Assembly (NCBI GenBank): GCA_022495995.1
Contig: JAFEMH010000743.1
Span: 170,001-234,000 of the forward strand
Reading direction: 5' to 3'
DNA length: 64,000 nt
From: Adenophora triphylla var. japonica
Lineage: Eukaryota; Streptophyta; Magnoliopsida; Asterales; Campanulaceae
In this document: positions 1 through 64,000 of the stretch, piece by piece
How positions within the stretch are numbered: position 1 is the stretch's first letter
How the letters are laid out: each line of letters opens with the position of its first letter
Notes under the pieces: model-generated
Database searches by the model: none
What the model was told of the DNA's origin: nothing
What the model saw: only the letters and a program-made list of their open reading frames with translations
Program-made: the position numbers and the translations under genes

Positions 1-401
1 ATATGACGAGGAAAGGAATTCATGCATCTCGGCATATCATCATATGACGAGATAAGGAATTTGTACTCCTCGGCTTTCCGGCAAGAAGTCTTAGTAATCC
101 TATTTTAACAAGGATCAAGCAGTTATAATCCAATCAGGAGTGTACCCATCTACATTAATTCAAGTCAAATAAGGACTCTCAAACAGATATAATCCTTCTA
201 GGATTATACCCTATCTGTTTACAATCCAAGTTCAACATGGATTCTGTCAATTTAGTTTCTCTCTCTACAAATCGTGAACTTATTCTCACACCGGAGGGCC
301 TTCGCCGGTGAAACCCCGGCTTAGTTTACATGTTTTGTCTTATTTTCAGGCTAAGCAATCGCCGGAGCATATCGTTCGCTTGGATTTGGGCTGATTCGAC
401 A
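1..401 (+). repeat. Partial 5' LTR of element A
   Basis: This precedes the gag leader of A. It holds a short direct repeat around 'atatgacgag' (from positions 2 and 51) and a 'cggagggccttcgccgg' block near 292-308 that resembles the 3' part of Retand-type LTRs. I place the LTR end at the CA of 400-401, just before a possible primer site. The LTR start lies outside the window and the matching 3' LTR is missing, so the boundary is inferred. Confidence 0.5.
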
Positions 402-403
402 TT

Positions 404-421
404 TTGGCATCATCAGTTTGG
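404..421 (+). other. Candidate degenerate primer binding site of element A
   Basis: TTGGCATCATCAGTTTGG follows the presumed LTR end by two bases. It has the position and the TTTGG start common for Retand-type primer sites, but it does not match a tRNA 3' end well. Between here and 768 is the gag leader, where I see no gene. Confidence 0.3.
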
Positions 422-768
422 TTTCGTTGCCAGGAATCGATTCAAACGCCCTTTGTTTGGCCTGGAAAAAGCTCGCTTGAAACCAGTTTTCCTGCCAGAT
501 AATTTTCTGATTTGAACGGAAATCATTGTTCCGTTTTGCTCTGTTCTTAACCTTCGCCGGAATCTGCAGAATTTTGGCCGGAATTTGACGATTTTTGCAA
601 TTGTTTTGTACGAAAACTTGGGTGATTTTATCTTTGCAATTGAATTCCGTTGGAAGCGAATAAGATCAGTCCCACGTTTGTCCTGACAATTGTGATTTTG
701 GCCGGAAATCTTAATCTGTTGGAAAAATTTCCGTTTGGTAATTTGTTGTTTACAATCGTTGAATTGCA

Positions 769-2811
769 ATGGAAGATGGACACTTTGCCAGTGTTACTAA
801 CGAGTAAACTCAAGCCGACGAGGTCCAACATAACACTGAGGTGCTCCCTCCACCTCAGCCCGAAGGACCACCTCCCCTCGCCATGACTCTCCGTTCCATG
901 GGACAGCCAGCTGCCGAGGGGGCAGGTGAAAACCTCCCTAGTGCTACTCGTCCTCGAGGAAAACGAACAGGGAAGAAGATGACAAGGAACTCCGACGTCG
1001 GCCGAGCTGAGAGCACCCAGCCCGTTGACTGACGTACCTTGTTGCATAGACAAATGGAGACATTGCAACGTATGTACGAGACTCAGGCTACCTTGTTACA
1101 ATTGGACCCAGATAACTCCATGGCCAAGTTCATCATGCCTTCGAATGCAGGAGGTAACTCTCGTGGAAGGGAAACGAGTGAGCGACGGGATCCTCCCCGT
1201 GATCCTGCTGTACCAACTTTGCAGGCCCCCCGAGATGCTCCTCGTCCTCGGCTTCACAATCAGGAAAACGAGAAGGTGATAGACCTGAGAAGCCAATTGA
1301 ATTCTAAGGACCAGGAGGTAGACTCGAGAGACCTACGAACGAGGCTCAGTCTATCTAAACGTTTATCCCCTCCTCATCTCGGCTTGGTACCTCTTCGTCG
1401 TGACTCTCCTCGACCTCGGCGTGATTCTCCTAGACCTCGGTGTGACTCTCCTCGTCTTCGTCAATTTGCAAGGCTGAGGACTCCCCAGCCATACAGAATG
1501 GTACTTGGTGGCTATGAGGCAGAACCAAGACAAGACAAGGCACCCTCTAGACGAGGAGAAAACTATCGAAATGACGAGGAGCACAGTAGGGAGAACGATC
1601 ACCCTAGAGACAAGTCCCATTGTAGCTCCCATCGCAGTTCCCACCGGAGTTCCCACCACAGTACTCACTCTAGCACTGAAAAGGGAGTGGAGGTCAAGCA
1701 ATGGCAACTCTTGAAAAAGAGAATTGACGATATGGAGATGGGAAAGAAGGTTGACGGAGACGACGATGACTGGTCCACTCGTCCCTTCTCCCAGAGGATA
1801 ACAGATGAACCACCTAATCCTCTATTCAAGGTCCCAAACTTCGAAAAGTACAACGGAACCACCGACGCGAAGGGCCAGGTGCAAAGTTTTGAATCAACCA
1901 TGAACCTCCTCACAAAGGCCGATGACATGCTCTGTAAAGCTTCCGAGAGCACCTTCTCCGGAACAGCCCTGACTTGGTTCCGTGAGTTGAAAAAAGGTTG
2001 CATCGATAGCTGGAGAGGCATGAGGAGAATATTCTTGGACCACTTTGCCACTGCAGGAAGGAGGAAAAAGAGGTTAACCGACCTTGCCAATATCGAGCAA
2101 GGGAAGAATGAGACCACACTCAGTTATTATAACCGATTTCGAACCATGGCGGGAGAAGTGGAATAAAGCCTCACAGACAGGGAGGTAATTGTTTGTTTTA
2201 ACTCCGGATTAAGATCCGGACCCCTCATCTATGAACTCTCCACTAGAGAGCCAAAGTCCAAGGCGGATTTGTACAATGTGGCTTATGCCATTGCCATGGC
2301 GGAAGATAAAAGCAAGAATAGGGGATCCGACAAGACGGAACCAGAAGCGGATGGCACTCGCCACGCTTCCAATGGCAATGGGAATGGTAATGGATCGAAG
2401 GGGAAGAATAGAACAAGGGCTTCTGAAAAACCTGAAATTTTTACCCCTCTTACCAAAGCCATCACGAAGATCATGCAACTTGTAAACCTTCCACCACCTC
2501 ATCCGCTGAGCGACAAACCAAAGTTCCCTCGTGACACTTCTAAATTCTGTGATTTCCACAAGGACCATGGTCACAACATTGAAAGTTGAATCGCCCTCAA
2601 GCGCATGATCCAAAGGTGGGTCGAAGAGGGAAAACTCGACTGCTATGTCATGAAGAAAGATGGCAAGCGGGAGCGGAAGGAAGAGGGAAGTGAAGATGAT
2701 GACAAAAGCGAGGATGGGGAACAGAGGCCTCCTAGGGCCAAACTGCATGTGATCCGAGAAGAGACAGTCTCCACATGAAAGCTAAGGGACCAGATTCATG
2801 AACTAAGCAAG
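769..2811 (+). pseudogene. gag: Element A gag (broken)
   Basis: Capsid/nucleocapsid precursor of element A. One reading frame runs from the ATG at 769 into the protease but has stops at 805-807, 1030-1032, 2164-2166, 2587-2589 and 2776-2778. An Arg/Ser/Pro-rich, low-complexity stretch lies at about 1370-1690. The retrotransposon gag domain follows at about 1840-2160, with ALTWFRELKKG and YYNRF. A zinc knuckle of CX2HX4HX4C type starts at Cys 2548-2550; its last Cys codon is the TGA at 2587. Four of the five stops can be explained by single C-to-T changes of CAA or CGA codons. The start was chosen because the frame is open for gag-like sequence from there apart from those stops. Confidence 0.8.
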
Positions 2812-3990
2812 GTGTACCACGTTCCTGCTTGGGTTCATAAGGCGGAAGAGGTCATTAGTTTTTCTCCCAACGAATTGGCAGGGAGTCGTGCTGCCCGTGA
2901 ACAACCCTTGGTGATAAAGGGTCGGATTGATAATGTTGAATATGAGAGACTTCTTGTTGACACGGGGGCATCCCGTGATATTCTGTACTACTCTGCCTTC
3001 CAACTGATGGGCCTAAAAGACATCATACTGGAGCCTTATCATGGAAGGCTGGAAGGTTTCACCAACCATAAAGTTGGTGCCAATGGAACTGTTGAACTGG
3101 AGCTAGAAGTTGGCGAACATCCCTTCCGAACTGTGGCTATAGTCACTTTCGTTGTCATGGATCTGACAAGTGACTATCATGCAATCCTAGGCATTCCAAG
3201 TCAAGCAAAACTTGGGTTGGTCGCCTCCCTTCCTCACCAACGAGTTAAATTTCCTACTCGTGCTGGGATTGGATGCGTGAGGGCGACTGCCAAGGACTTC
3301 TTGGAGCATGTCGTGAAGAGCCGGAAAAAATCTAAAAGCGTGGAGATAGATACTCCCGAAGACAATATCAAAATCTCTAAGTCTTTGAAAACTACCCATA
3401 CAAGCTCTAGGATGAGCTATATTCGTGAGGTCCTAGATGAAGAGCCTATGGTCCGAGAAATTGCAGCTGACCAGGGCATAGTTCCGTCTGTCTCTGAGGC
3501 AGATCATGTTCTTGTCAACGGCCAGAACTCGAGGGCTAACCCTGACTTGAGGATAGCCGATCTGCCCGACTTTGATGAACTTATGGAAGAAGAAGGCCTC
3601 GACGTGAATGACAATGAGGGTAGGAGAATTAGAGAAATCATCATCGAATCTCTGGAATTTCAAGACGGTCCTGAAGTGGAGCCAGTGGACGAACTGAAAG
3701 AGGTAGTCATCAATCCTAACTATCCTGAACAAAAAATTAAACTCGAGGGTCAGCTATCCCCAGAAGAAAAAGAAGAAATCATCTCCCTCCTAAAAACCAG
3801 TCTTGACGTCTTTGCTTGGAGAGTCGAGGACATGAGGGGGATCAATGAAAAAGTAGCTCTCCACCGCCTAGAGGTTGATCCATTGGCAAAAACCATCTCA
3901 CAGACAAGGAGAAATTTTTCAAGGGACAAGGAGGATGCTATCAAGGAAGAGGTGCAAAAGTTACTTAGCGTCAGAATTATTCGAGAAGTA
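2812..3990 (+). pseudogene. pol: Element A protease and RT N-terminus
   Basis: It is in frame with gag. A retropepsin-type aspartic protease is recognised by the active-site motif VDTGAS near 2956-2973 and by AILGIPS further on. This enzyme cleaves the Gag-Pol polyprotein in the particle. The frame goes on into the region before RT (DVFAW near 3810, typical of Ty3/gypsy pol). Near 3988 one extra A in a run shifts the frame: the RT continues in frame 2 while the old frame ends at 4071. No stop interrupts the protease, but it lies downstream of five stops in gag. Confidence 0.85.
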
Positions 3991-5655
3991 AAAGTACCCC
4001 ATTTGGTTGGCCAATGTGGTAATGGTGAAGAAGCAAAATGGGAAGTGGCGAATGTGCATAGATTTCACTGATCTTAACAAGGCCTACCCTAAAGACAGTT
4101 ATCCTCTCCCCAGAATTGACAAGTTGGTTGACTCCATTGCTGGACACCAAACACTTAGTTTTCTAGATGCCTATTCAGGCTATCATCAGATCAAAATGGC
4201 AGAAGAGGACATCGAGAAGACGGCCTTCCAAACACATGGGGGAAATTATTGCTACGTCATGATGCCCTTTGGGCTTAAAAATGCAGGTGCCACGTACCAA
4301 TGTATGGTAAACAAGGTATTTGGAGCACAAATAGGTCGCAACATGGAGGCCTACATAGATGATATGGTCATAAAGACCAAGGAGGGCAGGCACGCCCCTG
4401 ACTTGGAGGAAACAATAAATAATCTCCGAGCCAACAACATGAAGCTAAACCCAAGTAAATTTGTATTTGGGGTGACGGCTGGAAAATTTCTAGGCTTCAT
4501 GTTATCACAAAGGGGAATAAAGGCAAACCCTGAGAAGATCAAAGATTTAATTGACATGAAGGAACCTACCAACATCAAGGAGGTTCAGAGATTAAATGGA
4601 AGAATAGCGGCACTTGGAAGATTCATCACAAAAGTCACCGAAAAATCACTGCCGTTCTTCAAGGTATTGAAGGGTACCAAGAGCTTCTCCTGGACTTCCG
4701 AATGCTCCGAAGCATTCCTCCGGTTGAAGGAGTACTTGGGTTCCCCTCCCTTGCTTAGAAGTCCAATTACTGGTGAGATGTTGTATGTATTCCTAGCCGC
4801 CACAGATCACGTAGTTGCAGCTGTTCTTGTACGTAACTATGAAGGAACACAGAAACCAGTCTACTATGTCTCCAAGGCATTATCAGACGTGGAGAGCAGA
4901 TATTTCAACATGGAAAAGATAGTGTACGTACTAGTTATAGCCTCAAGAAAACTACGTGCCTACTTTTCTATGCATCCCATCACTCTGTATACCAATGAAC
5001 CATTGAAGAAAATTCTGCACAAGTTGGATGGCTCCGGACGTCTCCTGAATTGGTCTATCGCTCTTACTAAGTTTGATATCACGTACCAACCAAGGAAGAC
5101 CCTCCTGGAACAGCCCTTGGTTGACTTCATGGTTGAGACTGCCTTCATAGGTGAACACGTCCCCACTTCCCATAAGCAAAACACTTCGGAAGAAGAAGAG
5201 TCTCCCATCGAACTCCCGTCCAACTGTTGGGTCTTATACACAGATGGATCGGCTACAAAGGAGAGAAGCGGAGCTGGAGTTGTACTAGAAAGTTCAGAAG
5301 GAGAATACACCATGCAAGATATCATTCGATTCAAGTTCCCTGCCTCCAACAACCAAGCTGAATATGAAGTTCTAATATTTGATATCGAGTTGGCCTCCTT
5401 CTATGGAGCAACTAAGGTGGCGGCATTCTGTGGATCCCAACTTGTTGTCAAACAAGTGAAGGGAGAGTATAACACCCAAAATCCCACCCTTACCAAGTAT
5501 AGAGACCTTGTCCTAGACATGACGAAGAAGATGGAATTTTTCGAGATCAAGCAAATAGCAGGGAGGATAACCAAATCGTGGACGTTCTATCTAAACTAGC
5601 GACTATGGATGTTTCTGAGTCTAACTCCAATCCATGCGTAGTTTTTGCTGAAGAG
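3991..5655 (+). pseudogene. pol: Element A reverse transcriptase, RNase H and second RNase H
   Basis: RT motifs appear in order: WRMCIDFTDLNKA, FLDAYSGYHQI and the catalytic YIDD box at 4352-4363. The RNase H domain follows at about 4760-5110. A second RNase H begins at about 5228 with WVLYTDGSATKE and has NNQAEYEVLI; this is the Tat-type archaeal-like RNase H. These domains copy RNA into DNA and remove the RNA strand. The frame is open from 4007 to 5599. A one-base shift near 5565 makes it end at 5599, while the true continuation (DVLSKLAT) lies in another frame. Element E1 interrupts the gene at 5661, and integrase resumes after 23041. Confidence 0.88.
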
Positions 5656-5660
5656 CCCAC
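5656..5660. repeat. Target-site duplication of E1 (left)
   Basis: CCCAC immediately before the TG of the left E1 LTR. The same five bases follow the right LTR at 23037-23041, the signature of a single integration event. Confidence 0.93.
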
Positions 5661-6619
5661 TGAAATTACCCGGATCCGAGAGGCAGCGCGATCGCGCCCC
5701 GGCATCTGGCATTTCCCCCGCTTTTGCAGCGGGTTTTTTCCGAGTTGGAGGTGTCTCGCCATTTGTTTTCGCATTTGTAGAGTCGCCACGCCGTTTTTAT
5801 TAAGCCCAAAACATTGAAAAAGGGCATCAGTTTAAAGATAATTTTAAACTGTTTTTGTGTGATGAGATTTTGAGTTCGGAGGTCAGATGACTCCTCGGGA
5901 AGAGAATATTAGAATATTAGAGCTCACCCGAGTTGCCTCGTAAAATGAGTCTTTCGGATACCCCTAATATCCTTTAAAATGTTATGTGTGTGTGTGTGCT
6001 TTTTAAAAATGCATGCTATGTCGGATGTCTACATTGTACACTACGTATTGAAATGTATTGAAATAGTAATGGAAGGAAGCCTTACCAATGTTGGTTCGTG
6101 TCTGTCTTCCGCTGAGGAATAGTGTTTGAGGTCGGAGTAGCGTTTCGGTATGGATCGGGATTGCTTTGGGAGGGGCCGGTTGTCTGTGGACAGAGTTTCG
6201 GCGTGAGTTGATGTTGCAGGCTGCGTTCGAGCAGAGGTTCGGCGTGCGTGGGGATCGCAGGGATCACTCGGGCAGAGGTTCGGCGTGCGTTGGGGTGGCA
6301 GGAGTCACTCGGGCAGAGTTTCGGCGTGGTTTGGGATCGCCGGTTTGACTCGGAAAGAGCCGGGACACCGTGGAAAGACCAGGCAAGGCCTCAGAGTACC
6401 ACGAGGGGCCTCAGAGTACCTCGAGAGTGCCTCGGGGCAGCGCGGGAGCGTCGCGGGAGCGCTCGGGGAGGCTTCGGAGCACCACAAGGGAGCTCGGAAG
6501 GCCTCGGAAGGATCCGAAAGGGGCCGGGAGTGCCTCGAGAGGACTTAGAGGGGAAGCCAGAAGGCCTAGGGAGGAAGAGAGAAGTGGGAGGTGTGTGAAA
6601 ATGAGGAGGGGGAGCCCTC

Positions 6620-6628
6620 TATTTATAG
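6620..6628 (-). promoter_or_regulatory. TATA box of E1 left LTR
   Basis: CTATAAATA on the minus strand in the U3 part, followed by GAGGGCTCC. It is conserved in the right LTR (22577-22585) and in the C LTR (55936-55943). Confidence 0.75.
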
Positions 6629-6648
6629 TGCCAGATTTGGTGCAAGAA

Positions 6649-6899
6649 GGTCCGTACGGACCTCCCTGGTAATCCAGACTTTTGGTTTTCCTCGATTTGA
6701 GGGAATCTGTGATGATGGTGAATATTCTGCAATTATGATGTTCCCTGAGCAATAAGGTCCGTACGGACCAACTTGACATGCAAAGAGGTCCGTACGGACC
6801 AACTCTGCAAGAGGGTAATCATTTTCCCTGGATTTGAGGGAATATTGTGGACTTTAAGAGGATTCAATAATTATTAAAGCAAAGAGGTCCGTACGGACC
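6649..6899 (-). promoter_or_regulatory. Four perfect 14-bp palindromes upstream of the LTR TATA box
   Basis: GGTCCGTACGGACC occurs at 6649-6662, 6756-6769, 6787-6800 and 6886-6899. In sense they lie about 20 to 270 bp upstream of the TATA box. The middle two start 31 bp apart with a 17-bp spacer ending in ATGCAAAGA. The same pair module occurs upstream of both antisense genes. A dimeric transcription factor site is the simplest reading. Confidence 0.75.
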
Positions 6900-7094
6900 A
6901 TGTGTGCTTTTCCAATTTCCTGAAAATTCCCAAAAGGTCCTTTTGTCCCTTTTGGTCCCAGAAAGGCCCCTCCCTTGGTTTGGCTGGGGGTTTTGAGAGG
7001 GTTTTGAGTGCCAGAGGTCGTCGAGACTGCGTTGATGAGTCTGCGGTGCTTCCCGTGTGCTTGAAAGGGGGTGATCCAGATTGGGGTACTTACA

Positions 7095-7106
7095 GAAGCC
7101 CCTCGA
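7095..7106 (-). other. Polypurine tract of E1
   Basis: On the minus strand GAGGGGCTTC abuts the 3' LTR, as expected for the plus-strand DNA primer. The same GAGGGGCT core abuts the LTRs of B and C. Confidence 0.75.
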
Positions 7107-7135
7107 CGACGTCACTTATGAAAGAAGTGGGGTCG
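7107..7135 (-). other. Conserved hairpin beside the polypurine tract (E1)
   Basis: Outer stem CGAC/GTCG and inner stem CACTT/AAGTG around a 7-nt loop. B and C have hairpins at the same place with different inner-stem or loop sequence (26594-26622 and 55499-55527), so pairing rather than sequence is kept. Confidence 0.55.
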
Positions 7136-7660
7136 CCGATAAGATAAGGGTCCTAATCTGGATCGCGTGGCCGGGAGATAAAGTGACCGGGAGGTCAGCG
7201 TAAGGACGTGGTGGTGTCCTATCGGGTGACCGCAGGCCGATGGGCCGGACCCCGCGATAGGATTCCTACGTATCCCCGGCGGGAATCAAGCCCGGTCGTA
7301 GTTCGGGTGTGGGGTGAGTGTTTTGTGAATGCGGGCGTGGTGGTGCCCCGAAGTGTCGTGTGACCGCCGAGGTCGTGGGTAAGGACGTGGTGGTGTCCCG
7401 GGTGACCGCATAGGTCGATGGCTGGACCCTGTGATAGGATTCCTACGTATCCCTGGCGGGAATCAAGCCTGGTCGTAGTTCAGAGGTCATGAATCTGTGA
7501 GTGCGGGCGTGGTGGTGCCCTGAAGTGTTGTGTGACCGCCGAGGTCAGTGTTAAGGACGTGGTGGTGTCCTAAGATGTGGTGACCGCCGAGGTCAAATTG
7601 TGAGGACGTGGTGGTGTCCTGGGATGGAAATTTTACGATTTTCCTAATCGGGTGGTTTAA
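7136..7660 (-). repeat. E1 3' region: hairpin repeats and two copies of a conserved 45-bp motif
   Basis: Noncoding. It holds several AGGACGTGGTGGTGTCCT-type hairpins (for example 7203-7220) and a GGGC..GCCC version at 7333-7348. The motif GGATTCCTACGTATCC followed by GGCGGGAATCAAGCC occurs at about 7259-7305 and 7437-7483. The same elements occur in B (from 26675) and in inverse orientation in C (54570-55404). No gene. Confidence 0.65.
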
Positions 7661-7875
7661 GGCCTTCCGGGCCGGGGATAGTGATTTGGGAGGTTTATAC
7701 GATCTTCCGGACCGAGTGGTTTAAAGACTTCCGGGCTGGAGGTAGTGATGGTGGAGGTTTATACGATCTTCCGGACCGAGTGGTTTAAAGCCTTCCGGGC
7801 TGGAGGTAGTGATGGTGGAGGTTTATACGGTCTTCCAGACCGAGTGGTTTAAAGCCTTCCCGGCTGGAGGTAGTG
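7661..7875. repeat. 64-bp tandem repeat, about 3.5 copies
   Basis: The unit reads AGTGGTTTAAAGCCTTCC then GGGCTGGAGGTAGTGATGG, followed by a GTTTATACGATCTTCCGGACC part. A diverged version in inverse orientation lies at about 54300-54470 in C. Confidence 0.7.
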
Positions 7876-7877
7876 TG

Positions 7878-8120
7878 AAGACTTGAGTCATCTTCTCCTT
7901 CGGCTGCGCTTGCCGTGCGTGAGGACTTTGAATCGTCTTCTGGCTGCGGTTTGCCATGCGTGAGGACTTTGAATCGTCTTCTGGCTGTGGTTTGCCATGC
8001 GTGAGGACTTGAATCGTCTTCTGGCTGTGGTTTGCCATGCGTGAGGACTTTGAATCGTCTTCTGGCTGTGGTTTGCCATGCGTGAGGACTTTGAATCGTC
8101 TTCTGGCTGCGGTTGTGGAG
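7878..8120. repeat. 41-bp tandem repeat, five copies plus one degenerate
   Basis: The unit contains GAGGACTTTGAATCGTCTTC and TGGCTGTGGTTTGCCATGC. It is noncoding, since the apparent ORFs are just the repeat read through. It lies between the polypurine tract and the PMD gene. Confidence 0.8.
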
Positions 8121-8660
8121 GTATGGCTGCCTTAAGTTTTGAGAGGTTTAGATGCCTCGTGCTTTGTATGTTGGGGAGAAGGTTGGACTTACGATGGCTG
8201 CCGGTGTTCATCCGTTGGGGATTTATCGTGGCCTTGTAGGGGCTTGCAAGGATTCCCTTTTTTTTTGACTTGCTGGGGAAGAAGCTCGGGCTTACTTTGA
8301 TGGCCGGTGTTTGCTTCACCATTTGGTGTTTTGGAGGCGTTTCGTGCCTTGGGATTTGTACTCGGAGGTGTTGGCTCCTTCTTGCGCTTGTTTTGCCGTT
8401 GAGTGGGCAAGGATGATGGCCGGTGCTGGGGATATGTAGTCTTGTACGACTTCCCTTTGACTTGTTGGGGAGGAGCTCGGGCTTACTTTGATGGCCGGTG
8501 TTTGAATTGCTGGGGATGCGTGACCTTGTAGGGGCCTTTTTCTGCTGGGAAAGTGTCTTCGGACCTGTTTTGAGGGCCGGTGCTTGAGTTGCCGTTGAGC
8601 GTTTTGGAGGCGTCTCGTGCCTTGATATTCGTGCTGGGAGGTGTTGGCTCCTTCTTGAAT
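8121..8660. other. Spacer with degenerate repeats
   Basis: About 540 bp between two minisatellites. It holds scattered relatives of the next unit (GCCGGTGCTTG, TTGCCGTTGAGTGGGC). No gene seen. Confidence 0.5.
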
Positions 8661-9125
8661 TGCCGTTGAGTGGGCGAGGACCGGTCTTACACTGACGGCC
8701 GGTGCTTGCGTTGCCGTTGGAGTGGGCGAAGTTCGGGCTTACACTGACTGCCGGTGCTTGCGTTGCCGTTGGAGTGGGCGAGGTCCGGTCTTACATTGAC
8801 GGCCGGTGCTTGCGTTGCCGTTGGAGTGGGCGAGGTCCGGTCTTACATTGACTGCCGGTGCTTGCGTTGCCGTTGGAGTGGGCGAGGTTCGGGCTTACAC
8901 TGACTGCCGGTGCTTGCGTTGCCGTTGGAGTGGGCGAGGTTCGGGCTTACACTGACTGCCGGTGCTTGCGTTGCCGTTGGAGTGGGCGAGGTTCGGTCTT
9001 ACACTGACTGTCGGTGCTTGCGTTGCCGTTGGAGTGGGCGAGGTTTGGGCTTACACTGACTGCCGGTGCTTGCGTTGCCGTTGGAGTGGGCGAGGTTCGG
9101 GCTTACACTGACTGCCGGTGCTTGA
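8661..9125. repeat. 52-bp tandem repeat, about eight copies
   Basis: The unit contains GACTGCCGGTGCTTGCGTTG, CCGTTGGAGTGGGCGAGGT and TCGGGCTTACACT. Copies alternate between 'gttcggg' and 'gtccggt' forms. Diverged relatives lie at about 53820-54120 in C. Confidence 0.85.
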
Positions 9126-9234
9126 ATTGAAGGGTTAGGGACCATTCTGCACTTGGATTTGCTGAAAAAGGCCTTAGGACGCCTAGGGCAAAGATTATAA
9201 GGGCAGAAAGTAATTTGGCCCTCCCTTGCAAGAA

Positions 9235-9279
9235 GGTCCGTACGGACCAACTCGGGATGCAAAGAGGTCCGTACGGACC
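9235..9279 (+). promoter_or_regulatory. Palindrome pair upstream of the E1 PMD gene
   Basis: GGTCCGTACGGACC at 9235-9248 and 9266-9279. The starts are 31 bp apart and the spacer ends in ATGCAAAGA, as in the LTR. The pair ends 155 bp before the PMD start codon. Confidence 0.72.
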
Positions 9280-9434
9280 ACTTTGATTTTTTACAGCTCC
9301 TGTGTTTTGACCGGGTTAAAAAGCCGAGGCATCCCCTTCATTTCCCATTCCCGCCACGAACCAGCCGAGAGAGAGAGAGGAAGAAACCTCCATTGTTAAC
9401 CAAAATCTTCCATTTTTCGCTTGAATCGCTTGCA

Positions 9435-12400
9435 ATGGCGGAAGGATCTCGAAGGAATCGTCGACAACGCAGTCAAGAAGTGGTCGAGCAACGGATGGAG
9501 CTCCAAAGAAATTGGATCTCGTTTGTTCCGTCTTTCAAAGAATCCGGATGTCTTGTATCCAAATCCGGAGGTGCACAATCGTCGTTCTAGGAACGTCGGG
9601 GAGGTAAGAAATCCGCTCCGTTTTGATTTCCTCGTCGAATTTTTTGAATGCTAGAACTAGGTTTTAGTTTTTCGCATTTTTGAATTTTTGTTATTTTTTA
9701 TGCCTTTTGTGAAATTCTTGATGAATTGTTAAAAATGGACATGTAAAAATTGTGGGTATGTGTATTTTGTGCAGAAATGTGTAGATTAGCTTTTATTTGT
9801 GAAAATAAAGTGCCTCTCTAATGAAATGCATGCTTTGGTGTTTTGTACCTAATGCTATTTATGTATGTACATTATGAGAAAAGTTTGTCGTGTAGTGACA
9901 AATTTTGTGAAAAAATGTGACATGTGCCGTATTTTGTGACGGGTTTTGTCTGAAAGTGTGTGCCGTGTAGGGACGGATTTTTGAAAATGTGTTATGCAGT
10001 GTGTGCCGTGTTCTTGGGTGACGGACTTTGTGGGGAAAATATGTGCAGTATGTGCCGTGTTTTTGTGACGGGTTATATGTGGTTTTGCCGTGTTGGGACG
10101 GACTTTTTATTTTGAAAATGTGTCGTGTAGGGCTTAATCCCACTTTTGAGAAAATGTGTACAGTGTGTGCCGTGTTTTGTGACGGACTGCATGGAAAAAA
10201 TTATGTATAATGCATGTCATTGTTTTGAGTTGCATGTAAAAAGTATGTGCAATATGTGCAGTGTTTCGTGACGAGATATATGTGAGAATTGCATGTGAAA
10301 ATTATGTGCAATATGTGCCGTGTTTTGTGACGGGTTATATGTGAAAAGTATGTGAAAATTATGTGCAATATGTGCCGTGTTTTGTGACGGGTTATATGTG
10401 AAAAGTATGTGCAATGTGTGCCGTGTTTCGTGACGAGATATGTATGCTTTGATTTTCTTTTGCATTAAGTACTGCGAATGACGTACCTTTGCTGTGTTTA
10501 CCTGCAGGATGAGGGGCTCATGGCTGGGAAGGCCAAGAGGATGAAGACTCGGGGATCGCTCGAGGCTGTTGTTGAGTTGTGGCAGCGGATGCCTGATATT
10601 TCTGTGGATGGTAGGCCGAGTCCCAGGAGGCTGGTCTACGCTTCTGGCCTGGGCGTGTTCGTAGAGAATTTGGCCGGGGTTTCTGACACGAGGAAGAACA
10701 AGAGCGTCTTCCTTGGCCTTTCTGAGTATTGGTGGGATACCACCCACACCTTCCATCTGAGCTGGGGAGAGGTGACAAAGTTGACGCCACCGACTTTGCC
10801 GCGACACGGCTTTCCTTCAAAGGAGGGCCGGTGCGGTGGCGAGATATGATTGCCGATGATGTGTTGACCGAGCTGCTGGGCTTTGAGCCTCGTCCTCGCA
10901 GGGGCCTGGGCATGTTATATAGCGATGTGGAGCTGAGGATCACGGCCAGTATCGGGGCCTATGTTCGGGGTACCGGCCAGGTGACGGCGGAGCAGCTGGC
11001 GCGCTCCTTTTTGTGGTTTGCACTTTCCGAGACTTTGTTCTCGAACCACGCGATCGCGGCTCCTTTTGCTCGCTGGAGAGCTTGATTGATCTGGAGAGGG
11101 TTTGTGATATCGCTTGGGGCGAGGCAGGCTTGGCCGAGCTCTACTTTTCTTTGGACCGGTTTAGCCGGGGTGTGGCCAGTTCTTTGGCCTGTTTTGACTT
11201 TGCTTTGGAGGTATAAGTTTATTGCTGTTTTTTGATTTAGCAACTTGTCGTTTCTCCGTTTTCTTTTGCACTGAGCCTTTTCGTTTTTGTCACAGTGTGG
11301 TTCTACGAGATTTTTCAAGCTTCCCGTGGGATAGAGATCCGGGGCCGTAGCCGCGTATCCCGCTATGCCGGGCCGGGCTCGTACGGCGAGGAAGAGGAGG
11401 ACCAGCAGAGGGAAGCTCACCATCGCCACGGGGATGTGCAGGAGCGTCCTGGAGAGGGGTAGCCCTGAGGGGTTTATTTTGTTCCCGTGGGCTCGGTGAT
11501 GAGGCCGATGAGTTCGAGGGGGCTCCCGAGGCGACAAATACAGCCGGAAGATGCCGCGAGGCCCGACTTGCGACGTCATGTACCCTGGGAGCGGGTCTTC
11601 CGGCAAAGATGGCCCAGGTGTGCTTCCCGTGGCTCCGAGGGACCCTCCTTTTGGGATGCTTGATTCTCGGGATATGGATGTGTTGGATTTTGAGAGGTAC
11701 CTTGGCGGTGTGGGTGCCGAGGAGTTTATTTTGTATGGAGAGGAGTATGGGGCCTTCGTGAGGAGGAAGTTGAGGACGCCACAAGTATCGCGAGGGAGAG
11801 AGAGGCCGGCCCGCAGTGTTCCCCTGCAGGTTCCGATGCCGGGGCCGGATTTCACGTATGTCCGTGGGGACGGATCGAGGAGGAGGGTGTCTCGTACCCG
11901 CTTCGAGCAGTGCTCCCGCCGCATACCGAGCGGATCCCGACAGACGCGAGTGTGCTTACTCTTTTCCATCTTGGCATCTTTTCGCATTTTTCTCTTTTTG
12001 TTGTTGAGTATAACCGTATTGCCGAGCGTTTCTTTCGTCGCTTGCTTGTGCAGTCCCGGGAGAGCCTATGATATGCCGACTCGCCGTTATGTGGCGACGA
12101 GGTCGTTTGCGAAGAAGATGGCGTCGAAGCCGTCTTGCCGGTCTTCCCGACGCGTGCCGGCGTACGAGCCTATGCCTTCGAGGCATTCTCAGACGTTCCT
12201 CCACCGAGAGCCGAGCCTGAGCCACGCAGAGGGACCTTCGAGGGGGCGGCATAGCATGGATGCCGGGACATCTTCTGAGCTCCGAGGCAAAGCAGCCCCT
12301 TTTATCGCTCTTCCTCGCCAGGATGCACAGGTGAGGGTTCGTCGTAGCCTTCTTTCTTTGATCCTTTCGCCGGATTTGATCCTTCGAGTACTTTGAGTAC

Positions 12401-12514
12401 CAGCCTTGAGGGGGCTCTCATTCGATGACGAGGACGTGACGGGCGAGTTCACCGGATGCCCGACTTCTCTCGGAGGACCTTGGCGAGGATGATGATGCCG
12501 AGGAGTCCGATTAG
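9435..12514 (+). pseudogene. PMD (plant mobile domain) gene of E1, four exons, frameshifted
   Basis: Antisense accessory gene. Inferred exons are 9435-9603, 10508-11211, 11296 to about 11950, and 12054-12514; the donors of exons 1 and 2 and the acceptors match those of the C copy. Exon 2 carries the aminotransferase-like plant mobile domain, with SEYWWDTTHTFHLSWGEVT and later GLAELYFSLDRFSRGV. Exon 3 has CDVMYPG and DFERYLGGV. The acidic tail EDDDAEESD ends at TAG 12512-12514 and matches the tail of the B copy. Exon 1 has one extra base against C, and exon 2 shifts frame after GEVT near 10785. PMD proteins exist as host genes (MAIN/MAIL1 family, linked to silencing and genome stability) and inside plant retrotransposons. 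The role here is unknown. Confidence 0.8.
9860..10440 (+). repeat. Minisatellite inside intron 1 of the E1 PMD gene
   Basis: Repeats of GTGCCGTGTTTTGTGACGGG with TTATATGTGAAAAGTATGTG between them. The C intron has a different, 29-bp array with related words (cacggcacac, cgtcacaaaacacgg in inverse orientation). Confidence 0.7.
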
Positions 12515-12850
12515 TATTCATTTGCTTTCCCTCTTTTCATATCTTCTCTTTTTTTTTTTTAGCAAATGTACATTTGATGTACCTGTAATAAAACACTCGT
12601 ATTTGCACGGCAAACATCATTTTATTTTAAGATGTAATGTCATTTTTGTGATTCCCGGGATTTGTCCTAGAAATTGTTGCTGTTATTATTTTTTTTTTTT
12701 GTGCATGCCACGTGAGCTGAGAGTGCGTTTGTGGTAGTGTTTGTTTGCCCGAAATGGCTTTGGCCAGTGTTTGGGCGCTTTGGAGTAAGGTCCCGCCGAG
12801 GACAAGGTTGTTGTACCATTTGGCCGGGAAATGGGTCATGGTTGCAAGGA
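12515..12850 (+). other. Intergenic DNA between the two antisense genes of E1
   Basis: T-rich DNA after the PMD stop, with T runs near 12549-12560 and 12690-12700 and 'aataaaa' near 12586-12592 that could serve polyadenylation. No gene seen. Confidence 0.4.
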
Positions 12851-12895
12851 GGTCCGTACGGACATACTTAGCATGCAAAGAGGTCCGTACGGACC
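12851..12895 (+). promoter_or_regulatory. Palindrome pair upstream of the second antisense gene of E1
   Basis: 12851-12864 reads GGTCCGTACGGAC plus A (one mismatch) and 12882-12895 is the perfect GGTCCGTACGGACC. The starts are 31 bp apart, and the spacer again ends in ATGCAAAGA. The pair ends 117 bp before the ATG at 13013. Confidence 0.7.
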
Positions 12896-13012
12896 AACCT
12901 TGCTTTTGGGAAGGAGATAAATGCTTTCCAAAGGTCTGGTTCTTCCCCATTTCCCCATTTCCCCATTTTCGAGCTTTCTTCCCCATTTTCTCTAGGAACC
13001 TCCATTTTTGCC

Positions 13013-14528
13013 ATGGATTCTTCGTACGTTCCTAGAATTTTGCCGAGGCTTTCGCAGGAGAGGCAAGCACACTTCCTTGAGCAGCTGAAAACGTGGATGC
13101 GGCGCCGTATGAGGCATCAGAGACGGGCTTTCGAGGTAAGGTTTCGTCTTTGCTCGATTTGGTCTTTTAAGGAGTTGGTTCCTGATTGGGATTTGTTGCG
13201 GGCTGCCGCGAAGTTCTGGGATGTTAGGAGGCATGTGTATTGCTTCTCCTACAATGAAATGGTGCCCACTTTTGAGGATTTTCGGGCTTTGATGGGGGAC
13301 CGGAGGTGGAGGCCATCTCGCTTCCTTTGATTGGTGGTGCTGCGGTGAGCGTGAAGCTTGCAGGCTTTCTTCGTACTTCGTTGGAAGAAGTGCAGGGCAT
13401 GATCCTTGATTCGGGTCATATTGACATTTCTGAGCTGCCGGAGCGGTTCATGGTTGATGATGAGAGTGATGTCTCTTGGGACGCATTTGCCTTGTGCGTG
13501 ATGGCGACGCTTTTCCTGGTCGCCTCCCTCGCATTTGCGATGGCGCTGCTAGATGTGGTAGGGCACCGCAGAGCCGGGAGAGGATATTGTCCCGTTGGTG
13601 CCGGGGGAGACTCTTCATGGTATCGACCGTCCGGCGACCGGGGATCGTTTCATGAGAGGGGGAAGCCCCGCTTTGCTCACCTTGTGGCCGCGAGAGAGAC
13701 TTCAGCCATGCCCGAGGCTCCGACGTCGTTTAGCCCGTGGTCATTTGCTCGCCGACCTCTTGTGTTGTATATGGATCACTCCGCCCGGGAGAGATGGATG
13801 GCACAGCCTTGGTACGCATCGATCCGTTGGTGGGTTCCTCACCGGAGGATTGAGACTAGGAGGGTCTTTCAGAAGGGTCCTACGTCGTTAGAGTTCCGTG
13901 TTTGTCTTGGTCCTCCTTCTATATTCCGTCGCTTGTTTCCTGCCAGCTTGGGATGAAGCAGGAGCCTTTGTTGGCCGGGATGACCTTGCTACCGCGGAGG
14001 TAGTTCCTCTTTGTATGGCAGCCTTCAGTGCCTTCTTGTATTTTCCGAGGGTATGGAAGTATTCCGCTTTCCCTCCCGTGGTACTCCTTAGACGTCTGGG
14101 AGCGTCGTATTGACGACTCGCACTCCGGCCCGGTATGAGCAGCGTGTTGGGCGTCCCAAGTGGTCTTGGAGAGCAGGCGTGTAGCGATTCTGGGACCCGG
14201 CTGCCGTAGTAGCTATTGCCTTAGGAGTGCCGAAGCCCGGTCCGACCCTTTCGATGTGACGGGAGACACTTTGTTTGACTACGAGACTAGAGTTGACCGA
14301 CCGACAGGAGAGGTCCTCTTTGCAGACTCGCAGGAGGAGATCCGAGCCGAAGCACGGCGAATGAAGCCCCGAGAGCTACCGGATTGTTTGACTCTACGGG
14401 GAGGACCCCGATCTCTGACCGAGAGACGCAGAGTTGGTTCACGTGGAGCGAAAGAAGACTCGCGGACGAGGGAAGAAAGGAAAGAATGGCGAGGGGACAA
14501 GCGCAGATGGCGCGGAATGACCTCCTAG
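13013..14528 (+). pseudogene. Second antisense gene of E1, DUF7745/PMD-like, frameshifted
   Basis: It starts at ATG 13013 (MDSSYVPRIL). Its N-terminal part has SFKELVPDWDLLRAAAKFWD and MVPTFEDFRALMG, the pattern of the plant retrotransposon-associated DUF7745/PMD-like proteins (a Trp-Asp helix followed by PT.E.F..L.G). Later parts are ISELPERFMVDD and SWDAFALCVMATL, then SIRWWVPHRRIETRRVF, where family members have a W..P motif. A charged Arg/Glu-rich tail ends at TAG 14526-14528. Frame changes near 13310, 13600 and 13900 show decay. B has the same gene at 30971-32451. The family name is recalled by pattern, not searched; the function is unknown. Confidence 0.65.
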
Positions 14529-15372
14529 GTATCCATTCATTGCATTTGCAAACACATTATTTGTTAAATGTATTAAGCTGTCTTTTAGCATGTTGTGAAC
14601 TTGAGAGTAGACCGTGCTTGAACTCATCAAGAAATGTTGTAACCGTTAGTGATTTGTGATTTACTTTTAAAGCTTTGTCGAGACGCAAGATCTCTTGTTT
14701 GCCTTTGTGTCTTTTGTGCACCTTGTCGGCGTCCGTCCTTGAACTTTTCTGTTGCGTTTGCGGATTGAAGCAGTCTGGGCCATGACGGCAATCCCCTTTG
14801 CTGAGGCTTTGTGCTTGGCTGAGAGGTTGAATGATCTCCTGACAAGTCGTTTTGACGGTCTTTTTCGCAGCTTCCTTGCCTCTTGTTGGCGTCGGGCTCT
14901 TGACCTCTTTTGGTAGCTTCTGCTTGAGCTTCTTTTATTTATTGTTTTTTTTTTGTGAGCCCTTGCTCGAGCTCTTTTTTTTTTATTTTATTTTTTTTTT
15001 GTGAGCCCTTGCTCGAGCTCTCTCTTTTTTTTGTGAGCCCTTGCTCGAGCTCTCTTTTTTTTTTTGAAGCGCGTGAAGGCAAAGACAAGCCCCTGGCTTG
15101 GAAGCAGACATACGAGTCACGTTTGATGCTGAGTGACCCTCGGATGTCCTTTAATGTTGCCGCCGTCGTTTGACTTGGTCAAGGTGACTGTTGGGGCGTG
15201 TTCTTGAAAAGTGCGTAGCTTGATGGAGGTCTTGATTGACATTCAAACTTTTGACTTTTTGTGTATTTTTAGACCGGACCAATTAAGGTTGCCTACGTCT
15301 CCTGACTAGAGGGCTCAGTCCGCGTAGTTCGACACTACATGGAGTGCCAAGAGATGCACAGCTTGTTCTTCT
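14529..15372. other. Convergent intergenic region with T-rich GCTCGAGC repeats
   Basis: It lies between the 3' end of the antisense gene and the 3' end of pol, which face each other. At about 14950-15068 there are three copies of a T-run followed by GTGAGCCCTTGCTCGAGCTC, holding the palindromes GCTCGAGC and GAGCTC. Such a place could hold transcript 3' ends. No gene. Confidence 0.5.
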
Positions 15373-16650
15373 TCAGCGAAGTATCTCGCGAAGTTTGCTT
15401 CCGTTGACCGGATTCATGAAGGGATTGCCGTCTAGGTCCTGTCGCCTTCATGGCACCTCCGGAGAAGATCTTTTGAACCACGAAAGGGCCGATCCATGTG
15501 GGTTCCCATTTTCCCAGTGGGTTGGTTCGAGTGGGAGGCTTTTCTTTGAGTACAAGGTCGCCTTCCCTGATGTCTCGGATTTGACTTTCTTGTCGAAAGC
15601 TCTAGCCATCCCGCTTTGATAGGCTCGGACGTGTTCCATGGCCTTTAGTCGTCGCTCGTCTAGCGTGAGCCAATTCGTCATGTCGGCTTCGAGCCATTCA
15701 ACTTCGTTGATGTCATTTTCCAAAGAAGACTGGAGTGAGGGAATTTCCAATTCAATGGGAAGGACTCGCTTCCATCCCGTATGTCGTGGCGAATGGGGTT
15801 TCTCCCGTGGCCTTCGACCGATGTGCGGTAGCCCCAAAGTGCAAGGTGCAGCTTCTCGGGCCAATCTCGTCCTCGGGTGGTCATTTTTCGGATGATCCGT
15901 TCGAGGGTTTTGTTTGCTGCTTCCACGGCGCCGTTTGTTTGTGGCCGGTAGGGAGAAGATTTGTGGCGTGTGATCTTGCATTCAGCCAGCAGTCTGTCGA
16001 ATTCCCCCTCGAAGTGTGAACCATTGTCTGATATGACCTCATTTGGGATGCCGTATCGGCAGATGATGTTTTCCTTGAGGAAATGCGCGACCTTCTTGGA
16101 GGTGAGTACCTTGTAGGACTTGGCTTCGACCCATTTGGTGAAGTAGTCGATGGCTACTAAGATGAACTCGTGACCGTTGCCGCCCGGGCGGAGCAATTTT
16201 CCCGATGACGTCAATTCCCAAGTGGCAAATGGCCAGGGTGTAGTCATGCAAGAGAGATCGTGGGGCGGCAGATGATTGAGGTTAGAGAACCGTTGACACT
16301 TGTCGCAGCCTTCGGACAAAGTGGATGCAATCCGCTCCATGGAGATCCAAGAGTAGCCCATCCCGAGAATGATTTGCATCGTGGCTGGCGTTCAGGTGGG
16401 GACCGCAAGCTCCATTGTGGACTTCTGTCATGCACTTGTTTGCTTCTTCCTGGCTGATGCAGCGTAGGAGTGGCCCATGGTAGCGTTTCTTGTATAGCAT
16501 GTCCCCGAGGATGACGAAGTGAGAGGCGAGGCGTTTTAGGGCCATGATGCTCTTGGTTTTGACCCCTTCTGCGTGTGGGTCTTCCTTGTTCATGAAGGTA
16601 GTTTCCCGCTCTTGAGGTATTGGAAGATCCGGTTTGGCCGGAAATGGCGT
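15373..16650 (-). pseudogene. pol: E1 integrase
   Basis: Retroviral-type integrase on the sense (minus) strand. Visible motifs are the degenerate zinc region (CDKCQRFSN), YFTKWVEAKSYKV, the middle Asp in ISDNGSHFEGEF and the Glu in NGAVEAANKTLE. The first Asp segment is frameshifted (WELTSS where B reads WGIDVIG). The C-terminal part has DERRLKAMEHVRAYQSGMARA, and a short PVNGSKLREIL tail ends at the stop 15373-15375. Upstream of it the RT and RNase H domains are absent. B has the equivalent at 32901-34025. Confidence 0.85.
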
Positions 16651-17687
16651 CTGACTTGCGTCTCTTTGGCTCTTCAAAGAATCTTGCAAATCGTTGTGAT
16701 TAAAACCTTCTCGGCAGCTTGGGCCCGGTTTTTCTCTCGTTTGACAACATGCTTAAACGTTTGCTTGATGCATTTATTCAATTAATGTGTTTGCCTTTTG
16801 TATAGATGAATTGTTATTAACTGTTTTGATTAGTTAATATCATCGTTTGTTAAAGATGCAATGAAATGATTTTTTAGAAAGGTCGGACCTTTATTGAAAG
16901 CATGAAGACCGTACATTGTTGATCAAAGATTCACAATCGTCGGCGTAAAGCCGTCAAAAGACTCAAAAGATGTGAATTCACGTACAACAAGACTCGAAGC
17001 TAGACTATAGGTGACGAGGGATTGGACCAGCTTCATTACTCTCCTGATGGCTGTAGCTCTAGAGGGAGTGGTGCTGGTTCGGGTGGCCAGTCTTCCCTTG
17101 GCATGAGTCCCGGAAAATAGCTTGCATGCGGTTCGATTTCAAACCAGATCGCGGAGGTTTTTGGTTGTTCCCCTGATGATGTCCCTCCATTAGTGTTGCC
17201 ACCACCCTGGGGGTTTTTGATGATAGAAGTCGCCGAGGGCTACTTCTAAGAGGGCGAAGCATTCGCCGATCTCGGAGTTGATTCTTGCCGATGTTGATCA
17301 CTTTCATAGAATCCGCCTTTATCTCGGGATCTTTGCTTGGACGACGTTTACAATGTCTCGATTCGAGCGGGCATGCTATATCTCCTTCCCCGATTAAGCC
17401 TTGGAGGAGGTTGCGCCACTGCTCATCCAGGTCGGACACCGAATGTTGAATTGAACTAAGCCGTGATGGCCGTCCCCGTAAGATCCGAGAGTGTCGGCTA
17501 GAGGGTTGTCTTGTACCGGGGATCGGTGATGAGCCGCTTGCGAGGGTTTTCGGCGAAGTAAGGGTCTACTCCTCGATCAATCTCCATTAGGGCATCCATC
17601 TCTTGATCCTCTCTTAAGCATTCTTCACGCCGCATATATCGTAGTTGTCATCTTGACCCATGAGCTCTTCGATTTCCACTGTCGCGC
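16651..17687 (-). pseudogene. pol: E1 pol spacer before RT, with RT and RNase H deleted
   Basis: The segment between protease and RT (KADSMKVINIGKNQLR near 17300 is a pre-RT motif). From about 16651 it matches the B spacer near 36125 onward (the words 'gtctcttt' and 'cggcttgggcccgg'). Just below 16650 the sequence instead matches the B integrase linker near 34100. In B these points lie about 2 kb apart with RT and RNase H between them, so E1 lost that block. A long protease-RT spacer is also seen in B and is known in Ogre-type elements. Confidence 0.65.
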
Positions 17688-18250
17688 TTAGAGCGTGGAT
17701 GTAAGGATCCACTTCGTAGCGGGACAGGTAGGAGAATCATCTGGAGAAGAGTATTCGGTCATGTCGGGACCTTCTTCCGGGTCATAGCTTGCCGGCCAAG
17801 CACTTGCCATTGCACCGCTTCCGCGGATCACTTCGATCGCTCCATTGGCATTGATGAATTTCACGCATTGGTGAAGAGTAGATGATACCGCTTTCATCCG
17901 ATGTATCCAAGGTCGTCCCAAGAAAGCAGAGAAGGTTGGTTTGATTTCCACGACTTGGAACTCTACCGACTCTAGTTGTACGTCGAATTGGATCCTCAGA
18001 TTGATGACTCCTACGATTGGTCGTGCAGTGGAATCGTAGGCTCGGATTACCCGAGGTGAAGGCCTTATTAGAGAGCAGTCGATGCGGAGTCGTTTCAATG
18101 TGCTCAAAGCGATGATGTTGATGGAGCCGTTATCAATCAAGACGTTCGGGAGGAAGAACATCTCTATTTTTATGAGGATGAGGAGGGCTTCGTTGTGCCG
18201 ATTCTCACATATTGGCAAGTCATCGTCTCGAAGGCTAAACCGCTTCCCGT
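17688..18250 (-). pseudogene. pol: E1 aspartic protease
   Basis: Retropepsin-like domain with active site LIDNGSINII (D-N-G-S in place of D-S/T-G-A, as in other Tat elements). FSAFLGRPWIHRMKAV and TLHQCVKFINANGAIEV follow. The open stretch 17688-18218 is fairly intact. The upstream gag is in other frames. It would cut the Gag-Pol polyprotein. Confidence 0.78.
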
Positions 18251-20295
18251 GCTACCGTTTGACTCGCCTCTTCGGGGAACGTTCGATCCATCCATTTGTA
18301 TGCCTTGGTTGGGGCAAAGATCGTAGGGAGACAGCTTGCCCTGGGCGTTCTTGTCGAATTCCCGGCCACGAGACCTTTGACTCGGTTTCACGCTCCCACA
18401 TAGCGGGACAAAGATGCCGACGGTTTCGGAAATTGCAGGGGTCCGCTCTCGCTTGGAGTTTCGTCAAAGGCTATTGAGTTTACCCCGTCGTTCCGGGGAA
18501 TGGATTTCCGATGGTATTGGGACCACGAGGGCGTTCCAATTTTCCCTCCTCAATGAGCCCCCGGACCACCCGCTTGAGCACGAAGCAATTGTCGGTGGTG
18601 TGGCCGGGTAGTTGTGGAAGGCGCAAAGGCTTGCTCATATCCATGTTGGGTTTGGGAGTCTTCGGTTGGAAATTCTCGAGCGGCTTGAGAAGATTTCGTT
18701 TCACCAAAGCTTCAAATACTTGACCCAAGGGCATTTCAAGGTTGTCTAAATGTTGGAACCGTGGGAAGCGAGGGGGATTGTTATTCTTTGGGGCCGCTTG
18801 ATCGCGGTTTACTTGAGCTCCGTTCGAATGTAGTGTATCGTTCCTACGCTTCTTTTCCTTTGGTCGGGGCAGAGTTGAAGTTGCTGTGTTTGTTCGATAA
18901 CGGTAAGACGAGGCAGGGTTGCCGTTGCCTTTTGAAGACTCGTAGTCTTTTCAAACTTTGTCCCGGCGTTGACCATGGCACGGAAGATCCTGATAGAAAT
19001 GGTGGCCGATCAAGGTCCTCAAAGATGGCTTGAGGCAGAATGGAAGATGTCCATCTCGCTCTTCTTTGGAAAGTGGATCCATTATCTCGCTTAGCTTCCG
19101 GGCCCATCTTTGTAGAACTCGCCCACCGGTTCGTCATCCTTTGTTCGGTGGCTTGTGTGTCATGGCGGTTTGTCTCCCATTCAAGGTTGGCGCGATACTT
19201 CTCCAGAAGATTTCACCGATCCGATCCCACGTGGAGCGGTTTTCTCGCCTTCACATTGAGGAACCACCTTAGTGCCGTGGATTTGAGGGAATGCCGAAAG
19301 TGATCTCGCCATCCGTTGAGGGGTTGCCCCTTTCGCTCTCATACCCGTGACGTAGGTGTCGATGTGGGTTTTTGGGCATTCTCGTCCCGTCAAACTTTTC
19401 CATTTCCGCATCCCGAACTTTGAGGGAGAGGGACCACTTTGTTCGGATCAAGCAGGCGTGAGGGAGTCCTTCCGAGAACTAGCTAGCTTGCCTTGCATGT
19501 CCTTCATTTGTTCGATAAGCCAAGCCATGCTGGGATCACTGTCTGAGGTGGGTTACCGTTTTCGTGGACGGAAACCGAAGATGGAGGTGGATTGGCCGAC
19601 GGGATCGCCATTCGGGAGTCTTGGGGAGGTAGTTGAGTGTATACCAACCCATACCCCGGGGTGTTGAAGTTGAGGGCGTGATTGCCAGGTCCGCTAAGGG
19701 TTGTGTTTGGGAACCGGGGAAATGATTCGTTAGCCCCAATCGCGTACTAGCAGTGGCAAACTTGAGATGCCTGGATATCCGCTCGGGATGCCCGTCCCCG
19801 GTAAGCATGGGGACTTTTGATTGTGGTTGCGAGGCTCGTATAGAGGCAAAGGATTGAATCCCTGGGATACCGAGATGCATTGGGATCTCGCGGAGTGCAC
19901 GTATGTGTGCCGCTGGTACCGAGCTTGACGTGCGTGAGCCGGAAACCGACCGTGGCCGAGGCGGGCATGCCTGAGCCGCTGACCGACGCCCGAGGGGAGC
20001 TTTGAGCGAGAGCCGCTTGCGTTGCCGGGATCTCGTAGCTTGGCGGAGGCGGGACTTGCCGATAGCTTTGAGAAACCGGGAGCCAGATGTCTTCGTCCTC
20101 TATGAGAACAAAGGTTCCATCAAAGTTGGGATCGCAATCGTTCCTCGAAGACGCAAGGTGTCTACGATCCAGGCTTGCTGTTCTTCTTGGCGCTTCTTGA
20201 TGGTTTCGAAGGCTCGCAGCACCTCCTCCATTGTCCTGGAGGTTCCTTAGTGGCGGGGTTCCGTTTCCCTCACCGTTATCCGTCGATCCCGTCAT
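18251..20295 (-). pseudogene. gag: E1 gag (fragmented)
   Basis: The start at 20295 (MTGSTDNGEGNG) is chosen by analogy with the B gag start. Recognisable pieces are FDGTFVLIEDEDIWLPV and YRQVPPPPSYEIP (compare VPPPPTYGVP in B), CPKTHIDTYVTGMRAKGAT near 19370, and PGHTTDNCFVLKRVVRGLI with EEGKLERPRGPNT near 18550-18600. The latter is a zinc-knuckle tail whose first Cys is lost. Pieces lie in several frames, so many indels exist. Encodes the particle protein. Confidence 0.75.
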
Positions 20296-20848
20296 GGGAG
20301 AGTAGCGGACGGTGCACCGTTGAACCGGAAGGGCTATCGGACCTTGTGACCTCGATATCGAAAAGGCGGCTTCCTGTGTATTCTCAACCACTCTCGGTTC
20401 GCGCGGAGGGGGTGACGGGCAAGGTTTAGACACAGGAATGGCCTCACGGGATAAAAGGGGGGGAAAGCTCACGTGGCATGCGGTTTCCGTTTCTTTTTTT
20501 TTATGATTTTTTTTTGTTGTTTTAATTTACTTAAAACATGTTTTCTCAAAGTCCTAGGTCGGTTGGAAAAGATTGCTCTTCTTTTTCGCAACTATGCTAG
20601 ATCCCGGGTCACCGGAGACCATCTCGTGCGGCTATAAGCCCCTCGTTTTGCACCCGTATTTCGACATCCCAGGGTGGACAGCCCTGTGCGAGGGTCCTAT
20701 AGTGCAAGCGGTTTCCACCGCCTAAAAGAAAATCGAACCTAAGGACCGAGCCTGTCATGTTCGTTTTGATGCATTAGCCATGTGAATAGTGAACCGAGCC
20801 GCCACCGAGTCAAGATCGTGTCAAGAGTTCGGCATGACCTTCTCTTGC

Positions 20849-20862
20849 CTTGCTTGCGCAAG
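20849..20862 (-). other. Leader hairpin 1 of E1
   Basis: Stem CTTGC/GCAAG with loop TTGC, which contains the palindrome TTGCGCAA. The B leaders have CTCGC/GCGAG at the same place. Confidence 0.5.
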
Positions 20863-21028
20863 GGATCTCGTGACGTTAGGCGTTAGCCGGGTCATATTGT
20901 CATGGCCGACGTATCAAAGGCGTGATGACATGGTGTCATGTGAGCATGGATGTATATCCGGACGGAACATCGTCTGGTGTAGCTTCGAAATCAAGATCAG
21001 TCAAGATTTTAGCATGACCTTTCATCGC

Positions 21029-21042
21029 TTTGCTTGCGCAAG
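21029..21042 (-). other. Leader hairpin 2 of E1
   Basis: Second copy of the block after GCATGACCT: TTTGC/GCAAG (one G-T pair) with loop TTGC. Confidence 0.45.
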
Positions 21043-21255
21043 GGATCTTGAGTTCCGAGCCTTGACTTAAAATGGCCGACATGGTATATGTATCCAGCCG
21101 TATGACACGGACCGGGTAAAACCAACCGAGTCCGGACAGAGTGTGACTCAAGACTCAAACGTGTGGTTGACGTCCGCTAGGATGGGATGTTTGGAATGAT
21201 CCCGCGCGCGTCCAAGAGGCCTAGGAAGACCAAACGGATCGCAACCGAGACCACT

Positions 21256-21372
21256 CCGGTTGAGGGTTGTAGTGTGCGTGTATCCGAGGCAAAGAAGGCG
21301 CGTAGCGTGCGGTGTAACCGAGGCAAAGAAGCAGTGAGTAGTGTGCGGTGTAACCGAGGCAAAGAAGGCGAG
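21256..21372. repeat. Short tandem repeat in the E1 leader, three copies
   Basis: The unit contains GTGCGGTGTAACCGAGGC followed by AAAGAAG. B leaders have looser relatives (near 42300-42370 and 48730-48800). Confidence 0.65.
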
Positions 21373-21606
21373 TAATGCGGTCTCTAAAATTCTTTTTCCG
21401 AGTAAAACAAGTTTTTGAAGAATTTTAAATGTATGTACATGTATATTGATGCATTTTTTTGTATTTTTATTTTTTTTGTAAAATAAAAAGTAAAGCACGT
21501 GCACACACACACAACAGTTAAAGAAAGGGGTAAAATGAAAGTTTGACCCTCATCATCGTTTTTAAAAATCTTTTGTTTTGTTTAAAAAGATTTTAAAACA
21601 AAACGT

Positions 21607-21624
21607 TCCCCAGCGGAGTCGCCA
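21607..21624 (-). other. Primer binding site of E1 (tRNA-Arg type)
   Basis: The plus strand reads TCCCCAGCGGAGTCGCCA, two bases from the LTR at 21627. The minus-strand TGGCGACTCCGCTGGGGA is the primer site type assigned to tRNA-Arg in Ogre/Tat elements. This fixes E1 orientation as minus. Confidence 0.85.
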
Positions 21625-21626
21625 AC

Positions 21627-23036
21627 TGAAATTACCCGGATCCGAGAGGCAGCGCGATCGCGCCCAAGATCCGGCATTTCCCCGCTTTTGCAGCCGGGTT
21701 TTTTCCGAGTTGGAGGTGTCTCGCCGTTTGTTTTCGCATTTGTAGAGTCGCCACGCCGTTTTTATTAAGCCCAAAACATTGAAAAGGGCATCGCTTAAAG
21801 ATAATTTTAAACTGTTTTTGTGCGATGAGATTTTGAGTTCGGAGGTCACATGACTCCTCGGGAAGAGAATATTAGAAGATTAGAGCTCACCCGAGTCGCC
21901 TCGTAAAACGAGTCTTTCAGATACCCCTAAGATCCTTTCAAATGTTGTGTGTGTGTGTGTGTGCTTTTAAAAATGCATGCTATGTCGGATGTCTACATTG
22001 TACACTACGTATTGAAATGTATTGAAATAGTAATGGAATGAAGCCTTACCAATGTTGGTTCGTGTCTGTCTTCCGCTGAGGAATAGTGTTTAAGGTCGGA
22101 GTAGCGTTCCTGCACGGATCGGGATTGCTTGGGAGGGGCCGGTTGTCTTTGGACGTAGTTTCGGCGTGAGTTGATGTTGCAGGTGCTGCCGCGTTCGGCA
22201 GAGGTTCGGCGTGCGTGGGGATCGCAGGATCACTCGGGCAGGTTCGGCGTGCGTTGGGGTGGCAAGAGTCACTCGGGCGTAGTTTCGGCGTGGTTTGGGA
22301 TCGCCGGTTTGACTCGGAAAGAGCCGGACACCGTGGAAAGACTGTGCAAGGCCTCTGAGTACCACGAGGGGCCTCAGAGTACCTCGAGAGTGCCTCGGGG
22401 CAGTGCGGGAGCGTCGCGGAGCGCTGGGAGGCTTCTGAGCACCACAAGGGAGCTCAAGGCCTCGAAGGATCCGAAAGGGGCCGGGAGTGCCTCGAGAGGA
22501 CTTAGAGGGGAAGCCCGAAGGCCTAGGGAGGAAGAGAGAAGTGGGAGGTGTGTGAAAATGCGGAGGGGGAGCCCTCTATTTATAGTGCCCAGATTTGGTG
22601 CAAGAAGGTCCGTACGGACCTCCCTGGTAATCCGTACTTTGGTTTTCCTCGATTTGAGGGAATCCGTGATGATGGTGAATATTCTCGCAATTATGATGTT
22701 CCCCGAGCAATAAGGTCCGTACGGACCAACTTGACATGCAAAGAGGTCCGTACGGACCAACTCGCAGAGGGTAATCATTTTCCCCGGGATTTGAGGGAAT
22801 ATTGTGGACTTTAAGAGGATTCAGTAATTATTAAAGCAAAGAGGTCCGTACGGACCATGTGTGCTTTTCCAATTTCCTGAAAATTCCCAAAAGGTCCTTT
22901 TGTCCCTTTTTGTCCCAGAAAGGCCCCTCCCTTGGTTTGGCTGGGGGTTTTGAGAGGGTTTTGAGTGCCAGAGTTGATGAGTCTGCGGTGCTTCCCGTGT
23001 GCTTGAAAGGGGGTGATCCAGATTGGGGTACTTACA
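21627..23036 (-). repeat. E1 5' LTR (right copy)
   Basis: Same termini and internal order as the left copy: GT microsatellite (about 21944-21963), TATA box, and palindromes at 22607-22620, 22714-22727, 22745-22758 and 22843-22856. It differs from the left copy by many single changes and small indels, often at CAG, CTG, CCG or CGG sites. Confidence 0.92.
22577..22856 (-). promoter_or_regulatory. Promoter of E1 5' LTR: TATA box plus four palindromes
   Basis: CTATAAATA on the minus strand at 22577-22585, with GGTCCGTACGGACC at 22607, 22714, 22745 and 22843 upstream of it. The 22714/22745 pair keeps the 31-bp period. This is the LTR that would drive the element transcript. Confidence 0.72.
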
Positions 23037-23041
23037 CCCAC
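23037..23041. repeat. Target-site duplication of E1 (right)
   Basis: CCCAC directly after the terminal CA of the right LTR; identical to 5656-5660. Confidence 0.93.
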
Positions 23042-24320
23042 GTATGAAAGGCTACAAGTCATGCTCCTAGATGGAGAGAAGAGATGTTGGATCAATGACT
23101 ACATAGACTACATCGAGAAGAGCCAACTCCCAGAAGATGAAGCACAAGCTAAACTTATCAAGAATAGGTCACCAAAGTTCGTTGTGATGAATTGAGTCCT
23201 CTACCGAAGATCTTTCACTAAGCCCCTGCTGAGGTGTGTCTAATCCAAGGAAATTGAGAATCTCTTGGCTAAAGTACATAAAGGCATTTGCGGCGGACAC
23301 TTGGGGGCCAGAACCTTAGCTGACAAGATTATCTCGCTAGGTTATTATTGGCCAAACCTGAGGGAGGATGCGCACGCCTATGTTAGAAAATGTGATAAGT
23401 GCCAGAGATTATCCAACATTCCTAGACTACCAACAGTTGAGCTGACACTTGTAATACCTACGTGGCCATTTGATATGTGGGGGATCGACATCATCGGACA
23501 CTTCCCTCCTGCCCGAGGCAATTGCAAGTATGTGATAGTAGTTGTTGATTACTTTTCCAAATGGATGGAAGCGAAAGCAATGGCCAAGATAACGGAAGAG
23601 AATGCAATCAACTTTGTCCACGACCACATCTGGTATCGATTTGGGCTCCCACACACAATTGTATCATATCACGGACTCCAATTCTCTATGGCATTTACAA
23701 CGGAGTTGGCAAGAGTAAGAGTTCGTCACGCCAAGTCATCTGTAAGCAGACCCCAAGGCAACGGTCAAGCGGAGGCTGCTAACAAATTGGTCCTAACAAC
23801 CCATACTAAGAACCTTGAAGGACGCGAGGGCAGATGGTTGGACAAACTTCCCCTAGCATTATGGGATGTTTGCACAACCACCCGGGGGCCAACCGGGGAA
23901 CCCCCATTCACACTAACCTTCGGTTCTAAGGCTATGGCACCAGCAGAGATGGCCATCCCTATTGTAAGAAACTTCCATTATGATGCGTAAGTCAACAAGG
24001 TTAATAGGCTCCTAGACCTAGACCTGATAGATGAGAAATGACTAGCTGCACAGATGAGGATGGTAAATTACAAGCAAAGGACCAAGGCGTACCATGACAA
24101 GAGGGTCATCAGAAGAGTATTCCAAGTAGGCGATTGGGTACTTGGAAAAATTAAAGCAACTGGTCAAAAGGCAGAACAAAACAAGCTCTCCCCAAATTGG
24201 GAAGGTCCCTATATTATAACTCATGTCATTCGAGAAGGGACCTACAGATTGAAGACTAAGGAGGGGAAAGAGCTCAAGCATCCATGGCATTCCGACAACC
24301 TTAGAAAGTACTATCATTGA
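23042..24320 (+). pseudogene. pol: Element A integrase (split from RT by E1)
   Basis: Resumption of A pol after the E1 insertion. A stop near 23193 precedes the main open stretch, 23265-23990. The HHCC zinc-binding domain is visible as VHKGICGGHLGA and CDKCQ. In the catalytic core the first Asp is at 23487-23489 (WGIDIIG) and the Glu at 23772-23774 (QAEAANK). The middle Asp position reads SYHG, with Tyr at 23667-23669 where SDNG is expected, so the catalytic triad is broken. A C-terminal domain follows after a stop (24054-24320), with VGDWVLGKI, NWEGPY and LRKYYH at the end. Loss of the Asp predicts no strand transfer. Confidence 0.88.
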
Positions 24321-24578
24321 CGTTAGTTTACTTTTTGTAATAGATTAGTTTTCAGCTATTAGTCTTTTACCTTTTCAGTATGGTAGGATTGCAGTTCGAT
24401 GTAATCAAATTCAGTTTATGAAATTTGCTTCTTCAAACGTGCAAAGCAACTACCACTACTAACCCATGAGAAGACGAGGATCATATCCACGACTCTTCAA
24501 CACACACGGAACAACGAGGAGCCTGTCCTCGGCCTCGGCCTACAAATATATCAAAGTCAAAACGACTACCTGACCAAC
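24321..24578 (+). other. Element A 3' untranslated region
   Basis: AT-rich DNA after the integrase stop, truncated by LTR B1. It should contain the polypurine tract and lead into the 3' LTR, but neither is recognisable before the B1 boundary. No gene seen. Confidence 0.5.
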
Positions 24579-26580
24579 TGAAATTACCCGGATTCGCGCG
24601 AGCGAAGGCGGTTGTCTTTCGCGGGGGGTTGGTGTCTGAGACCTCGCTTCATGGGCAGGAAAAAAATGAGGAGTCGCCACGCGGTTTTTGTATTTTGAGC
24701 CCAAACGTTGAGAAACGGCTTTAGAAAATGGTGTCGTTTTTATTGGTAGCAAAAACTTAGGAAAAGGCTTTGAGAACAGGGGATCATTTTTATTGGTAGC
24801 AAAAATGAGTAAAAAGATTTTTTAGTACCAGAGATTGTTAGGTTCGGAGGTCATGTTACGTTTCGGGTAGAGTATTACGAGATCGCCCGAAACGCCTCGC
24901 ATGACGAGTCTTTCTACCTTTCTCGAAAACGTGTGTGTGTGTGTTTGTGTGTTTTGAAATGGGGGCTTGAATGACAAGCTTAATCTTGGTTTGAATGTCA
25001 AACGTTGATTAGGTGACTTTGTTTGAAAAGACGAGCGTTTGAATGACAAACGTCGGTTTTGAGTTGAAATGAGCGTTTGCCTGGCAAACGTCGATTTTGA
25101 GCTTTTGAAAAGGAGTTCGAAGGTCGAACTCCTGTTTTTTGAACCGGGCGTGTCATTGTTAATGATTTTTACGGGAAAAAGCGTATTAAATGTTTTTAAG
25201 TGTCAAATGGCGGCTTTTAGTTTGAAGATGAGCGTTCGGAGGTCAAACGTCATTTCGCGTGTTTTGAAAGAGAGTTCGAAGGACGAACTCCGGTTTTGAA
25301 CCGGGCATTACATTGTTAACTATTTTTACGGGAAAAATGCGTATTAAATGATATGCGATCAACGAATCGGGTTGCGACACAGACTTTGAAAAGTAAATAC
25401 TATCACGATCCAAACGGGTCGGACTTTGTAAATGACAGTATTTAAAGTGCGGTATCAACGGAATCAAACAATCCGGAATTGTAAATGACGATCGACGAGT
25501 CAAACGACTCGGAATTTTAAATGACGATCAACAAGGCCAATCGGCTCGGAATTGTAAATGACAGAAATTAAATGACGATCAACAGATCGATCGATCCGGA
25601 ATTGTAAATGACGATAAAGAAAATGGAACGGGGTCGGAATGCCGTTTTAACCCGTGATTACTTCTCTTACGGAAAGAGAAGAGGATCGAGGGGCTAAAAC
25701 GTATCGGACCCCATTAGACGGAGGCGTCTACATTTTGATAACGTTGTTCGAAACGGTTGTAGCAACTGGCGCGTAAACTGAGACGAAACAAGAGATTTAG
25801 AGAGAGGGAGTTATACCTATGGCTAGGGTCAACTCCTTTGGCTCGGAAGGTGTGTACGGGACACGAAAATTAGTTCGAAAGGGTGTTTTGAAGTGATGAG
25901 GGGCGTATTTGATCGAAATACGGAAGTTTCACGCGAATCGAGGCAAACGGGAGCTCGGGAAGGGGTGAAATCAGTTTGGGCCGTGAGGAGAGTGATTTTT
26001 TGGGTAAAAAAGTTCCTTCTTTTGGCTTTGACAGCCATTTCTATTTATAGGTGAAAATTGCAGTAGGAGTCCGGACGGACTTGGACTGTTTTTCAGGGTT
26101 TTGGGGTATTTTGCTGAAATTCTGAGGGGCTTACTGGCAATTTCAGGAAATTTGCACAGGGAGTCCGGCCGGACTTTGACTGAAATCCAGGGGTATTTTG
26201 GTCTTTTCAGCTTGATTTGTGATTGAAAGGTGACGAGAGGGCTGTGGCATGCTGGACACGTGTCCTGTGACTCACCCTTTGCATGGGAGTTCGTTCCCCG
26301 GTCCCGGTTTTGTCCGTTTTTTAAAATAACAGTCCGGAAAATGTCCGAAATGCCCCCGGAAAGTGCCGAAAAGTGCGTTTTTCAGGGAAAGCCATACTTT
26401 TACGTGAGATGACACGTGTCAAGTATGCTTTGACGTTGGGATGCACGGGACAGTCCCGGGACGTCTCGTTGGCACGGCAACGGGGAGTTTAACGAGTTCC
26501 GGTTAACCTGGAGCGGGCCAGTTAACGGATTTCGGTTAACTTTCTGACGGATTTTGACGATCCGGATTTGGGTACTTACA
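24579..26580 (-). repeat. LTR B1
   Basis: The plus strand starts TGAAATTACCCGGATTCGCG and ends GGGTACTTACA; 2,002 bp. Its termini are shared with E1 but the middle is different. It contains a GT microsatellite near 24929-24950, many short relatives of GAGCGTTTGAATGACAAACG (arms GCGTTTG/CAAACG), a TATA box and two palindromes. It acts as the 3' LTR of internal 1. Confidence 0.88.
26041..26175 (-). promoter_or_regulatory. LTR B1 TATA box and palindromes
   Basis: CTATAAATAG on the minus strand at 26041-26050. Upstream of it in sense are AGTCCGGACGGACT at 26068-26081 (6-bp arms) and the perfect palindrome AGTCCGGCCGGACT at 26162-26175. They occupy the place of the GGTCCGTACGGACC sites of E1. Confidence 0.68.
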
Positions 26581-26622
26581 GTTAGCCCCTCAGCGACGTC
26601 TCCTCCGAAGGAGGTGGGGTCG
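26581..26622 (-). other. Polypurine tract and adjoining hairpin (B)
   Basis: The minus strand has GAGGGGCTAAC against the LTR. Beside it is a hairpin at 26594-26622: outer CGAC/GTCG and inner CTCCT/AGGAG. E1 and C have CACTT/AAGTG as the inner stem. Confidence 0.62.
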
Positions 26623-27724
26623 TTGAAAAAGATAAGGATCCAAATCGGGATGCCTTACTTTGAAAGACACAGGCGGTCACCGTGGTGGACCCTTAGCGAA
26701 AGGATTCCTACGTATCCCGGCGGGAATCAAGCCAATCGTAGTTCGAAGGTGCAAGGGCCGTGCGTGGGGACCTTGACCTGGCGAGGCTGACCGGAGGCGT
26801 CTCGAACTGAATGAGACCATTGCGAGGTACCGTAACCCGAATGGAGACTATTGTGGCGTCGAACACAGGACTTGAAACTTTTGAGGGCGTGTGGCGCCTC
26901 ACACCGAGTTGCGTGCGCGAGGCGTGTGGCGCCTCAAACCGGAGGCTGCGAGGATACGTTTATCACGATATGAAGGCGTTCGTGCCTTGGAGTGCGGGCT
27001 TATTCTTTGCTTTGCCAGGTTTATCCTGCTGGGGATACGGCGGTACTGATGAGAACGATTGTGTTAAACTGGCGTTATTAACAACTCGGAAGGATCGACG
27101 TTTCTTCTTTAAAATCCTGCTGGGGATGAGCATTCGGGCTTACCTTGATGGCCGAAGAGGGATTGTTGTGCGGGCTTATTGCAGCTGCCGCTGCAGTGGG
27201 ACGATCGGGCTTACGACTAGCGGCCGGGGAAGTGAACGATGGTGAAAACCACTGGACTTTTTAACATCGGGAGACGGAAATGCAACTGGAATGTCCGGAG
27301 ACATGATTGAGCGTTTGACTGTCAAACGTCAACTGGGATTGAATTTAACGTCTGGAGACGGAAATGTAACTGGAATGTCCGGAGACATGATTGAGCGTTT
27401 GAACGTCAAACGTCAACTGGGGATAAAATTTAACGTATGGAGACGGGCGTTAGTGAAAACTAACTGGGAATAAATTTTACACTTTTGGGGGCCAAAAGGA
27501 GTAAAATTGGAATTGCCAAGAAATGAGAGACTAAAATGGAAGGAATCTTTTTAAATTGCGGCAGTCAGACCGGACTTGGGGAATTTGACCAGATTCAAAT
27601 CAGCTCCAAGTCCGACGCAAACCATACCCCTTCCCCCATATTTTCCGACGAGAGAGAGAGAGAGGAGAGAAAAAATTCCACCCCAAATTGCAAGGTTTGC
27701 TCGAATTTGTGAAGGAAAATCGCT
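26623..27724 (-). other. B 3' region before the PMD gene
   Basis: Noncoding. It has a GGTC..GACC hairpin whose loop holds GTGGTG (26675-26691), the conserved block GGATTCCTACGTATCC plus GGCGGGAATCAAGCC (26703-26734), and a roughly 70-bp repeat at 27270-27430 (GGAGACATGATTGAGCGTTT). No GGTCCGTACGGACC pair precedes the B PMD gene. The 144-codon ORF at 26811-27245 looks incidental. Confidence 0.5.
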
Positions 27725-30427
27725 ATGGAAGGTCAATGGGAACCGATGGGTCGTCATGGAAGGACCGATGACGAAAGAACGCGATTGGTTCGGACCATTC
27801 GAACCATTGTTCATCCATTGAATTCGGCGGAGTTTTACCCGGCTAGGGATAGACACAACTCCAAGGGAGGGATCGAAAGACAAGTAAGCTTCCTACAAAT
27901 TCCATTAATTTTAAGAATGTGCATTCTTTAAATGTTAGAAATTTGTTTAGGAATTTACTTAGGGATTTTGGTGCTTGAATTGGGGCTTTTGAATTTGCCA
28001 TGAATCGTTGTCGAAATTGACTAGGATGTAGTTCAATTGACATCATGGGTAGATGACATAAAAATTTTGGTTGCAAAATTCCATGTCTAGATGCATTTTC
28101 CAAAATTAAAGTAGCTTTAATTCGGGACGGAGTAAATTTTCGAAATGTTCGAAAAGATTTTGAAAGTTCCGGATTCGACGGAGTTTTCGAAAGATTTTGA
28201 AAGTTCCGGATTCGACGGAGTTTTCGAAATGATTTTGAAAGTTCCGGATTCGACGGAGTTTTCGAAATGATTTTGAAAGTTCCGGATTCGACGGAGTTTT
28301 CGAAAGATTTTGAAAGTTCCGGATTCGACGGAGTTTTTGAAAGATTTTGAAAGTTCCGGATTTGACGGAGTTTTCGAAAGATTTTGAAAGTTCCCGATTC
28401 GACGGAGTTTTCGAAAGATTGGAAATGTATGTAGGAAACGAATGAGAACCGTATCCGCATTGCATCCTTTTGACATGCGTTCGTGCATTTGTTGACGTTG
28501 CTTCTGTCTTGTTTGCTGCGGGGACGGGAGGTTGATACTCACAACCGAAGAGTCGGGGTGCCTTTGAGGCGGTGAAGCATTGTGGGGATCATCCGGACGT
28601 GGCTCGAGAGGAGAGAGGAGTCCGCGGCAGTGCTTGACTACGGATTGGTTGGGTTCATCGGTGCGGTGGCTGCGATAGGCGATACGCCGAGGGCCAGTCC
28701 ATGTATGTAGCTCGAGCGAGTATTGGTGGGATACGACCCACACTTTCCATTTCGAGATGGGGAGGCGACGGTGACTCCCACGGATTTTGCCGCTATCACA
28801 GGGTTGCCGACTTATGGCAACACGGCGGGTGTGGGTTGACGGTTATACCCGGAGCGGTTATGCAGGCTGCTGGGTTTTGATATTACCGATGCCGGGGGCT
28901 TAGGCATTCGGTACGAGGCCGATGGAGAGGCATGCGGAGGCGGGTGTCGCCGCTTATTTGGCTGGATCCTTGAGGATGACCGCGGGCGCCCGGCTCGAGG
29001 GTTCCTTTGGTTCGCGTTGTCGGCGACTTTGTTCCCGACTTCGACACATCCTGTCACTTCCCTCTGCTCGGGTCGGCGACGGATCTGGATCTTTGTGAGG
29101 GGTTCGCGTGGGGGAGGCTGGGTGGCCGAGCTCTACCATTCCACTGGACGAGGTTCTCACGGGGAGAGGAGCACTCCTTTAGGCCCTTCACGCCTATCTT
29201 GGATGTAAGTTTACGTCTTTTTCTCTTCCTTGCCTCTTTTATGTACTCGTATGTATACGCTTTGTAGGCGACATAACTTTCCATTTGCTTGACATGTGCA
29301 GTGCTATGAGGTGTTCGGTCCATGAGGATTGGGACATCAAGGAGGCGTATCGACCCCTGTTCCCTGCCATGCTGGTTTGGCAGAAGAAAGCGAAGAGGGC
29401 GGTCTCGTCGAGAGTTGGCACTCGAGTGTCGTACGAGGAGGTGTCTCGGGCACTGAACCAGGAGTTCTCCGAGAGGATCCGACTGACATGGTGGAGTCGG
29501 TTCCACTATGGCGTGGTTCAAGTCGCTAGCGAGATGACGTGGCGGAGGAGGCTCCTGGTGGGACTTCATTGCGACGTTATGTATCTGGGGGAGCGGGTGA
29601 CCCGTCAGCATGGCTCGGGGTCCATTCCGTTGGTGCCGGTGGATCCTCCTATGTACATGCAGCATCCTCTGTCGATGCCGATGGATGAGTTAGAGAGGTA
29701 TAGACAGGGTGTGTTCTATACCGAGTACATCATAGCGGGGGCCGACTATGATACTTTCTTGAGGATGAGGCTGAGGAGCCCACAGGTGCAGCATAGAGAG
29801 GGCGAGGTTCCGGGATGTCCTCGAGATCTCCCGATCCCACGCGCTAGGTTGGCGTACGAGGGCTGGGCGGTTCGCGCGAGCGACTTGTGATCCCGCTCCG
29901 GATGAGCCGAGACCACGATACGGGGTTGACCCCAATGCTTCGGTGAGCACTTTTTGATTTTACGCATTTGATAGTAGTATTACGCAAATGTTGCATCATG
30001 CTTTACATTCGTCTTCGATGACCTTCTGGTTCGCGGGTGTACGGCCGTACGTACAACGAGGCCGTGAGGGTGGTGGACGGGTGGTCCGCCTATGCTAGGA
30101 GGCTCGTGGAGTTCATGCGGTGCGGTTCCCGGAGGAGCGTGGATGTCCGTGAGCGGGGGCCGTCTAGGCCGAGAGGTTCGCCCTGCTCCCACGGCCGGTG
30201 GGGAGGATTTTGCACGAGGATTTGGCCGGTTCGCGGCGGAACGGCTGGATTTGGAAGCTCCTTCTTGCGCACTCGGGCGCGAGAGGAGAGTCTTCGAGTT
30301 CGCATACGCCGAGGAGGCCTTTCGCGTATTCCCGCTTGGAGGAGTTTGGCGAGTTCTTGTTTGCGACGGATCCGGCGGCGGCGGGCGATGCGTCGAGTGC
30401 TCGGATGACGAGCGGGACTCGGAGTAG
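27725..30427 (+). pseudogene. PMD gene of B, four exons, broken
   Basis: Antisense accessory gene, orthologous in position to the E1 and C PMD genes. Exon 1 is 27725-27883 (53 codons, MEGQWEPMGRHG, donor GTAAGC). Exon 2 is about 28520-29204, with SEYWWDTTHTFHFEMG and then a lost base; its acceptor reads ctgcgg instead of ctgcag. Exon 3 is 29302 to about 29942, with CDVMYLGERVTRQHGSGS and ELERYRQGV, but has a stop at 29888-29890. Exon 4 starts near 30030 and ends with the acidic SDDERDSE at 30425-30427. Exon layout and motifs identify the plant mobile domain family. Pseudogenised copy. Confidence 0.75.
28136..28420 (+). repeat. 37-bp tandem repeat in B PMD intron 1, seven copies
   Basis: The unit contains GATTTTGAAAGTTCCGGATT, CGACGGAG and TTTTCGAAA. 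The intron arrays of E1 and C are unrelated in sequence but sit in the same intron. Confidence 0.8.
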
Positions 30428-30970
30428 TCCTCTTTTTTGTATTTTCTTGCTTTGTTTAGACAAAATGCATGTATTGTCGGGAACAATTTGATTTGAGCTG
30501 TATTCGAAAAAGGCGCCGTGGGGCGGAACACATGCCTTCGCACATTTATTACGTGATCACCTTACATTATTTTCGGCAAATAAGGAAGTAGGTTAATCAA
30601 AAATAAATAAAATGAGAAATGCATTAAAAATTGAACGAGGTCAAAATTTAAGCCTATATGCACGATTATTAATTATTTGCCTTTGTTGCACGAGCCGAGG
30701 CGGAAGGGATATTGATATTGGTTGAATGAAACCGGGGGCGGCACGCGGGTTTCATAAGGATGAATAGGGAGTTGTTTGGAAATGTTTCCAATTTAGGGGC
30801 GGTAGGCTGCGAGTTGACAAGTCAGCTGCGAGAGAGTCCGTAGGACTAGGAGTGAATTTACGATTCTTTAAATTGCGGTTTCGGCTTTGCAATTGTTTAA
30901 GAAGCTGCGCATTGTTTTTTGATCATTACATTTGAATTCTCTCAAACTTTCAAGGTTTCCTTCATTCTTT
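30428..30970 (+). other. Intergenic DNA between the two antisense genes of B
   Basis: AT-rich, with 'aaaataaataaaatgag' near 30600-30616. No palindrome pair of the E1 type and no gene seen. Confidence 0.4.
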
Positions 30971-32451
30971 ATGGCTCCCTTTCCCAAGTTACCGTCTCGG
31001 ATGCAAGAGCGATATTTGGACAACTTTCGGTCGTGGAGTACGGAACCACACGAGGCGGAACAAAGGGTTTTGAAGGCATTACGGGATTAAATCTGTTTGG
31101 GCTTTGAAGGAGCTCATGCAGTTGGGATCTTTTGAGAGCCGCGTCTCGGTTACAGGACGTACGGAGGAATGTGTACGGCTTTTCGTCTGGCAACGAAGTC
31201 ACTCCTACGTTTGAAGATTTCCGGGCCATTACAGGAGGACTGAGGCGGAGCAGCTAGTTCTTCCGTATCTTTGGTGGCATAGCCCTTTGTTGAGAAGCTA
31301 GTGTCTTTGTTCGGTATCTCATTTGGAGAAGCATACGGGATCTTGTCTGAGGATACCGATTATGTTGACATTTCGGGACTGCCCGAAAGATTTGCCGGAG
31401 CGAGGAGCGTCTTTTCGTGGGACGCGTTTGCTCTGTGTGCGATTGCTACTCTGTTCACATTCACGTCTGCAGGTGTGTGCCATCACGATGTCTTGGACTG
31501 GTGAGCGATGCGGAGTGGGGAGACATCGTGCCGCGGTCTTGGGCGAGACGTTCACAGGCATAGGTCGGATGGCGGCCGGTAGCCGATACATGTGGGGAGG
31601 GAGTCCCGCTATGCTTACCATGTGGTTAAGGGAGGAAGGCTGCGAGATGATGCACGAGGTGCCAATGTCTTGTGACGCTTGGTCTTTCTCTCGACGTCCT
31701 CTGGTGATAGGGGCGTCGGCCGGCTGGAGCTACGGATGGCCGGACTTTGCACGCATCACTTGCGATGGTGGGTTCCCATTGGAAGTTCTGAACTTGTCGG
31801 ACCGCTCGGGAGGGTGCATTGGTTGTCGAGTGCGAGGCTGTCTCGAGACGTCTTTCTATATTCCATCATTGGTTACTGCGACGATGCGAGTGGGCGAGTG
31901 CCTTGGCCCGATACTGAGTTATCTTTGCTACCTTTGAGGTGGGATCTTTGCGGATGGAAGATCCTTCGACGCTATTGCGATCACACGGTGGTGGCAATAC
32001 ACGTCACTTTCTGCCGGGGTTCTCTTTCACCGGAGAGAGGGCAGCATTGCATCGGCTTGATATACGGCGAGTACGAAGAGTGTATAGGGGAGACACGAGA
32101 TGGCTATCTTGTGGAGACGGAGTGAGTGTTGGGTGCGATCACACAGACGGCTCGACCTTGAGAGGGCCGAAGCAAGGGCTAACCACAGGAATCGTGCGGC
32201 GATGCCATGGCTGATTATGAGACAAATGCGATCGGGAGGCCAATCAAAGCCTTTGTTATGATGGCTCGAAGCGAGGCGGCTCGAGACGAGCTAGAGAAAG
32301 GGCGGCGTTGACGGCCGCGAGCTTGACGGAGGCGTCGGGAAGAGTCCACGAGCCGGGTAGAAGGCCTAGGAATATTTCTGCGAAGGTGAAGAACACTCGC
32401 CGGGGAAAAGGGAAGGGGAAGAAGGATGAAGGACCAAGTACGGGAAACTAG
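30971..32451 (+). pseudogene. Second antisense gene of B, DUF7745/PMD-like, broken
   Basis: It starts at ATG 30971 (MAPFPKLPSRMQERYLDNF) and meets a stop after about 39 codons. The rest continues in several frames: a region aligned with the E1 SFKELVPDW part near 31085-31240, then DYVDISGLPERFAGA and FSWDAFALCAIATLF near 31360-31455, matching ISELPERF and SWDAFALCVMATL of E1. The tail is rich in Arg, Lys and Gly and ends at TAG 32449-32451. Same position and orientation as the E1 gene 13013-14528, so the two-gene cassette predates the split of the families. Function unknown. Confidence 0.62.
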
Positions 32452-32900
32452 GTTGACCTTGCCGTCCAGAGTATCCACCCATTGTCATTGCAGACAAAAT
32501 AATTGATTAATGTTTTATTGTAGTTTTGCTAGCGTGTAGCGAGTCAAGAGTTGACCGTGCTTGAACTCATCAAAGAATGTTTTAACCGTTATGAATTTGT
32601 AGGTTAAATGAAAAGAGTTTTTCGAAACACAAGCAATTGATGCTTATTGTATTTTTTTGTATTTTAGACCGAACCAATGATGGCTGCCTACGTTCCCCTT
32701 TTACAATTGGACTAAGGGGCTCAGGTCACCGTAGTTCGACACTTTAGGTGAATTTGAGAAAAACAAAGACAAAAGAAGCGCGACCACTGTTTTTACTGGA
32801 TCATTAGCGGGAATGTATCCAGTTGGGTATTACTCTTTTAGCACTTTAATTTTACTGAGAGGACGGTGTATGGGGAAGGTGAGTTGACTCGTGCTCTTCC
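32452..32900. other. Convergent intergenic region of B
   Basis: About 450 bp between the antisense gene and the end of pol. It shares words with E1 14590-15340 (TGACCGTGCTTGAACTCATC near 32549; GCCTACGT; GTAGTTCGACACT). It lacks the GCTCGAGC repeats of E1. No gene. Confidence 0.45.
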
Positions 32901-34025
32901 TCAAACGAAGGATCTGCAGAGCTTGCTTCCGTTCACGGGGTTAACGAAAGGGTTTCCGTCCAAGTACGCTAGCTTCATGGCTCCTCAGGAGAAGATTCTT
33001 TGTACCACGAACGGTCCTATCCGGGTAGGCTCCCACTTTCCGAGGGGATTGGTGCGTAGGAGGCTTTTCCTTTAGCACCAAGTCACCTTCTACGATGTCT
33101 CGTATCTTGACTTTCTTATCGAATGCTCGGGCCATTACGCTTTGGTAGGCTCGAGTATGTTCCATGGCTTTCAATCTGCGCTCGTCGAGTAGAGCAAGTT
33201 CGTCGTGACGGCTCTGTAGCCATTCGACTTCATTGATCCCGTTTTCCAAGAGGACTCGGAGGGATGGAATTTCCAATTCCACGGGCAACATCGCTTCCAT
33301 TCCGTAGGTAGCGCGAACGGAGTCTCCCCTGTGGCGGTTCGGCGATGTTCGGTATCCCCGAGAGGGCTAAATGTAGCTTTTCGGGCCGGTCCCGACCTGC
33401 GAGTGGTCATCTTTCGATTATCATGGCGAGAGTTTTGTTGGGTGCCTCTCTTGCACCATTGGTTTGTGGTGCATAAGGAGAAGACTTGTGACGTGTGACT
33501 ACGGGTCGGTCGGTAGTTGGTCACAATCTCCTTGAAGTGAGTCCCATTGTCGGATATGATCTCGTTGGGCACTCCGTATCGGCACATGATGTTCTCTCGG
33601 ATGAACTCGGCCACCTTCTTAGAATTCGGTACCTTGTACGATCTGGCTTCTACCCATTTGGTGAAGTAGTCGGCTGCGACTAAGATGAACTCGTGACCAT
33701 TGCTCCCTGGTGGAGTGATCTTGCCGATGACATCGATTCCCCATGTGACGAAAGGCCATGGCGTAGTCATGCAATAGAGCTCATGTGGAGGAATGTGATT
33801 GAGGTTGGAGAACCGATTGACATTTGTCGCGGCTTCGGACGAAGCTGGATGCGATCTGTTTCCATTGATATCCAGTAGTATCCCATACGGAGAATGATCT
33901 GTGTCAATGCTCGGGCGTTCATGTGCGGACCGCGAGTTCCGTTGTGAACTTCGTTCATTAGCTCGGCGGCTTTTTCTTTGTTTACACCGAAGGAGTGGCC
34001 CTTGGTGGCGCTTCTTGTACAACAT
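32901..34025 (-). pseudogene. pol: B integrase
   Basis: Sense-strand integrase of internal 1. The first Asp (TWGIDVIGKITPPG) and middle Asp (IISDNGTHF) are present in one open stretch. After about NGTHFKE the frame is lost, so the Glu segment is not readable in that frame. The zinc region upstream is partly seen (MNEVHNGTRGPHMNARA). The C-terminal part, DERRLKAMEHTRAYQSVMARA, is at about 33100-33200, and NPVNGSKL lies before the stop at 32901-32903. It would join the element DNA to the host; this copy is not functional. Confidence 0.82.
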
Positions 34026-35300
34026 ACCCCCGAATGACGAAATGGGATGCCGGGCATTTTAATGCCATCATGTTTTGGCTTTGATCCCTTCTTTGTATTT
34101 TCCATCTTCATTTGTGAAGGAAGCTTCTCCGCTTTGGAGAATGCTTGGTAAATCTGATTGTACCGGGGTTCGTCGATCGTTTCTTTTTCTTTTTCGATCT
34201 CACGGCAATAGGCGGGTGTTTCCGTCTGCCTATTACGAGGGGTTTCTTGCTTTCCCATCGGGAATTTCGACAAAGAGGCGAGGGTTGCCGGGCGTCTGCG
34301 AGCGGTTCTGTCTCTTGGCAAATAATGAAAAGAGATGTCCTTGAAGCGAGCAATGAGCTCCTCCATGTACGTATGGTACTTACAGGCGAGAATCTACCGT
34401 CTTCCATTTGTTGGACACTTGATTGATGATCAATCTTTGAGTCTCCATATACATCCGGCTACGAGATGTTGCGCTCGAGGCGGCTTCCGGACTGCTGCTG
34501 CACGAGCTTCGTATTACTTTGCATTGTTGGTTGCTTCAAAATTCGGCTTGATGGCTATGGGAGTATGCTCGTCCTTGGGATCGACAAGGAGCATTCCAAT
34601 ACCATTCCCCTTCTTGTTGGCTGCCCCATCGAAGAAGAGTTGCCGGCGGTTTGCTTGCTGTCGAGTGAGAAGATTCCGTCATCAGGGGTGCGGATCGGGA
34701 CCCTTAGGTTCCTTTGCTTGGGAAGTCGGCCGGTGATCTGCCATGACTCTACCCTTTGTTGATTTTCGACCATGTACTTGATGTCGAACTCGGCCGGGAA
34801 GAATGACCACTTGGCTAGCCGCATTGACGGGGATGGCTTGTCAAAGAGATATCGGACGGGGTCCACTTTGGAGACCGGGAGTGCGAATGCGGCTTGCATG
34901 TAGTGTTTCGGTTTCCCGACTACCCATACCAAGGCGGTACAAGTTTTCTCGATCTTTGAGTATTTGAGTTCACTTCCTTGAAGCTTAAAACCGGCTTACG
35001 AAGTAGATTGCATGCTCAACCTTGGAATCTTTCTGTTCTTGTGCCGGCATTGCTCAGATTGACGTGTACATTGCGTCGAGATACGGGAGTAGTGGCTTGT
35101 CTTCATGTGGCGGGCACAAAATTGGGGGATTCACCAAGTAGGTCTTGATCTTCTCAAAATTTGTTTGGCACTCGGAGTCCCATTTGATGTCGGCATTCTT
35201 TTTCATCGGTTTGAACATGGGCTCGCGAGAGATGTCAAGCTGGTTGATGAAGCGACTAATGTGCTTGAAGTCTTCCCATGAAGCTCTTCACTTACGTCGG
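34026..35300 (-). pseudogene. pol: B RNase H, second RNase H and linker to integrase
   Basis: RNase H C-terminal part with VDPVRYLFDKPSPSMRLAKW and FFPAEFDIKYMVENQ at 34750-34870. Next, in sense, a second RNase H with FFDGAANKKGNG-like sequence near 34640-34620 and a NNAKYEA-like segment near 34520. The linker toward integrase follows. Several frames are used. The double RNase H marks the Tat branch and shows what E1 has lost. Confidence 0.7.
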
Positions 35301-36064
35301 GGTTTGAGGCGGCTTCATGTCGATGATGGCCTTGATTTTCTTGGGATCGGCTTCGATACCTCTTTACGTAACCATGTACCCCGGTACCTTGCCGCGCTTG
35401 ACGCCGAAGGTGCACTTTGCGGGTTTAGTCTCATGGAGTGCTTTACAGTCTGTTGAAGAACTTTCTCGGATCTGTCATGTCTTTGCATGTCGATCCCCCT
35501 GGAGTGGATGATCATGTCGTCGACATATACTTCGATTTCTTTGTGAATCATGTCATGGAAGAGAGGCTGTTGCGGCCGGGTAAGTAGCCCCAGCGTTCTT
35601 CGGACCGAACGGCATGGCCGTGTAACAGTATGTCCCCATGGAGTGGTGAAGGCGATCTTGGCTTGATCCTCCTCGGACATTTTGATCTGGTTGTATCCGG
35701 CGAACCCGTCCACGAAGGACTTTACTTCGAAATTTGCCGTGGTGTCGACCGGCATGTCGATGTTAGGCGGTGGGAAATCATCTTTAGGGCTGGCCTTGTT
35801 GAGATCCCGGAAATCCACGCGGCATCGACCTTTCCGTTGGCCTTGGTGACCGTCACGATGTTGGAGAGCCAAGTCGGAGTACTCAATCACTCTGATGAAA
35901 CCAACTCGGAGCATCTTCTCAATTTCTTCTTTTACTTGCAAGGACCACTCTGGCTTGATCTTGCGCGGCTTACATTTGACAGGCTTGGATTCGGGATCCG
36001 GGGAATTACGTGCTCCACGATTGAGGGATCGAGTCTGGCATGTCTGATATGACCGGGCGAACAC
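35301..36064 (-). pseudogene. pol: B reverse transcriptase
   Basis: The open stretch 35315-36064 contains KPEWSLQVKEEIEKMLRVGF, CRVDFRDLNKASPKDDFP, FVDGFAGYNQIKMSEEDQA and the catalytic YVDDMIIHS box near 35516. Between the QIKMSEED part and YVDD the GLKNA segment is scrambled by two shifts. The enzyme copies the element RNA; this copy is damaged. Confidence 0.85.
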
Positions 36065-38250
36065 GTCAACATACTCCCGGAGGAGGCTTATCGGGGCTTC
36101 TTTTACGCATCGGCGAAAAGCGCCCGCTTGTGTCTCTTTAGGCTCTTGCGCGACCCCGGGTTCACTTTGGTCATAACCTCTTCGGCGGCTTGGGCCCGGT
36201 TGTCCTCTTGGTCAACTACACGCTCGAGAACTTCCTTAATGTATTGTTCGTTTAATGTGTACGCTTCTTTATCAATTGAATTATTAACGTCTTTTAAGTT
36301 GTTTGTTAACTTATCGGTTGTTAAAGTGGCAATGAGAGGATACTCAGAAAGGTCGGACTTTTCATTAAACAAGAACGGAAATACATGGTTGGCTACATTA
36401 TCATGGTCCTCGGCGTAAGGCCGTTGGATGACTCGGAAGGGCTGGACTCGACAGGAGGCCGGCTCGAGAGGGTTTGAGACCGGGTTTAGGGAGATGTGGG
36501 TGCGGGCCCGGCTTGTCTTCCGGTTACACTGGCTTGCCCTTGGTCGGTGAAAGTTACCCAATTCTTCGATGGCATTCTTGGATGCTTGATGAGGGTTCGG
36601 GGATCGAGAGGCTTGGCCTGCTGTCCCAATCATGGCGATCATCTTTGTTTCGGAGCCCGGTCAATCGGGTTTGGCACCTCCATGACTTCTTCAAAAAGAC
36701 TCTGTAGAGGCTGGTCCAGAGAGCGTCTTCTATGAATTCTGGTTCCTTCCGCTTTGGAGTTCTTGTCTCGAATGTGGCCTCGGTGGCTGATCCGAACAAT
36801 TTGTTTCCCATGGAGAGTACCTTGAGTTGCTCCTCCAAGTCGGGATTCCCTTGAATGTGTGCTCGTCTTTGGCTGTGGTGGCGGTTGGTCCAGGTAGAGC
36901 TGTGATGTCGAGAACGCTCCCCTTATCGGATTAGCTTTGAGTCCTCTGAAACGCTTGAGGTCCGTGCTATTTGTTCCATTCTTCCTGTAGTCTCGGTGCG
37001 ACTATCCACTGCTTCTTTCTCATCTTCATCGGTTCCACGTCGGTCCCCTCGGTTCTGTCATCGGTTCAGCTTGTCGGTCCCCTCGGATTCTGGTCGGTTC
37101 CTTTGTCGGTCCCCTCGGTTACTGCTGTCGGTTCCACTTGGTGAAGTAATGAGCGAGGTCAAAGCTGTAAGGTCGGAGGTTGGGTGTGCCGTCGGAGGTT
37201 CCCCTTTTACGGGCTCTTTGCCTTGGTGCGGGCGAGCCTTTTGTCTTCCTTGATATCGGCGGTGTTGGCACGTAGCGAAGCCCCTGGATCGTGGTGTGGT
37301 CCTTGACTTGATAACTTGGTGTTGGCCTTGTAGCCTTTTGCCGAGCCCCGGTCACAGGATGAAGTTCATGAGTTTCATCATCCTCATGGCGGGAGGAATG
37401 CAGTCGTGAGACAATGGAAGGTCCACGTTGCATATTTGGATCTTGGAGGTCTCCAGAGTGAATCAAGTTAATGGCATGTCATCACTATGCTTGATTTCTA
37501 ACACTGGAATGTCGTTGGTGCTGGTCCCCTCAGTGGTCCTTTCCTATGTCGGAGGCTGACTCTGCCTTGCGGGGAAGACTTTCACAGATGTTTTCGGGGT
37601 GGCTGCCGGAAGCGTTCCCGAGGTTGATCTGACTCGTAGCAGGGTGAGGAGCTTGGTCTCCTTCGCTGTTGCCCTTGGCCTTAGCGGCGCTTGAGGGTAT
37701 AAGCTTGACTGACGGCACGGGCCGGTTGCCAGCTGGGCCGGTACTCGAAAGTAGTGATGAGCTCACGAGCTCACTTGGCCAGGGCCTCGTTTACCATGAG
37801 CGAGCGATCGTCGAGGTGACCTTGGTATTGCGAATCGACGATAAGGACCGGATCCCTTGGTATCATCGGGATATACGGAATAGATGATGTTGACGAAGTC
37901 GTCGTCAACCACTTGATCGAGAGGGATTCTTCGTCGTGTCAACCGGTAACTTCCAATTGTTGGATAGGCTATGCATGCTTGGACGTTGAGCTTGACAATT
38001 TCCATGGTATTGGAACCTTGGTCGTAGGTGACGATCGGAAGGAGTTCCGTCCTCAAAGCGAGCATGTGAATGCGGAGGTGCGCCGCGGAGTGCACGCGTC
38101 CTCGACTCCGGAGAGTCTGATTCATCATCATCGACGGTTCAATCCAAACGTAGGGACGTATTGCGTCAGTTGCGTTCTTTGGAGCGGCTAGGAAAACATC
38201 ATGCTCTTCGTTGGAGAAGAGGTGCACGGGTCGTTCCTCGTGGAGGACAT
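36065..38250 (-). pseudogene. B spacer between protease and RT
   Basis: Long pre-RT spacer, as expected for Ogre/Tat-like elements. Readable pieces are YIKEVLERVVDQEDNRAQAA near 36200 and DDDFVNIIYSVYPDDTKGSG near 37880. Its low-complexity 'cggtcccctcggtt' repeats lie at 37020-37140. No known domain recognised. Confidence 0.5.
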
Positions 38251-39170
38251 CCCATACAACTTCCATGCATTCATCACGAGAATGACGGTGCTTGTTGACC
38301 TTTATCACAAAGATCTCTTCGCACAGGCGGGGGCCGAGAGAGTTGGTTTGGAGAATGCGACAAATCTCCGATTGGAGGCAGGGGTTTACGTGCCCGCATC
38401 ATGGCGATATTCGGCGTTTCCTTCCAATCGCCTCCAAATGTTGGAAACGGCAGTTGAACTTGATGTATCGGACGCTTCGAGTGCACTTTGCTCGAGTACG
38501 TTTACATAGTTAGCATCTCCGGACTACGAGGATTCGATGAGATTTGCCCCGATAGTCCCTTGGTTGATTCGAAGGAGGTAACCCGGTGCACGAGTGCGGA
38601 CACGCTTAGCTATTGAATCGGCTTCGTTTCCTATGAGGAAACTATCCCCTCGGATGACTTCGAGATCTCCCTGCCGGTTAATGAACTTAACACACTTTGA
38701 TGGAGAGTGGAAGCTATGGCTTTCATGTGGTGTAGCAAGGCGTCCCAAAAGAGCTGTGAACTCGGATGGAATGTCCATCACGTGGAATTTTGCTTTGGCA
38801 CCATTTGGGTTTCGAACCGAGTTCCCGAGTCACCGTCCCCAGGATGGGACGAGACGAGCTGTCGTAGGCCTTGATAGTCCGAGTAGACGGAATCAAGTGG
38901 CTTTCATTGATACGGAGGGCTCGCATCATGCTGAGAAGGAGAACATTAACGGCTGACTCGTTATCTACCAATACTCCGGGGAGTGATATGGTGTTGAGCT
39001 TGAGAGTGATGTACGAGCTTCGTTGTGCCCCGAGGCATCTCTCGGTAGGTCTTCATCACGAACGTGATCATCTTGCCATACGAGACGGGAGTCGTAGATC
39101 TCGTCTCTATCCGTAGAAGGAGAGTCATCCGGCCATCCGTTTCTGTCTTCCTCTTGCGAGGTAAAGCCTT
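38251..39170 (-). pseudogene. pol: B protease (internal 1)
   Basis: Retropepsin-like region with VDNESAVNVLLLSMMRALRI (D-N-E-S at the active site, where internal 2 has D-N-G-S) and MDIPSEFTALLG. KCVKFINRQGDLEVIRGDSF follows. Frames change within the domain, near 38770. Internal 2 (44751 onward) is a much cleaner copy of the same stretch. Confidence 0.72.
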
Positions 39171-41371
39171 TCTTTGGAACCTCGGGAGTGTGTTGAGGCT
39201 ACCTGTGGCGGTTGCCGCCCTTGGTTAGCACATTGATCGAGTGTGAGTGCCAAGGCGGCCTTTGATCTTCCTTTACCTGGTCCGAGCTCGGAAGGCTGGA
39301 CAAATTGAATCTTAGGCGATCCCGCGGGGGGTTAGGCTTACGGCGCGATAAGATTACCAAGATGCTGAGGTATTCCGGTGTCCCAGGGTCTGAATTACGG
39401 TTTCGGCGGGACTTTTCGGCTTTCCCACCCCCTGTTTGCTCTAAAGCCGCTTGGCACAGAGGCAAGGAGGGCTGGAGTACGATGCGTAGTAGTCGAACCT
39501 CCGGAAGGTTCTCGAGTGTACCTACCATTTGGTATCCCCGGCTTCGTATCTTTCTCTCGATTCTTTGTTGAGAGGATTTCTTCTTTTGTTTTCTCGGAGG
39601 ATTGCTCAGGACGGTTTCTCGGGACTCGTACTCCGGGCGGGCGGAGCGATCACAAACATCGTAGGCGATGTGGACATTAGAGGAGGATCCAGGTGAAAGA
39701 GGCGGGCGGTTACGTGGCACTCTTCTTGGGCACCCACTCAATGGAATTCACATGTTATTGTTCGGAAAAGGGTTTCCCGGCGTATTGGGCCACGGGGGCG
39801 CTCCAACTTGCCTTCTTCTATCAAGTTACGGATTTCGTATCGTAACCCCAAACGGTTGTCGGTGGTATGGCCGTGATGCGATGGAAGGCGCGTATTTGCT
39901 CTTGTCCGCATTGGCTACGGGATTCTTGGGTTTGTAATTGGCAACGGGTTTAAGGAGACCCTCCTTGATTAACCCTTCCGGCATCTTGCTCGGTGGCATG
40001 TCCAACTTGTCGAAGTGTACGGCAGTACATACGAGTAGAATTGTTGCTTTGTGGGAGGCGGGTTTACATTACCCATTGTTGTCCACGATGGATGTAGTTG
40101 ACAGACGTATCTTTCCCTTTGCTTAGGGGCCGGTGCGGGATTGAATGCAAGCTGGCGAGCGGTATCAGTATGGGCGTGCGGTAGCCAACTTTTCCTTGAG
40201 ATCCTTCTCGAAGCTGTGAACCGGCATTGACCATGGCCGGAGATCTTGGAAGAAATTGTGGCCCGATGAGAGTTCGATGGACGGTCTTAAGCGGGACTTG
40301 AAGATCCGCATCTGTTCGTCTTTGGAGAGTGGCTCCATGATCTCGGAGAGTTTCCGGCTCCATCTCTTGTAGAATTCCCCAACACTTTCATCCGCTTTAC
40401 GCTCGGTGGTGATTAAGTCCTCGCGACTTGTTTCCCACTCTAAGTTGGATCTGTGCCGTTCCGGGAAGATGTTACTAATCTGTTCCCAGGTGTGGCGATC
40501 CGCGAGCTTGACCCTCGAAACCATCGTAACGCCGAACTTTTGAGCGTATCTTTGGAAGTGGTCGGCCATTTCTTTGGAGGGTTGCTCCTTTTGCTCATCA
40601 TGCCGAGAACGTAGGTGTCGACGTGCGTTTGAGACATTCGGTTCCGTCGAATCGGTCCATCTCAGGCATTCGAACTTGGCGGGGAGAGGCGTGACCATTC
40701 CGGATCTATGTAGATTTGAGCGTTTCCTGCTTTGAGCTGCTCATGGTGGATTTTAGGTCTTTCATCTGCTCGACCATCCAGGCTAAGGTTGGGTCCAGTG
40801 GTGGACTTTGAGGCTCGGCGCCGGGTGCTACCACGTGAGCGGTAGTGATTGGAGGTGGAAGGCTTGGTATATGAGAATATATGGGGCCTTTTACGGCTGT
40901 ATCGGGGTTTGTCCCCGGTGTTTAGAGATTCGTGTATAGGCAACGGGACGAACCGGGAGGGTATTGAGGGATATTGGCATCTGAGATGGTCCAGCGGTGC
41001 GTGGTGATATTGAGTGATAGGAGTAGCCTTTGGGTGGCCAAAAATGACAGGGGTTGCCACGAGAGGTGGCAACATGGTGCCTAGGTCATTTGTTTCCTTG
41101 GTTGGAAGGCATCCAGTAAGTTGGCGGGGAGGAACACGGTTGAAGGTTTGGTGAAGCTGGTTTCGGGGAATCGTCATCCTCGACCGGGACAAAAGTACCG
41201 TCGGCCCGGGGATAGCTGCTATACCACGCTCATTCGGAAAGGCTGTACCATGAAATTGCGATCTTCTTTACGCCTCTTGTGAACCTCACAAGCCCGGATG
41301 GCTTCTTCCAATGTCATATACATTACGGTGGCGGGGTCCTTCCCGTCACGATTTCTCGGTGAGCTAGACAT
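39171..41371 (-). pseudogene. gag: B gag (internal 1)
   Basis: It starts at 41371 (MSSSPRNRDGKDP) by match with internal 2. MTLEEAIRACEVHKRRKED follows, then fragments in several frames: SQTHVDTYVLGMMSK near 40637 and ESVGEFYKRWSRKLSEIMEP near 40370. Compared with internal 2, many CTG or CAG triplets are replaced by CG, CCG or CGG, often with loss of a base, which breaks the frame. Confidence 0.75.
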
Positions 41372-42656
41372 GTCGGAAATTCTGGTGAGGAGGCGAGGAA
41401 CCGAAGAGCTGTACGGCTGCCGTAACGGTGATCTGGCAAGGCGGCGGCCGGAAATCGAACCACTTTGCTCGCTATGCGGGAACGAAAGGAAGGGTTTAGG
41501 CTTCGGAAAAGGGATTTGGCTCAAGGTTTTCGGGCTTGTGCAATGTGCGATTACCGATTAATGTTTACTTAAAGCGCGTTTTCTCAGAGTCCTAATCGGT
41601 TGGAAAAGAGCGAGTCTTCTTTTTCGCAACTAATCCTAGAGCTCTAATCAGTGGATCTCGTCACTACGCTTATAAGCCCCTCGTTTCCATTGTAGATCAT
41701 CTTTCTCAGGATGGACTATCCCGATCGAGGTCTGATAAGGCAAGCGAGTTCCACCGACAAAGGAAAAAGTGAACTTAAGGTTAGCTGATCACGCAAACTT
41801 TCAACGTGTGTGACGTACGGGCCACAGTCGAAGTAAACGTCCTTAAGTTAAGGCGGGGATCGTGCCAAAATTTGGGCATGACCTCTCCTGACTCGCTTGT
41901 GCGAGAGACCTTAGCTTTTAGCGTTGGCCAAGTTGTGGCTGGCACGATACATACGGCGAGGTTTGGTGACACGGCGTCACATTGAACCTTCGGGTATATT
42001 TTTCGGCAGAGCTCCGCGTCAAAGTCAAGGCTGAAAAGCTCAAGACTTCGGGTCGGGAACGACCTTTGGTCTCGAACTCTCGAGCTTGACTCGGAGTGGG
42101 GCCCGACGTAAAAAACATACAATAGGCTTTATGACACGAGCTAAGCCAAAAACCAACCGGGGTCTTGGACAAAGTGTGACACAAAGAGTGCATGGCTTAC
42201 ACGGGCTAGGATGGGATGTTTGGGACGACCCCGTGCGCCCCCGAAAGGTGTCGCGAGACCAATCGGAGTGCAAGCGATAAGGCCATCCCGGGTTAGGGGT
42301 TGTAGTGTGCGGTGTACCGAGCGGCAAGTGCACGTGAAGTGCGGTGTTAGAGGCGGCAAGTGCGCGTAGTGTGCGGTCACTAAAATTCCTTTTTCTGAGT
42401 AAAACAGAGATTTTTTTCAGAATGTGTCTTAAAGAATTTATGATGCACAGTTTAAAAGACAGCATGAAAATCAAACATGAATGGGGATGCACAAACATGG
42501 TATGATTTTGAAAAGTTGTCAATGTAATGCCTTTGAAACAAAACCGTTCGAGGTTTAAAGGAACTCACACACACGAAAACGAGGAAGGGTAAACGAAAGT
42601 TTGACCCACGGAAGGCTTTTTAGAAAACAACGGTAGTTTTGAAAAAAGTATCCTTG
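41372..42656 (-). other. B gag leader (internal 1) with hairpin
   Basis: Noncoding leader. A GCATGACCT block is followed at 41892-41905 by a CTCGC/GCGAG hairpin with loop TTGT. No gene. Confidence 0.5.
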
Positions 42657-42672
42657 TCCCCAGTAGTCGCCA
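42657..42672 (-). other. Degenerate primer binding site left of LTR B2
   Basis: TCCCCAGTAGTCGCCA on the plus strand: the tRNA-Arg type with two bases lost in the middle. Confidence 0.65.
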
Positions 42673-42675
42673 AGC

Positions 42676-44750
42676 TGAAATTACCGGGATTTCGCGCGAG
42701 CGCGCGCGGTTGTCTTTCGCGGGGGGTTGGTGTCTGAGACCTCACTTCATGGGAAGGAAAAAATGAGGAGTCGCCACGCGGTTTTTGTATTTTGAGCCCA
42801 AACGTTGAGAAACGGCTTATTGAAAATGGTGTCATTTTTATTGGTAGCAAAAACATAGGAAAAGGCTTTGAAAAGGGGGATCATTTTTATTGGCAGCAAA
42901 AACGAGTAAAAAGCTTTTAGTACCAGAGATTGTTAGGTTCGGAGGTCAAGTTACGTTTCGGGTAGAGTATTACGAGATCGCCCGAAACGCCTCGCATGAC
43001 GAGTCTTTCTACCTTTCTCGAAATTGTGTGTTTGTGTGTGTGTGTTTTGAAATGGGGGCTTGAATGACAAGCTTAATCTTGGTTTGAATGTCAAACGTTG
43101 ATTAGGTGACTTTGTTTGAAAAGACGAGCGTTTGAATGACAAACGTCGGTTTTGAGTTTGAAATGATCGTTTGCGTGGCAAACGTCGATTTTGAGTTTGA
43201 AATGAGCGTTTGCGTGGCAAACGTCGATTTTGAGTTTGAAATGAGCGTTTGCGTGGCAAACGTCGATTTTGAGTTTGAAAAGGAGTTCGAAGGTCGAACT
43301 CCGGTTTTTTGAACCGGGAATGTCATTGTTAACGATTTTTACGGGAAAAAACGTATTAAATGATTTTAAGTGTCAAATGGCGGCTTTTAGTTTGAAGATG
43401 AGCGTTTGGAGGCCAAACGTCATGTCGCGCGTTTTGAAAGAGAGTTCGACGGACGAACTCCGGTTTTGAACCGGGCATTACATTGTTAACGATTTTTACG
43501 GGAAAAATGCGTATTAAATGATATGCGATCAACGAATCGGGTTGCGACTCGGACTTTGAAAAGTAAATACTATCACGATCCAAATGGGTCGGACTTGTAA
43601 ATGACAGTATTTAAAGTGCGGTATCAACGGAATCAAACGATCCGGATTCGTAAATGACGATCAACGAGGCCAATCGGCTCGGATTTGTAAATGACGATCA
43701 ACGAGGCCAAACGGCTCGAATTTGTAAATAACAGATATTAAATGACGATCAATGGATCGATCGATCCGGAATTGGTAAATGACAATAAAAGTAAAAGGAA
43801 CGGGGTCGGAACGCCGTTTTAACCCGTGATTACTTCTCTTACGGAAAGAGAAGAGGATCGAGGGGCTAAAACGTATCGGACCCCGTTAGACGGAGGTGTC
43901 TACATTTCGATAACGACGTTCGAAACAGTTGTAGCGACTGGCGCGTAAACCGAGACGGAACAAGAGATTTAGAGAGAGGGAGTTATACCTATGGCTAGGG
44001 TCGACTCCTTTGGCTCGGGAGGTGTGTACGGGACACGGAAAGTTATTCGAAAGGTTGTTTCGAAGTAGTAAGGTGCGTATTTGATCGAAATACGAAGGTT
44101 TCACGCGAATCGAGACGGAACGGAAGCTCGTAAGGGGTGGAAACCAGTTTGGGCCGAGAGGGTGGTGATTTTTTTGGGTAAAAAAGTCTCTTTTTTGGCT
44201 TTGACAGCCATTTCTATTTATAGGTAAAAAATGCAGTAGGAGTCCGGACGGACTTTGCCTGAATCCAGGGGGTTTTGTGGTATTTTGAGAATTTGAAGGA
44301 CTTGCTGGCAATTTCAGAAAATGTGCACAGGGAGTCCGGCCGGACTTGGCTTGCAAATCAGGGGTATTTTGGTCTTTTGGCCTTGATTTGTGATTGAAGG
44401 GTGACTAGAGGGAGGTGGCATGGCTGCCACGTGCCCTCTGAGTCACCAGCCTTATGGGAATTCGTTCCCCGGTCCCGGTTTTGTCCGTTTTTTAAAATAA
44501 CAGTCCGGAAAATGTCCGAAACGCCCCCGGAAAGTGCCGAAAAATGCGTTTTTCAGGGAAAGCCATACTTTTACGTGAGATGACATGTGTTAAGTACGGT
44601 TCGACGTCGGGATGCACAGGGCAGTCCCGGGACGTCTCGTTGGCACAGCAACGGGGAGTTTAACGAGTTCCGGTTAACCTGGAGCGGGCCAGTTAACGGA
44701 TTTCGGTTAACTTTCTGACGGATTTGGACGATCCGGATTTGGGTACTTAG
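42676..44750 (-). repeat. LTR B2
   Basis: About 2,075 bp and close to B1 in sequence. It starts TGAAATTACCGGGATTTCGC. Its outer end reads GGGTACTTAGA instead of GGGTACTTACA and runs straight into gag-pol sequence, so the terminal CA is lost. It serves as the 5' LTR of internal 1. Confidence 0.86.
44214..44346 (-). promoter_or_regulatory. LTR B2 TATA box and palindromes
   Basis: CTATAAATAG on the minus strand at 44214-44223, AGTCCGGACGGACT at 44241-44254 and AGTCCGGCCGGACT at 44333-44346; same layout as B1. Confidence 0.65.
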
Positions 44751-45731
44751 AACATCCCATACGACGTCCATGCATTCAAGACGAGTATGACGGTGCTTGT
44801 TGACCTTTATGACAAAAATCTCTTCGCCTGGCGGGGCCAGAGAGTTGGCTTGAAGAATGCTAACAAATCTCCGATTGGAGACAGGGGGTTTGTGTGCCCG
44901 CATCATGGCAATGCTCAGTGTTTCTTTCCAATCTGCCTCCAAATGTTGGAAACGACAGTTGAACTTGATGTATCGGATCGCCGTGGTCCGCCCGCTCGAG
45001 GACGTTGACATAGTTAGCATCTCCGGACTCTGAGGGATTCTGATGAGATTTGCCCCGATAGTCCCTTGGTTGATTTGAAGGAGGTAGCCCCGGTGCCTGG
45101 CTGCGGGCACGCTTGGCTGTTGTCTCAGCTTCGTTTCCTATGAGGAAACTGTCCCCTCTGATGACTTCGAGATCTCGCTGCCGGTTGATTAACTTGACGC
45201 ACTGATGGAGAGTGGAGGCTATGGCTTTCATGTGATGTAGCCAAGGGCTTCCTAACAGAGCTGTGAATTCGGATGGAATGTCCATCACGTGGAATTTTGC
45301 TGGCACCATTTGGGTTTCGAACCAGAGTTCCAGAGTCACCGTTCCCAGGATGGGATGAGACGTGTTGTCGTAGGCCTTGATAGTTCGGGTTGATGGAATC
45401 AAGTGGCTTTCGTTGATGCGTAGGGCTTGCATCATACTGAGAGGGAGGACGTTAACGACTGACCCGTTGTCCACCAATACTCTGGGGAGTGATATGGTGT
45501 TGAGCTTGAGATTGATGTACAGAACTTCATTATGCCCCGAGGCATCTCTCGGTAGGTCTTCATCACAGAATGTGATCCTACTGCCGTACAGTCGGGAATC
45601 GTAGATCTGGTCTCTATCCGGAGAAGGAGAGTCATCAAGCCATCCGTTTCCTATTTTTCTCTTGCGAGGTAAAGCCTTTGCTGGAGGCTCGAGATTGCGT
45701 TGAGGCTGTTTGTGGCGGTTGCCGCCCTTGG
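44751..45731 (-). pseudogene. pol: B protease (internal 2, better preserved)
   Basis: Open from 45807 down to 44860 on the minus strand, overlapping the end of gag. Active site RVLVDNGSVVNVLPLSMMQA near 45470, then SEFTALLGSPWLHHMKAIAS and TLHQCVKLINRQRDLEVIRG. The domain looks complete. Downstream (toward 44751) it passes into the pre-RT spacer and is cut at the LTR B2 junction at a point matching 38243 of internal 1. RT, RNase H and integrase of this copy are absent. Confidence 0.8.
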
Positions 45732-47784
45732 TTAGCACGTTGATCGAGTGCGAGTGCCAAGCTGACCTTGATCTTCCTTTGCCGGTCCGTGCTCGGAAGC
45801 TGGACAAATTGAACCTTGGTTGATCCCGCGGGGGGTTAGGCTTCTGAATGGAGGAAGGGAGGACTGGCTGGAGTAGAGTACGTAGTAGTCAAACCTCCCG
45901 GATGGCTCTCCGAGTGTACCCACACTGGTGTCTCCAGCTTCGTATCTTTCTCTCAGTTTCTGTTGAGAGGACTTCTTCTTCTGTTTTCTCGGAGGATCGC
46001 TCCGGACCATGTCTTGGGACTCGTACTCCAGGCATGCGGAGCAGTCACAAACATCGTAGATGATGTGGACATTTAATGAGGACCCGGCTGGAAGAGGCGG
46101 AGGAACTGGCTCTGCGGCAATCTTCTTGGGCACCCATTCAATTGAATTCACACTGTTATTGTTCGGAAAGGGATTTCCGACTGTATTAGGCCCACGGGGG
46201 CGCTCCAATTTTCCTTCCTCTATCAAGTTTTGGATTTCATACCGTAACCCACGCAGTTGTCGGTGGTATGGCCGTGATACTGATGGAAGGCGCAGTACTT
46301 GCTCTTGTCAGCGTTGACTACGGGGTTCTTGGGTTTGTAATTTGCAACGGTTTTAAGGAGACCTTCCTTGATTAACCCTTCCATCATCTTGCTCAGCGGC
46401 ATGTAAAACTTGTCGAAGTGTACGACAGGCTGCTTCTGATTGGAATTGTTGCTTTGTGGGATCGGGTTTCTGTTGCCCGACTGCTGTCCCTGATGGATGT
46501 AGTTGACAGACGTATCTTTCCCTTTGTCGGGGGCCGGTGCGGGATTGAATGCAACTGCTGATCGGTATATGTATGGCTGTGCAGTAGCCAACTTCTCCTT
46601 GAGATCCTTCTCAAACTGTGAGCCGACATTGACCATGGCCCAGAGATCTGGGAAGAAATGATGACTGATGAGAGTTCTAATGGACGGTCTTAAGCAGGAC
46701 TTGAAGATCTGCATCTGTTCATCCTTGGAGAGTGGCTCCATGATCTCGGAGAGCTTCCAACTCCACCTCTTGTAGAATTCTCCGTGACTTTCATCTGCTT
46801 TCTGCTCAGTGGTGATTAAGTCCTCACGACTCGTTTCCCACTCTAGATTGGATCTATACCGTTCTAGGAAGATGTTACTAATCTGATCCCAGGTGTGGCG
46901 ATCCGCAGGCTTGATCCTCAGAAACCATCGTAACGCTGAACTCTTGAGCGTATGCTGAATGTGGTCGGCCATTTGCTGGAGGGTTGCTCCTTTCGATCTT
47001 ATGCCGAGAACGTAGGTGTCGACATGCGTTTGAGGACATTCGGTTTCGTCGAATCGGTCCATCTCCGGCATTCTGAATTTGGCAGGGAGAGGCGTGACCA
47101 TTCCCAGATCTGTGGATTTTAGCGTTTCCTGCTTTGAGCTGCTCATGGTGGCTTTCAGGTCTTTCATCTGTTCGACCATCCAGGCTAAGGTAGGGTCCAG
47201 TGGTGGACTTTGAGGCCCGGCGCCAGGTGCTACCACGTGAGCGGTAGTGATTGGAGGTGGAAGGCTTGATATATGTGGATATATGGGGGCCTTTTCTGCA
47301 CTGTATCGGGATTTGTCCCCGGTGTTTTGGGATTCGTGTATAGGCAATGGGATTAACCCAGGGGGTATCGAAGGATATTAACTTCTGTCCGAGATGGTCC
47401 AGCGGTGCGCTGGTGGTATTGATTGATGGGAGTAGTACTGGCCTGGCCATATATGACATGGTTGCCCTGAGAGGTGGCAACGTGGAGCCTAGGTCGACTG
47501 TTTCCTTGGTTCGAAGGAACCCCGTAAGTTGGCGGGGGAGGAACCTGGTTGAAGGTTTGAGGAACTAGTTTCGGGGAATCGTCATCCTCGACCCGGATGA
47601 AAGTACCGTCTGACTGGGGGATAGCTGCTATACCTCGCTCATTCAGAAGCTGTACCATGAAATTCTGATGATCTTCTTTCTGCCTCTTGTGAACCTCACA
47701 AGCCCGGATGGCTTCTTCCAAAGTCATATCTGTGACCGGTGGTTGGGGTCCTTCCCCGTCACGATTTCTCGGTGAGCTGGACAT
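45732..47784 (-). pseudogene. gag: B gag (internal 2, nearly intact)
   Basis: It starts at 47784 (MSSSPRNRDGEGPQPP). The first open part runs to 47353 and includes VPPPPTYGVPSNQ. A one-base shift near 47350 leads to the main part 46223-47347, with CPQTHVDTYVLGIRSKGAT, LKSSALRWFLRI and HGEFYKRWSWKLSEIMEPL. An intact zinc knuckle CAFHQYHGHTTDNC (CX2HX4HX4C) lies near 46260-46300. A second shift near 46226 leads to MIEEGKLERPRGPNTVGNP and on to the protease. Only two shifts separate it from one continuous Gag frame. Confidence 0.85.
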
Positions 47785-49080
47785 GTCGGAAATTCTGGCT
47801 GAGGGAACTGAGGGAACCGAAGAGCTGTCTGACGTTGCCGTAACTGTGATTCTGGCGAGGCGCTGACCCGGAAATCTGAACCACTTTTGCTCGCTATAGG
47901 GAACGAAAGGAAGGGTTTAGGCTTCGGAAAAGGGTATTTGGCTCAAGGTTTCGGGCTTGTGCAATGTGCAGCTACCGATTAATGTTTACATAAAACGCAT
48001 TTTCTCAGAGTCCTAATCGGTTGGAAAAGAGCGTGTCTTCTTTTTCACAACTAACCCTAGAGCTCTAATCAGTGGATCTCGTCACTACGCTTATAAGCCC
48101 CTCGTTTCCATTTGAAGATCATCTTTCTCGAGACGGACTATCCCGAGCGAGGTCCTATAAGGCAAGCGAGTTCCACCGACAAACGAAAAAGTGAACTTAA
48201 GGCAAGCTGATCACGCAAACTTCCAACATATGTGACGCACGGGCCACAGTCGAAGTCAACGTCCTTAAGTTAAGGCGGGGATCGTGCCAAAATTTCGGCA
48301 TGACCTCTCCTGACTCGCTTGCGCGAGGGACCTTAGCTTTTGGCGTTGGCCAAGTTGTGGTTGGCACGGTGCATACAGTGAGGGTTTGGTGACACGGTGT
48401 CACATTGAACCTTCGGGTATATTTTTCGGCAGAGCTCCGCGTCAAAGTCAAGGATGAAAAGCTCAAGACTTCGGGTCAGGAGCGACCTTCGGTCTCAACC
48501 TCTCGAGCTTGACTCGTTGCAGAACCCGGTGTAAAAAACATACACTTAGGCTTTATGACACGAACTAAGCCAAAAACCTACCGGGGTCTTGGACAAAGTG
48601 TGACACAAAGAGTGCATGGCTTACACGGGCTAGGATGGGCTGTTTGGGACGACCACGTGCGCCCTCGAAAGGTGTCTGGCAGACCAACCGAGGTGCAACT
48701 TAACGGTCATCCCGGGTTACGGGTCGTAGTGTGCAGTGTACCGAAGCAGCAAGTGCACGTGAAGTGCGGTGTACCGAGGCAGCAAGTGCGAGTAGTGTGC
48801 GGTCATTAAAATTCTTTTTCTGAGTAAAACAGAGATTTTTCAGAATGTGTCTTAAAGAATTTTGATGCGCAGTTCAAAAGATAGCATGAAAATCAAACAT
48901 GAATGGGGATGCACAAACATGGTATGATTTTGAAAAGACGACAATGTAATGCCTTTGAAAAAAAACCGTTCGAGGTTTAAAGTAACACACGCACACGAAA
49001 ACGAGGAAGGGTAAAAGAAAGTTTGACCCACTGAAGGCTTTTTTTGAAAACAACGACAGTTTTTGAAAAAAGTATCCATC
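47785..49080 (-). other. B gag leader (internal 2) with hairpin
   Basis: Noncoding. The GCATGACCT block is followed at 48314-48327 by CTCGC/GCGAG with loop TTGC. GTGCGGTGTACCGAGGCAGC-like repeats lie near 48730-48800. No gene. Confidence 0.5.
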
Positions 49081-49098
49081 TCCCCAGCGGAGTCGCCA
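49081..49098 (-). other. Primer binding site left of LTR B3 (tRNA-Arg type)
   Basis: TCCCCAGCGGAGTCGCCA on the plus strand, identical to E1 and two bases from the LTR. Confidence 0.85.
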
Positions 49099-49100
49099 AC

Positions 49101-51208
49101 TGAAATTATCCGGGGTTTTCGCGCGAATGCGAAAGCGCGGTTGTCTTTCGCGGGGGGTTGGTGTCTGAGACCTCGCTTTTCGGGATGGCAGAGGAGTCGC
49201 CACGCGGTTTTTGTATTTTGAGCCCAAACGTTGAAAAACGGCTTTTGGTTGAAAATGGTGTCGTTTTTATTGGTAGCAAAAACTTAGGAAAAGACTTTGA
49301 AAACAGGGGGTCATTTTTATTGGTAGCAAAAACGAGTAAAAGGCTATTTGGTACCAGAGATTGTTAGGTTCGGAGGTCACGTTACGTTTCGGGAAGACTA
49401 TTACGAGATCACCAGAACTGCCTTGTATGACGAGTCTTTCTACCTTTCTCGAAATCGTGTGTGTGTGTGTGTGTTTGTATTTTGAAATGGGGGCTTGAAT
49501 AACAAGCTTAATCTTGGTTTGAATGTCAAACGTTGATTAGATGGTTTGTTTGAAAAGGCGAGCGCTTGAATGACAAACGTCGGTTTTGATGTTTTAGGAA
49601 AAGTGGCGCGAATGCTGATTTTTACTGTTTATTTTAAGTGTCAAATGTTGACTTTTAAGAAAAGGGCGTTTAAATGTCAAACGTCGGATTTTGAGTTTGA
49701 AGATGAGCGTTTGGATGACAAACGTCATTTCGCGCGTTTTGAAAGAGAGTTCGAAGGTTGAACTCCGGTTTTGAACCGGACGTTATATTGTTAACGATTT
49801 TTACGGGAAAAAACGTATTAAATGATTTAAAATGTCAAATGGCGGCTTTTAAGTTTGAAGATGAGCGTTTGGATGCCAAACGTCATTTCGTGCGTTTTGA
49901 AAGAGAGTTCGAAGGTCGAACTCCGGTTTTGAACCGGGCATTACATTGTTAACGATTTTACGGGGAAAAACGTATTAAATGACATGCAATCAACGAATCG
50001 GGTTGCGACTCGGACTTTGAAAAGTAAATACTATCACGATCCAAACGGGTCGGACTTAGTAAATGACAGTATTTAAAGTGCGGTATCAACGGAATCAAAC
50101 GATCCGGAATTGTAAATGACGATCGACGAGCCAAACGACTCGGAATTGTAAAGTTGTATGAAATGTAAATGACGTTCGACGGATCAAACGGTCCGGAATT
50201 GTAAATGAAAGGAATTGAAATGACGATCGACGGATCAAACGATCTGGAATTGTAAATGACATAAAAGTAAATGGAACGGGGTCGGAACGCCGTTTTAACC
50301 CGAGATAACTTCTCTTACGGGAAGAGAAGAGGATCTAGGGGCTAAAACGTATCGGACCCCGTTAGACGGAGGCGTCTACATTTCGATAATGTTCGTCCGA
50401 AACGGTTGTAGCGACTGGCGCGTAAATCGAGACGGAACGAGAGATTAGGGAGAGGGAGTTATACCTATGGCTAGGGTTGACTCCTTTGGCTCGGGGGGTG
50501 TATACGGGATACTAAAGTGTATTTGGAACGGTGTTTCGTACTTGATCGAAATACAAAATTTTCACGCAAAACGAGGTAAAACCGAGGCTCAGGGGGAGTG
50601 GAACTCAGTTTAGGCCGTGGCTATGGTGAATTTGGAGAGTAATTTTGTTGTTATAAATGGCTTTGACAGCCCTTCTATTTATATGTGAAATTTTAGCATG
50701 AGTTCGGCCGGACTGAACCTGAAATTCAGGGGGTTTTGTGAATTTTGGAAATTGGAGGGACTTGCTGGCAATTTCTGAGAGTCTGCAAATGAGTCCGGCC
50801 GGACTGAGACTGCATACCAGGGGTATTTTAGTCTTTTCACTCTGAAATTGATTGAAAGGTGATGGGAGGGCTGTGGCATGCAAGCCACGTGTCCCATGAC
50901 TCACCAGGCTTTGTGGAAGTTCGTGCCCAGGTCCCGATTTTGTCCATTTTTAAAATAACAGTTCAGAAAATGTCCGAAATGCCCCCGGAAAGTGCCAGAA
51001 AGTGCTTTTTTCAGGGAAAGCCATACTTTTACGTGCGACGACGTGTGTTGAGTACGCTTTGACGTCGGGATGCACGGGGCAGTCCCGGGACGTCTCGTTG
51101 GCATGGCAACGGGGAACTTAACGGGTTCCGGTTAACTTGGAGTGGGCCAGTTAACGGATTCCGATTAACTTCTAACGGATTTTGACGATCCGGATTTGGG
51201 TACTTACA
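49101..51208 (-). repeat. LTR B3
   Basis: 2,108 bp, starting TGAAATTATCCGG and ending GGGTACTTACA. It is more diverged from B1 and B2 than they are from each other. It joins directly to exon 3 of the C PMD gene at 51209. Confidence 0.88.
50675..50805 (-). promoter_or_regulatory. LTR B3 TATA-like box and palindromes
   Basis: ATATAAATAG on the minus strand at 50675-50684. AGTTCGGCCGGACT is at 50701-50714 (one arm changed) and AGTCCGGCCGGACT at 50792-50805 (perfect). Confidence 0.6.
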
Positions 51209-53505
51209 ACGCCGCCCAAGTACCTCTCGTACTCTATCACATCCATGTCACGGTGATTCATCATCCCAAAGGGCGGATCCCTCGGAGCCATAGGGGGCAC
51301 AACCGGGCCATGCTGCCAGAAGACCCTCTCCCCTAAATACATGACATCACAGGTCAGGCCCCGCAGCATCTTCCTCTGCGCCGTCACCACGGGACCACCC
51401 TCAAGCTCGTTGTCTCCATACCGAGCCCAGGGATACACCTCAAACTCCACTGGGCTATCCCTCTCCAGGTGCTCCTGCACATCCACATAGGCGATGGTGA
51501 GCTTCCCCCTATTCGTCCTCCTCCTCCTCCTCAACGGACGGGCCCAGCCCAACATAGCAGGATAGGCCTCCAAGGCCTCAGCATCTCGATCCCACGGAAA
51601 GCACCGAAAGATCTCATAGAAACACACCTGCAACAAAAGCATAAAAGGCTCAGTGCAAAAGAAAACGGAGAAATGACAAACTGCTAAATCAAAAACAGCA
51701 ATAAACTCATACCTCCAAAGCAAAATCAAAGCAGCCCAAAGAACTGGCCACGCCTCGGCTAAACCGGTCTAAAGAAAAATAAAGCTCGGCCAGGCCCGCC
51801 TCGCCCCAAGCTATCTCGCAAATCCTCTCCAAATCCACCAAACTCTCCAGTAGAGGAAAAGGAGTCGAGGTAGCGTGATTCGAGAATAGAGTCTCGGAGA
51901 GGGCAAACCACAAGAAGGAGCACGCCAGCTGATCCACCGTCACCAAGCCGGTACCCCGGCGATAGGCCCCTATGTTAGTCGTGATCTGTACCTCAACATC
52001 GCCGTACAACATGCCCAGACCCCTGCGAGGAAAAGGTGCGAAGCCCAACAGCTCAGCCAGCATCCCATCGGACATCCTGTCCCTCCATCTCACTGGCCCT
52101 CCTTTGAAGGAAAGCCCGATAATAGCTGCAAAGTCGGTAGGAGTCACCGTCACCTCTCCCCAGCTCAAATGGAAGGTGTGCGTGGTATCCCACCAATACT
52201 CGGACAAGGCCAGGAAGATACTCTTGTTCTTCCTCGTATCTGAAATCCTGGCCAGGTTCTCCACGAACGCGCCCAAACCGGAAGTGAAGACTAGCCTCTT
52301 AGGGCTCGACCTGCCCTCCCTAGAGATGTCCGGCAATTGCTGCCACAGCTCAACTACAGCCTCGAGCGACCCCCGAGACTTCATCTTTTTGGCTTTCCCA
52401 GACAAAAGCCCCTCATCCTGCAGGTAAACACAGCAAAGGTACGTCAGTCACAGTACTTAATGCAAAATACCAAAAGGAAACCAAAGCAAAGCACAAAAAG
52501 TCCGTCCCAACACGGAAAAGCACAAAAAGTCCGTCCCAACACGGCAAAACACAAAAAGTCCGTCCCAACACGGCAAAACACAAAAAGTCCGTCCCAACAC
52601 GGCAAAGCACAAAAAGTCCGTCCCAACACGGAAAAGCACAAAAAGTCCGTCCCAACTCGGCAAAGCACAAAAAGTCCGTCCCAACACGGCAAGACAAAAA
52701 CAACCCGTCACAAAACACGGCACACATTGCACATAATTTTCCGCATGTAACCCGTCACAAAATACGCACACATTACACATAATTTTCCCCATGCAGTCTG
52801 TCACAAAACACGGCACACACTGTACAAATTTTCTCAACAGAGGGATTAAGCCCTACACGACACATTTTCAAAAAAAACGTCACAAAACACGGCACACATC
52901 ACAAATAAACTTCCCACAGAGTCCGTCACAAAAACACAGTACACATGACACATTTTCGAAAAGTCCGTCCCTACACGGTACACACTTTCGAGACAAAACC
53001 CGTCACAAAACATGGCACATGTCACACTTTTTTACAAAGTCCGTCCCTACACGGCAATTTTTCACAATGTACATACACAAAAGTAGCATAAGGTACAAAA
53101 CACCAAAGCATGCATTTCAAGGAGAGGCACTTTATTTTTGCAAATAAGAGCTAATCTCCACATCTTTGCACAAAAATCACATACCCACAATTCTCACATG
53201 CTCAATTTCAATAATTCATCACGAATTTCACAAAAAAGCATGGCAATAACAAAAAGCCCCAAATATGCGAAGAATTAAAACCTAGTTCTAGCATACAATA
53301 ATTCGAGCAAAGACTCAAGATGAAATTGATTTCTTACCTCTCCGATAGCCCTATCTCGCCTATTGTGCACCTCCGGATCCGGATACAACACATCCGGATT
53401 CCTCGACGAAGGCACAAAGGAAGTGCAATTCCTTTGGAGGTCCGCCCTTTGCTCAATCGCCTCTTGGCCCCATTGACGACGACCTCTCCTTGCTCTTTCC
53501 GCCAT
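51209..53505 (-). CDS. PMD gene of element C, three intact exons, 3'-truncated
   Basis: Best-preserved plant mobile domain gene here. Exons on the minus strand are 53505-53338 (56 codons, MAERARRGRRQWGQ, donor GTAAG), 52417-51713 (235 codons, acceptor ctgcag, donor GTATGAG) and 51627-51209 (acceptor ttgcag). All junctions are phase 0 and the roughly 430 codons have no stop or shift. Exon 2 starts DEGLLSGKAKKMKSRGSLEA and holds SEYWWDTTHTFHLSWGEVT, PTDFAAIIGLSFKGGPVRW and AGLAELYFSLDRFSRG. Exon 3 has VCFYEIFRCFPWDRDAEA and CDVMYLGERVFWQHGP, and stops at YLGGV where LTR B3 begins. By comparison with E1 the rest of exon 3 and exon 4 are lost. Start at ATG 53505; an upstream in-frame TTG is not needed. 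Role unknown. Confidence 0.82.
52480..52695 (-). repeat. 29-bp tandem repeat in intron 1 of the C PMD gene, about seven copies
   Basis: The unit is CACAAAAAGTCCGTCCCAAC plus ACGGCAAAG. The rest of the intron (52696-53330) has looser CCGTCACAAAACACGGCACA repeats shared with the E1 intron. Confidence 0.85.
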
Positions 53506-53672
53506 TGACAAGCGATTCAAGCAAAATGCGGAAGATTTACTAAGGAATTTGGATCAAAAATGGAGGTTTTCTCCTTCTCTCTCTCGGTTGTTCACGGAAC
53601 TGGAAAAGGAAAATGGGGGTGATGCCTCGTTTCTGGAACTGGTCAACTTCTGGGAACTCCAAATTGCACAAT

Positions 53673-53717
53673 GGTCCGTACGGACCTCTTTGCACACATA
53701 AATGGTCCGTACGGACC
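53673..53717 (-). promoter_or_regulatory. Palindrome pair upstream of the C PMD gene
   Basis: GGTCCGTACGGACC at 53673-53686 and 53704-53717, starts 31 bp apart. The pair begins about 168 bp upstream of the ATG; E1 has the same arrangement. Confidence 0.75.
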
Positions 53718-54569
53718 TCTTTGCATTTTAAGGCCAAATTACTTATTTGCCCTTATAATCTTTGCCCCTGGCTGTCCAAAGGCCTATTTCAGCAGATTCA
53801 ATGCAGTTTGGTCCTTAACCCAACAAAACCAACATCGGCCGTCATCGTAAGCCCGGATTTCGCCCACTAAACGGCAACACAAACACCGGCCGTCATCGTA
53901 AGCCCGGACCTCGCCCACTAAACGGTAAAACAAACACAAAAGGCATAAACGCCTCCAAAACACAAATCTCAAGGCACAAAATGCCCCTAAAACACAAAAT
54001 GGTGAAACGAACACTGGCCATCAAAGTTAGCCCGAAATCACCTTCTCAGCGGACAAAGCCCATATGAGACTACGCGTCCCCAACAGACAAACACCAGCAG
54101 TCATCGTAGGTCCAACCATTCCCCAGCGGATAAAGCCTGAGGCAATCACGCCTCTCACAGTTAGAGGACACGACACATCCTCACAAACACAGTCAGAGGA
54201 CACGACACATCCTCACGTACACAGTCAGAGGACACAACAGATCCTCATGACACAACCACAAGTTCCAGGGTATGGCATGCCCTCATCTATATCCGCAGAC
54301 CGAAAGGCTTTAAATCACTCGGTCCGGAAGACCGTATAAACCTTCCACATCACTATCCGCAGCCCGAAACGCTTTAAACCACTAGGTCTGGAAGACCGTA
54401 TAAACCACCCAAATCATTATCTCCAGCCCGGAAGGATTTAAATTACCCGATTCGGAAAACCGTAAAATTTCAATTTCAGGACACCACCATGTCCTCACAA
54501 TCGACCTCAGCGGTCACAACACTTCAGGGCACCACCACGCCCGACTACACTCACAATTTCACAAAGGCG
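53718..54569. repeat. Degenerate minisatellite region of C
   Basis: It holds diverged counterparts of the E1 arrays in inverse orientation: CATCGTAAGCCCGG words near 53840-53910, GAGGACACGACACATCCTCA repeats near 54165-54250, and GGTCCGGAAGACCGTATAAA repeats near 54310-54470. No gene. Confidence 0.6.
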
Positions 54570-54614
54570 AACTATGATCAGGCTTGATTCCCGCCAGGGA
54601 TACGTAGGAATCCT
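54570..54614 (+). other. Conserved 45-bp motif (C, copy 1)
   Basis: GGCTTGATTCCCGCC then GGGATACGTAGGAATCC. It is the reverse complement of the motif in E1 (7259, 7437) and B (26703), with inverted repeat GATTCC/GGAATC. Confidence 0.65.
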
Positions 54615-54639
54615 ATCGCAGGGTCCAGCCAACTGACCT

Positions 54640-55325
54640 ATACAGTCACATAGGACGCCACCACGTCCTTACAACTGACCTATACGGTCACCCAGGACGC
54701 CACCACGTCCTTATAACTGACCTATAAGGTCACCCAGGACGCCACCACGTCCTTACAACCGACCTATATGGTCACCCAGGACGCTACCACGTCCTTACAA
54801 CTGACCAATACGGTCACCTAGGACGCCACCACGTCCTTACCACCGGCCTATACGGTCACCCAGGATGCCACCACGTCCTTATAATCGACCTATACGATCA
54901 CCAGGACGCCACCACGTCGTTACAACCGACCTATACGGTCACCCAAGACACCATCATGTCCTTACAACCGACCTATACGGTCACCCACGACGCCACCACG
55001 TCCTTACAACCTACCTATACGGTTACCCAGGACGCCACCACGTCCTTACCACCAACCTATACGATCACCCAGGACACCACCACGTCCTTACAACCGACCT
55101 ATACGATCACCCAGGACGTCACCATGTCCTTACAACCGACCTATACGGTCACCCAGGACGCCACCACGTCCTTACAACCGACCTAAACGGTCACCCAGGA
55201 TGCCACCACGTCCTTACAACCGACCTATATGATCACCCAAGACGCCACCACGTCCTTACCACTGACCTATACGATCACCCAGGGAACCACCACGTCCTCA
55301 CAACCGACCTATGCGGTCACCCACT
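54640..55325 (+). repeat. 42-bp tandem repeat made of two hairpins, about 16 copies
   Basis: Each unit has a GACC-tatac-GGTC stem and an AGGACG-ccacca-CGTCCT stem, joined by short linkers. The 42-bp period is a multiple of three, so a long repetitive ORF appears on the plus strand (54865-55431); I treat it as incidental. E1 has looser copies at 7190-7620. Confidence 0.85.
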
Positions 55326-55358
55326 GGACACTGACACGTCCGCTTCCCCACACACCCG

Positions 55359-55404
55359 AACTACGACCAGGCTTGATTCCCGCCAAGGGATACATAGGAA
55401 TCCT
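55359..55404 (+). other. Conserved 45-bp motif (C, copy 2)
   Basis: GGCTTGATTCCCGCC then AAGGGATACATAGGAATCC, with two changes against copy 1. The two copies bracket the 42-bp array. Confidence 0.6.
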
Positions 55405-55498
55405 ATCACAGGGTCCAGCCAACTGACCTAAACGGTCAAACCTCTCCGGACACCACCACGTCCTCACGCGATCCAGATCAGGACCCTTATCTTATCGA

Positions 55499-55539
55499 CG
55501 ACCTCACTTCCTCCGTAAGTGACGTCGTCGAGGGGCTTT
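55499..55539 (+). other. Polypurine tract and adjoining hairpin (C)
   Basis: Hairpin 55499-55527 (CGAC/GTCG outer, CACTT/AAGTG inner, loop CCTCCGT), followed by CGAGGGGCTTT directly before the LTR at 55540. Confidence 0.65.
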
Positions 55540-56913
55540 TGTAAGTACCCCAATCTGGATCGCCCTCTTCCGAGCATCCGGGAAACACTATAGACTCACT
55601 CAAACGCAGTCTCGAACACCCAGAACCCTCAAAAAATCCTCAAAACCCTTCAAAAACCCTTAAAGGCCTAAAAAACCACCAACCAAACCAAGGGGGCCTT
55701 TTTGGGACAAACAAACACACAAGGACCTTTTGGGAATTATGCAAAAATTGGGAAAAGCAAGGAAGTCCATACGGATCTCTTTGCATGCCATAAAGGTCCG
55801 TACGGACCTTCTTGCTACCAAATATCATGATTACAGAATCCCTCTAAAGTCCACAAGATTCCCCTAAATCAGGGAAAACTACAATTTGGTTTTGCACATA
55901 GGTCCGTACGGACCTTATTGCACGAAAATTTTTACTATAAATAGAGGGCTCCCCCTCCCTCATTTCAGACACCATCCTCTTCTACTCTCTCCCTAGGCCT
56001 TCTGGCTTCCCCTCTAAGTCCTTCCGAGGCACTCCCGACCCCTTTCGAATCCTTCTGAGGCCTTCCGAGCTCCCTTGTGGTGCTCTGAAGCCTTTCCGAG
56101 CGCTCCCAAGATGCTCTCGCGCTGCCCCGAGGCACTCTCGAGGTACTCTGAGGCCCCTCGTGGTACTCTGAGGCCTTTCCTGGTCTTTCCCGAGGCGCCC
56201 CGGCTCTTTTCGAGTCAAACCGGCAATTCGGACACACGCCGTAACTCTGCCCGAACGCAACCGACGATCCCGACGCACGCCAAACCTTTGCCCGAATCCA
56301 ACCAACAATCCCTGCGATTCCAATGCATGCCCAAACTCTACCCGAGTGCACATTTGACAATCTCGAGGCAAGCCGAAGCTTTGTCCGCAGACAACCGACA
56401 CATCCCGAAGTAATCCCGGTCCATCCCGGAACACCATTCCATCCTCAAACACTATTCCCCCGTGGAAGACAGACACGAACCAACATTGGTAAGGCTTCCT
56501 TCCCTTATTATTTCAATACATTTCAATAAGCAGTGTACAATGTAGACATCCGACACAGCATGCATTTTTAAAAGCACACACACACACAACATTTAAAGAA
56601 AGAAGGGGTATCGAAAGACTCATTTTTACGAGACTACTCGGGTGAGCTCTAATATTCTAATATTCTCTTCCCGAGGAGTAACCTGACCTCCAAACTCAAA
56701 ATCTCATCACACAAAAACAGTTTATTTTTTAAACTGATGCCTTTTCTCAATGTTTCGGGCTTAATCAAAATGGCTTGGAAACTCTACAAGGAAAACACAG
56801 CGAGACACACTTTCCAATGTGAATGCAAGAACGCGGACGGAAAATGCAAGCCAATGCGAAAACGCCAGATGCCGGGGCGCGATCGCGCTGCCTCTCGGAT
56901 CCGGGCAATTTCA
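55540..56913 (+). repeat. 3' LTR of element C
   Basis: 1,374 bp, from TGTAAGTACCCC to CCGGGCAATTTCA; the reverse complement of the E1 LTR family. It has a CA microsatellite near 56571-56588. Confidence 0.9.
55764..55943 (+). promoter_or_regulatory. C LTR palindromes and TATA box
   Basis: A decayed palindrome at 55764-55777 and perfect GGTCCGTACGGACC at 55795-55808 (31 bp apart) and 55901-55914. TATAAATA at 55936-55943 lies 22 bp after the last one. Confidence 0.7.
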
Positions 56914-58468
56914 ACTATGTATAGTAAAATCAATGCATATGAACTCAAGTAAGGCAACAAGATATCATAAACTAGCCCTACATAATCATTATGCAAAAAT
57001 ACATGACCTCTATAAAGGTCCAAGTTCAATTTACCAAGTTGGATTCACTTTGGCTAAGTTATAAATCAAGGCTGCCAAGTATTTTTCGAACAATATTTAA
57101 AGTACTTACACTATTCCATTTTAACCAAGTAAGATACCATTATGTAGATAAAGTGTTCTACTTTAATCTAAGTTAAAGAGGGATCAATTATGTCTTAGGT
57201 AGATTAGGTTTCTAAGCCTTGGAAAAAGCTTCAGAAGCTGCAAGGCAGTGCCCCACTCGTGCCACAGAGCACGACTCGTGCCCATTGTATACCCCAACAG
57301 ATTCAGTCATCCCCAATAGGCACGAATTAGACCAAACCTCAAGGGACGATTCGTGCCCGACTCCTGCCGCAGAGCACGACTCGTGCCCTCAGCCTAGAAC
57401 TTAGAATTCAGCAGAAACATCAGCAACCAAAGTTCCAAATGACATATACCAAATTTACTCTGTTTTAAGGACATAAAATAGGTTACTAAACTTCACCAAA
57501 ACTTGTACCAAACCATTCCAACTCATTACCACTTCCACCAAGACCATTTCATTACAAGAAACTTGGTCTATAATACCATGCAATTATACTATTCCACCCT
57601 TCATACTTACACCAACCCAATTACTCCCATACCCTTTCCAAACTAATCCAACACCAACCCACATCATTTTAGTACCAACTTTGTATCAAATTTCCATACA
57701 ACTATTCCTTTCAAGTCATTAACACCAAAACATAAGTATTAACCCATATTCTTGCTATCATACAACCAAACCATACTCATTTCAATTTCCACTTTTCCAA
57801 ACCAAATCTTTCCAAATAAAAGTGTTCCAATAATACCACAAATCATGTAAATCATTTTAATAACAACCATAATCAAAGGATGAACACTTTTTGAAAGAAA
57901 TCATAATAACTTACCAAAATAGTGCGAAAGAAAATATTTATTTGATCGGCTCTACGCGTTCCCCTCGTCACCACGAACAAGAATACGCGAACGGATTTAA
58001 AAATGGAGAAGTATTGAAGAGGCTATAATTTTTAGAAGAAGGAGCTTAGGTTTTGCTTCCATGGAGGATTTGAGAAGAAAATGGTACTGTTTGTTTTTAA
58101 AATGAGGTTTTCTTCATTTAAAGAGATAAACATTGTAAACTTACACTTCACCTCCTCCAAGGAGATCTAAGGAAATACCACTAACACCTCTACTCCCATT
58201 CTTTACAACTAAGCTCCTCACAACTTTATAACTTACTACTTGAAAATTTCAATAATTATAAATTCACTACACCCTTTATTTTTATTCCCTTTTAGACCCT
58301 TTAGTATTAAATTTAATTCATTTCATCCCAAGCTTCACATAAATCATCAAAACATAAAATGAGCACATAACTTCATAAGTAGCATACAAGGCATAAAATG
58401 ATATACTACCCTTCTAACCCCACGTGCTCAACATGTGCTAAATTAGTGCCTAATTTTAGGTTCGTGAC
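56914..58468. repeat. Probable LTR remnant, truncated on the left
   Basis: AC-rich and almost free of long ORFs. It ends TTCGTGACA, a typical plant gypsy LTR end, and is followed by DNA of the gag-protease element. It contains two GCACGACTCGTGC inverted repeats (57269-57281 and 57374-57386). The LTR that starts at 63599 with TGTGACGCGCCCC may be the same family, but I cannot confirm it. No gene seen. Confidence 0.4.
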
Positions 58469-59774
58469 AGTAGTGATCCTTAAGCAAAAATTTACCTCGT
58501 GAATAGCACCAACACCCCTTATAACTCCAAAAATGAACGTGGGTTTCTATCCTAGGCAGCACTATCCAAACCTCTTACTTCAAAGTGGTCCTACCCAATA
58601 CTCCAAAACCTCCCATGTCTCCAACTCCGGTGATATAAACGATTGAAAGTATTTCACTCACTCACCTTTTGCCTAGGTACCGTTTTCGGTTTTCACCTAG
58701 CCTCTAATTTTTTTTCATTTTTTTTCTTTCAATTTTTTTTCTCATTTTTTTTAAAGAAATAAATCAAGAAAAAAAACTCTACAAACCAAAAACAAATATA
58801 CAAACCCCACCCCCTCACTAAATAATGCATAGTCCCATATGCATCAATATAAAACAAATAAGAAAGGGATAGGGATACCTTTCGGGACTACTGAGGTGGT
58901 GGAAACAAATCTGGCCCCCATAATGGTCCTTGGCTAGAGCCATACCCAAATTGTTGTTGATTATGGGTGACTAATGGCCAAATTTTTCGAGTTTTGAAAG
59001 TATAGGGGATAAAATGCAATTATGTAGAAAATGGGGGAGATAAGCTTGGATTGAAAGTTTAGGACCCAAAGTAGAAAAATGGGAAAATAAAGGGAAAAAT
59101 GGTTTTAGAAGGTTTAGGGGCTAAAATGAAACTATGGGAAAATGAGGGAGCAAGGTGAAAATATGGAAGTTAAAGGGCTAAACTGCAGTTGATTGGAAGA
59201 AGAGGGCTGCAGCTGAAAAATTGGTTGGCTGGTCAAGAAAATGGGGCATTGGCTGAGAAAGAATGGCCCAAGTGGCCGAGAAAATGGGGCGGAGGCTTGG
59301 GGTCCATTTCTTTGTCTCAAATTTACGATTATTATTATTATTTTTTTTTATTATTATTATTTTTAACAGGCCTCTATTTTTTTTCTTTTTTTCTTATTTT
59401 TTTTTGTTTGAAAAATGTGGCGGGCGCATGGAGGATTACGGGGCGGCCGCCTGAAGACCCATAGCTTGGTTGAGAATTTGGCCCCATGTACTGTCTTTGA
59501 GGCGGGCGCATGGCCCTTCATGGGGCGTCTGCCTGACTTTCAATTTTTTTTTATGAACAAAACAGGCCACAAGACGTCCCCAAGATGTTTTTGCTCCCCT
59601 CTCCATGCTTTTTCCTACACAACACGACAACACAAAAAATACCTCAGTGGCACCAATTCCACATAAATATATAAGTAAAAAGAAATATAACTAAGACAAA
59701 AATAAGAAAATTCCGGGTTGCCTCCCGGTGAGCCGCCCACAAACATGGGCCTCATCAATGTAAGGGGGATGAAA
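58469..59774 (-). other. 3' noncoding region of the gag-protease element
   Basis: T-rich blocks near 58710-58760 and TTA/T runs at 59325-59405. Next to the coding end is CCGGGTTGCCTCCCGG on the plus strand (59713-59728), that is, the GGGAGGCAACCC motif seen in Athila-type 3' regions. No gene seen. Confidence 0.5.
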
Positions 59775-60827
59775 TTAATCTTCATTTACCTCTAGAAGAT
59801 GTTTGGTTTCCATGATATGCCTCCCCGTTGGAGACCATTTAGGCTTTCCCTTTTTCTTTTGCTTCCTTTCTTTCTTCCTCGGTGGTCCACCTTTCTTTGC
59901 CTCCTCCGGCTTCATTTTAGAAAACTTCACCTCATCTATCTTGGCCTCCTCCTTGATAATCGGCTCCCTCAAGTCCATGGCACAAACTTTACGCACATTA
60001 TTGGGAAGATTCATGGCATCGAAAATATTAAATTTCACCACCTCCCCATCAAACTCCATGGTTAGAGAGCCCTTCTTTACATCAAGTTTTGTCTCTGAAG
60101 TAGACATAAACGGTCTCCCCAATAGAATTGGAGCCTTAGAATCAGCCTCCATCTCTAAAATGAAGAAATCTGCTGGGAACAATAGATTACCAACCTTCAC
60201 TTCTACATCTCTCACCACCCCCTTCGGGTATGCGTTGGACTTATCTGCCAATTGAATCACAACTCTAGTATCCTCTAATTCACCCAACTTAAGTTCTTCA
60301 AACAATGTATATGGCATTACATTGATTGAAGCTCCCAAATCGAGCATAGCCTTCTGCACCGAGCTACCCCCCAATGATATCGGAACCACAAACATGCCCG
60401 GATTACTACACTTTTTGGGCATCTTTTTCTGATAAACTGCGCTCACATGTTCAATCACCTTCACTTTCTTCATGGCCTTCAGCTTATTATTCCTCTTGGT
60501 AGTACACAGTTCCTTCAAGAATTTGGCATATCTAGGAACTGTTTTGAGAAGATCCAAGAAAGGAATATTTACTTCAATATTCTTGAAGGTATCAAACATG
60601 CTCTTCTTTGACTCTTGTGATGTATCTCTGCTCAATGCCATTGGAAAAGGAACTTCTGGCTCATAGACACGCAACGGTGGTGGAACATATTTCTCTTCAG
60701 GTACTTTCTCTTTCTTCTCCACCTCCAACTCAGGTTCCACTCTCTTCTCAACATTATATTCAAGCTCTATAGGAACCATTTGCCCATCAACTCTCTTCTT
60801 CTTCCTCACATAAACTGCACTTACATT
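59775..60827 (-). pseudogene. Protease part of the gag-protease element
   Basis: Same frame as gag. Retropepsin-like core with MLDLGASINVMPYTLFEEL (D-L-G-A-S, as in Athila-type proteases), VVIQLADKSNAYPKGVVRD and APILLGRPFMSTSETKLDV. It ends with a Lys-rich tail and a true stop at 59775-59777. The stops at 60828-60830, 61038-61040 and 61086-61088 separate it from gag. The absence of RT after it is seen directly. Confidence 0.8.
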
Positions 60828-61970
60828 CTATTTCGGAGGTTGCTCAGTCTTTGTTGCATCTCTAGCCTCTATTCTTACCACAGCCTCTGTAATCTTCCCC
60901 ATTTGTCTCTCCAGGTTACCAATACTAGCATCAGTCCTCTGCTGATACTGCTGAAAACCGCTTGAAAAGGTAGTCACACTCTGAGCCAGTGTACGGAACA
61001 TATCATCTGTAGATTGTCCCTGCTGCTGTTGTTGTGGTTATCCCCATCTAGCATCGGGTTGATTACCCCCATAGTTATACTGTCTCTACTGCTGCTGTGG
61101 GAACCCAACTGAATTCACATTCTCCTGACCTTCTGTTCGACTCAATAGTAACTGCTTCATCATACATTTCAACTCCTTGACCTCGGACACAAGCTTCTCA
61201 TCCTCCCCGCTGCTTGTACCTGCTGCACTAACATATCTGACACTGGATCTCCTCCCATGTGTTCGGGTACTCCTTGCTAGCTCCTCTAACAATTTCTGAG
61301 CTTCCTCAGCCGTCTTATTCAGAATACTGCCCCCGCAACAAGAATCTATCATCCTCTTATCCTGCATAAGTAATCCCCCAGAGAAGTAGAATATCAGCTG
61401 GTCATCAGTATACCCATGATAAGGGCAGCTCCTGCAGAGATTATGGAAGCGAGTATAGTACTCATATAAGGTCTCATCTACCTTCTGCTCCATGTTGCTG
61501 ATATCCCGCTTCATAATATTTATCTGGTCAGGTGGGAAAAATTCTTCAAGAAACACCTCCTTCATCTTCTGCCAAGAAGTGATACTGTTGGCCGGCAAGT
61601 GGTAATACCATGTATTAGCATTGTCTTTCAGGGTGAAAGAAAATGCTCTCAATAAAAGTTGTTCGAGAGGTAAGGCTGCAGGTTTCATGCTTTGACATAT
61701 CTGCACAAACTGAGAGATGTGCTGATTCAGATTCTGCTCCGACAAACCGTTGAAGTGGGGCAATTGATTAAGTAGCCCAGGCTTCAACTCAAATGTAACC
61801 CCAGCAGGTAAATTTGGAAATAAGACTGCTTGTGGTTGCTCTCCCCAATTGGGAGCTACTCTCTGCCTTAATGTCAATGGGGGTACTACATCCTCTCTAT
61901 TATTTCCTCTACCTCCTCCATTCACATTATTTTCCACTTCAGGAATTACATCACCTTCCGGTCTCGCCAT
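60828..61970 (-). pseudogene. gag: gag of the gag-protease element
   Basis: It starts at ATG 61970 (MARPEGDVIPEVENN); the open frame upstream to 62156 is leader. It carries a retrotransposon gag domain with FNGLSEQNLNQHISQFVQIC, LLLRAFSFTLKDNANTWYYH and LYEYYTRFHNLCRSCPYHG. TAG at 61086-61088 ends it after a Gln-rich run. Two further stops (TTA 61038-61040 and CTA 60828-60830 on the plus strand) follow before the protease. Each of the three fits a Gln codon changed by C to T. Probable particle protein. Confidence 0.82.
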
Positions 61971-62166
61971 CTTATCCACTAACAAAGCTTTCCTCCTGTT
62001 CCTGAAAATTATTTCAATTTTTGTTTCACAAAGCTCAAGAAAATTATTAGTGGAATGGGTATGGACCATACAATGATCCACTCCACGAAGGGACAAGGAT
62101 AACATAAAACAAACAATTAAAATAAAAGGACAAAAATTAAATAAGAACACAAACAAATAACACCGT

Positions 62167-62184
62167 TCCCCGGCAACGGCGCCA
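62167..62184 (-). other. Primer binding site, tRNA-Asp type
   Basis: The plus strand TCCCCGGCAACGGCGCCA equals the 3' end of plant tRNA-Asp(GUC); it lies five bases from the LTR. This is the Athila-type primer site. Confidence 0.88.
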
Positions 62185-62189
62185 AAATT

Positions 62190-63476
62190 TGGTAGGCTAA
62201 AGTCGCACGCCTACAAATTAATTACCAAGACTCGACTACAAAACTGCAGCAAGGACAAGTTCAGGGTCGATCCACTGAAGAAAGGTTATTTGTTTATGTA
62301 ATAGTCACATACCAGTTTGGGGGTTTGCTTAATTTGTTTGATTGTAATTATACTAAAGCAAGGAAATAAATGTGATTGTAAACAATTATAAAGGAAAAGC
62401 ACTTCAGATTTGTTTCTGTCCCCGTTTACCAATCCAATATCATCGGTATAATTTCTCTCCCTTCATCCTATTCACTTGATCTAAGATGTATTTCAATCTC
62501 TATCTCTTTCATATTAATGGTTATAAGAAGTGGCACACTCACCTATAACCCTAATCAATAATCAAACCTAATTGGCACAGTTTAGGTTTAGATAATCAAT
62601 TGATAAAGCTTTAAGAGATTAAGATCAAGAATTTCACTATTCTTTTGCAAATAGAACAAAATCTAGTTTTACCCACTTTTCAATTTATCATGGCACATGC
62701 ATAAATCTCAAAGATGCTACTTGTGAAAAATCCTAATCTGGCACAGACTTAGGATTAAACTAGCAATAAATCAATTACAAGGGAAAAGAGGATGATCAAA
62801 TCTCAAAACCCTAGAAAAAGATCTAGCAATTAAAACAAGTAAAACTATGAATAGGGATTAAGGAATAAAGAAATAAATACCTCAATTGAATTCAATAAAC
62901 GATTCAAGATTCAAATCTAAAGCAATGGAATTAAGCTTCCATGGAAATTCAAAAGCTTCCAAGACAAGAGTTGTTCTTAGGATAATTGATAACCCTAAAA
63001 CTAGTTGGAAAAGAGTATATATACTCCTCCCAAAAATACCTAAACTAAAATAATTAAAGAAAAAGGAAAAAGAAATAAGAAATTAAAATCAACCTAAACT
63101 CCTTCCACCGTGGTCAACTCCAATTGCCTCGGTCAATGCGTCAGCCTTGTCTTCACGTGAACATTTTAGCTTCCCAATTTCTTTCTTTTACTTTGGTCAT
63201 CCAAGTTCCCATAATTTCATTCTGGTCACCAAACTTTGCTGCTTTGCAGTTTGATCCATGAACTTCACATATTCTCAGCTTTATCCTCAGCATTAGAAAA
63301 CTTTCGCAGGAAAATCATAAACTCACTCAAAATAGTCTCAAAATACAATGATTTTCAACCAACTCACCAATTCAACATCTACTCGAAATTACATCAAAAC
63401 TAGTCTAGATTACATCAAAATAATGATAAAATGTATGGAAAATTAGGGAATTACATATACTGAAATCCGCCACATC
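62190..63476 (-). repeat. 5' LTR of the gag-protease element
   Basis: In sense it starts TGATGTGGCGGATTTCAG and ends TTAGCCTACCA; 1,287 bp. It includes an AT-rich part with 'tatatatact' near 63016-63025. No matching copy lies to the left, so the 3' LTR is missing. No gene. Confidence 0.7.
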
Positions 63477-63598
63477 AAGGAGCCTTAGGTATCTTATTGG
63501 GTTATCCATGAGAGGGAATGCTTTGAGACCAAGTGCCATTATTGTAAAAGGAAGCCGGGTCACTACCAAAGCCTATTCGACTATGGAGATTAAGTGCT
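63477..63598 (+). pseudogene. Sliver of an older retrotransposon (possible zinc-knuckle trace)
   Basis: A 122-bp gap between two LTRs. One plus frame reads KCHYCKRKPGHYQSL, which looks like CX2CX4H of a copia-type nucleocapsid whose last Cys is lost. It is too short to assign firmly. It would be the host into which the two flanking elements inserted. Confidence 0.35.
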
Positions 63599-64000
63599 TG
63601 TGACGCGCCCCGAACCGAGGTCCTACTTGGCCCCAGGTCGGGACACGCTCTGAAGATGCCTTTTATAAAAAAACTAACTTTCGAAATGTCCTTTCTAAAA
63701 AGTGTCCATTACAAAAACCTGTTTAACGTAATGAACTTTTATAAACATCTCAACTAAAGGTAACACCATTTACTTCTACTTCAAAAACCAACTCACACCA
63801 CTTTCACACCATTTACAACCTTTTACAAACCACACACAAACTTCTTTACAAACCAAGAAACATAGTTCCAAAATGAAAAATATTTACAATCCTTAAAAAG
63901 TTGTAAAATAAGGACAACATGTCAATGTCTCGGAATACTACCCCAAGGTTATACATTTACGTAATGTAACCTTACAATATTGCTTTCGCCAAATACAATC
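63599..64000 (+). repeat. Start of an LTR of another gypsy-type element (runs off the window)
   Basis: It begins TGTGACGCGCCCCGAACCG, typical of Tekay/Del-like LTR starts. The rest is AC-rich and similar in style to 57420-57840. No ORF. The five bases before it (GTGCT) would be the target duplication. The orientation is uncertain. Confidence 0.45.

What the first reader, a model, noticed from the sequence alone, without database searches (positions are those of the whole stretch)
6649..12895. A paired 14-bp palindrome module shared by the LTR promoter and both antisense genes of E1
GGTCCGTACGGACC occurs in pairs whose starts are exactly 31 bp apart: LTR 6756/6787, PMD gene 9235/9266, second gene 12851/12882, and in C 53673/53704 and 55795/55808. 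Three E1 spacers end in ATGCAAAGA. The LTR pair lies upstream of its TATA box; the gene pairs lie 117-168 bp upstream of start codons. Three bodies of rotation (31 bp) would put both sites on one DNA face. One DNA-binding factor could co-regulate the element and its accessory genes, possibly a product of those genes. Alternatively both gene promoters derive from a duplicated LTR piece.
Basis: partly seen in the sequence, partly recalled or inferred. Interest (0 to 1): 0.87.

Follow-up and report, generated by a model that had tools for sequence, protein, structure and literature searches.

The report
Matching DNA tags on retrotransposon promoters
Jumping genes in a plant genome carry the same short mirror-image DNA tag on their main promoter and on the promoters of their two backward-reading accessory genes, and related families each use a different tag, as if each family had its own matching switch.

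Summary
GGTCCGTACGGACC sits near the LTR TATA box and upstream of both antisense genes (PMD; weakly DUF7745-like) of E1, a Tat/Ogre-type LTR retrotransposon; the genome (2.48 Gb) holds 47,555 copies (reversed control 0). Homology between the three promoters stops after 53-66 bp. Two related families carry other palindromes at the same three promoters: B, AGTCCGGCCGGACT (8,174 copies); F, AGCCGTGCGGCT-like pairs 30-31 bp apart (one of six sites exact). A cross of E1 arms with the B core is at chance (5). Copies chosen by coding sequence only: 20 of 20 E1-type gene-2 promoters hold a site, 19 as a 31-bp pair; of 20 B-type ones 2 are perfect and 9 within one mismatch. Tags that differ by family but match within each element suggest a co-evolving binder, most simply element-encoded: an autoregulatory loop. 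A host SBP factor fits E1 but not B, nor five of six F sites. The binder is unidentified: no DNA-binding domain was matched and the fold prediction failed.

The parts
5661..23036 (-). E1: LTR retrotransposon of Tat/Ogre type, transcribed on the minus strand, flanked by CCCAC target-site duplication (5656-5660 / 23037-23041)
   Evidence: LTR match 93.9%; TSD and LTR ends
5661..7094 (-). E1 3' LTR; TATA string CTATTTATA (read on +) at 6619
21627..23036 (-). E1 5' LTR; sites 22607, 22714, 22745, 22843
6649..6662 (.). palindrome, TATA-proximal LTR site
6756..6800 (.). LTR palindrome pair 6756/6787, spacing 31
6886..6899 (.). fourth LTR palindrome
9235..9279 (.). palindrome pair upstream of antisense gene 1
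   Evidence: 28 of 28 site bases identical in C against 197 of 266 aligned bases elsewhere
9435..11213 (+). antisense gene 1 (PMD, PF10536): ATG 9435, long repeat-rich stretch read as an intron, second exon to about 11213; frame broken in E1
   Evidence: exon limits are my reading of the sequence
12851..12895 (.). palindrome pair (first with GGACA) upstream of antisense gene 2
13013..13953 (+). antisense gene 2 (weak DUF7745, PF24924, below curated cut-off), frame broken
53673..53717 (.). C: palindrome pair upstream of its PMD gene (minus strand, ATG near 53505)
55540..56913 (+). C 3' LTR with sites 55764 (degenerate), 55795 and 55901
26068..26175 (.). B1 LTR sites AGTCCGGACGGACT (26068) and AGTCCGGCCGGACT (26162)
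44241..44346 (.). B1 other LTR, same two sites
50701..50805 (.). B2 LTR, sites AGTTCGGCCGGACT and AGTCCGGCCGGACT
27563..27576 (.). B1 gene-1 promoter site AGTCAGACCGGACT, 162 bp before ATG 27725
   Evidence: perfect site at the same place in 7 related stretches chosen by the palindrome
30835..30847 (.). B1 gene-2 promoter site, decayed AGTCCGTAGGACT, 136 bp before ATG 30971
   Evidence: perfect in L019

Best explanation
The palindromes are binding sites for one sequence-specific, probably dimeric factor that controls three promoters of the same retrotransposon: the LTR promoter and the promoters of the two antisense accessory genes (PMD and DUF7745-like). Each family has its own palindrome, repeated at all three promoters. 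This is what is expected if the factor is encoded by the element (one of the antisense genes, or both together) and diverges together with its sites, giving an autoregulatory, family-private loop that activates or de-silences the element. Shown: the sites, their positions, their conservation, and their difference between three families. Inferred: binding, an element-encoded binder, and the sign of regulation (activation or anti-silencing rather than repression).
For: Genome counts of 47,555 and 8,174 with reversed controls 0 and 1; the cross GGTCCGGCCGGACC occurs 5 times, control 0. Three families carry the matching palindrome in LTR, gene 1 and gene 2. Positions agree although the palindromes differ: TATA-proximal LTR site 27-32 bp from CTATTTATA in 5 of 6 elements tabulated (L024 lacks that string); gene-1 site 158-178 bp and gene-2 site 130-177 bp before the first ATG found 90-230 bp downstream in 6 of 6. 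Copies chosen by coding sequence only: 20 of 20 E1-type gene-2 promoters have a site, 19 of 20 the 31-bp pair. L019 has a perfect B-type site at a B-type gene 2 although fetched for an E1-type LTR. Site bases E1 against C upstream of gene 1: 28 of 28 against 197 of 266. In F all 6 CCGNNCGG of 8.6 kb are three promoter pairs; 0 of 300 Markov sequences had any pair at 30 or 31 bp.
Against: No DNA-binding domain was matched in the antisense segments scanned. The PMD model is too poor to use (mean pLDDT 45.2). The frames of E1 itself are broken. Three E1-type stretches (L006, L007, L008) show the gene-2 pair and LTR sites but no gene-1 match, and L015 has PMD exon 2 but no palindrome between it and the LTR. 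In the nearest kin of B1 only 2 of 20 gene-2 sites are perfect and 11 of 20 are worse than one mismatch without gaps. E1 and C LTRs agree less well at the sites: 39 of 56 bases, with one of four sites lacking a counterpart in C. Only one of six F sites is exactly AGCCGTGCGGCT. The product of one family has not been tested against the tag of another.
Confidence: 0.6

Rival explanations
1. A host transcription factor drives all three promoters. Palindromes with a GTAC core resemble SBP/SPL sites; other families may have switched to other host factors.
For: E1-type and C sites contain the GTAC core that one paper names as the SBP core (PMC13234004, passages seen). Plant LTRs commonly use host factors (recalled).
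Against: The B palindrome (GGCC core) and five of the six F sites in L021 lack GTAC although position and use are the same. A host factor gives no obvious reason for a tag that differs by family yet matches at three promoters of each element.
Confidence: 0.2
2. Sites bound by an element-encoded or host protein that represses (copy-number control, silencing nucleation) rather than activates.
For: Same anatomy; PMD proteins of the host (MAIN, MAIL1) take part in TE silencing (PMC7156037, passages seen). Each perfect E1-type site holds two CpGs (8 in four sites).
Against: Long retention of the sites in tens of thousands of copies suggests benefit to the element, but gives no sign of regulation.
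Confidence: 0.12
3. Neutral spread: a short LTR module was copied into the gene promoters by template switching and kept by descent, with no common binder.
For: E1 modules share spacer letters (AACT....ATGCAAAGA in LTR and gene 1) and lie in the same strand sense in LTR and genes.
Against: 28 of 28 site bases kept between E1 and C upstream of gene 1 while flanks are 74%. In F and B the flanks do not look like LTR copies by eye (not tested by alignment), yet the tags match. Three families show the same placement.
Confidence: 0.06

Closest known systems
Foamy virus Tas with LTR and internal promoter (PMC4929722, abstract and outline seen)
   Same: One element-encoded factor binds both the LTR promoter and an internal promoter of the same retroelement.
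   Different: Here two internal promoters run antisense to gag-pol; the element is a plant Ty3 retrotransposon; binding is not shown; tags are short palindromes that differ between families.
VANC anti-silencing proteins of Arabidopsis VANDAL transposons (PMC5735166, passages seen)
   Same: Short family-specific motifs in non-coding parts of the element that differ between related families.
   Different: VANDALs are DNA transposons and VANC binding is proven; a search of that paper for 'palindrom' gave 0 occurrences, and there is no LTR.
Antisense aORFs of Grande (gene23), Retand TRP28, and PMD eORFs of Ogre (PMC7264820, PMC11963269, PMC6317226, passages seen)
   Same: Antisense genes between pol and the 3' LTR, with their own promoter in Grande; nuclear or regulatory roles have been suggested.
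   Different: No shared promoter tag with the LTR is mentioned in the passages seen; the TRP28 domain is a different domain.
MAIN/MAIL1 PMD proteins and the 'DOWN' promoter motif (PMC7156037, passages seen)
   Same: PMD proteins linked to a promoter motif.
   Different: Host genes, an unidentified reader, and the letters of the motif were not seen by me.

Membership tests
Tat/Ogre lineage of Ty3 retrotransposons | second RNase H (aRH) between RH and INT | tested here: met
   L007, an E1-type copy: RVT_1 in one segment, then RT_RNaseH, RVT_3, Integrase_H2C2, rve in the next. E1 itself gave no RT/RH match.
Tat/Ogre lineage of Ty3 retrotransposons | antisense PMD gene near the 3' LTR (reported in 57% of Ogre elements, PMC6317226) | tested here: met
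   PF10536: C 1.5e-22, above cut-off; E1 pieces 1.6e-06 and 0.009, below cut-off.
Retand (TRP28 antisense ORF) | TRP28 (PF04195) antisense ORF | tested here: not met
   No PF04195 among the antisense segments scanned: 10 segments of E1 and C and 7 plus-strand segments of B1. Frames are broken, so a decayed domain could be missed.
SBP/SPL binding site | GTAC core | tested here: not met
   Met in E1 and C tags; not met in the B tag nor in 5 of 6 F sites of L021.
VANC-type sequence-specific anti-silencing | element-encoded protein binds the motif and removes DNA methylation | not testable with these tools
   Needs binding and methylation data.
VANC-type sequence-specific anti-silencing | family-specific motif variants between related elements | tested here: met
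   Three tags in three families; no crosses of E1 and B tags in 103 sites read, 5 genome-wide of one cross.
Foamy-virus-type LTR plus internal promoter loop | shared site in LTR and internal promoter | tested here: met
Foamy-virus-type LTR plus internal promoter loop | product of the internally driven gene binds the shared site | not testable with these tools
   No domain match above cut-off beyond PMD; fold failed.

The most novel reading that the evidence does not exclude
Plant Tat/Ogre retrotransposons encode, in their antisense PMD/DUF7745 genes, sequence-specific regulators that read a private palindromic tag on the LTR and on their own promoters, and this lock-and-key pair diverges between families, insulating co-resident families from each other.
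Probability: 0.5. Interest if true: 0.9.

Novelty: new variant of a known kind. Interest (0 to 1): 0.78.

Why it matters
The role of antisense accessory genes in plant LTR retrotransposons is described as undetermined (PMC7264820, PMC11963269, passages seen). A tag shared by LTR and accessory-gene promoters, and differing by family, gives a direct prediction (own product binds own tag, not the neighbour's) and would place these genes beside Tas and VANC as element-encoded regulators. The tag is also very abundant: over 47,000 copies in one 2.5-Gb genome.

Tried and rejected
Relatives elsewhere: the 31-bp pair pattern gave 0 in viral contigs and 0 in genome contigs; the PMD protein gave no confirmed locus in viral contigs and one short JGI metagenome protein, P0001; a gene-2 segment gave none. 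No solved structure matched PMD by sequence. The AlphaFold model of PMD was poor (mean pLDDT 45.2), so no fold search was run. Rfam gathering search: 0; tRNA scan: 0. The exact palindrome string occurs in 0 held papers.

Considered and set aside: long LTR duplication (homology stops at the module); strict 31-bp helical phasing as the essential rule (30 also occurs, LTR steps of 97-107 occur; B promoters of genes 1 and 2 show single sites). An expectation that failed: I fetched L021 to find the gene 1 and LTR of the B-type element seen in L019; no RGTCCGNNCGGACY was there, and it turned out to hold another family, F. Not obtained: the genome-wide count of AGTCCGTACGGACT, of AGCCGTGCGGCT and of the pairs, and the B gene-1 DNA searches, all unanswered.
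Full report
What is there. E1 is an LTR retrotransposon on the minus strand, 5661-23036, with LTRs 5661-7094 and 21627-23036 (93.9% alike) and a CCCAC target-site duplication. It interrupts another Ty3 element whose RT, RNase H and RVT_3 domains lie to the left and integrase to the right on the plus strand. Between pol and its 3' LTR lie two genes on the opposite strand. Gene 1 encodes a plant mobile domain (PF10536; E1 pieces 1.6e-06 and 0.009, below the curated cut-off; the C copy 1.5e-22, above it). Gene 2 matches DUF7745 weakly (0.008, below the cut-off). The frames in E1 are broken and no RT/RH match was found in E1, but an E1-type copy (L007) has RT, RH, a second RNase H (RVT_3) and integrase in that order, the arrangement that PMC6317226 gives for Ogre and Retand (passages seen).

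The palindrome. One search confirms the sites, with the corrections listed in the observation check. With up to 3 mismatches there are 19 matches in the window against 1.83 expected. Genome-wide there are 47,555 exact copies; the reversed control has 0; my arithmetic gives about 9 by chance. Of 70 perfect sites in the window and L005-L020 (overlaps counted once; L001-L004, overlapping stretches of one further place, left out), GCAA stands 7 bases before the palindrome on exactly one side in 52, on both in 6, and on neither in 12. So the unit is mostly a composite, GCAA-NNN-palindrome.

Module or duplication. Local alignments between LTR, gene-1 and gene-2 upstream regions of E1 in the same strand sense cover 53, 55 and 66 bp and stop. 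The modules lie in the same strand sense although LTR and genes are transcribed in opposite directions, so orientation to transcription is not fixed.

Constraint. Between E1 and C, 28 of 28 site bases upstream of gene 1 are identical, against 197 of 266 aligned bases elsewhere in that 300-bp region; 9 of 233 non-site 14-base windows are perfect. The LTRs say less: two of four E1 sites are perfect in C, one has 3 mismatches and one has no counterpart (39 of 56 bases; rest 1028 of 1273 aligned; 241 of 1313 non-site windows perfect). Between the two E1 LTRs sites are 56 of 56 and the rest 1283 of 1345 aligned bases, but 683 of 1313 non-site windows are perfect too (all).

The comparison that decides. 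Family B (LTRs in the window at about 24.6-26.6, 42.7-44.7 and 49.1-51.2 kb) has at the TATA-proximal position AGTCCGGACGGACT (both B1 LTRs) or AGTTCGGCCGGACT (B2), and 91-94 bp further on AGTCCGGCCGGACT in all three. I then looked upstream of its two antisense genes and found AGTCAGACCGGACT and AGTCCGTAGGACT. Among 1276 overlapping 200-bp windows, the 24 with at most one mismatch to AGTCCGNNCGGACT or its 13-base form are all in B LTRs or over these two sites; in 1000 simulated sequences of each upstream region 0 (gene 1) and 1 (gene 2) did as well. The 13-base form was added after I had seen the gene-2 site, so that half of the test is post hoc. It was then met by an independent case: L019, fetched because of an E1-type LTR, holds a B-type gene 2 with a perfect AGTCCGGCCGGACT at the homologous position. 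Genome-wide this palindrome has 8,174 copies (reversed control 1). Seven stretches chosen from the listed places of that search (L023-L029, so presence is by selection, placement is not) put a perfect site next to gene-1 exon-1 homology in 7 of 7, next to gene 2 in 3 of 3 that reached it, and in the LTR in 6 of 6 that reached it.

A third family. I fetched L021, left of the E1-type element of L005, expecting the rest of the B-type element of L019; it has no RGTCCGNNCGGACY. It holds instead a diverged relative, F (best same-frame tblastx blocks 58% aa to the C PMD and 78% to E1 gene 2, other blocks lower). All 6 CCGNNCGG in its 8.6 kb form three pairs: LTR (31 bp, first site 32 bp from the TATA string), gene 1 (30 bp) and gene 2 (31 bp). 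The consensus AGCCGTGCGGCT is mine by eye: one of the six sites is exact; four of six have the TG centre, one TA, one CC. Simulated sequences of the same dinucleotide make-up hold 0.71 CCGNNCGG on average (largest 4) and no such pair in 300. L012 holds a second F-type LTR with the pair at 31 bp. So a paired layout recurs with a different tag.

Positions across families. Of six elements tabulated (E1, L005, B1, L023, L024, F), the TATA-proximal LTR site starts 27-32 bp from CTATTTATA in five (L024 lacks that string); the gene-proximal sites are 158-178 bp (gene 1) and 130-177 bp (gene 2) before an ATG in all six. The ATG is the first one found 90-230 bp downstream, so the range searched was limited; for E1 and B1 it agrees with the start codons read from the sequence.

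Copies chosen without regard to the tag. A DNA search with E1 gene-2 coding sequence gave 2768 first-look candidates, of which the best 40 were scored; I fetched upstream DNA of 20 of the 39 other than the window, so these are close relatives (98-100%). All 20 have a site 131-135 bp before the ATG (17 perfect, 3 with one mismatch); 19 also have the distal site, always at 31 bp (18 with GGACA, one with 3 mismatches); one has a single site. Agreement with E1 averages 0.97 in the sites, 0.91 in the rest and 0.90 in the spacer. The same with B gene-2 coding sequence: 2126 candidates, 40 scored, 20 of 39 fetched. Here 2 of 20 are perfect, 9 of 20 within one mismatch, 11 worse without gaps; none is within 3 mismatches of the E1 tag. 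Read by eye, all 20 show B-type arms with small deletions, insertions or AATCC variants at the homologous place. So the E1-type set is well kept and the close kin of B1 are decayed. Of the 16 stretches L005-L020, chosen for LTR sites or near them, six have E1-type gene matches: L005 gene-1 and gene-2 pairs; L006, L007 and L008 gene-2 pairs but no gene-1 match; L009 a gene-1 pair and a single gene-2 site with one mismatch; L015 PMD exon 2 but no palindrome between it and the LTR. The other ten gave no E1-type gene match.

No mixed tags. In 257,700 distinct bases read (fetched for these tags, so not genome frequencies), 103 sites NGTCCGNNCGGACN fall as G..C with TA 70, A..T with GC 21, and 12 others; none combines G..C with GC or A..T with TA. 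Genome-wide GGTCCGGCCGGACC has 5 copies, control 0, about chance. The other cross, AGTCCGTACGGACT, did not complete.

Interpretation. Three promoters of one element carry one tag, and the tag differs between families while its places do not. A factor that co-evolves with the tag explains this; an element-encoded factor explains it most simply. A host SBP factor would suit the GTAC core of E1 but not B, and only one of six F sites in L021 has it. Whether PMD, DUF7745 or both read the tag is open; the fold prediction was useless and no DNA-binding domain was matched in the segments scanned. The closest working parallels are foamy virus Tas, which binds LTR and internal promoter (PMC4929722, abstract), and VANC proteins with family-specific motifs (PMC5735166, passages). 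The listings returned by my paper searches (titles and abstract starts) and the passages read mention no such shared tag in plant LTR retrotransposons; the library is not complete and most of those papers were not read.

Noticed in passing
window 9640-10480; 52428-52745; 28116-28433: The stretch between exon 1 and exon 2 of the antisense PMD gene holds repeats with a different unit in E1 (by eye), C (29 bp) and B (37-38 bp).
   Followed up: no
L006, L007, L008: E1-type copies show the LTR sites and the gene-2 pair but no gene-1 match between them: possible gene-1 deletion subfamily.
   Followed up: partly
window 26254-26265, 26410-26421, 26453-26462: B LTRs carry further palindromes (GGACACGTGTCC, TGACACGTGTCA, GTCCCGGGAC); the last recurs in all three B LTRs.
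   Followed up: no
window 5656-5660 and 23037-23041: E1 is nested in another Ty3 element, splitting its pol between RNase H and integrase.
   Followed up: partly
window 6931-6945, 22888-22902; L019 634-648: A 15-base palindrome CAAAAGGTCCTTTTG lies further upstream in E1-type LTRs.
   Followed up: no
window 12851; L031-L050: The distal gene-2 site has the same one-base departure (GGACA) in 18 of 20 copies chosen by coding sequence.
   Followed up: yes
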